Assembly: GCA_003999685.1 (NCBI GenBank)
Contig: CP021223.1
Location: 1,674,001 to 1,738,000, forward strand
Direction: 5' to 3'
Length of the DNA: 64,000 nt
DNA from: Taiwanofungus camphoratus
Lineage: Eukaryota > Basidiomycota > Agaricomycetes > Polyporales > Taiwanofungaceae
How positions within the stretch are numbered: the stretch's first letter is position 1; each line of letters starts with the position of its first letter. The position numbers and the translations under genes were made by a program. A model generated the notes under the pieces. That model saw only the letters and a program-made list of their open reading frames with translations, did not search any database and was not told the origin of the DNA. This document shows, piece by piece, positions 1 through 64,000 of the stretch.

Positions 1-884
1 GCAGAAACGCAGTCGTCTTGGGGACTACGAGGCAGCTCCCGAGCCTCCATCACCCGTGATCCCCATGCACGACGCCGTCGTTCAAACCGACCAGGCAGAC
101 GACGAGGAATTCTTCATGTCTTCCCCGCACGGCACAAGCACCAGCGTCTACGAGACTGCTCACTCAACGCCGTATAGCTTGCCGGAAGTCCTTCCCGAGG
201 TGCATCAAGCTCCACAGACCCCCGGACGGTCAAGTGCCTCGCAGACAGGCTCCCATCCTTCCGTCAACATTCAAAGCGGCATGATGACGCCGCCGCGAAG
301 TTCACAGAACGAGCCCAGCTTAGGACCAGCGTCGAGCCTGCATGGGATTCTACACCAGCCGGAGTCACCGACTAGATCGAAAAGCAAGGGCAAGACCAGG
401 GACCTCGGCACGCCGGCTTCGCAATGGCAAAGGATCCAGGCTGATCTCGTGCGTTATCTGACTTCATGTGTTATATCTGAAATATAAACTAATGTTCCTT
501 ACAGGAGAGCCCCTTCCATGAACGTGCAGCTGCATTGCATGGCCAGCGATCAGCCAGCACCCAGGCTCATTCGGACATCGAAGCGCTGTCGGATGTTCAT
601 GTATCTGGGGACTCGCTATCGGCTGACATGATTGCTGCCCACATAGCGCAGCTGTCAAAGTTACCGGATCATGTACGGAAGTTGGAGAGGAGGCAAGCCG
701 CGACTCAGAGGAGCATCGAAGTCAAGTCCAAGAGGATCAATGAATTAGAGCAGGAAATCGAACGGTGCGTACTCTATGCCTCTGAATACGGGGTCGTGTG
801 CTCAGACGGCGCAACGTCTGCAGATTGAAGGCAAGGAATAAAGCGCTTGAAGAGACCGTGGAAGCGATGAAGGCAAGACGTTGA
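1..884 (+). CDS. 3' end of a coiled-coil protein gene (5' part outside window)
   Basis: The frame is open from the first base and runs through three blocks, 1-448, 505-764 and 824-884. They are separated by GT-AG introns at 449-504 and 765-823 that keep phase, and the stop is TGA at 882-884. The visible protein has a long Ser/Pro/Thr-rich disordered stretch and then, from about base 640, a charged heptad-like segment rich in Lys, Glu, Arg and Leu that continues to the end and should form a coiled coil. The C-terminus ends in two arginines. I do not recognise the family. The N-terminal domains that would identify it lie upstream of the window. That this is coding is fairly secure because three blocks splice in phase; the function is unknown. 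Confidence 0.7.
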
Positions 885-3546
885 TGAATTATTTCCGCCG
901 TCCATGAATCGGACATGAGTGTTATCGCTTTCTTCGCCCTTTCTCCGCTGCTACCGTTGCTTATTCTGCAATTTGCCCCCTCTTCCTTGTCTTGTCCGTG
1001 GTTACATTTCACCGTGGTTCTATACATGAGGCTTACATAGCTTTCAGGTCCGCATCATAATTTATTCGTTTGACTTATTCTTCCATTTTTTTTCTTCCAG
1101 TGTCTGCTTCTTACTTCTAGCATCGTATCTTGTACCTATCACATTGGTCAACTTACGCTGGCTTAGTCTGTCTGGTCCCTTCTTGCCACAATTGTCAGCA
1201 TTTGTCATGTGTCTTCCTTAACTGTGTCGACGTTACAACATACGTTTTCTCCCGCGAGACCCCGACCGCTTTCAGGATCAGAGGACTTTGAATTCAATTG
1301 GCTGTCAAACAGTCGTACCTTCTTCATGATACCAGCTACGCGGCAGCCGCAGTCTGCAGACATAATACTCACCCTTCATCCTTCCATCAATCAGAGAAGT
1401 GTTGATAAGTACCGCTGCTTTTGGACATTCTCGTAATGACACCAAGGATCCGGAATGCTGCCTCATGGCAGCACAGGTGGGCGGCGACTTGTTTACCGAT
1501 GCATAACGGGTTATGACTTGATTTTCATGTATTCCGCATTGTAATTTGTATAAGCAGCCTCGTATGTGACAGGCAGGACTAAAACTAGATACTATCAAAG
1601 TTGACTGTCGCTACATTACAATCCACACCCATACGCCCATGGGTCTGTAGAAGGGCAAATTCGAGGTGGGATTATCGATTTGCAAATGATTCACCGCGAC
1701 GTCAGAGGGAACGAAGATTGGTTGGACCAGATACGTTCTACAAGTTTTGCATGTCTGAAACAGTGGCACGTATCTTGAATGGTTTGCCAACAATGCATAT
1801 CCTTCGCGTCCAGGACGGAGAACGTTAGTTGTGTCGAATCTTATGCTTCCATTTGCAGCACGCTAAACCGATGTATATATCAAGCCGTACATCTAAGGGC
1901 CTCGTTCTCAAATATTATTATATAAGGTGATGAGGAGCATAAGCAATGCGTACTATGTCCTGACCAAGCTGCCCCACCTACCATCCGCAGCGAATGCATC
2001 GAGCTTAGCTTCTGTGTAAGCATCATGATCGACCGGGCGTATGAACAGTCAACCTCTGCATACTTATGGTTTTTCTTGTTAAGTAGGTGAAGGTCCCCAC
2101 TTTCTTTCTGACTCCGTGCGGCTTCATGACGCCAACATAGTAAAGTCTGCAGAGCTGAAGGGTTTGAACATTGTCAAAGCTTATGCTTACCTTGATTCGA
2201 GGTGCAGGTATATGCAGCGCTGTGGTAGAGCGACAAAAAGATCTGACTTGGTTGCCCTGCAACCCTCATAATGTGGATGCATCGAGGGTGAAAACACACT
2301 GGAAACAGAACACAAATGTAACAAGCGAAGGAGGGCAAGAACGACCCTGCTATGTCGAGCATTCCCCGTGAAGTTATCAGAAGTATAGCTTGGTCGACGG
2401 GTCTCCATGACCGAATAAGGACTCCCAAGGATAGTTTCCATGCTGCGCCATTCACGCCACTTGCTGGTATATGTTGCAGAATCCAGATATAAGTATAGGA
2501 TTGAAGATCCTTTTCTCCGAAAGATAATCTGAAGGTTGCGGAGACACTGCATCTCAGATGTGGATCGGACATATTGGGTGTCATTTGATGTTGTCGTCTG
2601 TCTCAGAATGTGAGTATCGTAACTGCAAGACATATATATCTGCCATGAAGACTTTATTAAGGAGGTCGTCAGGGATAATTCAAACATGCATTCGAGATCA
2701 TGCAGCGGGACCAACATTTTTTCATCGAACCCGTGGTGTATTGTACCAATGGGTTGATGTAAAGCGAGCTGAATGACTGTCAGTTACGTGAACATTCAGA
2801 GAAACCACTTGACAAATAGACCAAGTAGAAGTAGCGTGACTTCAAACGGTTGTTCATCGGTGTATCGGAGGCAGGCTTCATTTACATAAACCAGAGGTGT
2901 CATGGCACATCCTGTTTGACAAAATGTCAGTAGAAAACAGTTCTGGTAGTGAATGTTTGACCTTTTGGGAGGGGGGAGGAGGGCGCAGGGGAAACCAAGG
3001 CGTATACTTACTACGACTTCTACAAGAGGGATAGTGTATAGATCCGAACCTCAGCGACGACAAGAATACTCGCGAATGAGCGCAAGACTTTAGTAGGAAC
3101 GCCTTCAACGCAGCTGCACTCCTCTGTCGCCTGACAGCGCAGACAAGTTGAAAGATCATCTTGTTGTTCCGCCCACAATCGTAGCATATGGTATTAACAT
3201 CACAGATGATGATACAAGGTATGTGCTTAAGAACGGAGCGAATGCAAAGCTCTTCTGACAAGGTGGACAGAAAAGGTACGGTGTACAATGTATGCACACT
3301 ATGTACGTTTGCGGGAGACGAGGAGGAGAGGGAGGAGGACGGGTCAGGATAGGGGGACATGCGCGAAGGGAAAGTGTCCAAAACTTGTCCCAGTGTACGA
3401 GTCAAGAATGTTCGAATACGAAATGCGGCAGAATCAGACCGGACAGGAGCAAACAAGACCGATAACGCATAAATCCGAATGTCCTATTAGCGTACGGGAA
3501 TCGGGGAAGTTGGTGATGGCGGTGGAATTAAACCCGGGTGAATTAA
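885..3546. other. 2.7-kb gene-free stretch between convergent genes
   Basis: It lies between the stop of the coiled-coil gene (+) and the stop of the next gene (-). Short open frames occur on both strands but none splices into a longer frame or shows a recognisable domain. The first few hundred bases are T-rich and presumably 3' untranslated sequence. The length is large for a convergent gap here, so old transposon debris is possible, but I saw no terminal repeats. Confidence 0.5.
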
Positions 3547-5181
3547 CTAGCAGAAGATCCTCTGTAGCCAAAGCTTGAACCTTGTCCACCAATTGCCTTG
3601 CCAGCCTTCTGTTCGAGGTTTTATCCCAACCCACATGGTCCCTGTACCGACTTTAATCCGCTTACTCTCCTGCATCTCCTCACCTTCCTCGATATCGGAG
3701 GGTCTCCGAGAATCTGGGGAGATGGGGAATCGTGGCATTGTATTTCTCGTAATGAAGGTGGGGAAGACAGAGAGTATTGAGAAATATTCAGGATTGGGAA
3801 GGTTGGGGGCAGTCCACGTGCGCATATAGCCGTCTGAATCAGAAAATTCGAAACTCCCAGCTGTCGAGAACAGGTCTTCGCTGTCCACTGGGGGTGTGGT
3901 CGGTGTGACCGGCTCTTCTGCCAACGTCGAACCAGACGTTGACAAGTGGGCCGTGGTATTTGCGGAGGAACATGACGTTGACAGTGTAGGTGTATCCAAG
4001 AATGGATCGCTTGGAGCTCGAGCTCGTTTCGTCTGGGTGGTCGATAATATTGGGGGAACCTTCTGGGGATGGGTGGAAACGAAGTTATCTGCTGGAAGAG
4101 GTTGTGATTGTGACCGAGAGTGTATTGTGGACAATGGTGGAAATGCGGAGTACTGCGCGGGACTATTCAGTGATGGAGAGCGTTTATTGGATGGTATCTC
4201 TTCGAAAGCAAGAACCTATCAATCAAGAGAATTTAACAAAGGCGAGCCAATGATGACGCGAAGGAGGCTCACTCCTTTGAGAATATCAATGGCCTCAAGC
4301 ATGAAATCTTTACCCCTGCAGAACGGAAAAAGCCGATAAGTAGTAGTAGACGGTAGGAGAATCTGAGAACTCACGCTGCTTCCTTGAAAACCGCATCATC
4401 GATCTCCCACTCAATTCTATACCCTCCAGCTCCTCCAAGATGTTCTGGAATTACTTGAAGCCTCATGACGGCCCAAAGGCCCTCGAAGAAGGGTTTCGTA
4501 CCGGGCATGCCCATTGTACACCACGTTCTGACAAATCGTTCGAATCTATCGTAACGTTCCTTCTTCGCTAACTGGCCGTTGGGGTCTGCACGGGAATGAG
4601 GCATCAAAGAGCCGCCGGGAATTGTGGCACTGAGATGCGCCTGGAATTCCGCATTTCGTCGAGCACTGACGCTCGCATGATACGCAGAGCGAATCGATGC
4701 TTGTAGCCTAGCGAAGGGAGCGCGTTGTGAGGGAGGAAGAGTGGCCAGCGTGTGTGTCATGAGCCGTCCAGCATTATCATTCTGCTCGTAATACCTATGA
4801 CGAAAATGAATTTCAACATCGATATTGTTGTATACAATGCTGATAGTACCACGCTTGGCAATGCTCTGCAAAATCTTCCAAATCACTGCGGATTGGTCGG
4901 GAAGGAGTGATCGAACGAGTATGAGTTGCTGGGGGAGGGGTTATTCCCCTCCCTCTTGCTCTCGACCGAGCACTGAAGGAGGGCGATGTGGGAGAGGTGA
5001 TCCGTGACGGTGATACTGCGCGAGTAGGGGAGGCTGACACATTGTATGGTACATCATAAAGGAGTGTTTGTGTAGCTTCTTGATTGCCCGCCGGTGAGGG
5101 TGACTTCAAATTGAGTGTTCGGATTGGCAGCGGCGGAGGGCGGGGCCGAGGTGTCTCTAAACGATATGATGATGTGGACAT
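3547..5181 (-). CDS. unrecognised protein, 487 aa, four exons
   Basis: Exons on the minus strand are 5181-4850, 4794-4375, 4315-4273 and 4215-3547. All introns are GT-AG, 42-59 nt long, and the phases agree, giving 487 residues. The first about 90 residues are Pro/Ser/Arg-rich and disordered. Residues about 95-265 form a compact, probably folded region with many aromatic residues, ending in an acidic WEIDDAVF segment followed by KDFMLEAIDILKG. The last 200 residues are Ser/Thr/Pro-rich with two acidic patches and end in a Trp-rich amphipathic tail. I see no signal peptide or membrane span and do not recognise the family. The gene is convergent with its left neighbour and faces a long gene-free stretch upstream. 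Confidence 0.75.
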
Positions 5182-8100
5182 AGTAGACAGTTATCTCGTC
5201 AAACCAGCTAAAGCCTGAGTTCGAGGAAGATGAGAGCTCCGGAGATATCCAGAGGGTTCCTACTTGCTAGTCCCACTGAGTGATAGGTGCCGCCAGATGG
5301 GGATAAGTGGCCGACCGAACTGTCAAGTATTTGGCCAATGCAACGTCCAGCGTCGTCTTGTCTGCGTCGGGACAGGGTCCGGTGGATGATGATGAGCAGG
5401 ACTGAGGTTCCTGTCGACGGTATCAGCGGCCGCGAGGCGTTGTGAGGCGTTGAGCTCCTGCGGTATGAATTCTACGCAGGCTCAATGTGAACACGCGAGC
5501 GCCGCGTGGTGAACCTGCCATATTGGAATTGGTGGCATAGTCTTTCTTTCTTTTTTTAAATATATATTCACTATGGTCTTTCAGCCTGTAAGTTGTTATT
5601 CATTGCCCACCTGCCACTGTAGGCAGCGTCATGTCTAAATTCCAGCTTATTAGAAGGTTAGTCGGACTAATAGCGTCAGGTATGCGTGGTCCTGCATAGT
5701 TGATTACGACTGCGTATTCTGTCATGTCTCCTCGTGTCTTTTGTACCCCATGTCCGCCGTCCGGAGACCAGCATTGATACCGCATCGCCTGTCGCTCTCA
5801 TCCTATCAAAAAAGGGGCATTTTGCAACCATTTCGAAGACGGTAGCAATGGCGTGCTTCCCAAATTCTGCCGAGGTTGTCTGTGAGGCTCGGCGATCTGC
5901 GCTGCTATGAAGTCTCTTGCTGCTCTGGTAATTGCGAAATCTCCCCTCCCAATACATTTTCATCTTCTTTATATTGGTCGTCGGGGATCGACGCCCTGGC
6001 AAGAGAGAAGGAATGAATATAGGGTATCTCCGAACAGTTCTGCAATTGCAATTTGGAAGGGCTTTTCCCTGAGGTACACGGCGAAATATGACTTCGACGT
6101 AGGAGCTTATGACCCTCTGGTGATTTTGGAATGTCCAAAGTACATATATTCGCCACTATCGTTCCGAGTTTTGCCCGTTGCGAGTTGGACTCGTAATATC
6201 TACATCACCTTCGCCTTGCATCCTAGACTCTTCTCGAGTACGCTGGAATGCGTTTCCTGTGCTGATACTTGCCGAGTCGGCCAAATCTTGCTGGATTCCA
6301 GCCTCCAATCTTGGTCTTCTAGCTAGATTGAAGCATAAAGATCGGCACCCGCCTGCCCGAGTTTTGTCCGTCCGTTGAGGCTAGAGCTGCCACATCTGCG
6401 TCGCCGGTCATGACCACTAGACACCATAGTTTCTCTCGTGGGTTCCTTACGGTTTGGTGTGTTCAGCTTGCTTGAACACATGCGGGTGAGTATCATAAAC
6501 ATGTCCAGTGCATCGAGTGGAGTTGTTGCCTACAGCCAAAATTGAGTTGAAGGTCGTCAGTTTATTTTTTTTGTTCGCTGCTCCAGAAGTAGAAGACATA
6601 TCAAGGCAAGTCGTTGGATCGTCTATCGTTCTTCCATTTGATAGGGAAATCTTATGACCAATGAGAAAATTCCAGACGAGAATTCTGCCGCTCAATTATA
6701 GCCACTCACCCTTGGGATGACCAAAGTTGGCTCACATTGCTTCAGCGTTTGTGCGGTCGCCTTCTTGTCAGGGCAACCGATACACGCCTCATGTAAGCAG
6801 CATACCACCTGGTCACGACTGCTGATATTGGCTATGGGTCTTCAGGTCTGCGAGATTATCGCCGGTGGCTTCGTCCAACCCCAAAACTATAGACTCTGTT
6901 CCCAAATCTGACTGGACTATTGCCATAGATTGCTTTCATCCGATGGGCATCGGATGTCACGCTCAATGATTATGAATTTGACCCGCTTCGAAGGGGAGGC
7001 AGCAATAGTGTCGTTATTTTTGTGGTTCATTTCTGTTCTCAGTAATGTCTCTGTAGAATCATTGACCTTCGGCTTTTGAACTCACCATAACCTGGTCTAT
7101 ACTGCAGCCTAGACCACTCGCAGTCCACCGGAGATTACAATCCTCTGCACATGACACTGTCAAACAGCTTGATATTCGCGGATGCAGCGTTGCCCTGTTT
7201 GTTTGTCTGGCCTCTGCCAGGGTTGTATACGTGCTTTGATCCGACGTCTATGCCTCACTTTCTGATGACTGTCCGCTGTTTCTCCATCATGCATTGAAAA
7301 TCCTGTATTGGTCAGTCGGCCGCTGGCTGCGATCTACCTCAGCGCGTACTTTTCCGCACTGTTATGCATGAAACACTTCTGGTTGTCGATCTATCCGAAA
7401 GTCGCCGTTGCCGCCTACTCAGACCCGTCTGTGTCAACGAAGACATTGGGACCCCCACATTCTAATGTTACTTACCCCTGCAGTTCGTAGCTTCTTGAAC
7501 TACCTTCCCCGCATCGTTGAGACAGATATTTCAGTGTAAGACGTAAAAGACGTCTTCGCAGTCAAAGTTGGAACCCGCCGGCAGCTGCCTCACTTCGACA
7601 TGGGCTGTACAAAAATACATGCCTCGCGTGCGTACACAGTTGTCTGCCACCACTTCTGCTGAAACACGCCGTCCATCGGTTCTTCATCCAACGGATCCGA
7701 GTGTCGGCGACTTCCTTCAAGTCGACTATACTAGTGCTCAAGGTAACTATATCTAGACGCGATTGCGCCGTCTTGTCAGTCTGCGCCCGCGTCGGAGCGC
7801 GCGGCGTATATCGCACCGCGTTGCAGGGATGATGAGGATGTCATCGGGATTGTTAGAGGTGTTGATGAACATTTTTTCTTTCTTGAACACGCAGGCAAGT
7901 CATAATTGTCTCGACAGTTGCTCGAAGTGGGCGGCGGGAGCGCAAGTGCGGGCGTTGCTCCACAATTTCGATTTCACGAGAGTTTGCCAATCACGGCGAC
8001 CTTGACCTGCTACACTCGAACAGGACTAGTGGGTACTGCTAGTGAGATGAGGCTTCAGACAGATGTTTAGACGTTACGTATTGTGCACAACGAATGGTCC

Positions 8101-10758
8101 TCGGCATTCATGTGCCTGGGCGTTTTTTTTCCGATTTTTAATAATGCAAGACGCCCTGTATGGCGCGACCGAGTTGCAGGTCCTTGGCGCTGTCCAGTCA
8201 CTTATCTGGGTCTGCGTAACTTTCCGAAGCCAATTCATCTTGCGTTTATCAGGCGTTTGTGTGCAGCATGTCGTCACCGGATACCAATGATCCGGACCCA
8301 ACCTATCTCGTTCTATAAAAACAAGGCTACGGTCCGCTCAGGCCAAAAAAAAGTCTGCGTAAACGGATTACCCTGCCCTGTAGCAAGGTACATATCAGGG
8401 ATATCTATCTGATAGAAACCCCGCGTGCTCAACAGGCCTCAAAGATTCGCGGAAGCAGATGGGGGTGTGTAATGGCGAAGCAGTAAACGATGCAAGTAGC
8501 AGAGGCACGTTACTATGCTGAGTACTGGTGCGCCACGACTCTGGGATTTCTATCACTTCGTATCGAGTGTGCATCCCCAAAGTCCAGAAAGACGAGGTCC
8601 ATCGAGGCAACATCTAAGAGACCCGCGATTGGACAATCGCACGACAAACATTCGCGAATAGGGAACTGATTTGAATTGCGAAGCCTAGCGGCAGCAGTGC
8701 GAGTGACACCCGAGTATGCTACCGGTCCCGGGAGCGCCTGCATCGTGGCTACAGTCGAGAGCTCGTAGGATGAGTATGGACTAGCGCACCATCGGCGAGG
8801 GTGTGTATACAAATCAGAACACCAATGAGCAGGATCTGCCGTGCATACGGTATCTTCGTTCCTTCTGTGGATCCTCGACTGGAATACACACACACACATG
8901 CATACGAGCACGATCATATCTCTGCGCATTCGCCGAACTGTAGTCGACATGCACACATGGTGCGCTCGAGGGGCCGTCCGCATTCGGCCCTGTCCATGCC
9001 AACCGTCCCTGACCGTCGCACTGTGGGTGGGCATGCCCACACACACACACACACACGGCCGGGTACTGGAAGATACGGATATGGGGCCGCACAAGACCAT
9101 ATGCACCGATGCCGTGTTGTCAATGATACTCCCCCTCTCGATCTCCGGGCAGCACCTTGCTGGCCCAGAGAGCCGTCACCTAGCCAAAACGGCTGGTCAG
9201 TGAGCATTGGGAACTTCTTGGTCAGGCACACGCACTAGAAGTATAACGTGGCGACCCGTCCGCCATACGACTCGACTCGAGGGGACAAATCCGAGGCGTT
9301 GCCCTCCCTCGAACTGAACTCCGATCCCAAGGCGCTGAGATCTGGCCAATTAACTGGGCACCGGATCGAGGAAACACCGTCTCGAGACCGGGGTGATGAC
9401 GCGGAGGCAGGAGCGCATGGTCGTCTCTCCGACGACATTTGGTATTGAGTCAGCAGCGCGACGGTGAACAGCAAGCACGCACAGATCACCAGCGGGCTGT
9501 CTAGACCGCAGAGTAGTTACCTATAAAGTGCATCGAGCGCAGCAGTGCCCAGCAACACCTGGTGTTGTATCATCACATTACAGCATATTACTCATCGACT
9601 GCGGTGGCAGGAGGGGAGCGGTCCGCAACATTGCCGGACGACCGAAGGACAGGTGCCATATGGGCCATAGACACCGATGCCGTATATGCGCTCGGGCGGG
9701 CTCCCGGGCAGCTCCGTCTCGTGTCGCTTTGCGTTTTCGAAGAGTCGGTACCTTCTGGGGGGAACATCAGGGAGGGGCCATACTTCGACTTCGGGGACCG
9801 AAGCACACAGGAAGCCTGGAGACAAGACGCGTCTGGGGCAGTTGGGCGGTTCCAGAACATGTGACGACAGGGCGTTCTGCAGGATTCCGGGGATGCGGAT
9901 TGGTGAGGGGTCTGAATTGAATGGGAAGTCGTCGATCAGGCAGACGAGGCAAATGGACGCTGACGGGGCATAACCGCAGGGGCGCCTGAACGGATTAGGC
10001 GGAGGGGTGGTTGGGCAGACTGAATGGCGGTGGCAATTGGAATTGGAGAGGACCGTGCTGTGGTGACCGAGTACGGACATGCACACACGCACACGCCTGG
10101 AAACGGACATGCATTGCACGATGACAGCAGGCCGGAGGCACACGGGGGCTGAGGGTCGGTTTGGGTTGCTGGGCACAACAGGACAGAGGTGTGACAGGAA
10201 GTCACTGGGAGATCTGTGGATGCGACACAACGTTGATCTGTTGTTAGGACAGGGACCGGGATGGGTATGTGCTGGTGCAGATTTGTGAGATCTGTGGAGT
10301 GTTCCGAAAGCAGGTGGACAAATAACAAAGAAAAGTCCGCCGACAGGATAACGTCAAGGGACAACGTTCTGCACCACCACAAGGCCAGGAGGGCAACCAA
10401 TCGGGGAGAAGGGCTGAAAGCTCGGAGCGGGGGCATTCGAATGCAGACGGGAGAAGGGGAGAAAAACGCAGTGTGGGGTGGGGGCAGGATGAGGGAAGAG
10501 GGGAAGGAGAAACAGTGTGACCGGGTGCATGTGGGATGACAACCCCGGTGACAGAGCTGTTTGATGAAGAGGGGGGAAGGGAGTAGGAGGGGGAGGGAGG
10601 GAGACAGATGGAATCGTCGCGGGATGACAGCCTGATTGATGTCTGTCCAGTTTCCGGGAAGCGCGGCTTCGAAGGACGAGTTGTCGGACGTTGAACCAAG
10701 GCAACAGACGAAGTCACGACGCGTATCTGCGTGATTACGAGGCCAAGAGGAGAGCAGG
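5182..10758. other. 5.6-kb gene-free region upstream of the CSL factor
   Basis: No frame on either strand looks like a gene. Open frames between 9.5 and 10.8 kb are products of strand-biased, pyrimidine- or GC-rich sequence and have no domain-like pattern. The stretch contains two AC microsatellites (8886-8898 and 9039-9056). From about 10.4 to 10.7 kb the plus strand is strongly purine-rich. It may hold distant regulatory sequence or a non-coding transcript for the transcription factor downstream, or decayed repeats; I cannot tell which. Confidence 0.5.
9039..9056. repeat. AC dinucleotide microsatellite
   Basis: About nine uninterrupted CA/AC units. A shorter run of the same unit lies 150 bp upstream at 8886-8898. 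Confidence 0.9.
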
Positions 10759-10766
10759 TATAAATA
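10759..10766 (+). promoter_or_regulatory. TATA box, probable CSL-gene promoter
   Basis: TATAAATA lies 376 bp before the CSL start codon. Two intron-like segments fall in the leader between them: 10855-10907 (GTAAGC..CAG) and 10975-11094 (GTATGT..CAG, pyrimidine-rich end). This would give a spliced leader. The box is seen directly; its use is inferred. Confidence 0.45.
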
Positions 10767-11141
10767 AAGAGCGAGCTGATGGCCATGGCGGATTCTGGAC
10801 ACTCACTCTGCGACGTCAATCCACAATTGGCGTCTGCATAGATAGACTCGTACGGTAAGCTACTGCCAATTGACACGGCACGTTGGCTTGACTCTTTGTG
10901 TTAGCAGGCGCGGATGGCGTCCACAACCTGGCTCGCGATGCACTCGGCAACCCCCGACCGCCGATCAGAATTGGGTATGTAATACTAATAGAATGATCGC
11001 GTCGACAACGCGAGCCGCCGTCCTGCCCGCAACGTCTTTCTCCTCCTCCTCCTCCTCCTTCCAAACGTATTCTAATATTCGCCCTCCTATACAGATCTAC
11101 TAAAGTCCTCCCCCGCCCACCACTACCCCCGCGAACGCAAA

Positions 11142-14100
11142 ATGTCCATAGACTTCTCCCCCGGCCCACAACAGGGTCTCTATGGCCAGCCCGACCTCGA
11201 CCATGCCTTCAGCGCCTTGCAGACCAGCGGCGACCTCAGCACCACCCCGCAGCCCCATTCTCATGCCAACGGCCATATGCACATCAACCCCCACTCCCTC
11301 GATCGTATGGATGCCCTCGACATCCAGGATCATCCAACATACGACATCTTCACAAACCCCTCCTCCAATTCCCTTGCCACCCAGCGCTATCGCACAAATG
11401 CTTCCTCCTCCTCCTCCCTCGGTCCAGGCTATGCCATCGGTGTGGACACCATGTACTCTCAGACTCCCTTTCCCGACTCTTTGCCCTCCTTTCACAATCC
11501 CAACCCCGGTCCCTATGACATGATGACTGGCCTGTCATCTTCCTACAGCAGCGGCAGGCCCTCGCCCCTCACCCCTAGCGACGGCATGGGCAGCTTCCAG
11601 CAATCACCCAGCTTCCCCTTCTCGAGCGGCCAGGCCAAGGACTTCCATCCCCAGAATGGTTACCAAGACGGCATCGACCGTCGCCTGAACAATGGCAGTG
11701 CCGGCAGCTATCAGTCGGACTTCAGCGACGACTACGGTAGCATGGGCGTCAACCCTGGTATGGGACTCGCCTTTCCGCCCCCCCCGCAAATGCAGCAGTT
11801 CCAAGACAGAATGGCCCGTCTCCAGACCGACTCGCGCTTCCCTTCCTCCGTCGTGCCCCCGCTCACCGTCCCAACACACATGCATCAAACCCCGGGCGCG
11901 GATCTAATGCGGGGCGTTAACCCTCATGCCACGCACGGGTTCAGGTCTGAGGGCCCGCTGCCGTCATATGATGACATGCAGCCCTTCTTAGCGCCCAACC
12001 CGCAGGTTGACTTTCCGCTTAGGATTCCGAGCGTCGACGAGCTGTCTCGCATGCGTCCGCAGGCGACGGACCTGCAGACGTTCATACGGTATGCGATAAC
12101 AATTCCGTCATGTCATCTTACAAACGAACCTGCGCGTGCGCAGCCCCTACCTAGACCAGTACGTACGCACGCCGAACCGCCTCGCGTTCGGCGAGCGCAC
12201 CGTCATCGTGATGTCGAGCAAGGTCGCCCAAAAATCTTACGGCACGGAGAAGCGGTACGTGCCTGCCGCGCGCTGGTGTGTGCCGTATGTGTTGTCTGAT
12301 GGGGATGCTCTTTTATCTCCAGGTTCCTGTGCCCGCCCCCCACGGCCATCATGATCGGGAACTCGTGGTGGACAGACGTCGTGCGCCGAGGCGAGGAGCC
12401 GAAGCTGTGCCCACCGCGCGTCGTGATCTCTATATCGGGCGAGCCTGCACCGCAGGAGGGCGCGATCGAGTGGACCGGCGCGACGGGCAAGCAGTTCGAC
12501 GTCGCGGACCCGCCAACGGGCACGACGTACATCGGGCGCTGCGTCGGCAAGCAGCTGTTCATCTCGGATGTCGACGAGAAGAAAAAGAAAGTCGAGGCCC
12601 TCGTCAAGATTATGGCGCCATCCGCGGAGGACGAGCCCGAACGCGTGATCGGGACGTTCCCCAGTCGCCCGATCAAAGTCATCAGCAAGCCGAGCAAGAA
12701 GAGGCAGAGCGCCAAAAATCTCGAGCGTGCGTGGGCGCCAGAATGCGTGCTTGCTGACATGGTTTCTGATGTGCTGATGTGATTGCGTGTAGTGTGTATC
12801 AATCACGGCTCCACTATTTCATTATTCCACCGTCTCCGCTCCCAAACGGTCTCTACAAAGTATCTTTGTGTTTCCGGGTCAGGGTCGTCTTTCAAAGGAT
12901 CTGATGGCGCTCCCCTCATGGGCCTCGATGGCCGAGGTAGGGCGCAGACGCCGTCGTTCATTGCAAGGACCGCGTCTTGGGGTATGTCTTCTACTTTTGA
13001 TTATTTCCAACTCAACGGAGTTTCATGTACTCTGTTCTAGATCCCTTCATCATGTACATTGTTGATGTCAACAAGCCGGCCGGTGGCGGAGACTCGCCTC
13101 CTCCTCCACCGCTTCAGCCGGAATACCCCTCCCCGCCTCCAAACGCGATCCCGTTTACTAACAACGGGTCGCAAATTCCTATCTACTACAATCAGACGGT
13201 CGTCCTGCAATGCCTCACGTCGGGTGTCGTCAGCCCCGTGCTGATCATCCGCAAGGTCGACCACCAGACGACGGTCGTCGGCGGCGGGCTGCAGGAGGGC
13301 GCCAAGGGCATCGCGGACCACTATTGCTCACTGGGCGAGGTGTGCGGCGACCCCGTCTCGCAGCTGCACAAGATCGCATTCGAGGTGTACGACCCCGGGC
13401 GCGGCGTGCCCGAGCCCGGCACGCCGGGCGTGAGCGGCGCATTCCTCTCCTGCATGGGCGAGAAGGTCAACACATTCCGCCCCGTCGACGGGCGCGTGTG
13501 GAACGCGGCCGCAGGCCCGCCCGCCGCGGCATCGCGCGAGAGCGACTCGCCTACCGCGACGCCCGGCTCGCCCACCGCGAGCACGCCGACGAGCTCGGGC
13601 TCGGCAGACTATTTCGGCGCGGGAAGCATGAGCAGCGCGCCGACGTCGCCGGACCCGTCTGACTTCCCGTCGAACGACGGCGGGCGCGTGAAGAAGGGCA
13701 AGCGCGGCTCGTCGAGCGGCGGCGGGATCGCGAAGCCAAGCTCGCAGAAGGGCCGGCGCCGGCCCACGTCGGCGGGCTCGGCGGGCTCGGGCAGGCGCGG
13801 GTCGAGCAGCGACTCGTCCGCGTCGTCCGGTGCGCTTTGGCAGGTGGACATTGGTGAGACAAGCGTGTGGACGATCGTCGGCACCGGTGAGCACCGCTTT
13901 CCTGCGTCAGCCTTCAGACCCGCGTCTTCGCTTCGCTTCTCTTCGGGTGTGACGGTGTGCTGATCGCTTCTTCATGCAGACCAAATCCGGTACAACTTCT
14001 ACGTCCCGCCGGTGCTGTTCGACAACCAGGGCGCGCCGCAGACAGGCTCGTTCCCCGTGCCGCTGAAGCCGGTGACGCCGTTCCCGGGCGTGGTGAAGTA

Positions 14101-14392
14101 CCTCCCGCCCGACCGCGCGGCGGAGGCGCCGAAGAACCACGCGTCGGCGCGGGCGGCGCTGTCGAAGCCGAACCCGCACGCGTCGAAGATGCTGACGGTG
14201 TACGGAGAGAACTTTTCCAAGACGGACCCGGTGACGGTGTTCTTTGGGTCAGAGCCGTCGCCGTACGTGGAGACGCGGTGCGGGGAGGTGCTGGGGTGCT
14301 TGCCGCCCGAGTCGCAGAGCACGAAGCGGCGGCCGATTGTTCTGGTGCGGTATGACGGCGTAGTCTTTCCCTCGAACACTTTCTATCCGTAG
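11142..14392 (+). CDS. CSL (CBF1/Su(H)/Lag-1) family transcription factor, 969 aa
   Basis: Six exons (11142-12088, 12144-12254, 12323-12726, 12793-12981, 13041-13886, 13980-14392) splice in phase through GT-AG introns of 55-93 nt. Residues 1-310 are a disordered Ser/Pro/Gly/Asn-rich extension. From about 315 comes the Rel-homology-like DNA-binding region, with the hallmark GTEKRFLCPPP and later LFHRLRSQTVSTKYL in the beta-trefoil domain. WQVDIGETSVWTIVGTD then leads into the C-terminal Rel-like (IPT) domain, ending GVVFPSNTFYP. Metazoan CSL proteins are the Notch effectors. Fungal members (S. pombe Cbf11/Cbf12) act without Notch on cell adhesion, cell cycle and lipid genes and bind GTGRGAA-type sites. 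Residues about 700-815, inside the beta-trefoil region, are a GC-rich Ser/Gly/Pro/Arg insertion, larger than the family norm. The long N-terminus resembles the longer fungal class. Confidence 0.92.
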
Positions 14393-14601
14393 TGACATCT
14401 TTTTTTTCGTGCCTGTGCGTGTCTCTCTGGTTGCTTTCCTTCTCTCCGCCTATGCTGGTCTGTTCGCTCGCATCTGTCGCATCCCCTCTCGTTGTCTATG
14501 TCTCGTCCCGCCTGATTGTCTTCAGTAGACTTTTGCATTTTATTGTGTTACGGTAGGATATCGAGCCGCGACGCGGCCTGTACTTGTATTATAGACTGTG
14601 C

Positions 14602-15455
14602 ATGGCATGTATAATGTGTTCTTGCACTGTGTGCAGCGCAACCGTGACCACATTCAACTGTGGACTGCGCGACGCCTGGGTGACGCCAAGCGCGGAGTGG
14701 GACTTGAACGTCGACTTGCATGCAGCGATGAGCATATTGTCTGCCCCGGGCGCGCTGTGGCATCTCTACGTCGAGCATCTCTGGTACTACAGCCCACACT
14801 CGTGGGTCGCCAGCGTCGCGTCCACCTGTCGCGTCCTCGCGTTCGTTGTGATTGCCCCGTTTGTCCTGCTCACGTTGCTGGTATGCATTATCCGGTGGCG
14901 GTTCGACATCTGTCTGTCTGTGCTCTGACACTGTTCGTCTGCTAGGACGCCACATCATATGTGATCGCACGTACACTCGGCGTCGTCGACGACACCAAGG
15001 CATCAACCAGCGAGACAGAGCCCGGTGACACCCCCGCCATAGTCGTCCACGCCGATACCGAGGCGCCACCCAAGCCAGGCGCAGAGGGTGTTCCCCTGAC
15101 GACGCCCCCCGCGACCTACTTCCGCAACCCCATGGAGGAGGAGGGTAACCTGCGGCTGTCAGGCGTGGGCATGTTCTCCCCCGCCCCCTCGCAGCCGCCC
15201 TCGCCCACCCTCTCGCGCCGCGAGCTCAGCCAGCACATGCACAACCCCCCGCGCGAGCAACAGGCCATCGACGAGGGCGGCGATGACACCTTCGCCGCGG
15301 CGCACCGGGACGCGTCGACGGATTCGAGCAGCGGGGAATCCTCGTATGCAATACTGGACCAGGAGTCGGGCTCGGAGGATGCACAGCTGACGCTGCGCAG
15401 GCGGACGAGACCGGGTGCAGATGACGAACACGGAACTGCGCCGTCAGACTCGTAG
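14602..15455 (+). CDS. unrecognised single-pass membrane protein, about 262 aa
   Basis: Two exons, 14602-14880 and 14946-15455, are joined by a phase-0 GT-AG intron of 65 nt. I chose the ATG at 14602; another in-frame ATG at 14614 is equally possible. The N-terminal quarter is Trp/Cys-containing and hydrophobic and ends in a strong membrane segment (VLAFVVIAPFVLLTLL) that stops just at the intron. The rest is an acidic Ser/Pro/Thr-rich cytosolic-type tail with clusters such as SSSGESS that could be phosphorylated. It lies 210 bp after the CSL stop on the same strand and converges on ESA1. I do not recognise the family. Confidence 0.65.
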
Positions 15456-15689
15456 CCAAAAGAAAATAACACTGATGGACAGTTGGACATTTCTCGTGCC
15501 CAGGGTGACTCTAAACAACGCCCGCTCTGGGGCTTTCTTTACAGGGCCGACTGCCACACGAGATTATACGCTTGTATTTTTATCACTCAGATACTAGTAC
15601 ACTGTACACAAAATACTCTACAGCCAGATACCGATATCAATCCTGCTCACGTCCCACCGCTGACACGCACATCTTCCCTAAAGCCGTGC

Positions 15690-17644
<1,955 letters not shown>

Positions 17645-17804
17645 GAAAATGCGAAGAAAAAAGTTTGCACAAAGCGCGGAGATGACTCGGGCGTATGTTT
17701 AAATTTCCTGACATATGACTAAGCACAGTGGCATCGTCTCCGTAAATGGCGAAAACATCCGTCATGCAGACAATACAGAGACAATACACGAGGGTAATAG
17801 TATA

Positions 17805-20441
17805 CTACGTCCGTGAACCTTGCGCCAGCTTCTCCAGCTCGTATCCGCCCGCAATCTGAAACTCTGAGACGCCAGTACTGACCATTTTGCCTTCTTTCTT
17901 TGTCAATCGTCCCTGTGCCCTGACAACCTTCTCCATCCGCTTTTCGGCATCCGCAACATCAAATTCGCCATCTTGATCATGGTCTTTACCCTTTCTGCTC
18001 TTCGCTTCGGAAACAGCTGTCTTTTTGTGCGCAGATTTGTGTACCCCTTGACCCTTGATCTTGGTGCTGGCACTCGTGACAGCATTCGGAGCTTCACGCA
18101 GTGCAAACGCCTTGGCCAAATGTCCGAGATGCAGATGGCGGATATGAAAAATATGCTTTTCATCTGATGGATGGGTCGCATAGGCCCTCATATGCGACAG
18201 GAAGGCCTTCCGTGCGAATGCGGCATTCTGTCGGCAGCGAGGTCAGAGTACAGGAGAGAATAGACGGACTGCCTCACTCACTTGCTTATCTCGGAGCACC
18301 CAGCGCTCGAACGACAGTTGTACCTCGGTGGCACGCTCCTCATGCTCGTTCCCCTTCCCTCCAAAGCCTTTCCTGAGTACAGTTTCCATTCCTACGCCCT
18401 CCAAGGCTATGTTCTCCTCTTTTGCAATCTTCTCATCCGCATCGTGATCTTCCTGAGCATTAGCTTTAGGGTCTCCCTGCATCTTCTTTTCCACCCACTT
18501 GATCCATTCTGTTTCGCTTGGTGTAACAATGCTCCATGCCTCCCCGCCTTTACCCGCACGCGCGGTACGCCCAACGCGGTGTACATATTCTGTTGCTCCC
18601 CCTTCGGTAGGTAAGTCATACTGAACCACAGCACGGACAAGGGGAAGATCCAGTCCACGGGACGCGACAGATGTGCATAATAAGACCGAAGAAGAAAGGG
18701 TGGTTGGTGACTTGCGCGACGGCACCGCGGAGAAACCGCGGAGAGACGCGAGACGAGTCCGCAGAGGCAGGGAGCCATGCAGTCGGAAGATCGACGCCTC
18801 AGGGAGCAGGGGAGACTTGACTTGCACTTTTTCGGCTCCAGCGTCAGAGTCGCTCTTCTGCCGATGGGACTTCTGTGGGTCCACATCGTCGCCTTCAGAC
18901 GCCTCGTCGGAATCGGAGGATGGCGACTCCTGATCATCATCCATAGACGTACCGCCGAGGAGATGCCAATGGAAATCAACCGAGTCGGTACAGCTAAGGA
19001 AAACAATTATCTTGGTCCCCCAATTACCCGGAGATTGTGCGAGAAGAGAACGGAGTAGGGCAATAAGAGTGACCAATCGAAGCTTCAAGGGAACGATAAC
19101 ATATTTCTGAGAGAGCTGTGACGGGGGAGTGAATTTTTGGGGGTTTACTGACACTGGTGCATCGCCATTTGAATCAGCGACGTTGGCCTGTCCGACTGGA
19201 ATATCATTTTCAAGGGCCTTTATCACCACAGGGTCTTTCAGAGTTGTGCCCGCCAACTTCTGGACGTCCTCCTTGATAGTGGCCGAACACAGCACCGTCC
19301 ATCTCCTTCTGTCCCAATCCCATCCCCCCACCTCCAGGCTCTTCCCCTCCTCCACAGCCTGCATCGCTAGTTTCCTTCGCCCATCGAGACCTCTTAAGAT
19401 ACCCTGAATTGTGTCCTCGAAGCCCAACTCCATAAGCCTATCTGCCTCATCAAGCACAAGCCAGCGGCACTTGCCAATACTGAAAGATGCTGTATTCTGC
19501 AGGTGGTCAAGCAGGCGGCCTGGCGTGGAGACGAGGATGGGCACGCCTTTGCGCAGGCGCGCCTTCTCGTGCGTGCGTGTAGAGCCACCGGTAAAAAGCC
19601 CTGAGACGAGCCAACGCGTTAGGCGCGGCGCAGACTCGGCAACATCAGCGGACCCATCCTGCGGCCGCAGGCGAAGCTGAAGGAGCGCTTCCAGAACGTC
19701 TGAAATCTGTTTCGCAAGTTCGCGTGTAGGCGCAATGATGACAGCTAAAGTGCCAATAGAGCGATCAATGTAGGATAGAGAACTGAGCGGAAGGAGGTCT
19801 TGAATGATAGGGAGTAGGAAAGACAGTGTTTTTCCCGACCCTGTTTGTGATTGGATGAACACGTCCCTCGACAGGGTGTCCTGTGAGGAACTAGAGAGAA
19901 GGGTAGGTAATGCGGCTCGTTGGATAGATGTAGGCTTCAAGATATTCATCTTTGTTGTCAAATGAGTGACGATGAGCGGATCAAGGCCAAGCCCGGCAAA
20001 AGTAGATGAATCGGTGAGAGGGGCATTGCTGGGACGAGAGAACAATTTCTGAGAAGTAAACTGTGCGGGCTGCTCTACTGTTGGGTTTGACGTGAATAAA
20101 GAAGATATTATCTGAGTTGGAGGGCGGTGAGTGGGTGCGGTACGTTCATCTGGACGGTTTTCTGTTGACGCGGCTGGTGCAGGAGGCTCTTTACGAGCAC
20201 GTTTTACAGGGCGAGTTTCATTTAGATTTCCTGGTTCTTTTCCAGCTATATTTTCCTCCGGTCTGGTCTTCCGTTTCACGACTCGTTTGGCTTTCAGGCT
20301 ACAAGAGTCGGAAATTTTCCAGACGCCAGAACAGGATGGCACTCACCGGTCGGTCCATCTTCCACCCTTCTTGCTGGACCCTATCCTGGACGGCACGACC
20401 TGACCGTCGAGGGTAAGGTTGAGTACAAGTCCATCATCCAT
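17805..20441 (-). CDS. DBP7: DEAD-box ATP-dependent RNA helicase Dbp7, 844 aa
   Basis: Exons are 20441-20347, 20298-18282 and 18227-17805. The first encodes MDDGLVLNL and ends GGRWTDR. Motifs run in order: Q motif PTSIQ, motif I SQTGSGKT (about residues 182-189), Ia APTRELA, Ib TPGR, II DEAD (315-318), [24 protein letters not shown] and [12 protein letters not shown]. An acidic Ser/Asp insertion sits between the two RecA-like lobes, and a basic C-terminal extension ends near the stop. Dbp7 acts in the nucleolus in assembly of early 60S ribosomal particles; the animal relative is DDX31. The first exon is supported by the conserved W-T/K-D-R end and by phase. It is transcribed divergently from the cyclophilin gene. 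Confidence 0.93.
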
Positions 20442-20613
20442 GCCGGTGAGCACAAACCTCCCAGTTCGAGTAGAAATTGAGTGCAAACGGCACTCCGATC
20501 GTGATCACGCTCGAGCTCGGCAAATCCCTTGCGCCTCTACGCCACGTCTGCTTTCGCGCTCTTACACTCTTGCAATATTCCTCTGTCATTCCTTTCCTCC
20601 AAACTGACCCATC
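20442..20613. promoter_or_regulatory. 172-bp divergent promoter between DBP7 and the cyclophilin gene
   Basis: The two start codons face away from each other at 20441 (-) and 20614 (+), so both promoters and leaders must fit in 172 bp. It has a CT-rich run next to the cyclophilin start and no clear TATA box on either strand. Confidence 0.7.
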
Positions 20614-21867
20614 ATGATGTTCCATCGCCTTACCATAGGCTTGATTTTGGTCACAATTGCGGCATTCTTCTGTGCGCAATCTGTTGAGGCCTCAAAGGGC
20701 CCCAAAATCACCAGCAAGGTTTACTTCGACATCAAGCATGGTGACAAGGACATGGGTCGGAGTATGTGTCATCATATTCTTCTGAGCTCAATGCTATGTC
20801 TTATCGGGTTTCCCTGCAGTTGTCCTGGGGCTTTACGGCGGCGTAAGTCTCACATCAGACAAGTTGCATAGATGTAGGCGGTAATTATGTCGCAACGTAG
20901 ACCGTTCCCAAAACAGCGGAGAATTTCCGCGCTCTCGCCACCGGCGTCAAGAAAGATGGTACCCCACTGGAACCTGGATTTGGGTACAAGGGCTCGAAAT
21001 TCCACCGAGTTATCAAGAATTTCATGATTCAGGGTGGTGACTTCAGTGCGTATACAGTACTACCGCAATGTCAGAAGCAGGGCGTATTCATTGAATGTCA
21101 CTGTCTAGCCCGGGGTGACGGTACTGGCGGAAAGGTTGGTCTTTGGCCTGATCGACTGCATCTCCTGACCTTGTAAAACCACGCGTCAGTCAATTTACGG
21201 TGACAAGTTCCCCGACGAGAACTTGTGAGTGGCGTTTCCGTTACAGAAATCGATTACATGCAGACATCCGTGATAGCAAACTTCGGCACACTCGTCCCGG
21301 TCTACTGTCGATGGCAAATGCAGGCAAAAATACCAATGGCAAGCGTCTTCGTTATCACATGCACGCTATCACTCATATCCGGCACAACTGAATCCAGGCT
21401 CCCAATTCGTAAGTTTTGTTCGAATGTCATAGCTAAATCAGGTGTACTTGACACCTCATGACCTGTTCTAAGTTCATCACTACTGTCGTGACCGGCTGGT
21501 TGGATGGCAAGCATGTGCGTTCGACCATATTGATTCCAAGTTTTGACAGTTGACCGATGCTTATACTAGGTCGTCTTTGGCGAAGTTCTGGAGGGCATGG
21601 AAATCGTCAGAGTAATTGGTGCATTGCGATTGTTATCCAACGCCACTCTTATCTAACCATGCATCATTCCTATTCCAGAGGACGTTCCGAAAGGCAGGAA
21701 CGACCGTCCCACTGAAGACGTTGTCATTGTAGATTGCGGAGAGGTATGTGCAACTGCGTGGCTTGCGATAAGTGGAGTGCTGACCTCGGTTCGCCTCCGC
21801 ACAGTTGCCGCTGGACATTGAAGTGGACACAGAAGGAAATGAGGTGCCTCTTCGCGCTGAGCTCTAG
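20614..21867 (+). CDS. secretory-pathway cyclophilin (peptidyl-prolyl isomerase B type), 222 aa
   Basis: Eleven exons: 20614-20761, 20820-20842, 20901-21045, 21109-21134, 21190-21224, 21277-21338, 21398-21408, 21473-21514, 21570-21618, 21679-21743 and 21805-21867. Phase holds throughout. Intron 6 starts with GC (21339-21340), and exon 7 is only 11 nt. Residues 1-26 are a signal peptide (hydrophobic core [15 protein letters not shown]). The isomerase domain follows with the active-site Arg in [16 protein letters not shown], then NTNGSQFFITT and the Trp of [18 protein letters not shown], the cyclosporin-contact position. It folds proteins in the ER. The end VPLRAEL carries no HDEL signal. A competing 3' exon would replace the last seven residues with a membrane anchor (see 21932-22330). 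Confidence 0.93.
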
Positions 21868-21931
21868 TCTGCCAGCTTTCTGTTTATGCAGTAAGATGTG
21901 ATATAAACGAAGATTGTGTTGTTGCCAACAG

Positions 21932-22330
21932 GGTCTGGCCACGTCTCTCATCACCACGCCGGCTGAGTTGTCAAGCTCTGCGTCCTTGGAACTGTCAACA
22001 GCAGCGCCGGTTACCCTCATGTCTGAGAAGACCGAGAGCAAGGAGGCTGCCGTTGTCACTGCCGTCAAGCCTGCGGATGATGTCGCTGAGCCGACTGAGA
22101 CCGCTCCTACCCATCCTTCTGACTCAGGTTCAGTGTCAGAGCCCGGGCCAGGGGCCAAGAAGGAGGAAGGCCCCGGCTTCATCGAGTTCGTTGCGCTTAT
22201 CGTTCTTGTCATGGGCGCCTGCGCGCTCTTCTGGTGGATCGGTGGTGTGCGATGGATGAAGCGCCTAGTCCTTCGACGGGATCGTGCACATTACCGCAAG
22301 CTAAGCGCAGAACGCGACCTGGAGAAGTAG
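21932..22330 (+). other. alternative 3' exon of the cyclophilin gene with a membrane anchor
   Basis: An open frame of 133 codons including the stop begins right after CAG at 21929-21931. If 21844 (GTGCCT) is used as a donor after the last GAG codon of exon 11, it joins in phase and yields a 347-residue protein instead of 222. It encodes a Ser/Thr/Glu/Pro-rich stalk, then a membrane helix (FIEFVALIVLVMGACALFWWIGG) and a basic tail ending in EKRDLEK-like charged residues. It has no good start codon of its own near its 5' end, which argues for an exon and not a separate gene. The alternative is a short independent protein from the ATG at 22019. The donor is weak, so the ratio of forms is unknown. 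Confidence 0.55.
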
Positions 22331-22516
22331 TTTCAATTCGTTCGTTTGGTTTATTGTCAAGGAAGGTGTCATTCGTTTCTGCGCAATTGTAGAGTATAAT
22401 TCGTTGGAGTAACGATGCATGGACTCTCAACGCCTTTCACTCTGGAGTCTGGACTATCGTTCATGGTCTGGTGTGCACGCATTTGCTTACTTTCCAGTCT
22501 CGATCCAGGACAACCT

Positions 22517-23044
22517 GAGACCCGCCATTTAGACCCTGGAATGACCACCGCCCTGGGTGAGAAGTACAGGGACTTCTGTGAATGGTACGACGTCGAAGCT
22601 CAGGTGTTCGATCTGTACAACGATTGGGTCGATGAGGGGATAGCGGAGCCTAGCATCCGCGATGACCCCCCGCCTACCAGGACGACGACTGAGGCCTGAA
22701 ACCTGTAGGGCTTACACTCGGTCACTAAGGTGGATTGTTAGCAGCATGGGTTTACCGGGCCGGGCAACCACATGGAGTGTGAAACGCGGGTCGGGCGGGG
22801 GTCGGATACGGCTTCCTCCGGATGTCGCTTCTCTGGCGGCTGGGGACTTGTACGTCCGGGCTGGCTGTGCCCCTCCTTCCTGCAGGCCTTGCTGGATTAT
22901 CTGCCCACGCCATATCTCGAGGCCACCGAAAACTGTAGGTGCGCCGCTCATGCGGGCGCGGATGCCCACTTACTGTCACATTAGACTCTACATGTACCTA
23001 CGTTGTATGGAGTATAAACCCGGTGATTTATTTAAATAAAAAAA
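22517..23044 (+). mobile_element. 5'-truncated LINE copy with A-rich tail
   Basis: The 3' about 350 bp match the element at 42912-43250 in order: AACCTGTAGGGCT, ACCGGGCCGGG, GCGGGCGCGGATGCCCAC, TACGTTGTATGGAGTATAAACC, then an A-rich end. The insert is bounded by near-identical 15-mers at 22502-22516 and 23045-23059 (14 of 15 match), a target-site duplication. This copy keeps about 170 bp more at its 5' end than the other one. That extra part reads as the end of an open frame (YRDFCEWYDVEAQVFDLYND) with a stop just before the shared region, so it looks like the tail of a LINE ORF plus 3' UTR. The family cannot be named from so little. Confidence 0.75.
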
Positions 23045-23165
23045 GATCTAGGACAACCTTCCGAGTCGCTTACAGCGGCTGATAATGTCGCGTTGGGCAT
23101 CAGATTGAGCGAAACAATTTCAAGACTGGCCACTGGTGCTTCTAAAACTGCATGATCATGAGGAC

Positions 23166-23435
23166 AGGAGCTCGTCCCTAAAAAGAGCTATCATAGAGGG
23201 ATTGGGCTGTCTGAGATTATTGGAGACTAAAAGATCGAAAGGTCATAATCATCTCCAGTAGTGCTCAGCAGAGCGCACCCCAGCAATATGCTGTGTGAGG
23301 TGTAAATGGATTTTTAGAGGGTAGTTCCCTGAGGGGAGAGCCCCTCACTTGCAGGTTACACTGCGGTTGTACGTAAATGTATTTTTTAGAATTGAGGCTT
23401 GCCTTGTTCTAGCCCATACCCAAAAAAACAAAAAA
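23166..23435 (+). mobile_element. A-tailed 270-bp insert with flanking duplication (SINE-like or retrocopy)
   Basis: Repeats of about 22 bp at 23144-23165 and 23436-23457 (AAAACTGCATGATCA plus a diverged end, 20 of 22 match) flank a 270-bp segment. That segment ends in an A-rich run with one C. This is the signature of target-primed retrotransposition. It contains no open frame worth reporting. I looked for RNA polymerase III A and B boxes and found no convincing pair, so SINE, processed RNA retrocopy or truncated LINE all remain possible. No second copy was seen in the window. Confidence 0.5.
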
Positions 23436-23457
23436 AAAACTGCATGATCACAAGGAC

Positions 23458-24146
23458 GACTGGATTGGCATCTGAACCTCCGCGGATGCTGATGATCGGA
23501 GGGTAATCGGAGTTGTTGAAATCACTGGAGATTCCATTACAAGCAATCTCAATACTGAACACAAGGTACCAACATCAAAACACTTTGCAAGATCACATTT
23601 TGTCACACGCACTCTCACATTGCTTGGCCTGCGAAACCATCTGGGCAGCAATCATCGATGTTTGCGCTCTCTTGCGCAAGGGCAGACACTAAGCACTGAT
23701 TTTTGAAAGTCCGGTAGCTGCTTTTGGGAATGGCTTCCCACTTTCCCATTGGAGCATCGGACATGGGCCTGCATCAATTACAGAACGAGACCAATGTATC
23801 TACTATATAACTCCCCCAACCGAACCCGCCTTTGTCCAACAGATCGTTATCCTAGTGTAGTAGAGATAAGTGCTACTGTTTGTATATACCGGGAAACACC
23901 GCGTCTTAGCACCCGTTTGCTTGTGGCCGTATACAAATCATCATCATCATGGTCCTGCATCAAATCTAATTTATCGTTATCTTAAACGAGAGATTTAGAG
24001 CTGCTATTACGGAAAGTCATCCGCTATTCGAAGCTACAGTTCTCGATAGATTGGTGATGGTCAAATTGACATGTACTTTTTCATCTCTGAGTTGAGACCT
24101 CCTCACTGTCTTTACCTCCTGTTCGTCTACATTCCTCTCCCCCTCC
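23458..24146. other. 689-bp intergenic stretch
   Basis: It lies between the A-tailed insert and the membrane-protein start. I see no coding potential or repeats. It presumably contains the promoter and leader of the gene at 24147. Confidence 0.5.
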
Positions 24147-25669
24147 ATGTCGTGCGATGCGCTGATCCCGACGGACCTATGGCTTGAGCGTTCCCGCTTC
24201 AACGGCATGACCCTCGGCGCCTTCTCGTATGGTGCGTCTATATGTTTCACTAATCATCGGAACTCTGGACTCCACATTTGTCTGTAAGCTCACAGTAGAG
24301 CAGGTATATATTTTGTCCTCACCATCCAGGCGTTTCATACGGTCTGGAATGGTCCCATAAAACACTCCTTCCGTTCAGGAAGTTCACGTTCGCTCACATG
24401 GAGGCAGCGTGTTTTCGATCGTAGCTCAATTCTGCTCGCCTACATATGCATTACGTTCGTGCTCGCAACGATAGGCTTCGCGGGGAACGCAAAGTATAGC
24501 CAAATGATATGGATCGATCTGCGCAACAGACCCGGGGGACCGGCAGCCCTCATTGAGGACGAACTTGACTTCTGGATAAACCGGATGGCGCTTGCGTGGT
24601 GTGTCTTGCATTCTCCATTTTACTACCCCCATATGCCCGGGAAGGAAGGCGGAATCGCTTTCCGTTTGATATGCACACATACTTCAATTCACCATCGACC
24701 GCTGTGTAGTGAACTGATCCTGAATATCTCGCAGTTATTATGTGATGGAATGGTTTATGGAGGCTTTGCTCGTAAGTTATGCACATCTCCCATTCGATAG
24801 CGGTTGAAATAATGGGAAGGGTCGCTCTTCCGTGCCTAGTTGCAACGATGCTTCATCATCTGGAACTGGGCACCATACATTGTCGCTCTCATGAGTGTCT
24901 TGTTCTTCGCGGATATCGGCGAGTCTGCACCATGCCGTTCTGACCGGTCAAGTTGTGTTGATCTGTGTTTCATAGCAATGGCAATTTTGGTACTCACCGA
25001 GTCAAAGGGTGCGGTTTTCTACAATATCAATGTGCAGCTCGCGTACCTTTGTCTCTCCGTTGGGATGAACATCCTCTACACATTGCTCGTTACTGGCCGC
25101 CTGCTCGCGATGCGCAACTCGATCCGCGAAGTCCTTGGCTCGGAACATTCCACGACGTATACGAGTGTTGTCGCAATGCTCACTGAGTCTGCTGCGCTCT
25201 ACTCCGTGCTAGGGGCGATTTACATCGTGTCGTTTGCTGTACATTCCAATATCTCAAACTTGATATTCTTGAGCATCTCGCACGTCCAGGTCAGTCTTTG
25301 CGGTCCCGTACAGCTGCCCGGCCCTTCTGTTGCTAGACAGACCTGCTCATCAATTTCGTTGACATAATTTGCTAGGGCATCGCACAGCTACTCATCATCA
25401 TCCGTGTAGCTCAAGGCCGTGCATTTTCTCACGATATTACAGCACGCCAGACGCACACTCTGCGATTTGCACACCCGAGCACGGCGCAGCAGACGTCCGC
25501 GCACCTGGCGGACGTCCCTTCAACGTCGTACATCTCAAGCAATACGAGCAGTGGTACGGAGGATAAGTTGCGGTCCGTCGAAGCTACACTGCCAGTGGTA
25601 CAGCTACAACGAAAAAAGGTAGGAAGCGAGGGAGACAAAGATGGGGAGGAGACCCTGGAGGAGTCATAG
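24147..25669 (+). CDS. multi-pass (about seven-span) basidiomycete membrane protein, 367 aa
   Basis: Six exons (24147-24231, 24304-24598, 24735-24771, 24840-24918, 24976-25289, 25376-25669) join in phase. The fourth intron (24919-24975) begins with GC in the context G|GCGAGT; the rest are GT-AG. The N-terminus is short and extracellular-like. About seven hydrophobic helices follow, including FVLTIQAFHTV, ILLAYICITFVLATIGF, APYIVALMSVLFFADIAMAI and AALYSVLGAIYIVSFAV. A 95-residue Ser/Thr-rich cytosolic tail closes the protein. This layout matches a large, functionally unassigned Agaricomycete family of seven-helix membrane proteins. No GPCR signature was recognised, and I assign no function. 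Confidence 0.85.
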
Positions 25670-25893
25670 CATTCGTGGCAGTGACTAGGTGTGAACTATT
25701 ATGGTCTATCTTGGACCAGTCATGTATTCCTGTATCATACTCTTAGATTGATAGAACGTAATATCTTGTACAGTTTCTACTTAATCAATTCTCTTGAACT
25801 CTGGCATCCAAACATGTCATACAACAATCCCTTCTGTACAGTGTGTTGAACTTCTTTTCGAGGCCGCCTCACAAGATCTCCTCCCTACCTCAC

Positions 25894-26361
25894 CTAATAG
25901 ACCAACCATGTCTCTGCCCTCTTCAAGACCTCATCCCATCCCTCGCCTTCCTCCCTTTCCCACGTCTGCACGCTATCCACTTCATTCCGCCCTACTTTCA
26001 GCCCGTTATACAGGTGCGGGAACATGCCCTCTCCGCCTCGCGGCCCGCACACCTCTGCCTTCGGGTCTTCCCAGCGAATCTTAGGCTCGAGCGCGTCATA
26101 TGGGAGACGCAGGACGTACACGCGCGGCTCATCCGTAAAGAACCACTTGAGCGTGTTCGGGACCTGCACCGCAGTCGAGAGATGAATGAACCCGGATGAC
26201 TGGTCGAGTCCGCTGACCGGGAGCGCCTCCGGGAGCGCCTCCGGGAGCGGATCCGGGGGTGGCGCGGAGGAGGGAATGAGTTTGTAGATGTAGGTAGGCT
26301 TCTTTGCGTCTACTGTCGCCATTGTCTGGTGATTACCGGCCTGAGCAGGAGATGAAGTCAC
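25894..26361 (-). CDS. DUF952 family protein, 155 aa
   Basis: A single exon. After a short Thr/Gln-rich start the protein reads TYIYKLIPSS, then SGFIHLSTAVQVPNTLKWFF, the conserved DUF952 core, then VYVLRLPYDALEPKIRWE and the conserved end FPHLYNGL. A repeated PEALPEALP segment sits between residues about 35 and 50. An internal ATG at 26322 would give 142 residues and would start closer to the domain, so the start is uncertain. The family is widespread in bacteria and fungi, resembles ADP-ribosyltransferase-fold proteins in some classifications, and has no settled role. It is convergent with the membrane protein and in tandem with the endoglucanase-like gene. Confidence 0.85.
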   Translation of the reverse strand: MTSSPAQAGNHQTMATVDAKKPTYIYKLIPSSAPPPDPLPEALPEALPVSGLDQSSGFIHLSTAVQVPNTLKWFFTDEPRVYVLRLPYDALEPKIRWEDPKAEVCGPRGGEGMFPHLYNGLKVGRNEVDSVQTWEREEGEGWDEVLKRAETWLVY

Positions 26362-26744
26362 TAGTGGTCTGCACGGAAACGTCTTACCGTCTGGCTTCGA
26401 CCTCTGCGTGAGTTCACGGAGAAAAGATGTCTATGAAACCGGCTTCAATGCAGCGTCCTGTACGCCAGGTTCACGAACTTTGATACAAGTGCAGAATCAT
26501 GATGGAAGATTGGAAGTGTGGAAGCAGTCGGACAACTCCCGCCGCTCGGGTCTGGCCGTGGTAGATGGCTGATGGTCATCGAAAGTGGCAAGACTCGTTC
26601 TGCTATCAATTGAAACCGCTTTACGATCATCATCACGAGTACAACGCAGACAACGACCAACAGTTCTAGAAGCATGCAACCACTTTGTGGCGCATTGTGA
26701 TATACAAATGTCCAAGCACCAGGCTTTTGTCCACCAATAATCCT
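26362..26744. other. 383-bp intergenic stretch
   Basis: It lies between the 3' end of the endoglucanase-like gene and the start of the DUF952 gene, both minus strand. I see no feature beyond presumed 3' UTR and promoter. Confidence 0.5.
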
Positions 26745-27802
26745 TCAGTAAAATATATCTCCGGTACCCGAAGCAGACAGTAGACGTAAAACAACAACAT
26801 ATGTTAATGGTATCCCGAAACCAGGAATAGATAGCATGCGCGAAGCAGATGAGGTTGTGGTATCTGGTCTGATGATTCGCGTTAGTATGATGGCAGCTGA
26901 AACAGAACGGGGGGGGGGCACTTACGGGATGCCGTTCGCATCCGAGTATGATGGACAAGTGTCATTGGAATTGCCCTACGGAAATTGTCGGTCGTGTGGG
27001 GCAGAATGCTTCGAAAATGATACGCACTGTCGGATTAGCGGGGCAGCATACACTCCCTGCGTCAGGTGCGCTTCCCAGGGCCGCTGGATTCTTGGCGCCT
27101 TCCCAGTTTTCGAGACAGTCTACACTCTGATAGCTGACATTCCACACGCCAAAATCCTAAATACAAGTGTAAGCTAACGAACAGGGATTTTCGAACAAAG
27201 GATCATTCACAGTATACCCTGTAGCAGAGATGAGTACTTATTCGTTACCGGAGATGTGAAAAGCACTGACCATACAAGGAAACATTGGATGGAAAGAAAT
27301 TGCTGGGTATAGAATCAGATGGCCAGGCCAGGTCGAAATTGATGTACGCCCCGCCTCTATTTTTTCCACTTAGGCAAAGTCGTCGTGCATGAGATGGCGA
27401 TACGCACTGGTTTGGCTTACTTGGCGTCGCTGAGCACCATCCATTCCCGCCTGTCGGACACAAATCTGTGACCTTTATGACGACACTCCTCGTCACATCC
27501 GGAAAGAAGGGAGGGTTCGACGCGAAAGTGTTCAGCAAAGTCAATTTGAAGCACTGCCCACACCCTGGTCCATACGCGGTGCTGCTCCCATACGCATACT
27601 GACTCATCGCGGCGGTAGGATAATGTGTACTCTCCCCCGTGCAACCGCAAGCCGCGATATACCCATCTGGGAGCGTGTAGTGTGTCATAGTGGCCGTCCC
27701 ATCAGAAGGATATAGTATCCAGTCCGAAGCAGATACTCTGGCAAGGAGAAAAACAGCTAAAGCATTCCAGAGAAGCAGGTGTCGAAACAGCGGACAGGCC
27801 AT
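26745..27802 (-). CDS. secreted endoglucanase-V-like (GH45/expansin-fold) protein, 263 aa
   Basis: Six exons: 27802-27408, 27356-27271, an 8-nt microexon 27218-27211, 27156-27028, 26975-26926 and 26868-26745. The microexon supplies GYT between SLY and DFGVWN and is needed to keep phase. Residues 1-25 are a signal peptide. The domain reads TATMTHYTLPDGYIAACGC, then GPGCGQCFKLTLLNT and VVIKVTDLCPTGGNGWC, the double-psi barrel pattern shared by GH45 endoglucanases and expansins, with many cysteines. The end has a Thr/Ser linker and a short hydrophobic stretch (LTYVVVLRLLSASG), perhaps an anchor signal. It probably acts on plant or fungal wall polysaccharide outside the cell; catalysis is not proven by the motifs. 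A run of ten G at about 26909-26918 lies in the last intron. Confidence 0.88.
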
Positions 27803-28535
27803 CGTTCGACGCCGTAGTGTCTAGGTCTGCGGAAGATGGCAAGACATGGGCGTATGAGAGCAACAAAGAAATTTTCGGCAAGGCGCACATCGAAGCACAT
27901 CGAAGTCAAAACAAAGGATGTTGACGCTAGAAGCCTCAGTGTAATCAACCTGTCCTCAAAGTCAGATACATACATATTACAAGGCGCAAGAATTGACACG
28001 TAGTATACAATGCTAAGCGTGAATATAGGAACATATTCAAAACATCACTCAGAGAAGTCGATCAAGCATGGAGGTCTTTTCCCAGGAACAGATCATCCAT
28101 CTTGGCTACTCAGGGTGTCCGGGGCCCGACAACTCAGTGGTAATGAACTCGAGCTTGCACAAATGCAAATATGTAAGTATATTTTCCTCATACCCTTAGC
28201 CCACTCTGCACGTCGTATGGTATCATTGTATTAGAGAGCCTCTGCAACAGTGTCGCCCCATGTGTGACTGTACAGAATCATCTTTAAGGCATGTGCTAAA
28301 TTGGCTAATGAGATCGAGTCTGTGCACGCATCGAGTGTAGTGGGCAGTATTAGTGTATGGACGCTGCGCGATGTATACACCAAAAAGCGAGACGAGATGA
28401 AGATTGTCAAATCTTTCAACAACTCTGACATAACGGCTCGAAACAAGGGTGTAGCACGTACATCAATATGCGGACCGTGCGGATAGCTGCTTCATCCTAG
28501 GGAAGCTGCCTCGATTATTACGATAGTGCGTGCAT
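27803..28535. other. 733-bp gene-poor stretch
   Basis: It is upstream of the endoglucanase-like gene. A minus-strand open frame at 28231-28446 has no recognisable domain and was not accepted. Otherwise I see nothing. Confidence 0.45.
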
Positions 28536-28908
28536 TCAAGCGGGGTAGCTTGCTCTGAGCGCTCCTAGCAGTGCGTCAATGTCCTCTTGTCCTAAACGAA
28601 ATCTAACTTGTTCGAGAAAATTGCTGAAGAGTGGTCCAACCAAATTCTTGTCGAGTGTAGACCAGTCAAGGACCGAAGAGGAAATCTTGCGTACACGAGA
28701 AAGTCGAAGGCCATTTTTCGGATACAAGGTGCTGCACTTGAGGAAAAGGTGGCAGTCACCAATGCTAGCTTCCTATCTAGAGCCAGGAATGTCGAATTCG
28801 TGAAATGAAGCAAGCGCAGTTCGTGTTATGTGCGAAGGAGCTGACAAGTAGGATGGCTTCAATTGCGAGATCAACAGGAAAATCAGACAGGACGAAGAAG
28901 GCACACAT
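28536..28908 (-). CDS. doubtful small gene, 99 aa, two exons
   Basis: A TATAAAT box on the minus strand at 28962-28956 lies about 50 nt before an ATG at 28908. From there 28908-28846 and 28772-28536 join in phase through a 73-nt GT-AG intron. The first exon ends with SDFPVDLAIEAILL, reminiscent of the start of Agaricomycete F-box proteins. The second is helical and charged and ends ALLGALRASYPA. It is too short for a complete F-box protein, so it may be a gene remnant. The case rests on promoter spacing and phase only. Confidence 0.3.
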
Positions 28909-29892
28909 TATAATGCAGATGGGATCGCTAGGCTCATGTTGCTTCTAAAGGTACCATTTATACCCGACTTCAAAAATCGTAGGGACCTTCCGATACGGTC
29001 AAACAAAAGGAGGCCTAGGAGGAAGGCCTCGAATGCGAAACCTGACAGGCACACGATGTGAAGAAACTTGCAGGAAGGACCGGCAAAAAGCTAGCGGAGG
29101 ATGCGCGACGCGTTTTGCTCGTCTAAGGCTGCTTGTAGAGGTCGGCAAACTGTGCAAGAGGGAAGTAGAGAGCATCATGGCTCCTTGCTTCTGGAGGAAC
29201 CTGACAGGTGCCACTAGTGTTGTCAGTTGGGAATGCACAAAGAACGAGGCATTGCAATTTAACCAAGGCGCGTAAAGTCGAGTGACGCAAGTATGAAACT
29301 TAGGTAGTATCGAAACGCGTGGTATCAGTCAAGTATCAATTTGAAGGGTTTCTAACCAGAAAAACTAAGTAAATCTAGAGAGCCTATGGCGTAAATCATG
29401 AGTAGCTATCGTTAAATATATGCGTTGATAGTGAACTGTTCCGGAATGATAGAACACGTACAAGGTGTCCGATGGAAGACGACAAGTCAAGGACTCAAAT
29501 GTGACGAAATCCTGCGGGCACACGACCTGCGGACGACCATGAAAGACAAAGGTGAGAGCACGCCTTTAGACAGCTCTGGTCCGAATGAGACCACAGAAAG
29601 CCAACAGTGTGGTTGATGACTTCCTGAGGAATCTCAATGTTGTAAACAACTCGGCAGCCCGAAAAGATCACTCAAACTTGAAGCTTTGAAGTCGAGCAAC
29701 TTTGAATTTGACTCGAAACGGTTATGAGACTATGAGTAGCAAAAACTCGGAAATGTCACTCGTCGCTCAGCAAGTGCTGTAACATGGGGGTGTCCAGGGT
29801 CCCTCGTCCGAATAAGCTCTTCGTCACTGAGCTCAACGACGTCCGACACCAACTTTAGTTACGCTTAGTGTCCTTTATCAACGTTCGAAACG
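28909..29892. other. 984-bp intergenic stretch before GCN5
   Basis: It contains the minus-strand TATAAAT at 28956-28962 noted for the doubtful small gene. Beyond short unsupported frames I see nothing. The part nearest 29892 is presumably the GCN5 promoter and leader. Confidence 0.45.
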
Positions 29893-32441
29893 ATGAAGGT
29901 TTTATACCCAGCTTCACATGAGATACCCCAATTGCCAGATTCACTGCTGGCGGTCAAAATCGCACGACATTCACATTGCTCCGCGTGTCCCTCGTGTTCC
30001 GGACTCCGACCACCACCCGAGTTACAACTCTCATTAGATTCAGGGATACAGCCAGACTCTTCACTTGGTAACTTGGCGGCCTACGGTTCCGACGACGACG
30101 ACGGCACTGGGTCGTATCTTGATGTCTGTGCATGTGGCCATACACTCACCGATCACGGAGCAGATGTGGCCTCCATTGGAAGAGATGAATTTGCTCGGAG
30201 AGGTCGCGTAGCGATTCGCCTTGACGAGCTACTAGAGGTGCGCTTTTTATTCTGTACCTACTCCAAGGTGTAATAGACGCTAAGAGGGTGGAATCCCTTG
30301 CGCTTTGCAGGTGCGGAGTTTAAAATTCTCTCTCCAAACCATTGTCTTGATAGCTTTGGCAGGATGTGGGCAAGCTGTTCGATTTCGAGTACACAGATGA
30401 AGACATCGAGTCTCTCCGACAGCAGATGCAGCTTCCCCCATCTTCACCCGCTAGCTCAATATCCGATGCCCTGGGCTCCCTAGGTGCGTATCTCTCTGTC
30501 TGAGAGCATTGAATCGCTTCGAACTTCCCGTCCTCCATGCAGTACCCTCCTCACCAAGAAAAGCGCCGCCTTCCCCAGCATCCTCCTTCTTGAGTGACAC
30601 GTTTGATCCGACCTCTGAACCTCCGAACAAAAAAAGGCGGATATCATTCTCTTCCCTTAGCGAATCCGACAACGAAGATGAGGAAGAAGAAGACAGGCCT
30701 CTCGCAGCACGTGCGGCCTCAGCAGCTAAGCGGCGCGAAAACGGTGCGAGAAAGAGCAATGGGTCCGGGGCACGCCCAACAGGACAGAAAGGACAGAAAG
30801 GACATAAAAGGAGTGGCAAACAGGCATTCAGTTTGAAGTCAAAAGCGCAGACCGCGCCCACATCAATTGCTCCTCCAACGGAAGAACAGAAAGCTGAGAT
30901 GATTCGTCCAACCGAAGGCGTCAATGGCCATGAGCCAAAGATTAAGGTAGAAGACAAAATGGACGAAGGCCAACTCATGCGTCTGGCCACTGGTGTGACG
31001 GTGGATGCCGGCGGCACAGCTTCCGCTACGGTAAGCCGGCCTCAAATGTCATGTACACAATGGCCGATGAAGCTGGGCGGCTGATGTACTTTATAGCCTC
31101 CAATCAAGCCAGAAAAGGTCGCACACATCGAGTTACGGAAGGGTGTCATCAAGATTGTCTCAGTTGAGAACGACCGCGAGCCGCGTTCACTGGTTATTCT
31201 CACTGGCCTCAAAACGCTCTTCCAAAAGCAGCTGCCCAAAATGCCTCGCGAGTACATCGCGCGGCTCGTGTATGATTCGAATTCAAAATGCCTCGCGATC
31301 ATCAAGCGCGGCTACAAGGTTGTCGGTGGGATCTGCTATCGGCCGTTTCCTCACCGTGGCTTCGCGGAGATCGTGTTCTTTGCAACCACTTCTGTCGACC
31401 AAGTCAAGGTTTGTGAATTGCCTCCGCGGCATTTCTTGTGGATGCTTAATCAGGTGTAAACTATTGCAGGGTTACGGATCGATGTTGATGGATCACTTCA
31501 AGGCGCACATCCGGTGCACATACCCGGACATGTGGCATTTCCTCACGTACGCCGATAACTATGCCGTGGGCTACTTTCGCAAACAAGGTTTCTCGAAGGA
31601 GATCACATTAGACCGCTCGGTATGGGCAGGATACATCAAGGATTACGAAGGCGGCACGATCATGCAGTGCACACTCCTGCGTAAGGTGGACTACCTGGCA
31701 ACGCGGGACATCATCGCGCAGCAGCGAGAAGCTATCCTGACCAAGATTAGGGAAATGTCGCGCAGTCATATCGTTTATGAAGGCTTGCCGCAATTCAGGG
31801 AAGGTGCACCGGAAGAAATAACGGTGGACCCGAAGGATGTGCCAGGTTTAAGTCCGTTTTGGCCTTGTAGTTTCGCTTATATGCACTTAGCTGATCTCCG
31901 GTGAACTTCTTTCCGCAGGGGAGAGCGGCTGGACGCCATCGATGGCCACGGCGTGAGTCCTCGTTATTCGACATATTTTTCATCCGATCTGATCTTTTGT
32001 TGTTGCAGCCCCCCTCGCCCGACGGGTAAAAGCGCGGAACACACAACCATGGAGAAGCTCCTATCGGACCTGCAGGGACACACGCTTGCATGGCCGTTCC
32101 AGTCGCCCGTAAACGCTGATGAAGTGACAGACTACTATGATGTTATCAAGAAGCCCATGGGTATGTATTGTCTACTCTTTTTCAGCCCTTCCTTTGTGCG
32201 AGTTGGCGAGCCGCGAGCACTGACGATCATGTGCTCGTGCGCAGACTTTAGCACCATGGAGCACAAGCTTGACACCAATCAATACCCGACACTTGACGCT
32301 TTCCTCGCTGACGCCCAGCTCGTCTTTGACAACTGTCGCACGTACAACCCGGAAGGCACGATCTATTATAAGAACGCAACGCGGTTGGAGAAATTCCTCA
32401 GGGATCAGCTAGCGATGTATCAATTGAAGAAGGAAGAATAG
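29893..32441 (+). CDS. GCN5: histone acetyltransferase Gcn5 with bromodomain, 674 aa
   Basis: Eight exons (29893-30237, 30363-30483, 30543-31030, 31097-31408, 31470-31845, 31919-31952, 32009-32160, 32245-32441) are all GT-AG and in phase. The first 318 residues are a basidiomycete-type extension with CxxC pairs near residues 30-80 and a basic/acidic disordered part. The GNAT domain starts with [17 protein letters not shown]. The catalytic glutamate is about 409 in [10 protein letters not shown], the acetyl-CoA loop is QVKGYGSML, and [15 protein letters not shown] follows. The C-terminal bromodomain has [18 protein letters not shown] and the acetyl-lysine-binding Asn at about 644 in NCRTYN. 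Gcn5 is the acetyltransferase of SAGA and ADA, acting on H3 in the nucleus. The stop is followed by a T-rich 3' end. Confidence 0.95.
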
Positions 32442-32910
32442 TGATGGGTTCATTGTTCATCTTGCATCTGATCTGTTATATTGCTCATTTCTACGTTATT
32501 GTCTGGACATCGTTATTTTATTATTCAGTATCACCCCGCATTGCGTGTATATTTTGTGTATGCTGTGTATATTTGAGGTCCTTTGCTATACATCTGCCCG
32601 GAGTCACACCATCCAAATGCAAAAGCTAGTCGCGCAAAGTTCAAGGTGATATATTTCTGAGTATATGCATTGTGCAGGCACGTACTAGTCTCGGAATTAC
32701 TTCGCAGCGAAAGCTGTGAAGAGGAAATCCCAGCATGAATCGATGCAGAAAAGCTAATCAAGTTTTCAAACAATATTAGTGGTAAACCAGCTGGAGGCTG
32801 TTCAGGTGTCCTATGGATTTATACATCCTAACTTCACATCTGGTTGATACTTGGTCGCAGTTCAGTCCATTGACCCATGTAGTCTATGACCAGCATGGGA
32901 AGACACAAGA

Positions 32911-32920
32911 AAAAGTAAAA
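32911..32920 (-). terminator. RNA polymerase III T-tract terminator
   Basis: On the minus strand TTTT, AC, TTTT begins two bases after the tRNA discriminator, the expected Pol III stop. Confidence 0.75.
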
Positions 32921-32922
32921 CA

Positions 32923-33001
32923 TGAGTCGGCCCAGGTTCGAACTGAGGACCTTCTGTGAGCAGTGTTAGACAGATGCGATAACCAACTACGCCACCGACC
33001 C
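32923..33001 (-). tRNA. tRNA-Val (anticodon AAC) with a 5-nt intron
   Basis: Read on the minus strand from 33001 it folds completely. The acceptor stem GGGTCGG pairs with CCGACTC (one G-U). The D arm is GCG..CGC, and the anticodon stem TCTGT pairs with ACAGA. The variable loop is AGGTC, and the T arm is CTCAG-TTCGAAC-CTGGG, followed by discriminator A. The anticodon loop is 12 nt instead of 7. Removing CTGCT after position 37, the canonical intron site, leaves CTAACAC with anticodon AAC. A T tract follows the 3' end. Spliced length is 74 nt. Confidence 0.9.
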
Positions 33002-34306
33002 TTGATAGGCCATGCGCTCAAAATTTAATTCAGGGACAACAGCGCGCACACACAGTCTTCACGGCAATCACGGACATTGGACTGACGAACCAACAAGGTA
33101 TCTGGAAAGAAGAATGAAGGTTGATGTTGCAACGCCTCACAAAGGATGAAAGTAGTAGTGCGAACATGTCGTAGACCTGAATCAGACTTGTCAGAACATG
33201 ACTGAAGGGCTTGAGTGCAGGCGATTTGCTCGTCGCATTCCGCAACCGTTGACACGGAGGTAAACTATCGATAGGTATCGATCCGGGAGATTTTGTAGAG
33301 CTTACGCCGCTGCGCGGAACTCGTGAGCACCTGCAAAGCCTTCCAATCTCGGTCTAGGAAGCTGTTCACGGCAAAGGGGGGGAAGAGAGCTCTAGTATGT
33401 CAACATCGATGACCACGGCAGCCGACGAGCCCGCCTAGCCCGGGATCCGCCTCTAAATGTGCGTTCCGCACGTCGCCTTGTATGAACGGCGGATGGCATA
33501 CCCATTGGGGAAAGAGCGCGCCTCCGCCGGGACATCCGAAGGGCCCCAAGCCGCGTGAGACCCGTCTCTGCCCTCGACTGAATGGCTGTACTTATGCTGC
33601 ACGCCAACGGAAGGCTTGATGAATTGGCATACTGTCACGACTCGGAGGATGAAGGTCTAGTGTCCTGCATGCAAAGCGCTTCGTGCATCACACTGCCTGA
33701 GGGTGACCGGTACCCGCTGCGGATACTGCCCGGGTAGCGATGTCGGGGAAAAGATAGAGGTGGTTCTCAATCGAGATAAGCATTCACGTCCAGGACGTCC
33801 GTTGATTCTGGCCTCGATGGTGGCCGCCGTGAAGTGGTTATGCCCCAGAGTTACAGTCTATCCTCAGTATAGGCGTACCTAATGGACTATTACCTGGACC
33901 GCTGACAGAGTATAACGTGAATGCATCGCCATCCGGGGTAACATAAAATTAGATCAACTTGCAAAGGACTGCAATAAGATTCCGGAGGAAGTGTACGCTC
34001 CAGCCAATGCCAATTTTACTGACCGTCGACATCACGCGTGTAGCACAAGTAAGGAACTGTGGAATTGTCCAGTGAGTGTGGTGAAGGCAAGTGAACGGTG
34101 TACGGTTCGCTGAGTGTGAGTTTCAATCACAATGGAGCAAAAAAGGCGCGCACGCCAAGAGCGCGTTGTAAAGGCGCCACGTTTGGCACAGTCGCCCTCA
34201 CCGCTGGTGGTCCTCATTGTCTTTCCCAACCACCAGCACCTCGATGCTACCTAACATAGTCGCCCAGCGCGCCTGAATTGCCAGAAATCTGCGAGCTTTA
34301 TGACAC
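33002..34306. other. 1.3-kb intergenic stretch
   Basis: It lies between the tRNA and ERD1. Several overlapping short frames occur at 33.0-33.7 kb in all frames, without domains or consistent splicing. I see no gene. Confidence 0.5.
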
Positions 34307-35951
34307 ATGCCAAACGACATCCCCCCTGAGCTTCTCGTCCACGCCGCCTTCCCGCTCCCCTTCCGCGTCCTCAGCCTCGCTGGACTCGGTATCCTCGGCT
34401 GGGCCACCAACCTGCACGGACTGTACCTTGCGGGCCTCGACGCGCGGGCGGTGCTCGACCTCGATGCCTATGACTATCCCCGACGCCGCCCCGTCTCCCC
34501 GCTGCCCGGGCCCGCGGGCTGGAAGCTCGCGCAAGGCCCCACGGCGCTGTACCGCTCGCTGTACCGGCTGTTCGCGGCATACGCGCTGTGGGTGCTCCTC
34601 GCCTGGGCCGTGTTCCGCCACGCGACGGGCGGGGACGTGCTGCGCGCGGACGCGTTCAAGTTCGTGCCCGCCGTCGCGGCGCTCGTCCTCCTTACCGTGC
34701 TCGTGTGCCCGTTCGATGTCTGCGCGCGGGCCGAGCGCGACCGATTTCTCCAGTGAGCACCTCTGATGTGCCGTAGGCGGCAGCCACTGACACGTACCGT
34801 GCCATTGCTTTCTTTCCCCGTGGGGTAGTGCAGTACAGAGATGCCTGTTTCCGCCGCGGCGGCGCGTTCACTTCACAGACGTCGTGTTCGCGGATGTGCT
34901 CACGTCCTTTGCGAAGGTGCTGGGTGACCTGTGGCTCTCGACGGCCATGCTCATGCCTGGCGGCAGCCTGTTCGTGCAGCCCGTACAGGAGGGCTGGAAG
35001 CGCTGGGTCCTGCCCACTCTAATGAGGTGCGTGTCTTTTCGTGAGCGTTGGACATCCGTCAGTGGCTCATCCTCTGATCGCTCTGAATCAGTTTGCCATA
35101 TGCTGTGCGGTTAAGACAATGTCTCATCGAGTACAGGTCATCTGCAGGCGGGAACCGTCAACAGCTGTTCAACGCGTTAAAGTACGCGACATCTTTCCCC
35201 GTCATCTATCTCTCTGCTGCACAGCGAATCGTTGTGCGCGAGTTGGTCGCAGAAAAGGGTGAGGTAGCCGCGCGCGAGCCCTGGCACGGCGAGCATGCAC
35301 TGTTTCGCTTATGGTACGTGCTTCCATTTGATGTCTCCCCTCTAGAGCTGAATGGATACTCTATCGGACAACAGGCTTCTTGCTGCGGTGGTGAACTCAC
35401 TTTATTCATTCTGGTGGGATGTAACGCACGATTGGGGCTTCGATCTCTTACTACCGCGCTCTTACACATCCGACGAGCTACATACGCACCAAACATCCTC
35501 CCCGCCGCGGGCCCTCGTCCTCCCGCGACTGCACTCCCGCGCGCCTCTCCTCGCACACCACTCGCCCCCCTCCTCTCCCACGAGCTCTCCCACGACGGGT
35601 TCGCCCCCACCCGTCGCGACGCAGCGCTACCCGTACGGGCTACGCGCGCCACTGCTCTTCCCGCTCGCGGTGTACCCGTTCGCGATCGTCGCGGACCTGG
35701 TGCTGCGGCTGACGTGGAGCGCGAAGCTGAGCAGCCACCTGCACGCCGCGGCGGAGGGCGACCTGCTCATCTTCGCGTTCGAGCTCGCGGAGGTCGTGCG
35801 GCGCTGGATGTGGGTGTTCCTCCGCGTGGAGTGGGAGGTCGTGAAGGAGACGCGCGCGGTGGGGGCGAGGAGCAGGAGTCCGCCGGCGGGAAGCGGCGAG
35901 GATGAGTACGAGATGGTGCGGGCGTATTCAGAACCAGGCCTGGGCAGGTAG
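34307..35951 (+). CDS. ERD1: EXS-domain Golgi membrane protein Erd1, 480 aa
   Basis: Exons 34307-34752, 34829-35026, 35092-35313 and 35375-35951 join in phase through GT-AG introns. Several membrane helices are visible (FRVLSLAGLGILGW, LFAAYALWVLLAWAVF, VAALVLLTVLVC, LLFPLAVYPFAIVADLVL). The EXS pattern is clear: FTDVVFADVLTSFAKVLGDLW, then LRQCLIEYRSS, NALKYATSFPVIYLS, NSLYSFWWDVTHDWGFDLL and VEWEVVKE. Yeast Erd1 exports phosphate from the Golgi lumen and is needed to retain and recycle ER residents and glycosyltransferases. A roughly 50-residue Pro/Ser/Arg/His insertion sits between the WGFDLL helix and the next membrane segment. The start fits the short hydrophobic N-terminus. Confidence 0.9.
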
Positions 35952-37043
35952 ACGGCGTTGGGTGGGTACACAGTGTTGTGCGGGTAAGTTGTGGTATTAT
36001 GTCGGGAAGAGGTGGAGAGCGTTTGATATGTAGAGGTGCGTAGGCAAGGGTCGGCTTCGCGAAGCTCGTGCACTGAATTGCGAACGCAGGTAACCTAATT
36101 CTAATCTATTCATATTCGATGCTGTGGCCATCGCTATACCTACCTGAGCTTCAGATTTGCAAATGGCTTCTGGTCCCTTCCACGTTCCTGTGCGGCGCCC
36201 ATCTGTCGTGAAGCCGGCGCGTGAGCTGGACGCGTGAGCGATGCCAAGTTCGCGGTGTTGCTGTGGCGTATCGAATAAGTCGTGAACGTCCCATCAGGTA
36301 GACGCGCAGAGAGGGTCGGAACTCGGGATGTGGGGCATCTGACTGAGAAGGTGGGCCGACTGATCAGACGCAACGGTCGAAACAGGCTTGGAGGGTGCCG
36401 TGTATACGCTGCAGCGTGAAGTGATCAGACGTTCTGGAAGGCAACTGCTCGGGACATGTCGTGATATTTCTGGTGCGTCTGACAGAGCGTGCGTGCGCGT
36501 GCGTGAGGAGGAGGAGACAATCGCAGGACATCCGGGCAATGATTCTCCCAAGATAGTGTTCAGCCGGGTAGTCAGCAGAACGCGGGGAGGATGTGCCTAG
36601 CGGAGGAGTGCCTAGTGGTCTAACCAGTTTCCGAGTCGAGGAGGGATCAGGCGGCCTCGACGTCAGCTGACCAGATTGGACGGAAAACGCGAGCATCAGC
36701 CACGGAATCGCAGCCAATCTACGGTCCTGACCGATGGCGCTTCCAGGACCACCGTCTGCGTCCGTCTGCGGCCCTCGGAGCCAACCGGGAGTAGCACTTT
36801 TGCTGCGAGGCGTCAGGGAGGAGTCGGCGACTTGTCCACGTGACCCTGTCGAATGGAGGGCTCCTCGTACGGGAGAGCCGGTGCATCATAGGGTTTGGAA
36901 TGCAGAATTGGCCTAGAATCCGACTGAAATCCATTTAGCCCCCTTCCGGACATCGATCCCAAGCACCCGCTTCTCCCTTCTGGTCTGACACATCGTTGGT
37001 CTCTTGCTCTCTCAGATCTCACTCTCGGAACCTACCCTCGTGC
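35952..37043. other. 1.1-kb intergenic stretch
   Basis: It lies between ERD1 and formate dehydrogenase, same strand. Frames on both strands are short and without pattern. The last part is the formate dehydrogenase promoter. Confidence 0.5.
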
Positions 37044-37050
37044 TATATAA
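37044..37050 (+). promoter_or_regulatory. TATA box of the formate dehydrogenase gene
   Basis: TATATAA lies only 26-32 nt before the first in-frame ATG (37076). If transcription starts about 30 nt downstream of the box, the first ATG would have almost no leader, which favours use of the next in-frame ATG at 37166 in at least part of the transcripts. Confidence 0.65.
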
Positions 37051-37075
37051 GACCGCCAAGTCTCCCCTCAGAGCC

Positions 37076-38652
37076 ATGTTCAGCCGACTGGTTTCACGCC
37101 CTCTCACACACACTTCCCGCTTCACTCGCCCACTTTCAAACCCCTCTTCTACTTTCACTCGCAACATGAAGGTACGCGTCTTCCCTCCCTTCTCCTGTCC
37201 TTCGTGCTGACCCGGTCGCGCAGGTCTTGGCCATCTTGTACCGCGGCGGTGAGGCTGCCAAGCAGGAGTCCCGTCTATTGGGAACCGTTGAGAACCAGGT
37301 ACGGTGGCTATATGCGCGCGGTATAAACACCTTGCTCATGTTCAACCTGATCCCAGCTCGGCCTGCGCCAGTGGCTCGAATCTCAGGGCCACGAGTTCAT
37401 TGTGAGTTGCTTGTATTTGCTGCTTTGCGGCTGTTCTCAGCGCATATATGCAGGTCTCGGACAGCAAGGAAGGCCCCGACAGCGATTTCCAAAAGCACAT
37501 TGCAGACGTAAGCCCCCGCCCTTCCCTCTCCACGCTTCGAGGCTGAGCCGTTCCGCAGGCGGAGGTCCTGATCACTACCCCCTTCCACCCCGGATACTTG
37601 ACACGTGACCTCGTCAACAAGGCATGTAATTTCGCCGACATCTCGCCGGCGTCACTCCATGCTGATGACGTATTGCCCCGCCTTCCCCGCCTTTTTACCC
37701 GATTAGGCAAAGAACCTCAAGATCTGTATCACCGCTGGTGTCGGCTCTGACCACATCGACCTCAACGCCGCCGTCGAGCGCAAGATCCAGGTCCTTGAGG
37801 TCTCCGGCTCCAACGTGACCTCTGTCGCCGAGCATGTCGTGATGAGCATCCTCCTCCTCATCCGCAACTTCGTCCCTGCCCACGAGATGATCGAGCGCGG
37901 CGACTGGGTCGTCTCCGACATCGCCCGCAACGCGTTCGACCTCGAGGGCAAGGTCGTCGGCACCATCGGCTGCGGTCGTATCGGCTACCGTGTCCTCCAG
38001 CGTCTGATGCCCTTCGACTGCAAGGAGCTCCTCTACTACGACTACGCTCCACTGCCCGAGCGTTAGCACTGTCGCTCTATATAGTCATACTATGTCATCT
38101 CACCTGCTTATCCGCAGACGCCGCCAAGGCTATCAAGGCTCGCCGTGTTGAGGACCTCGTCGAGTTGGTTTCCCAGTGCGACATCGTCACCGTCAACGCT
38201 CCCCTCCACGAGGGCACCCGCGGTCTCGTCAACGCCGAGTTGCTCAAGCACTTCAAGAAGGTACGCGCTGACCTCCTTCCGTTTCCTAATGGCCATTCAC
38301 ACCTTCCCTCCCACAGGGTGCCTGGCTCGTCAACACCGCCCGTGGCGCCATCTGCGACAAGGACGCCGTCGCCGCGGCGGTCAAGAGCGGCCAGCTCAAC
38401 GGCTATGCCGGCGACGTGTGGAACGTGCAGCCCGCGCCCAGGGACCACGTCTGGCGCACGGTGAAGAACCCGCTCGGCGGCGGTAACGGAATGGTGCCGC
38501 ATTACTCGGGCACGACGCTCGACGCGCAGGCGCGCTACGCTGCTGGCACGCGTGCGATCCTCGAGAACTACCTCACGAACCGCCCGCAGGAGCCTCAGAA
38601 CATCATTGTCGGCGTCGGCAAGTTCGAGACCAAGGCGTACGGCCAGCGCTGA
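37076..38652 (+). CDS. FDH1: NAD-dependent formate dehydrogenase, 388 aa (or 358 from internal start)
   Basis: Eight exons (37076-37171, 37224-37298, 37357-37401, 37454-37507, 37559-37621, 37707-38061, 38118-38260, 38317-38652) join in phase. Intron 5 (37622-37706) starts with GC in AAG|GCATGT. The first 30 residues (Arg/Ser/Thr-rich, no acids) look like a mitochondrial presequence. The catalytic part begins [11 protein letters not shown], as in cytosolic enzymes. It oxidises formate to CO2 with NAD+. Seen are the substrate-site [11 protein letters not shown], the nucleotide-binding [22 protein letters not shown] and the catalytic His of [10 protein letters not shown], then [11 protein letters not shown]. 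In wood-decay fungi the enzyme removes formate made from oxalate, which is knowledge of the group and not seen here. Confidence 0.95.
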
Positions 38653-39348
38653 GTGTCCTCGCGTGGTCCGGTGCTAGCTCGTGGCTCATGGCTCTCTGGT
38701 GAGACTCCGCGCATCGTGTAGGATAGGCGTAAAGCAGCAGCACAAGCATCATACTGTATTTATGTCCTGATATCAAAAGTTTGCAATCTCTGTCCAAGTC
38801 TGTTCCCCTGTCCTGAACATCCGTTGTTGGTAAGGCCTACGCCCTTTTATGTTGAAGGTCGCCCACTTGAAGTGTAGTCAACACCTATGACCAGCCGTCT
38901 TGCATCATCGCCGCCTTTCAAGTCAATTGTTGTGTTCAGATCTCACAGGTAATCGCTCGCGGCTAGCGCAAGTTATTTGCATGCAAAGTAAACGACAGCA
39001 CGACAGCATATAAATATAATGTACAGATCCATAGTGTATCAAGAGAGCCTGCTCTATGTTCTACACTTTGCGATAGCCCTAACCTCGGATTCTCTGCATT
39101 TCTACACATACACACGCATACCCTGATTGAGACAACAGACAATAGCAATCGAAATGAACGCGCATCCTCCAGATTCCAAAAAACATAGCGCCACCAAGTT
39201 CGGCTAAGGCACGAGATCACCAGAAGGTAGAACCCTCGAGCGTGTTAGCTTCGGCATGGCCTGTGGGATCTAGGACGGACGCGACAGAAGCCAAGCTTCC
39301 TATCTATGTCAGCCCCAATGTGATCGTGAGACGGGAACATACGTGAAG
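38653..39348. other. 696-bp gap between convergent genes
   Basis: 3' ends of formate dehydrogenase (+) and of the unrecognised gene (-). I see no other feature. Confidence 0.5.
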
Positions 39349-40551
39349 TCACACGCGTCTGGGACGCTTTTCTTCGGCGCGCCCCAGGTCCTGCTGCGAG
39401 ATCTTGTCCAGGAAGCGCTTCTTGGACGGAGACTTGGGCTCGACAACAGGCGGACTCACGACCCGGATCTCGCAGACGTCCGCGAAGAAGTTGTCGCGCC
39501 TCCCGCTGCTGATGTGCTGGTGCGTGATGTTCGCCTTGACATGGACGAGCGCGCCGCGCAGCTGCTCCTCGTACTTCGCCGGCGGGATGGGGTTGCCGTA
39601 GATGTCGAGCGCCGGCAGCGGCACCCCTTCGTACTTCCCTTCTTTGATGACCTTTCTGAGCTCCTCCTGAGCCTCGGACCTGCAGCACCGCCAGTCCTTC
39701 ATGGCAAATCCTGCCTGAAGCTTTTCACGCACTTTAAATTCACCACAGTGAGCACGCGGGCAGCCACCGTCTTTCAAAATTGAAACAAAACTATACCTTC
39801 AGCTTCGGCTTCGTGTTTAGGCTGGACGTCTAATTAGCAATTGCCGCGCACATGCAGAGTTGGGAAGCACCTCGAAGATGATATGCCTGATGTTCATGGC
39901 ATCCCCCTCGACAATCCGGCATTTTGCATAAGGATTATCTGCGGCACACGGCACACTTTTCGACTCCTCGATCCTCAAGAAGCCTTCTATGATGTCGTCC
40001 CAGATGTCACTGACCGGCCTCCAGTCCTCCGTATCAGGCTTAACAATCTGCCCCCGGGCCTTTGCAGATGTGAACACATTTGGATAGAGCGAATTCTGAT
40101 ACAACCTCCAATCCCCGCACACGAAGAGTTTGAACTCCACGGCATCGGGGTTGACTTGTCCGATCCACTCGATCTCGGCAGGTACCCCAGGCTCGCGCCC
40201 GTCCTTCAACACCAACGTATCATGGTTTTTGAATTTTTGCCATTTGACGTGCTGTTTCAGATCTTTGGAACCAACGTATAGGTTTGAGAGACAAATATTC
40301 TCGACGGCTTCCCCGATTCTGGATAATTGCCTGGGAGGCGTCACATCCCGGGCCCCGGCAAATCGCTGAGTTTGCAGCAGCGGGAGCCGACTCCCATCGC
40401 TGTTGTTATCTGACCAAGGATACTCGTCGCTAGGTGTTACGGGCGGCGATGCTGCTGCACTGAGATGAGCCTGTGCGGGACGTGGACCTATGGTCGAGGA
40501 CGCACCACAACTAGAATTGAGTTCGTCGTATCCCCTTGGACTGTCGGGCAT
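39349..40551 (-). CDS. unrecognised protein, 359 aa, three exons
   Basis: Exons 40551-39871, 39829-39797 and 39714-39349 join in phase through introns of 42 and 82 nt. The middle exon is only 33 nt and avoids a stop that ends the first open block, so this model rests on splice signals. Residues 1-75 are disordered. A folded part follows (NLYVGSKDLKQHVKWQKF, DWRLYQNSLYP, DDIIEGFLRIEES, NIRHIIFE). The last exon has AMKDWRCCRSEAQEEL, an amphipathic HVKANITHQH segment, and a basic end (KSPSKKRFLD, RPRRV) that could be a nuclear localisation signal. I do not recognise the family, and see no signal peptide or membrane span. The model could be wrong near the middle exon. Confidence 0.6.
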
Positions 40552-42911
40552 GTCAGTTCAGGATATTATGAAGTGGTCGCGCCAAGGGCACACAGTGATG
40601 CTTGAGCAGGCCAGAGGCGAGTCGACCAAAGTCAACTGTCGACCAAGGGACCAATAGCATATATGACAGTCGTAGCCGACTGCCGCCGGCCGCCTGTTCG
40701 TTCTCTTATAAACCACGAGCTCGACTCGAATTTTCGCTTACTTGCGATACCTCACAAACGATTCTGCAACAGGTTCCGTGGATCTTCCTGTGTGTGTGAA
40801 GCAGACGAGAGTGAGTATGAGTGTATGTTTTGCTGCTTAATACCGTCGCAAGTTCAGGTTGCGGATTCGGCAGCTGCCGAAGTTCAGATCGCAGGTTGGG
40901 GACATCTAGTCGACAATTGCAATTACACTCTGCACATAGAATGCTAGTGCAGTTTTGATACCGCACATTGAGACCTGTCTGTAGTCAAGTTTTATATGAT
41001 GTTTCCCACTTATTCAGTTCAGTTTGTGAGCCTTTCAGCTCTTGGATCATGTGACCTTGTTCAGGCTCGCACTGGGATCTGCGATAATCGCTGAACTTGC
41101 GACCAAGTATTCTTCAACGAAGACTAATGTCATACGCGAGACATGTCACCTATGCCGGTGGTAAACGCAGAGATTGCTTGCTTAGGCTCTGCTACATGCG
41201 AAATCGTTTTCGGCTAGCATCACGAAGGTCAAGGTAGACCATGCGGTCTATGGAGGTAACGCTGCTGCGAGAACTCACACTATCATTTGTTTCTCTAGAC
41301 AAGCTGCTATGCCCCTTAAGCAATAGACATGTCCGCAATTGTATTGAGGCAGTTCGTCGATGTCGTCTGAAAGTAAGTATCAAAGATCGATCGAGATCGA
41401 TACAAGTTATGTACTCCGCTGCACGCCTCACATTACAACTTGGAAGGTAAGTATCATAGTCAGTTGGATCTAGCCAAACGTTGCGACCATTTCATCTTTG
41501 CGAGTAAAGAAATCTCAATGAGCGGTGCTACTAGAGACTGTAAGCGACAATTACGCCCGATTGCATAGACATATTTCCAACATGCTATCGAATACATTGA
41601 TATCTAGCAATTCTTATCGGAAGGCCCTGGGTCAGTGGCCAAGCTTGCAGGCTAACACAGACCGCAAGCTCGAGTGAGCTGCAAGATCCGACGCACTCGT
41701 ACCAGAAATGTTCTTTGCCTAAAGTGAAGTCGGTGCTGTCTTCACAACAGGTGAGTCTGCTTCCTCCTCGGTTGTGACGGACTGTCTCAAACACGGCTAT
41801 ATACATTTCCCGCTCGGTGAAGGGGGTCGCAGAAAAGAGCGAGGTATAACAGCTCTAATTCCGTGGATTTTCGTAAGTAATTGCCAAGTTCCTTCCTTCC
41901 GCCGAGGTGCTCGTACATGATTAAACTCTTGATGAGCACAATACTCCTGAAGACGAATGAGGGTATCTCCATAGACAAGGCCTTGAACAGACATCCCTCG
42001 TATGGTCTGAATGACCTTCTCAAGTTTCTCTTTTCCTCTGCTTTTGGCATGGTCAGCTCTCCGTTGCGAATGGGCTGGAGGGATCAGCGAGTGATGTATG
42101 AAGCCACAAGGGACTCTGTAAAAAAGGTCCCTGATATCACTTGTGCCATACGCCATTGCACTAAACAAATATCCCAGACCTCATTGTTCACCGTCTAGAC
42201 CTGCACTGCAAAAATGTGCTAAAACCCAATCACGGTCTGCTGTTGTCAAGGGTTTCCAAAATGTTCTGTGGTTGAGGCAGAATGCCTATGGGAATTATGG
42301 AAAGCATAGTTCCAATTCTTCAGTAGTGGAGTGCAGACCAAGCATGCAGTATTTGAGGAATGTGTATGCGGCCTAGTCGTGAGCCATGACTTGTCCCGCA
42401 TCTTCTTGAAAGTCATGATGGACTCATGCGTGCCAGTGATGAGAACGAGAGCGACCAAGGTACGCACCAGCACTCCATCGGCGGCCATTTGCGGCAAGTA
42501 TAGCTCTGAAGCCACTGAGTTCCTAGACACTCTATCACTTATTCTACTTCCGCAAAATCGGCGGCTCATCGGTGAGTGTACTCTTCTATGCAAGGGTACG
42601 GGTGTTCCCTCCCCGGCATCATGCGATACGATCCAGTAGTCTCTGGTACGCCAAACAGAACATTAGAATATATTGGTAGGTTGTGATGACCCTTCATCGT
42701 TGTTTGACGGACAGCATCGACTGGTATGCAGAAGGCACCGCATCGGAACGAGCGTCAATTTCTAGTGGTAACATGTATATACGTCTTTCTGAAGACTACA
42801 AAAATAGAGAATAAACTTGTGTGGGATGCCCAAAACGACGTCGTAGGACGGGCTTCGGGATTGGGGGAGCAATAGAAATTCATGCTTCTCTTATTCAAGC
42901 AGGCCAGGAAA
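40552..42911. other. 2.4-kb gene-free stretch
   Basis: Frames of up to about 120 codons at 41.8-42.6 kb occur on both strands opposite each other, with no domain and no convincing splicing. They may be decayed genes. Positions 42897-42911 are the left target-site duplication of the LINE copy that follows. Confidence 0.45.
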
Positions 42912-43250
42912 CCCCCCCGTCTACCCGAATGATAACTGAGGCCCGAAACCTGTAGGGCTAGACTCAGTTCCCTAGGTAAGTTACTGACGGAACGGGATGA
43001 CCGGGCCGGGTAAACACATAGAGCGTGAAAAGTGGGTCGGGCGAGGGTTAGGTATGGCGTCCTATGGATGACTGTATCTTTCTCTTTGCAGGCCTAACTG
43101 GGTTATATGCCCACGCCACATAACGAGGCCACCGAAACCTGTAGGTGTGCTGCTCATGCGGGCGCGGATGCCCACTTATTATTATTATTACTCTACATGT
43201 ACCTACGTTGTATGGAGTATAAACCTGAGGAATTAAAAAAAAAAAAAAAA
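42912..43250 (+). mobile_element. 5'-truncated LINE copy, 339 bp, with poly(A) and 15-bp target duplication
   Basis: It is bounded by perfect 15-mers AAGCAGGCCAGGAAA at 42897-42911 and 43251-43265 and ends in a run of about 18 A. It matches the 3' part of the copy at 22517-23044 along its whole length with many substitutions. Short TTA repeats (TTATTATTATTATTA) occur where the other copy has TTACTGTCACATTA. This is a typical dead-on-arrival non-LTR retrotransposon insertion. The pure A tail and perfect duplication suggest it is younger than the other copy. Confidence 0.85.
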
Positions 43251-43511
43251 AAGCAGGCCAGGAAATGCTGGCAGTTTCCGCAGGAATTCCGCAAGATTAT
43301 TCATCAACTTGATGTTCCAGCAGTCGGACCATCCGCTGGCAGTGGCACTCACGAGACCTGAAAGAAGCCACAATGGAGGGCTGACCACGCCTAGATTACA
43401 CGGGTTGTTTACTGTGTAACTGGGAACCGCTTCTCTGGTAGCTACCACCAACAGCTGTCATTTTCCCACGCTCGAAAAAAAGCAGAAAAAAGGTGCTGCA
43501 CACATAGAAAC

Positions 43512-44529
43512 ATGCCAAAAGACGAGGCCATTGGCCAACAAGGTCACAGACCTAACCCGTACCCCAAAAAGGGGAACAAGAGTGTAAATAGTGTAATAGA
43601 AAAAGGGAGAGCGAGAAAGGAAGCTGATAACACAGTGACCACACCGAGCACCCCGAAAAAACAGACAATAACCAAAAGACTGAGAGAGCGACTAACGAAA
43701 ACACCCACAAAACATAAACAGGAAGGAACCATGGAAGGAATAATGCTAACACGAGAGGAGGTGAACAAGTCCACGCCATCAAACCTCGAAAGAGACAATA
43801 GAAGTGTAGTATCATATGACGACCCACCTGACACTGAGTTCAACACAGATATATTCAATACTAATAGTGAAATAGATCACGAGATGGAGACGATAACAGA
43901 TAACGATAAGAAGAAAACAAGAAAGGATATGATGAGAGATCTAGAAGAGGCAATGAAGGGGGTAACAGAGATACTGAGCCAAATGTCAAATCACGCTGAG
44001 TTCACCACAACTATCCTAGAGGGCGCAAAGATCATCACTCAGAGACTCACACTAGGCACCGACAAACGCAACCAGACTGGAATCCAAAATGGACAAACCC
44101 ATGGAGAGAACAAAACAACAAAGAACGCTAAAGACCAAGGAACGGATCACCTTGCACAGATAGCAACATCACTTGCGAAGCTCACAACACGAATGGACCA
44201 GATAGAATCGCAACTGGCATACTCAACGAGGGCAACCAACCAAGGGGACTCAACAAGCAGGAAAAGAGGAGAGGATAGGGATGAGGCAAGAGTAACAGAG
44301 ATAAGCACATCAACGAGACCACCCCAGATAGAGACCATACCGTCAACCGTAACTAACGTCCGAGCAGTCAGTAGACCAATAGTCCCAAAGGCGCGCAACC
44401 CAGCAACAGACATGAAAAAAGGCAAAACCCTACCGACTAACCCACTAGCAGCACACCACCCCTCCCGCCTCATTGTAGAAATTCAGGATGGCGCACCCGA
44501 GGGAAAACGACCCAAAGAAGCGCAGACGG
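43512..44529 (+). pseudogene. LINE ORF1 (gag-like), 5' part, cut by an LTR-element insertion
   Basis: An open frame from the ATG at 43512 encodes a Lys/Thr/Asn-rich, highly charged protein. A helical, coiled-coil-prone middle (DMMRDLEEAMKGVTEILSQM; LAKLTTRMDQIESQLAYS) leads to a conserved-looking end, PSRLIVEIQDGAPEGKRP. This is the layout of ORF1 proteins of Agaricomycete non-LTR retrotransposons. The frame is broken at 44529 by the LTR element and resumes in the same frame at 63341, after a 4-bp duplication ACGG (44526-44529 and 63341-63344). No reverse transcriptase ORF is in the window. The 250 bp before the ATG are probably its 5' UTR. Confidence 0.75.
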
Positions 44530-46137
44530 TGATACGACCTAGGGGACCCTGTTACCTAGGGAGTGCTCCGCAACGTGGCTGGGGGTAGTGTGATAACTGT
44601 GAGGGTGTGAGGGTAGGAGCTACAACCTGTATGATACCGGGAAACCTGTATGTCTTGTTTTTGTAAGTAGGGGAGTAAGGGGTCAAGGGTCCTGCACAAC
44701 AGGATCTTGTTCCTAAGTGCTATACTATCCCTAAGGCCTTGCGAGGCCCTCCGAAGTATGCGAAGTTCTTCGAGGTTTTGCGAAGCCCTTCGAAGTTTTA
44801 GCTAAATCGCGCGAGCTGACTTCGTAGATGCTGCGAAGCCCTTCTGGTTAGAGTTAGCTAAAGGGCGTAAGGTTTTTGGAGTTTGTTAGAGCGAAGTGGG
44901 CGAGGTTTGGCTAGCATAGGAGACCTGTAGGAGAGGTCGGAGAGTTCGAGGGCGTAGAGAGATGTACTATAGCCTGTAACTAAGGCTATGGGAGGGTCGT
45001 AGGGCTATTCGTAGGACGTAGGGATAACGCAACGTGAGCCTAAGGGTATAACTAAGGCGGAGGCCCACCGGATAGGTGCTATAAAAGGTGCTGAAGGGTG
45101 CGAAGTCACGGCGACTTTCGTAGATGGTAGTGCGTAGTTCGAGAAGCGTAGACGTAGTTCGTAGCTATATCGCGAGCGTAGACGTAGTTCAAAGGTACTG
45201 AAACGAAGCTGGGGTGGAGACTTAGGGACCTTAGGACCGTTCCTAAGGTTGTACTCGCGGCGCTTTCCTGAGATCGGAGCTACAGGGGAACTGGTATTCC
45301 AAAGAGAGAAGCGTACACTGAGGGGTCTCTCTCGTACATAGTAAACTACCTCTGACTAAATAGGGGAGCGTGAGGTGAACTAATCTTGCGCGAAGTGATC
45401 CTTACGAGTCCGAAATGTGTACTAAAACGCATGGACTCCAAAGTGAACACGAGGGGGATAGGAACTAATTAGGAACTGAAACAGGGGAACTACGAACGGT
45501 AGAAAGGTGACCAACTTCATTCACGAGGGCGGGATGACTATCCGAGAGCAGCCATGCGCCGTGATCACCTATCTTAGCGGGCTAAGAGCGCACGAAGTTC
45601 TTAGCAGCGGGACTTGGCCTAATCGGGGCAGGAGGTGTCCTAACTGGGTGGAGGGCCATATGGGTACGCCCTAGGATGACCTTATGGCATAGGATCGAGA
45701 CCCATGGGGGTGCACAAGGCTTCCTAAGTCCAGCTTCCGGAACTTCGGACCGTTTCGGAGCCTATCGGAGGTAACTGCAATCACAAGAGCTAGGAGAGAC
45801 TTAGCTAAGACTTCTTAGCTAAGCCCGGGATGAGTGACGTAGTAGATAGGACCTAGATCCAATGGAACAGTATGGGAGGGCCGGCAGTGTCCGATAGTGG
45901 ACTTAGCAGGAGTTAGGGACTTCGCGTCTAGCATTCAAAATCTCGTAGCACCTCGTGTGACTTCGCAAGACTTCGTAGGGTGTTAGGAGGGTTTAGGAAA
46001 GAGAGGGGGCGTTAGGAATATTATAGGAACCTATCCCTCCTGTCGTAGGGAGTAGGAGAGTCTTAGAGTGGTCGGTTGGGGGATCAGAAAGCTCCTAAAA
46101 TCGTGATTCGAGGCCCAGGAGGCTACAGGACTCATCA
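44530..46137 (-). repeat. left LTR of the outer element (1608 bp)
   Basis: On the plus strand it starts TGATACGACC and ends GGACTCATCA. In the sense of the element it is the 3' LTR. It contains two near-adjacent CTTAGCTAAG-like palindromes at about 45810-45834 and repeated AGCGTAGACGTAGTTC units near 45150-45190. Confidence 0.9.
45080..45087 (+). promoter_or_regulatory. TATA box in the LTR facing the antisense gene
   Basis: TATAAAAG on the plus strand, about 1.2 kb before the antisense gene start at 46305. The same position in the right LTR reads TATAAGAG. The orientation is opposite to gag-pol. Confidence 0.45.
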
Positions 46138-46156
46138 CCTTCTCCCTATTGAAATC

Positions 46157-46174
46157 CTGACTGTCCTCAGTCAG
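46157..46174. other. short hairpin next to the LTR
   Basis: CTGACTG-TCCT-CAGTCAG, a perfect 7-bp stem. A related hairpin, TTGGCTG-TCCT-CAGCCAA, occurs at 49672-49689 in the pol region, preceded by the same CTCCCTATTGA motif. Confidence 0.6.
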
Positions 46175-46304
46175 TGTGCGCGACCGTGGGAATTTGTAGC
46201 CTATCGCGTCCGATCTGCGAAGCGGGCGATATCCTGATAGAAGCTAATCGTGGGTGCCTCTTATCTTTTTCTCCTCCTTCCCTTTTGCCTTTCCCTTCCC
46301 CATC

Positions 46305-47682
46305 ATGTTCGACGATATGGACTCTGATGGTGTTGGCCTAGCTCACAGCGACGTCCTGGCGCTCCTCGATTCTCGTCCGGAGGGCGTAGCGGAGGCCGAA
46401 GATTACTTGCGGTGGGCGAGGAACTTAGGACGTCGTGTGGTACGTACCCTCCTCGGTCGCCCGTTACATCGTCTTCACTGCGTTATAGGGTAACTGGCGG
46501 GTCCTGTCCCAGGCTTCGAACGCTCCTGCCGATCCTACTTTAGAGGCCGCCATCGTCGAAGGTTTGACGGCGATCCTCCCTCTCGCGGACTCGTCGTGGA
46601 TCTCGTGGGCGCGTACCGGCTTTCCTCAGTTCGCTGCTATGCTTCAAGAGCGAGACGCGCAGCGCGAACTTGCCCGCGCGACCGAACGACTTCGTGTGGA
46701 GGCGGCCGAGCGCGCTGCACTTGAACGCGCTGCCCAACTTGCGGCTTCGTCTTCTGCACCTTCGCCGGCCCCTAGTCGTACCTCATCGCGTACTCGTCGT
46801 CCCTCAGCTCGGGCCAAGGCAGCAGCTTCTACTCGCGCGGCTTCCCAGGCCAGCTCGATCATGGCCTCCGTTTCTAGCGGCCAAGTCGGCGAACTCGCCT
46901 CGTCCACGAGTTCGGGTGTCTTCGTAGGGGTCCCTCCTGCTCAGGGGAAGGATGCTGCGAAGGCGAAGGCTCCTCCGACGCCTGAAGCCCTGGCTAACAT
47001 GGCGAAGGCGGCGGAGCATAGGCGAACTCATGCGAAGGTGAGTGCACGTCCTTTTCGTGACCGTTCGCGGCTTATGATTGCTACCTAGTGCGATCGCTGC
47101 AGCACCTACACCACGGACTTTGAGTGCGAACTCCCCGCGGGCGCCGTGAAGTGTGGTAAGTGCCTGCGAGAGTCGCAGGGGTGTTATTGGGGCGGATTCT
47201 CCGTAGACGGTAAGGAGCGCGGCGTGCGCGTTTCGAAGCGTGGTAGGGCTTCTCGTGCCCTCGTTAGCGCGTCATTGCTGATGTTAGGACGTCCCTTAGC
47301 TGCGGGCCAACCTCCTCAGGTGTCCCCGCCTCGCGCCCGCGAGTCCAAGAAGGCGAAGTCGACCCCTGCGCCTACGATGTCGCTCGAGGCCTCGCTGGCC
47401 CTTAACGGCGCCGAATACTTGGACGGCCTTACCCCTGCGCATCAAGCCGTTGTCGAAGGCCTCTGGTATGACCGTGCAATGGCCGAGAGTCGCGCGATGC
47501 GTCTCGAAGACTACATCTCGGGACTTTATCGCGCCGAAACCGCCCTAACCGGTCGTACGCCTGCGCCGCTCGACTTGAGCTCTCTCCCTCTTCCTCGCCG
47601 TCGCGTCGCCGCCTCCTCTACTGATCCTGGTCCCTCCGGTGAGTCCGAGCAGGATGAGGAAGATGCCGAGGCCGAGGTTTAG
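46305..47682 (+). CDS. antisense cargo gene of the LTR element: coiled-coil protein with Zn2Cys6-like cluster
   Basis: Three open blocks (46305-46439, 46513-47037, 47089-47682) are separated by GT-AG introns of 73 and 51 nt, both in phase 0, giving about 417 residues. The gene runs opposite to gag-pol, between integrase and the LTR. The N-terminus is acidic and helical. Next comes a charged coiled coil (LARATERLRVEAAERAALER), then an Ala/Ser-rich basic linker. The third block opens with six cysteines, C-X2-C-X8-C-X8-C-X2-C-X6-C, close to the fungal binuclear zinc cluster spacing but with eight instead of six residues in the first loop. A basic VSKRGRASR follows, and the tail is acidic. The start ATG lies 167 bp from the LTR, a LTR TATA box points at it and AATAAA follows at 47806. 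DNA binding is inferred, not shown. It could instead be an independent gene captured by the element. Confidence 0.7.
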
Positions 47683-48213
47683 AAGGTGGGGGGTTCGTAG
47701 TTCGTCATCTCGCCCGTTCCGTATCTGTCGCACCAACGTGCTGTATTCTCTCTCGTTGCGCGTCCCTTTGCTAGGGACCTTTTCCAATATGTGTACAGTA
47801 GTCTGAATAAAGCGGGCGCAAACGTCGTCCTTGTGAAAAGGTTCCTAAGTGCGTGAAGTAACCAAACAACACAGCGAAGAATTAGAAGACTTAGGGGGAT
47901 AAAATGCGCTCATTTAGGCTCAGTAAATCATCATGGCCTTGAAGGGCTTAAGGCCCCTCGCGCAATCTTCGCTCCGCTCAGCGTTTTAGGAGCCTTTAGA
48001 ACGATATCGCGACTTCGTGAGTTGAATCACTATAGTAAAAAGTAGGAGATGTTGTAAGTAAAAATTCGTAGACATTCGGAACTTCGTAGCTGTCAAACTG
48101 AGTGGGGGCTTGTTGGGGAATGTAAAACATGACCAAAGGGTAAGTGAAAAGTAAAATGGACGTAGCGTAATCTTAGCTAAAGTCGGGGTATCGTCGATTG
48201 CTCCTCTGATTCT
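47683..48213. other. 531-bp non-coding segment between convergent cargo gene and pol
   Basis: It holds AATAAA at 47806-47811, a likely polyadenylation signal for the plus-strand gene. The rest is non-coding with many TTCG/CGAA and TTAGG words like the rest of the element. Confidence 0.6.
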
Positions 48214-51200
48214 TTAGTGAGATTCGGATGGACTAGAGCCGGACTTAGGAGAGTAGGGATACGATCCTAGTTCTTCGTCATCGCCTTGGGTGGTAGTCAG
48301 CTCTAGTTCGCGAAGTCGCTCCGTCGACACGTCCAGGAGTTCGGTAGGAAGTTCGAGGGCTTTTCGCGCTAAGTAGGGGATGACTCGGAAGGCTGCCGTA
48401 GGCCTGTCGAGTACCGAACCATCCAATTCGCATAGGATATAAGCACCACCTTTGTTTCTAGATACCACGAGTACTGGGCCGAGGTAGCGAGGTCGCATCT
48501 TTCGATTTAGGGACTTTTCTATCTGTGTGTTGCGAATTAGTACTAAATCGCCCTTTTCGAAGTTGAAATCGTGGATGGTGTGCTTATGCTTCTCTTCGAA
48601 TCGCAGAGCAGCTTGTCTTCACGCTTCGTAGACCTTCGAATGTAGTTCCGCTACCTGAGTCACCCGCTTTTGCAATGCGATAGCTCGTCGTGCGATAAGA
48701 TCGGTCGTGGATAGCATGGAGGACGGAGGAGGAAGGATATAGGTGGCCTCTACGACGTCCAAAGGGATAACAGAGTGGGTGCCAGTGACCGCGAAATAGG
48801 GCGAACATCCCATGCGCTTTCGAGTCGTGATCCTTTCGGACCAGAAGACCGAGTACGTTGCCTGAGACCATTTAGACTCTTCGCCATCCACGGCCTTGAA
48901 TAGAGCCTGCCTAACATCGAAGTGAGGCCTCTCCACCAGTCCGTTGGCACGCGAATTGTATCCGCTAATTCGGATATGTCGTAGCTGGTACTTCTTCGCT
49001 ATGTAGTTCGTAGCTTTTACGAAGGGAGCACCGTTGTCCGTGACTATCTCCGATAGCGCGCCCCACCTACAAACAAAGTCTTCGAAGAGCCATTCTGCCA
49101 AAGCTTTAGCCGTTTCCTTGCGAAGCATCCGAAATTCGGGGTACTGGGTTAGAGAACACCGGCCTTGCACCAAGTACCTAAATCCGTTAGAAGGGGGCAT
49201 ATGCATGGTATCTATGTGAACCTTTGCGAAGATCGGAGCGGGCGTAGCGACCGTAGGAGGAATTAGGATCTGCCGCACTTGGCGAATCTGGCATAGGTGG
49301 CAGCTTCGAACATACCAGGCAATGTCGATATGATGGTAGGGCCACCAAAACCGCTCTGAAATCAGCACCTTCGTAGCGTGTATTCCTCGATGCGCGACTG
49401 CATCGTGACATTCTCGGAGGATTCATAGACGATCTGCCTGCTTAACAACTAGTTTGTGAGCTCCTTGTGGATCTTTGCGCCATAGTATGTCCTCATCGAG
49501 GAAGAATAGAAGACAGTATTTTACGAAACCTTCGTATTCTGCATCCGATAGGTTGGCAGGTCTCGTGAGGCTTCGTAGGAATTTTGCTACTAAGTCAAGT
49601 CTTGCGTCAGCTTCCTTGGCCATTTCGGATCTTGGGACGGTATCGTAGCTCTCCTCCTCCCTATTGAGACCTTGGCTGTCCTCAGCCAACTCGGAGGCGA
49701 AGGTTGGAGCTATTGGAGGTGTGGGTGTTGTGATAGGAATGTTAGAGGCGAATTCGTAAGGGAATAGGGTAGAAATCGATGGTATAGGATGGGAAGGGGG
49801 GGCTTGGATGTGATGTAGAAACGAGTGCATTTTGTCTATCCAGTCTTCGAAGTCTTCTTCGCTGCTCTCTTCTTGATCTCCTGGCTGGGGGGTTCGTCTT
49901 GATAGTCCATCTGGTCCATGCATCGTACCTGGTACATGTACTAGGGTGAAATGGAATGTTAGAATCGATACGATCCAGCGATTTATACTCGCGCTGGGTG
50001 CGATGTCCGGATTTTGCAACATCCCTTTGATATAGCGTGCGTCCACTTCCACTATAAGGTTCCTAACTCCGATTAGGTAGATTTGTAGTACGCGAAGTGC
50101 TCGAAACAATCCGTAGATCTCTAACTTCGGTTGCGAGAACCTCCGCTCACGATCATTTAGGGTGATGGATCCGAAACGATTGTAGAATCGGACTTTAGGG
50201 TTGTCCTCATCGCATTGGCAAAGGTGATAGCCAACTGCAATATAGGAGGTGTCAACCGCTAAGATGACGGGCGCACCTGACAAATAGTTAATGGATCGGA
50301 GAGCTGGAGAGGACAGCAAAGCATCCTTAAGGTCCTCTTGCGCTGCGATTTGCGCTGGACCAAATTCGAAGGGTACCGCCTTTCGCGTTAGGCGTACTAA
50401 GGCATCTGCACGATGCGCGAAGTTTCGGATGAAGATATGGACCACTCCAATGGTTCCTAAAAAGGCTCGAACGTCAGATAGGGTCGCACAAGGTCCCCAG
50501 TTGCGTATGGCTGCAACACGAGACTCGTCCGGTAGGCGACCTTCTGGAGTACACCGATGCCCTACAACGGTGATTTCGCGGGCAATTAGAATGCTTTTAA
50601 CTCCAGAAAAGGTACCTCCTGCATAGCGCATGCGTGTGACTATCCTATTGAGGTTCGTAAAATGTTCCCAAACAAACTTTCGAATGCCTGGGTTCTCCGA
50701 AATAGGTACAAGATCGTACGAACTTTCAGGGCCTTTGACCGGAACATCGTCGATATAGGGAACCGTTAGGTGAGGAATTTCGGGCTGTAGGATGTGCGTA
50801 ACATCATTGTGGAAGATAGGGACCGAGTTGGTCCACCCCATAGGTAGAGTGACCAATCTCATAGCTCCGAAAGGTGTTTGAAATGTCGTAAGATCGCGCG
50901 AAGTCTCCGCTATCAAGCGTTCATCATAGCCTACATATAGATCCAACATAGCACCACAAGGTCGTCCTCCGAACTGTTCTGCGAGGTGTTCGGGAGTCGG
51001 GGGAACGCCTGAGTGTTGAATCGTGACAGCGTTTAGGGGTTCCAGACTATGTACAAGGCGTAGGGACTTTCCGTCTTTCTTCACCACACAAAACCATCGT
51101 GAACGATAGGAAGAATTCGAAGGTTCGTAGACCCCCGCTGCGATCTTCTTTTTGATTATTGCGCACACTTCGTTGTAGATTCCGGGTGGGATAGGAATGT

Positions 51201-52053
51201 TCTTTTGTACCCATGGCGTGTGCGGTACTACCGGAAAGTCGATGGGAGGGAAGTACTCCGGCTTGAAGCACCCTCTTTCGGAATCATTCCAAGCGAACGC
51301 ATCAGCATGCAGGGTCATAAAGTGATGTAGGAGGTCCCTCTCTGCTGGTTGTAGGAAGTCTCCGCTGTGTAGCTTGTCCGTGAGATCGTGCCGTTCTCGC
51401 GTATATCGCAAAGTAGGTTCGAAAGGTGGTGGAGTCAGTGATAGGGTAGGCATCGTTGCTAAAGGGTCGCCTTTAATTTCGCGAATGATTCGGAATCGTT
51501 CGTCCAAAGCTCCCAGAATAGGGCGAGTCTTCAGTGCTACGGGCTTGTACTTCTTTTTCGATGCTGCAAAAGTAGGAATAGGGGAAGAATCTGACAACTT
51601 AGGAAGGGATACCCTCGGATTAGGAGCAAGGGCAGGTCTTCGGGCTAACTTCGTGACCTTCGTAGCGTTCCTGGGACCTGGAATGGGGATAGAGGAAATG
51701 TTCCTAGAGGTGGAAAGCGAAAGCATAGGGAGAGAATTCGGATCATCGTGTGAAAGGGAGGGAGCCTCGGGCGGTGTTGCTGCTGCTAGAAAGCCAGATA
51801 GCCACCTAGTATTATCAGCAGGACCTTCCGAGACTTTCGAAGTTTCGCTAAAATAGAGAGACTGCAGATAGCTAGACACAGAGTTAGAGACTGATAGATA
51901 GAGCGCAGGAACAGAATTGTTATCTGCTGCATTTACAGCAGCGAAAGACACAATTTTAGGGGTATCGGATTCATACTCAACGACCAGGGCGACCTCTCCT
52001 TGATTTCTCAAATCCTCGAAATCTAAAAACCCGATCGCAAATGATTCGAAGAG
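48214..52053 (-). pseudogene. pol region of the outer element (reverse transcriptase, RNase H, integrase)
   Basis: The longest open stretch holds a reverse transcriptase with a YIDD active-site box, an RNase H-like region (ILAVDTSYIAVGYHLCQCDE) and a tether ending HVPGTMHGPDGLSRR. The downstream part carries an integrase zinc-binding piece (CHLCQIRQVRQ) and core motifs (DTMHMPP, EIVTDNGAPF, GLVERPHFDVRQA). The order is that of Ty3/Gypsy elements. The region looks broken, with about two or three breaks. Confidence 0.85.
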
Positions 52054-52624
52054 TGTTACGGGGGGTCTACGCCCGTAGGTGACTACTGTGACGGGGGGTC
52101 GTTGAGTAGTCAGGCGTGAAGTGTAAACGAGGAGTCAGCCTGGCTGACGACGAGTACACGTCTAAGTCTTCAACCGCTAGCCCAACGGTCTCGAGAGAGT
52201 TGCGGGCTAAGTCACAGCCTATGTCCTAGTGTAGTCACAAGGATATAGGTGGTCTAAGGCGACCCGTTGAATAGACAAAGGTATAGAGGCCTAAGCCCAG
52301 TCGTGAAGTACAAATGGTAACGACAGCACCAAAGTACACAGTGTAACTAAGGAGGACAAGATTGGGGTGCTCCGCGGTGAGCCAACCCCTTAAGTACTAT
52401 GGTGGGTTTAGGGCAAGCCAGCCCTCACTCCCACGGGTACCAGCACCTAAGCGTCCATAAGTCAGAGGCCCAAGTGGTCCCTTCTGAGGAACAGTCCATA
52501 ACTAAGCGGGTGACGGTCGGCCCGTCAGGAATAATGGTGATAATTGTAAGTGTACACGACCCGCTAGTCCGGTATAGTAAAGAGAAATGAAAATATATGT
52601 TCGCACCATTATCGCCTTGTAACA
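52054..52624 (-). repeat. left LTR of the nested chromovirus (3' LTR in its own sense)
   Basis: It starts TGTTACGGGG and ends CGCCTTGTAACA. It matches 58056-58626 over its full 571 bp as far as I can read. Confidence 0.95.
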
Positions 52625-52637
52625 TTACCCCCCTCTC
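52625..52637 (-). other. polypurine tract of the nested chromovirus
   Basis: Read on the minus strand, GAGAGGGGGGTAA directly precedes the 3' LTR. It overlaps the stop codon of the ORF at 52636-53391. Confidence 0.8.
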
Positions 52638-53391
52638 AAGGACTCGTCGCCCCGACGATCGAACCCTCAGCGTCTGACCCCTCTTGTTCTGATTTGACCC
52701 TGGCTCGTGGTCGGAGGGTGTCAGACTGGTCGGAAGGGATATCGTCATCGCTGGTATGCATGCAGTCATGGCTCCAATGTCCCATTTGTCGGCATCGTAT
52801 GCAGAAGGGGGAGTTCCCCCCACTGGTCGAGCTAGGGGTACCACCAGTGATAGAGTTGGGCGGACCATCACTGACAGAAGGGGCCTGTGTTCTGGCCTGA
52901 TGTCGTGGCGGTATCAGGTTGTCGATGACGCCCATTAGAGGGGAGCGCATGAGGACGGCGAGCAGGTTGCGGGCTGCTCGGCTTGCATCTATGTGGAGAG
53001 TGGCCAACTGCCACGTTGTCGGGTTGTTGCCATTTGGCCCAAGGCCTGTTTGCCTTCGTTCGAGTGTGGCCAAGCTGCCAGCCTCTCGCGCGACAATGAC
53101 CAGTGTCCGGTAAATGTTCGTCAACTCCCACAGGTCTGGCCAAGCCAACAGCCGGGTGTCTATTTCTGGGCGTAGATCGGCATCCACCAGGGCCCAGGCC
53201 GTGCGGTGCGCAAGTCTCCACTGATCGTACGGATCGTCGGACGCTGCCAATGGGGGCACTGTCTCTTGAATGTTTCGGTAGGGGTGTGCGCGTGTGTGTC
53301 TTGCTCGTACTCGGGGTGCGAGGTCTCGTACCCTTGCTGCGCTGTGGTTCAAGTAGACGGATAGCTGTCGGGGGTCTGTATGAGTGGACAT
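52636..53391 (-). CDS. second zinc-knuckle ORF at the 3' end of the nested chromovirus, 251 aa
   Basis: This open frame starts about 520 bp before the end of the long pol frame, in another frame, and stops at the polypurine tract. The first 170 residues are helical with many Arg/Ala/Leu (DQWRLAHRTAWALVDADL; WELTNIYRTLVIVAREAG). A Ser/Thr/Pro linker then leads to a perfect CX2CX4HX4C knuckle, CIRCRQMGHWSHDC, and an acidic tail. The position corresponds to that of an envelope or extra gene, but no signal peptide or membrane span is present. It resembles a small nucleic-acid-binding, Gag-like protein. Whether it is expressed is not visible. Confidence 0.65.
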   Translation of the reverse strand: MSTHTDPRQLSVYLNHSAARVRDLAPRVRARHTRAHPYRNIQETVPPLAASDDPYDQWRLAHRTAWALVDADLRPEIDTRLLAWPDLWELTNIYRTLVIVAREAGSLATLERRQTGLGPNGNNPTTWQLATLHIDASRAARNLLAVLMRSPLMGVIDNLIPPRHQARTQAPSVSDGPPNSITGGTPSSTSGGNSPFCIRCRQMGHWSHDCMHTSDDDIPSDQSDTLRPRARVKSEQEGSDAEGSIVGATSP

Positions 53392-56300
53392 CGTAGTGCC
53401 GTGCCTCCACTGAATGTCGGTTGTATGCAGCTCTGCAGATCCGGGTGTAGCGGGCGTTGACCTGGGGCCTTGCAGGCAACCTGTTGACCTTCTTATATTC
53501 CTCCAGAAGGTCGGGCGAGTTCCTTAAGTCCGCCTCGGACTGCCATGTATTAGCCGAGTTTGGCCATCCAACCCATTTGATTAGGAACTGCCATTTCCCA
53601 CGTTGGGCACGATGCCCGTGAATGGCTTCGACTTCGTATTCTTCATCGCCATCGACTAATTCCGGGGGCGGCCTTGTGAAGTTCGGACCATGTTCCTTGG
53701 TTTCCCTGTATGGTGTCAACAGCGATGCATGGAATACTGGATGTATCTTCCATGCCCTTGGTAGCTGAAGCTTGTACGTTAGCGGTCCTAGGACTTCGGC
53801 TATCTTGAGTGGTCCCACTCGCTTTGGGGAAAACTTCCTCGGGGTCTTTAGGCGGAGGTTAGTCGCTTCTAGCCAAACCTGCGTCCCCTTCTCAAGTGGC
53901 TGCCATGTGGTTCGAGCCCTTTCTGCCATCAACTGCGCAGCTAGATCCTGTGCTGCCAGTGCTTCCTTTCTGAACTCTCCGATGGCAAAGAGTCGGTCCT
54001 TGATTGATGGGTACCTTTCCGATGCCTTTGGTGATCCGATTGCCTTTGGATCATATCCCATAATCAGCTTGAATGGTGACTCCCTTCTTCCAGCATGCGG
54101 CACCTGATTGTGTGCGAATTCAAATTCCGGGATAAACTTTGCCCAGTTATGAGGATTGTTGGCACACAGGATCCTCCATGCGGCTTCGAGTTCCTGATTG
54201 ACACGCTCAGTGCTTCCATCAGACTGCGGATGGTAGGCAGTGCTCATGGCCGCTTTGACACCTGTCAGCTTGCACCACTCCCGGAACACCGTTGCTGCAA
54301 ACTGTGGGCCTCGGTCCGATATGATTCTGTCAGGTAGCCCATATCGCCGGTAAACGTTCTGATGGAGTGCCTCGGCTGTTCCTACTGCATCGATGGTCTT
54401 GTTGCAAGGAACCAGGACTATCCCTTTGGACAGTTCTCGGTCCACCACTACCATTAGTGCGTCAGATCCACGCGATTCTGGCAGGTCTGTGATGAAGTCG
54501 ACTGAGATGTGTGAGAACGGCCTGGAGTTCGGTTCCGTTGGGATGGGTTGCATTGGTGGTCGTGTTGGATGCGTGTTGACCTTATTCTCCTGGCATTTGG
54601 CGCAGCCTTTCACGTATTTTTCGATAAACGTGGCCATGCCATCCCAGAACCAGTCCCTTCTAGCAATGGCAAACGTTCCCTGTGCTCCTGGATGGGCCAT
54701 AGCTGGGGTGTCATGGCAAAGTCGAATGACTTCTCTGCGCAAGTCATCACTAGGGGGTACGTAGATTCGATTTTTGTACAGAATCAATCCATCCTGCACA
54801 TCCCAATCGGCCAATGTTGTGTGCGCAAATCCAGTGCCCTTGAATGGTGGTACTTTCCCCCGTTTTAAAGCGTCAATCGTCTCGATGACCATGCTGTCAC
54901 GACTTCGGTGTTGCCGGATGCGCTCGATGAGGTCAACATTAACTGCCTTTGCAAACAGTGTTTCTGGTAAGAGGACAATGTCCTCATTGTCCCTCTCGCC
55001 CCCTGGATGTCCTGGTCTACGTGATAGGGCGTCCGCCACTACGAGTCGTTTACCCTTTCGATTCTCCAGTCGTAATTCGAACTGTGAAAGCAGTAGTTGC
55101 CATCGTGCCTGGCGTCGTGTTAGCCGTTGGGCTTCTCTGAAGTATGTCAGGTTCTTGTGGTCCGTTATAACCGTGACCGGGTGCTTTGCGCCCTCCAGGT
55201 GGTGACGCCATTCCTCAAGTGCTCGTACGATTGCCAGTAGTTCTCTATCATAGATCTGATAGTTCCGTTCTGCTTCCTTCAGCGATTTTGAAAGGAATGC
55301 CACCGGGTGAAGTTTCCCATCAGGGCCCTCCTGTTGCAGTACTGCACCTGTCGCAACCAGTGAGGCATCGGCCTCGATTACAAACGGTTTCTCAGGGTCG
55401 GGCATGGTGAGTACTGGGGCCTCACAAAAACGGCGTTTAAGTGCCTCGAAGGCTGCCTGGCACTTGTTCGACCAGTTCCAAGCTACCCCCTTTTTCTTAA
55501 GTGCATTCAGGGGGTGGGCGATGTCTGAGAATCCGCGTATAAACCGTCGATAGTAATTGGCAAGGCCCAGGAATCGTTCCACATCTTTGACTTTGGTCGG
55601 TATGGGCCATTCATCGATGCCCCGCAGCTTGCCAGTGTCCATATGGATGTGGCCTGGTGTGATGGTCATTCCCAGAAACTCAACTTCTTGTACATCAAAG
55701 GCACACTTTTCCGGTTTCACAAAGAGGTCCATCTCCTGCAAGCGTTGCAGTACCCGGCGTGTCCGTTCTCGGTGGATGGTAGCATCATCGGAGTAGATCA
55801 GGATGTCGTCCATATAAATGGCTAACCATCCTTCCGCAAGCATGTCTTGAAACCCATCATTCATAAGCCGCTGAAAGGTGGCCGGGGCATTGCACATGCC
55901 GTAGAACATTACCGTTGGTTCAACTAGCTTCTTGGTTCCGTGGTGATTCACCATGAACGCTCCCTTCCACTGGTCGCCCTCCCTGATGCGTACATTGTTG
56001 TAGCCATTTCGGAGGTCCAGCTTCGTGAATATAGTTGCCTTTTGCAGGTTGTCGATGAGCTCTCCAATGAGTGGGAGTGGGTATGCATCTTTTATCGTGC
56101 TGTTGTTGAGGTATCGGTAATCCTGACAGGGCCTGAGTGTACCATCCTTTTTTGCTACAAAAAATGCTGGGGAGGCCATGGGTGACTTTGAGTCCCGTAG
56201 ATATCCTTTCGCCAGGTTCTCGTCAAGGAACTTGTCCATCTCTGCTTGTTCGGCCAGGGATAATGCAATTACCCCGCACTTCCTAGGTACAAAGTTAGGC

Positions 56301-57850
56301 TTTGTCTCCACAGCGTGGTCCCATGGTCTCGAATCAGGGAATCGAGCAGCGGCCGCCTTTTCAAAGCGGTCCCGGTAGTCGAGTAAGTACTCAGGCACCA
56401 GGTCTTCAATCTGTGGCCCCTCCTCAGGGGGTGTCAGTGGTGCGCTTGTCTGCCTGGCGGTGGCTATGAACCGTTTTGAGCCCCTTACATGGCTGTTCTG
56501 ATCTAACGATGGTTGAGACTTCTTGGGTGGCTGCAGCAGGCCCATTTCATCGAATAGGGGCTCCGGTTGATCGTTGAACATGCCTAAGACCCCTTCTCCC
56601 CTTGTATAAGCACATAGGATGGTTTCTAGCTCATCATCGTCCTCGTGTGCAGAGGCTCGGCACAATGGGATGCCGTCCGTGGTAGGCTGGTTCATGATCC
56701 AAGCATAGTACCCCTGCCATTCCTTAATCCTGTCTGGGTCAACCGTGAGGGTCCCTTTCGGCCAATCAATCTGCGGGTTGACTTGAATCAACCAAGGGTT
56801 GCCCAGCACTACTTCGAGGTCCCCGATGTCCGATACATAGAAGTTTGTGGGTATGTCATACCCTTCAAGCCGTATGCTCCCTTCAACTCGATGGGTAATT
56901 GGTCCACCCCTGTTGGGGGTCCCATCAATGGTCGTACTTCGTACCTTCCGAGGTAGCGGTCGTGTGGGCAGTCCCCATCGTTCCACAAGGTCAGGGTGTA
57001 TGAGGTTGGCATCGGCTCCGCTATCGATTAGTGGTCTCACAGCGATGGCCCTTTTCCCGGCGACAACATAACCTTCTACATACAGAGTGGTTCCTTTCCG
57101 GTATCCTGTGATTGTGGCCCCCATTGAGATGGTCGGGTCCTTACTGGTCTTTGGCTTGTCCAAGTTTCTTTGCGTAGGTTTCCCTGTGCCTTCAGCCAAT
57201 GATTCCCCTCCTGGGGCATCAGTGAAGTGCTCAAAATGAGGGAACCGTTTCTGTTCAATGGATTCTACGGTGGATGTTCCTAAGGATTCCTCCGTTTCTT
57301 CACTGCTCCAGTAGTCTGCTGGTGGGACCGGATATGGCTGGGTTTCCTCCAAGGCGAAGTCGTCTGAGTTTGACGAGTGGTGCAGTTCCAGTTCCCTGTC
57401 TCTCCCGGTATCATTGGAAGGTTGTGGAAGTCTGGGTTCGCTTTTGTGTGGATTATCGTGTTCATCGTCAGCTTCCCCTAGGGCCACGTCTCTGTGTCCT
57501 TCCTTTCTGATTTTCCTGGGCTCCGGGCATGCCTTGACCAAGTGTCCTGGCTTCCTGCATCGGTAGCAGCTCCTCTTCTTCCAGTGATGAGGTGTCAGAG
57601 CTGTATTGGGGTGGTTGTGTCGGTGTCCTTGCCTGGAGCCTGTGCCTCTCTGCCCCTGTTCAAGGGCCTCAGTGGAGGGCTGAGAAAGTCTGAGGTCATT
57701 GTCGCTTGGGGTAAGCGGTCCATCCCAGGGGATCCCTAGGGCTGCTTCTTCTGTTGTTTCCGGTCGGGGTATGTAGTCTTCCTCCCTTCCTTCCTTCAAT
57801 TTTCTTCGCCAGGTGATAGCTCTCCAGACTATCGCCAGGAACTTCTCCAT
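52868..57850 (-). CDS. Pol polyprotein of the nested chromovirus, 1660 codons
   Basis: Domain order by rough residue: knuckle CYRCRKPGHLVKAC (about 94), retropepsin with DSGAD (about 277), reverse transcriptase with YMDD (about 690), RNase H (VIEADASLVATGAVLQQEG), integrase HHCC zinc region and core (SVDFITDL, IISDRGPQFA, HPQSDGSTERVNQELE), and a chromodomain (WQFLIKWVGWPNSANTW, about 1440-1490). The sequence beyond the chromodomain overlaps the other ORF and looks less protein-like. A capsid-type domain upstream of the knuckle was not seen; only about 90 residues precede it, and 205 bp separate the start from the LTR. Confidence 0.9.
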   Translation of the reverse strand: MEKFLAIVWRAITWRRKLKEGREEDYIPRPETTEEAALGIPWDGPLTPSDNDLRLSQPSTEALEQGQRGTGSRQGHRHNHPNTALTPHHWKKRSCYRCRKPGHLVKACPEPRKIRKEGHRDVALGEADDEHDNPHKSEPRLPQPSNDTGRDRELELHHSSNSDDFALEETQPYPVPPADYWSSEETEESLGTSTVESIEQKRFPHFEHFTDAPGGESLAEGTGKPTQRNLDKPKTSKDPTISMGATITGYRKGTTLYVEGYVVAGKRAIAVRPLIDSGADANLIHPDLVERWGLPTRPLPRKVRSTTIDGTPNRGGPITHRVEGSIRLEGYDIPTNFYVSDIGDLEVVLGNPWLIQVNPQIDWPKGTLTVDPDRIKEWQGYYAWIMNQPTTDGIPLCRASAHEDDDELETILCAYTRGEGVLGMFNDQPEPLFDEMGLLQPPKKSQPSLDQNSHVRGSKRFIATARQTSAPLTPPEEGPQIEDLVPEYLLDYRDRFEKAAAARFPDSRPWDHAVETKPNFVPRKCGVIALSLAEQAEMDKFLDENLAKGYLRDSKSPMASPAFFVAKKDGTLRPCQDYRYLNNSTIKDAYPLPLIGELIDNLQKATIFTKLDLRNGYNNVRIREGDQWKGAFMVNHHGTKKLVEPTVMFYGMCNAPATFQRLMNDGFQDMLAEGWLAIYMDDILIYSDDATIHRERTRRVLQRLQEMDLFVKPEKCAFDVQEVEFLGMTITPGHIHMDTGKLRGIDEWPIPTKVKDVERFLGLANYYRRFIRGFSDIAHPLNALKKKGVAWNWSNKCQAAFEALKRRFCEAPVLTMPDPEKPFVIEADASLVATGAVLQQEGPDGKLHPVAFLSKSLKEAERNYQIYDRELLAIVRALEEWRHHLEGAKHPVTVITDHKNLTYFREAQRLTRRQARWQLLLSQFELRLENRKGKRLVVADALSRRPGHPGGERDNEDIVLLPETLFAKAVNVDLIERIRQHRSRDSMVIETIDALKRGKVPPFKGTGFAHTTLADWDVQDGLILYKNRIYVPPSDDLRREVIRLCHDTPAMAHPGAQGTFAIARRDWFWDGMATFIEKYVKGCAKCQENKVNTHPTRPPMQPIPTEPNSRPFSHISVDFITDLPESRGSDALMVVVDRELSKGIVLVPCNKTIDAVGTAEALHQNVYRRYGLPDRIISDRGPQFAATVFREWCKLTGVKAAMSTAYHPQSDGSTERVNQELEAAWRILCANNPHNWAKFIPEFEFAHNQVPHAGRRESPFKLIMGYDPKAIGSPKASERYPSIKDRLFAIGEFRKEALAAQDLAAQLMAERARTTWQPLEKGTQVWLEATNLRLKTPRKFSPKRVGPLKIAEVLGPLTYKLQLPRAWKIHPVFHASLLTPYRETKEHGPNFTRPPPELVDGDEEYEVEAIHGHRAQRGKWQFLIKWVGWPNSANTWQSEADLRNSPDLLEEYKKVNRLPARPQVNARYTRICRAAYNRHSVEARHYDVHSYRPPTAIRLLEPQRSKGTRPRTPSTSKTHTRTPLPKHSRDSAPIGSVRRSVRSVETCAPHGLGPGGCRSTPRNRHPAVGLARPVGVDEHLPDTGHCRARGWQLGHTRTKANRPWAKWQQPDNVAVGHSPHRCKPSSPQPARRPHALPSNGRHRQPDTATTSGQNTGPFCQ

Positions 57851-58055
57851 CTTTCCGGTGTTTCTTATCCTTCAATTCAACACTGATGGTACGCACTTGT
57901 AGTCAAGTGATCCTCCTGCCAGTCCCTTCCAACGGGGACACTGGTCTTACCCAATCCTTCCTATGAGGACGTTGGTGAGGGTCCGGTTTCTTCCGCTTGC
58001 TCGCGTTCTAATTCGCTATCCTGAGATAGAGTTTGTAGAAGGAATCTTGTCCTAA

Positions 58056-58626
58056 TGTTACGGGGGGTCTACGCCCGTAGGTGACTACTGTGACGGGGGG
58101 TCGTTGAGTAGTCAGGCGTGAAGTGTAAACGAGGAGTCAGCCTGGCTGACGACGAGTACACGTCTAAGTCTTCAACCGCTAGCCCAACGGTCTCGAGAGA
58201 GTTGCGGGCTAAGTCACAGCCTATGTCCTAGTGTAGTCACAAGGATATAGGTGGTCTAAGGCGACCCGTTGAATAGACAAAGGTATAGAGGCCTAAGCCC
58301 AGTCGTGAAGTACAAATGGTAACGACAGCACCAAAGTACACAGTGTAACTAAGGAGGACAAGATTGGGGTGCTCCGCGGTGAGCCAACCCCTTAAGTACT
58401 ATGGTGGGTTTAGGGCAAGCCAGCCCTCACTCCCACGGGTACCAGCACCTAAGCGTCCATAAGTCAGAGGCCCAAGTGGTCCCTTCTGAGGAACAGTCCA
58501 TAACTAAGCGGGTGACGGTCGGCCCGTCAGGAATAATGGTGATAATTGTAAGTGTACACGACCCGCTAGTCCGGTATAGTAAAGAGAAATGAAAATATAT
58601 GTTCGCACCATTATCGCCTTGTAACA
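58056..58626 (-). repeat. right LTR of the nested chromovirus (5' LTR in its own sense)
   Basis: Copy of 52054-52624, followed by the AAGAG target duplication at 58627-58631. The 205 bp between it and the pol frame form the leader. I could not match the first leader bases to a common tRNA primer with confidence. Confidence 0.95.
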
Positions 58627-61534
58627 AAGAGTTCGCGTGGGGGCAACTATGATGATGGGCTGGTAAGAACTTTTGACGTCCTCGAGGCATCGTAGGGATG
58701 GTCGCGACTTCGCTCGTGTTCGGGCATACGATCGTGATGGTCTGCTCCTCGTTTCCGAAGTTCTTAACCACACTCTCGGTTACCACATCGAAGGGTCGGC
58801 CTAGAAGGATATCGTAGGAGGGATTGCGTATGACGTGTATCTGTAGGTACAACACGATGTCGCCTACTTGGAACGAGACATTTCGAACCAGTCCTAAAGA
58901 ACGGTCAATACTGCCATTAGCAGACTGCATATTTAGCTGCACGGAAGGGTCGTAAATTAGCCCTAAGGCATGACAGACTTGCTCTGACATCGCAACCACT
59001 TGTGACCCAGGGTCCACGATGCATTCGATTCGCTCTTTGTTGTCAATTAGGGCTTCGATAGAACGGATAGAATTCGAGTCGCGGGCTACTATGATTTCGG
59101 AGGGTTCTTCCTTTCCGGGTACGTGTCGTAAGTACGTTTCGTAGGGGTCTGGAATGATGGTCGAACCAGGGACAAGGGGTTCACCATGGCACGATAGTTC
59201 GGAGGTTGCTAGCATCGTTTTAGAAGCGAGATCGTCTGAGAGTTCCGTAATTTGAGCCATATGAGTAGCCTTAGGATCCATAGGCACACGTTTAGGGGTG
59301 ATGGCTTCGCGATATCGCGCACGAACATCCGGGGATATAGATAGTAACTCCTCAGGCGTTAGTGTAACCACTGGTGTCCTCATAGATCGCGCGAATATTT
59401 CCTCTGTAAGCTTCTCCTGATGAACCGGTGTGATCGTCTTATAGGCCACGTCCTTGCCCTTGTCTGCTGTAGGCTTCGGAGCTGCTGCGAAATTTCGAAG
59501 ATTCGGAGGTGCGTAAGTAGCATCTCGAGCGTTAGCGAAAGGATGTACTGGTGGAGTGGGCGGTGGAATGGCTGCCTGTGATGCTGGTTGGGCTGGTACG
59601 TTAGATGTAGACGCGGCATGCTCCGATGAGTTCGGGGGTGGATCGGACACATTCGCAGGCTTCGGAGGCGAAGGCGCTGAATTAGAAGGATAATTGGATC
59701 GCTTTAGAATGGTAGGAGGGGTCTGGTTCTGCACCTCCGCTGCTGGGGCATCTTGGTTAGCAGGGGGATCCACTACTGGATGCTGAGCGCGTCCTATCGG
59801 AGGTGCATTGGCTACGGGCGGGTTTCTAGGATCAGACTGCGTGTTAGGAGCACCCTGCCTTCTGCGCTGGGGTACTTCCACACCATCGAAGACTTCGCGA
59901 CGTCTCCGAAGTTGGTAAATCTCGTGTTCTAAAGCGGCTATACGATCCTCAGCAGATAGTGAGAATGCAGGCACATTTAGGCGGTTGTCGATTTCGAATA
60001 GGAGCTGTGGGGAGGAATTCGTGCCATTTCGTCGATGATATTCGTAAAGCCTATCGCGAATCGTACGTCCTGGGATCGTTCTGGGTACGAAATTTCCATT
60101 TGGCAGCACTATCTTTCCATCTGGGTTGCGCTTGCACTTGCCATCCTTGATGTCTTGCTCAATGTGCTTGCAACACCTAGTGCAGCAGTCCAAGTCCCCG
60201 CAATAGTGACAGTACTGGCCTTCTACATGAGTGTGCTCGCCGCGCGAGCTGTCCAATCGAGGAGGTCGCTGGTTCGCAAGAACAGGAGCTAGCGCACTGG
60301 TTACGGACTTCGTGAGGATCTCCGCGAACGTCTGTAGATCCTCTATCTTTAGCGATGAGCCCCCCACGGGCACGGCAGTGGGCGAAGTAGTTACAGTCAT
60401 AGCAGAGGTAAGAGTCGTAGAAGTACCAAGGAGTACGAACTTCGCCGCGCTATGTAGCTGGTCCAAGGTGTAGGGATCATCGGGTAAGTGATCAGGGAAC
60501 TTTAGCTGTAACCTAGTAGACACGCGAGCCCATAGCGAAGGCTGGAAGGCCCTCGCGAAAGCACGGCTTTGCTCGATAGTAGACAACCTATTTTTCGAAA
60601 TTAGGTACTTCGTGATGGCATAAAACTCACGATAGAAGCTTCCTAAGTCTGCCGCATTGTTGATTCCAATTCTAGCACGTTCTCCTATCAACTGATCCAA
60701 GTCAGACATAGACCACATTCTATCGTCCTCTGTGCCTGGGTAGAGGCTTCTAATCTCCTTCTTGAAGTCTTCGTAGGTCTTCGTGACATCGGAACACTCA
60801 GGGAGGGACTCCCATAGGTCCGAAACATCGATAGGAGGGTAGCGAGTAGTCCAGTGTTTCTTTGTCGCCTCATCCGCTATCTGGCAGCGGACAAAAAGTG
60901 ACTCTAAGTCCTGGAAATACCTTCGGATGGTCCTAGGCTGGTCAGGATCGAAGGTGGGGGATGTACGATCTCCTCGAGGTGGCATGAGTGGAGGTGCGTT
61001 CATGGTTGACACAGAAATAGGATTTAGGGGATTAGCTAAAGTGGGTGCGGTCAAAGATGGGTTCGAAGCTGAGTTGATGCTAGCTGACGAAGATTGGGTC
61101 GTAGAAGCGTCGGAAAGTGTAATAGAAGGAATCGGAGGGGAACGCGAAGCTGATAGGAGCGTAGAGGATAGCGGAGGGGATTCCGGTAAATGGACTAAGA
61201 TAGGGTCAGACGCTGAAGAAGGACCGCTTCCTTCGGAGGTGTTAGGAAGCTCAGGGGACGTGGACTGAGGTTCGAAGTCCTCAATTGGCGAGTCTTCGGA
61301 CGTGGTAAGCGTGTCTAGAGACCCTTCGAAAAGAGCCTCGAAGTCGGGGGTCGATTCGGAAGATTCGAGTGTAGAAATGATATCGGAGGGGATAGTCGTA
61401 GGTGTTTGCAAAGAGGTGCTTCGTGGAAGGCCTGCTTGAGTATAGTAACGATAGCCGACCTGAAAGAACTCGGATAGTAACTGATCGCTGTTTCTCGGAG
61501 AGGACTGGTTAGACGTAGAATGATCTGAAGGCAA
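58627..61534 (-). CDS. Gag and protease region of the outer element, cut at its 3' end by the nested insertion
   Basis: It starts at the ATG at 61534, 40 bp inside the LTR. About 190 disordered Ser/Thr/Pro residues precede a Gag core of the common Agaricomycete type (RTIRRYFQDLESLFVRCQIA, LGSFYREFYAITKYLISKNR, SRAFARAFQPSLWARVSTRL). A Cys/His segment (YCHYCGDLDCCTRCCKHIEQ) and VLPNGNFVPRTIPGR follow. The last part is an aspartic-protease-like region with VDPGSQVVAM and PSYDILLGRPFDV. Apart from the nested insertion this stretch is open. Confidence 0.85.
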
Positions 61535-61552
61535 TGAAATCTTGACTGCTCC

Positions 61553-61570
61553 CCCTCGCGGTGGGCTCCA
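61553..61570 (-). other. primer-binding-like site of the outer element
   Basis: On the minus strand, four bases after the LTR, comes TGGAGCCCACCGCGAGGG. It begins TGG as expected for pairing with a tRNA CCA end. The tRNA was not identified. Confidence 0.5.
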
Positions 61571-61574
61571 GAAA

Positions 61575-63340
61575 TGATACGACCTAGGGGTCCCTGGTAC
61601 CTAGGGAGTGCTCCGCAACGTGGCTGTGGGGTAGTGTGATAACTGTGAGGGTGTGAGGGTAGGAGCTACAACCTGTATGATACCGGGAAACCTGTATGTC
61701 TTGTTTTTGTAAGTAGGGGAGTAAGGGGTCAAGGGTCCTGCACAACAGGATCTTGTTCCTAAGTGCTAGACTATCCCTAAGGCCTTGCGAGGCCCTCCGA
61801 AGTACGCGAAGTCCTTCGAGATTCTGCGAAGTCCTTCGAAGTTTTAGCTAAATCGCGCGAGCTGACTTCGTAGGCTGTATAGAATTAGGGAGCAATAAGC
61901 CAATGGACTATAATTTCTACTAAGCGGCAGAGGGTACGAGACTGCTGCGAAGTCCTTTTAGCTAGAGTTAGCTAAAGGGTGTAAGGCTTAGAGGTTTGTT
62001 AGAGCGAGGTGGGCGAGGTTTGGCTGGCGTAGGAGACTTGTAGGAGAGGTCGGATGGTTCAGAGAGCTAATACTTGGAATAGAAATGAGGGAACGAGGTT
62101 GCTGGAAGCTCTGAAGTGTCTGATGACGTCGAAGTGTGGGTCAGAGAGTTCGAGGGCGTAGAGAGATGTACTATAGCCTGTAATGAAGGCTATGGGGGAG
62201 TCGTAGGGTTATTCGTAGGACGTAGGGATGACGCAATGTGAGCCTAAGGGTATAACTAAGGCGGAGGTCCACCGGATAGGTGCTATAAGAGGTGCTGAAG
62301 GGCACGAAGTCACGGCGACTTCGTAGATCGTAGTGCGTAGTTCGAGAAGCGTAGACGTAGTTCGTAGATATATCGCGAGCGTAGACGTAGTTCAAAGGTA
62401 CTGAAACGGAGCTGGGGTGGAGACTTAGGGACCTTGGGACCGTTCCTAAGGTTGTACTCGTGGCGCTTTCCTGAGATCGGAGCTACAGGGGAACTGGTAT
62501 TCCAAAGAGAGAAGCGTACACTGAGGGGTCTCTCTCGTACATAGTAAACTACCTCTGACTAAATAGGGGAGCGTGAGGTGAACTAATCTTGCGCGAAGTG
62601 ATCCTTACGAGTCCGAAATGTGTACTAAAACGCATGGACTCCGAAGTGAACACGAGGGGGATAGGAACTATTTAGGAACTGAAACAGGGGAACTACGAAC
62701 GGTAGAAAGGTGACAAACTTCATTCACGAGGGCGGGATGACTATCCGAGAGCAGCCATGCGCCGTGATCACCTATCTTAGCGGGCTAAGAGCGCACGAAG
62801 TTCTTAGCAGCGGGACTTGGCCTAATCGGGGCAGGAGGTGTCCTAACTGGGTGGAGGGCCATATGGGTACGCCCTAGGATGACCTTATGGCATAGGATCG
62901 AGACCCATGGGGGTGCACAAGGCTTCCTAAGTCCAACTTCCGGAACTTCGGACCATTTCGGAGCCTATCGGAGGTAACTGCAATCACAAGAGCTAGGAGA
63001 GACTTAGCTAAGACTTCTTAGCTAAGCCCGGGATGAGTGACGTAGTAGATAGGACCTAGATCCAATGGAACAGTATGGGAGGGCCGGCAGTGTCTGATAG
63101 TGGACTTAGCAGGAGTTAGGGACTTCGCGTCTAGCATTCGAAATCTCGTAGCACCTCGTGTGACTTCGCAAGACTTCGTAGGGTGTTAGGAGGGTTTAGG
63201 AAGGAGAGGGGGCGTTAGGAATATTATAGGAACCTATCCCTCCTGTCGTAGGCTGTAGGAGAGTCTTAGAGTGGTCGGTTGGGGGATCAGAAAGCTCCTA
63301 AAATCGCGATTCGAGGCCCAGGAGGCTACAGGACTCATCA
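61575..63340 (-). repeat. right LTR of the outer element (1766 bp)
   Basis: Same ends as the left LTR. It contains two extra stretches of about 75 and 88 bp (near 61869-61943 and 62049-62136) that the left LTR lacks. It is followed by the ACGG target duplication and the resumed LINE ORF1. Confidence 0.9.
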
Positions 63341-63517
63341 ACGGTCCAAGACATTAATGAACAACTGCAGAAGTACAAAGACAGTAAACACATACGGGTT
63401 GTAAACGTAAAGTACAACCCACAAAACAACTGCATTGTGTTTGTACGGGCTGACCAACAGGCAACCGAGCTGATCCCATTCGCTAATAGATTTATGGAAC
63501 TAATAGCAGGAGACCGG
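63341..63517 (+). pseudogene. continuation of the interrupted LINE ORF1
   Basis: It is open for its whole length in the same frame as 43512-44529. It encodes DINEQLQKYKDSKHIRVVNV followed by NNCIVFVRADQQATELIPFA, a pattern typical of the conserved ORF1 end of Agaricomycete LINEs. It is cut again at 63517 by an LTR in inverted orientation. Confidence 0.75.
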
Positions 63518-64000
63518 TGATGAGTCCCGTAGCCTCCTGGGCCCCGAATCGCGATTTTAGGAGCTTTCTGATCCCCCAACCGACCACTCTAAGACTCTCC
63601 TACAGCCTACGACAGGAGGGATAGGTTCCTATAATATTCCTAACGCCCCCTCTCCTTCCTAAACCCTCCTAACACCCTACGAAGTCTTGCGAAGTCACAC
63701 GAGGTGCTACGAGATTTCGAATGCTAGACGCGAAGTCCCTAACTCCTGCTAAGTCCACTATCAGACACTGCCGGCCCTCCCATACTGTTCCATTGGATCT
63801 AGGTCCTATCTACTACGTCACTCATCCCGGGCTTAGCTAAGAAGTCTTAGCTAAGTCTCTCCTAGCTCTTGTGATTGCAGTTACCTCCGATAGGCTCCGA
63901 AATGGTCCGAAGTTCCGGAAGTTGGACTTAGGAAGCCTTGTGCACCCCCATGGGTCTCGATCCTATGCCATAAGGTCATCCTAGGGCGTACCCATATGGC
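63518..64000 (+). repeat. inverted LTR of a second member of the outer family (partial, runs off window)
   Basis: The sequence is the reverse complement of the terminal 483 bp of the LTR at 61575-63340, starting TGATGAGTCC, with about two differences. It shares the variants of the right LTR, not those of the left. The rest of this element lies outside the window. Confidence 0.9.

Follow-up and report, generated by a model that had tools for sequence, protein, structure and literature searches.

Plant elements are known to carry antisense open reading frames between pol and the 3′ LTR (PMC7264820, PMC11963269), and the examples of this class, termed aORF-3R, include gene23 of maize Grande, an antisense frame of rice RIRE2, and ORF4 of Retand with its TRP28 domain; the passages of those reports that treat them describe a suspected nuclear or DNA-binding role (PMC7264820, PMC11963269). 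How LTR elements came by their antisense genes is described as unknown, one reason being that similar genes had not been seen outside the elements (PMC7264820). Among fungal LTR elements, Boty of Botrytis cinerea carries an extra antisense gene, brtn (PMC7264820, PMC8365987), and in the retrovirus HTLV-1 the antisense gene HBZ is expressed from the 3′ LTR, gives rise to spliced transcripts, and lowers sense transcription (PMC6950816). Taiwanofungus camphoratus (Polyporales), for which four sequenced strains and published RNA-seq are available, has a genome marked by a burst of Gypsy elements (PMC8865532); sections 6 and 7 of that genome paper make no mention of an antisense gene.

Here we describe a spliced gene at positions 46305 to 47682 of a 64,000-nucleotide stretch of T. 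camphoratus DNA (the window; G000:C4:1674001-1738000, from a genome of 33.2 Mb in 15 contigs), which lies on the strand opposite the gag-pol of a Gypsy-type element, in the interval from pol to the 3′ LTR. Like the plant aORF-3R genes, it stands on the opposite strand between pol and the 3′ LTR, it is present in most copies of its element family rather than as a single transduction, and it is conserved as a protein in the manner of other element proteins; Pfam scans, in which it matched no family, showed no sequence relation to them. With brtn it shares the status of an extra antisense gene in a fungal LTR element, although the host of Boty is an ascomycete. The original paper on brtn is reportedly that of Zhao et al. 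(2011). HBZ is likewise an antisense gene at a 3′ LTR, with which we compare a predicted transcription and function in T. camphoratus, but it is a bZIP protein of a retrovirus and we claim no sequence relation to it: Pfam scans gave no bZIP match, and the leucine-zipper family PF14389, at an E value of 0.27, fell far below the cut-off. Antisense genes at this place were already known in plants and in Boty, and the gene described here has several introns and a cellular homologue; a literature search covering titles and the starts of abstracts, with subscription papers mostly outside it, turned up neither a basidiomycete LTR element with a spliced, multi-intron antisense gene nor such a gene with a cellular homologue.

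Gene structure and the host element

The gene has four exons and encodes 406 amino acids in the four-exon model (Table 1). A sequence-only reading of the window had proposed three open blocks separated by two phase 0 GT-AG introns of 49 and 51 bp; these coordinates were borne out, with the stop codon ending at 47682, and the cysteine spacing that it gave (C-X2-C-X8-C-X8-C-X2-C-X6-C) is exact, but a third intron inside the last exon had been missed. Among aligned close copies, codon periodicity vanishes across this intron (47243-47299), of which the GTAGG donor and a CTGAT/CTAAT branch-like site are mostly kept while the remainder drifts. Its GT is lost in 3 of 60 close copies, and a stop codon lies inside it in the older copies L022, L039, and L041. 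The matching stretch is absent from P0003, the NCBI model of a free-standing homologue treated below, and a second element family (family B) has a phase 1 intron at the same position. Because the third intron lies inside what had been taken as the last exon, part of the basic stretch that the sequence-only reading placed after the cysteine cluster is intron; exon 4 has a basic PPRARESKKAK stretch. One element copy annotated as a gene (P0001) agrees in intron 1 and in the end of exon 2 and differs in the rest.

Upstream, a leader of 167 bp separates the ATG from the inner edge of the 3′ LTR, which places the start of the gene outside the LTR itself; a purine-rich stretch of the leader, read in the sense of the element, adjoins the LTR, which is the likely site of an antisense promoter. 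Downstream, the AATAAA sits at the noted distance from the stop, but it is weak evidence, being there in only 38 of 60 close copies and at that place in none of eight older or partial rows, some of which end short of it. The longest reverse-strand open reading frame listed in the region has 155 codons, and a bacterial promoter scan of the region was uninformative for a fungus.

Table 1. Positions of the antisense gene and of the parts of its host element in the window
Feature	Position	Strand	Remarks
3′ LTR of host element	44530..46137	-	TG...CA
Leader, LTR edge to ATG	46138..46304	+	CT-rich stretch before ATG
Exon 1	46305..46439	+	ATG at 46305
Intron 1	46440..46488	+	49 bp, phase 0, GTACGT...TAG
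Exon 2	46489..47037	+	SWISWARTGFP segment; Ala/Glu-rich stretch, probably helical (helix modelled in homologue P0003)
Intron 2	47038..47088	+	51 bp, phase 0, GTGAGT...CTAG
Exon 3	47089..47242	+	six-cysteine cluster at its beginning
Six-cysteine cluster, CX2CX8CX8CX2CX6C	47089..47184	+	amino acids 229-260
Intron 3	47243..47299	+	57 bp, phase 1, GTAGGG...CTGAT...TTAG
Exon 4	47300..47682	+	basic PPRARESKKAK stretch, VEGLWYDRAMAESRAMRLEDYI segment, acidic end, stop
AATAAA	47806..47811	+	124 bp 3′ of stop
pol part of host element	48214..52053	-	RNase H and integrase H2C2 matches
Nested second Gypsy-type element, younger	52054..58626	-	LTRs 52054-52624 and 58056-58626, identical, 571 bp
gag and aspartyl protease part of host element	58627..61574	-	separated from pol by the nested element
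5′ LTR of host element	61575..63340	-	ACGG outer flank

The Gypsy-type host element runs in minus orientation from 44530 to 63340 and has ACGG at both outer flanks. Its pol is broken, as the sequence-only reading held, though mainly by the nested element, which separates gag-protease from pol, with two in-frame stops in this copy in addition. The nested insertion is very recent, as its identical 571-bp LTRs, an open gag-pol frame of 1667 codons, and the AAGAG on both of its sides attest. Near the 5′ LTR, a piece of the same LTR lies inverted at 63502-64000 and is perhaps the start of another copy, and beside the 3′ LTR the + strand holds a 397-amino-acid open frame with many charged residues (43395-44588).

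Copies of the gene and selection on it

A first search yielded 76 candidates, and the gene was found at its 1378-bp length in all 40 of the places scored; gene and protein searches together, with part of the candidates scored, place copies at at least 74 sites in the genome. We aligned 68 of these, leaving out five fragments and the free-standing homologue, and set aside eight older or partial rows (L022, L023, L024, L028, and L039-L042), so that 60 close copies remain, the window included. Under the four-exon model 47 of the 60 are intact, with start and stop codons, an unbroken frame, and each of the six splice dinucleotides in place, and 13 are not. The six cysteines are kept in every close copy (60/60) and in all seven older copies that could be scored.

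Linkage of the gene to its element is tight. Among the 36 loci with enough flanking sequence (32 shorter loci were left out), an LTR adjoins the leader or start in 33, the exceptions being L016, L028, and L041, and pol lies opposite the gene in 32, with L022, L034, L040, and L041 as exceptions. Starting from pol instead, a gene copy lies 538 to 543 bp away in 40/40 scored pol copies; of 112 candidates, these 40 are the ones most closely related to the pol of the window. These counts uphold the proposal of a transposon-borne spliced gene; the window copy is far from unique, and homologues, which might have turned up solely as free-standing host genes, sit with the element in many copies.

Across the 60 close copies, nucleotide diversity is 0.023 at first, 0.016 at second, and 0.069 at third codon positions, and it is 0.079, 0.105, and 0.079 in the interiors of introns 1, 2, and 3. 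The leader (46138-46304), at 0.029, is below the introns. Computed on the three-exon model and uncorrected for transition bias, pN/pS is 0.205 when pooled and dN/dS ranges from 0.07 to 0.34 over 41 listed pairs; these values are far from the neutral ones that would have contradicted the sequence-only reading. Distinct variants number 186 synonymous, 187 nonsynonymous, and 7 stops, against 134.6, 274.6, and 13.5 expected from the spectrum at noncoding sites, a ratio of 0.49 of neutral with young damage included. We also counted changes by parsimony on a 64-row tree with L040 as the root, taking a neutral N/S of 2.04 from noncoding variants. Internal branches carry 306 synonymous and 123 nonsynonymous changes (omega of ∼0.20) and terminal branches 506 and 476 (omega of ∼0.46). 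The tiny p-values of this analysis overstate the case, since the copies share descent, may have undergone gene conversion, and thus lack independence. The lower internal omega indicates functional masters with decaying copies, the gene being needed while copies spread and decaying in dead ones. In the 30 copies that have both, the gene shows 228 synonymous and 184 nonsynonymous distinct variants and the pol C terminus 107 and 107, and the ratios are similar. The reverse-strand frame rc1, the third positions of which fall on the third positions of the gene, for that reason gives a similar count (172 synonymous and 183 nonsynonymous, with 24 stop-related). On these measures, the substitution pattern indicates strong purifying selection on the antisense gene. 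As a separate observation, third codon positions hardly vary in the stretch right after intron 3 (47314-47403; 0.021 to 0.031 versus 0.069 overall), which suggests an extra constraint at the DNA or RNA level.

Related genes in family B and outside elements

A search with a piece of the integrase, in which 144 of 356 candidates were scored, found beside the window's own family (family A) at least 33 integrase matches that cover at least 213 of 267 residues at 65 to 79% identity. Four copies of family B were fetched, with integrases 76 to 79% alike to those of family A. A cysteine-cluster gene lies antisense just after pol in three of the four (L075, L076, and L078), on the same side of pol and with the same cluster as in family A; the fourth, L077, holds the 3′ part of the gene only, interrupted. 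The gene of L075 has five exons and encodes 386 amino acids, and its introns 1, 3, and 4 correspond in place and phase to introns 1, 2, and 3 of family A. Some 240 bp beyond the ATG of L076 comes a purine-rich tract with a TG start, which is probably the 3′ LTR. A gene start inside the polypurine tract of family B was considered and dropped, L075 lacking ∼215 bp of the leader found in L076 and L078.

A subfamily of B, at ∼72% DNA identity, also keeps the gene. Among 12 B-type rows, five are open throughout (L075, L078, L079, L080, and L081) and L084 is open, but its extracted row begins short of the ATG; stops occur in L076, L082, L085, and L087, L083 is partial, and L086 is badly aligned. The six cysteines are found in the 11 readable rows, with a stop within the cluster in L082 and L087. 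Between B and its subfamily, dN/dS is 0.19 to 0.23 over 20 pairs with dS of 0.92 to 1.14, and the introns are 42 to 47% different. The five close B copies give only a weak signal of selection, with dN/dS of 0.40 to 0.62 and intron diversity (0.026 to 0.057) not above that of the codon positions (0.054/0.054/0.069). The acceptor of the extra, B-specific intron is not kept in most subfamily rows as aligned.

Outside elements, a genome search in which part of the candidates were scored found a single free-standing homologue (L043, C3:1164016-1165346; here called F). Its introns 1 and 2 have the same places and phases as those of the element gene, and the third intron is likely also present. In this strain the donor of that third intron is awkward (L043:3900-3980), since its best GTAAGT does not keep the phase, and here the protein annotated in strain V5 departs from it. 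The neighbors of F are an RNA12-domain gene and a reading frame, without a Pfam hit, that we take to be nucleoporin-like.

Where F came from can be argued in two directions. It may be the antisense gene of an ancient element, the rest of which has decayed, that now serves the host and perhaps acts against the elements; we regard this as a serious possibility, if not quite a probable one. The evidence tilts towards F coming from an element in that F is nearest to A (39.6% protein identity, versus 28.1% for B-F and 26.3% for A-B) although the A and B elements are related, as their similar integrases show. Wherever the context was examined, the other relatives in the genome sit in element families. 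Protein searches named no relative from another species, their matches being T. camphoratus proteins plus P0004 and P0005, which are near-identical pieces of F; the initial searches scored only the ∼8000 candidates sharing most words, so that distant relatives may be missed. Against domestication, no gag, pol, or LTR similarity is found within 7.5 kb around F, and A, B, and F form three lineages that are unrooted without an outgroup.

The same clean surroundings speak for the opposite direction, in which F would be the original cellular gene, taken up with its introns in antisense by an ancestral element, either as DNA or via a transcript of the other strand. F is moreover intact, single, and placed among host genes, it shares intron positions with the element genes, and strain V5 has an annotated protein for it (P0003, which stands for a cluster of three sequences). 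We nevertheless consider capture from the host unlikely: with F as the source of both families, B must have evolved clearly faster than A to account for the identities above, and F as a query recovered nothing but F itself (222 candidates, E ≤ 1). Because a cellular homologue with common intron positions exists, the question of where such antisense genes come from is one that synteny in related fungi can settle.

The protein and its proposed role

The six-cysteine cluster had been read from sequence as Zn2Cys6-like, an identity that fails on spacing, on Pfam, and on profile comparison. Canonical fungal Zn2Cys6 clusters follow C-X2-C-X6-C ... C-X2-C-X6-8-C, with six residues between the second and third cysteines; the cluster common to families A, B, and F has eight there in all three. 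What it has in common with the fungal domain (Zn_clus, PF00172) is six cysteines, two C-X2-C groups, and basic residues further on, but it is without the basic CRxRKxKC core present in most of 8 aligned host Zn_clus clusters, 0 of 11 cluster sequences match the PF00172 model, and hhalign gave a probability of 5.7%. A genome scan with PF00172 returned 26 places, none of them a copy of the element gene or F.

Neither the whole protein nor its homologue matched any Pfam family; a SusD-like match (E value of 0.0095) and other weak ones were below the cut-off, as were PSI_Plexin-B and PSI_integrin, which were hit by 3 and 6 of the 11 cluster sequences, respectively, at best E values of 0.0094 and 0.19. 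A PDB sequence search with the cluster profile gave one match that is not meaningful (E value of 1.1), and a plasmid collection gave none. The model of P0003 has a mean pLDDT of 64.9, with helices between residues 3-151 and 280-338 and the cluster near 50, and the cluster modelled alone reached 55.9; Foldseek returned no match at E ≤ 0.001, and weak RING- and GATA-type matches above that value were not used. The retention of all six cysteines in A, B, and F is consistent with metal binding.

In our assessment this is probably a genuine accessory gene of a Gypsy-type lineage that encodes a nuclear protein regulating its own element and is expressed from or beside the 3′ LTR. The proposal builds on the four exons, the 47 of 60 intact copies, the purifying selection, and the occurrence of the same gene with three of the same introns in family B and its subfamily, and it follows what has been proposed for plant antisense reading frames and described for HBZ. 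Transcription would begin at a promoter that lies within the 3′ LTR or immediately interior to it and proceed towards pol, and the antisense RNA would be spliced into an mRNA for a protein of ∼406 amino acids. The introns would survive retrotransposition because the genomic RNA holds them only as their reverse complement, in which form they are not spliced out, and the gene thereby suggests how introns can persist through reverse transcription. The protein would have a helical part at its N terminus, followed by the putative metal-binding cluster, a basic stretch that could serve for nuclear entry, and a tail of acidic residues. In the nucleus, it might act on the LTR or the nucleic acid of its element and so adjust either sense transcription or those steps of the cycle that are nuclear; it may thus control its own element. 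A bolder extension, which we put forward tentatively, is that a whole Gypsy lineage in a basidiomycete carries its own intron-containing antisense regulator as an independent counterpart of HBZ and that the gene has passed from element to host or from host to element, the free-standing copy with the same introns serving the host, possibly as a domesticated repressor of the elements, or the element carrying a stolen host regulator.

That the antisense RNA matters, and not the protein, seems to us quite improbable. Such an RNA might form double strands with the genomic RNA or block sense transcription, as the convergent arrangement with pol would allow and as has been discussed for plant antisense reading frames (PMC7264820), but here amino acids are under selection, the introns drift, and retention extends to the cysteines and almost every splice site, and an RNA role alone predicts neither the dN/dS nor the cysteine, splice-site, or intron-drift pattern. 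Chance reading frames opposite a GC-rich stretch, or an assembly artefact, can be dismissed with near certainty: long chance frames are common here, and many overlapping ones are listed, but the copies reject this explanation through their codon periodicity, their intron-specific divergence, and splice sites that are retained among them and in B and its subfamily.

With dozens of copies, the element provides a fungal system for testing the control of retrotransposons by an antisense protein. Some copies lie in distinctive arrangements. Four gene copies at G000:C10:627142-659924 share one orientation and an even spacing of 10,468 to 10,469 bp, probably a tandem array of whole elements, and at G000:C3:1638230-1646060 and C4:2447220-2453947 very similar element copies are paired in opposite orientation a few kilobases apart.
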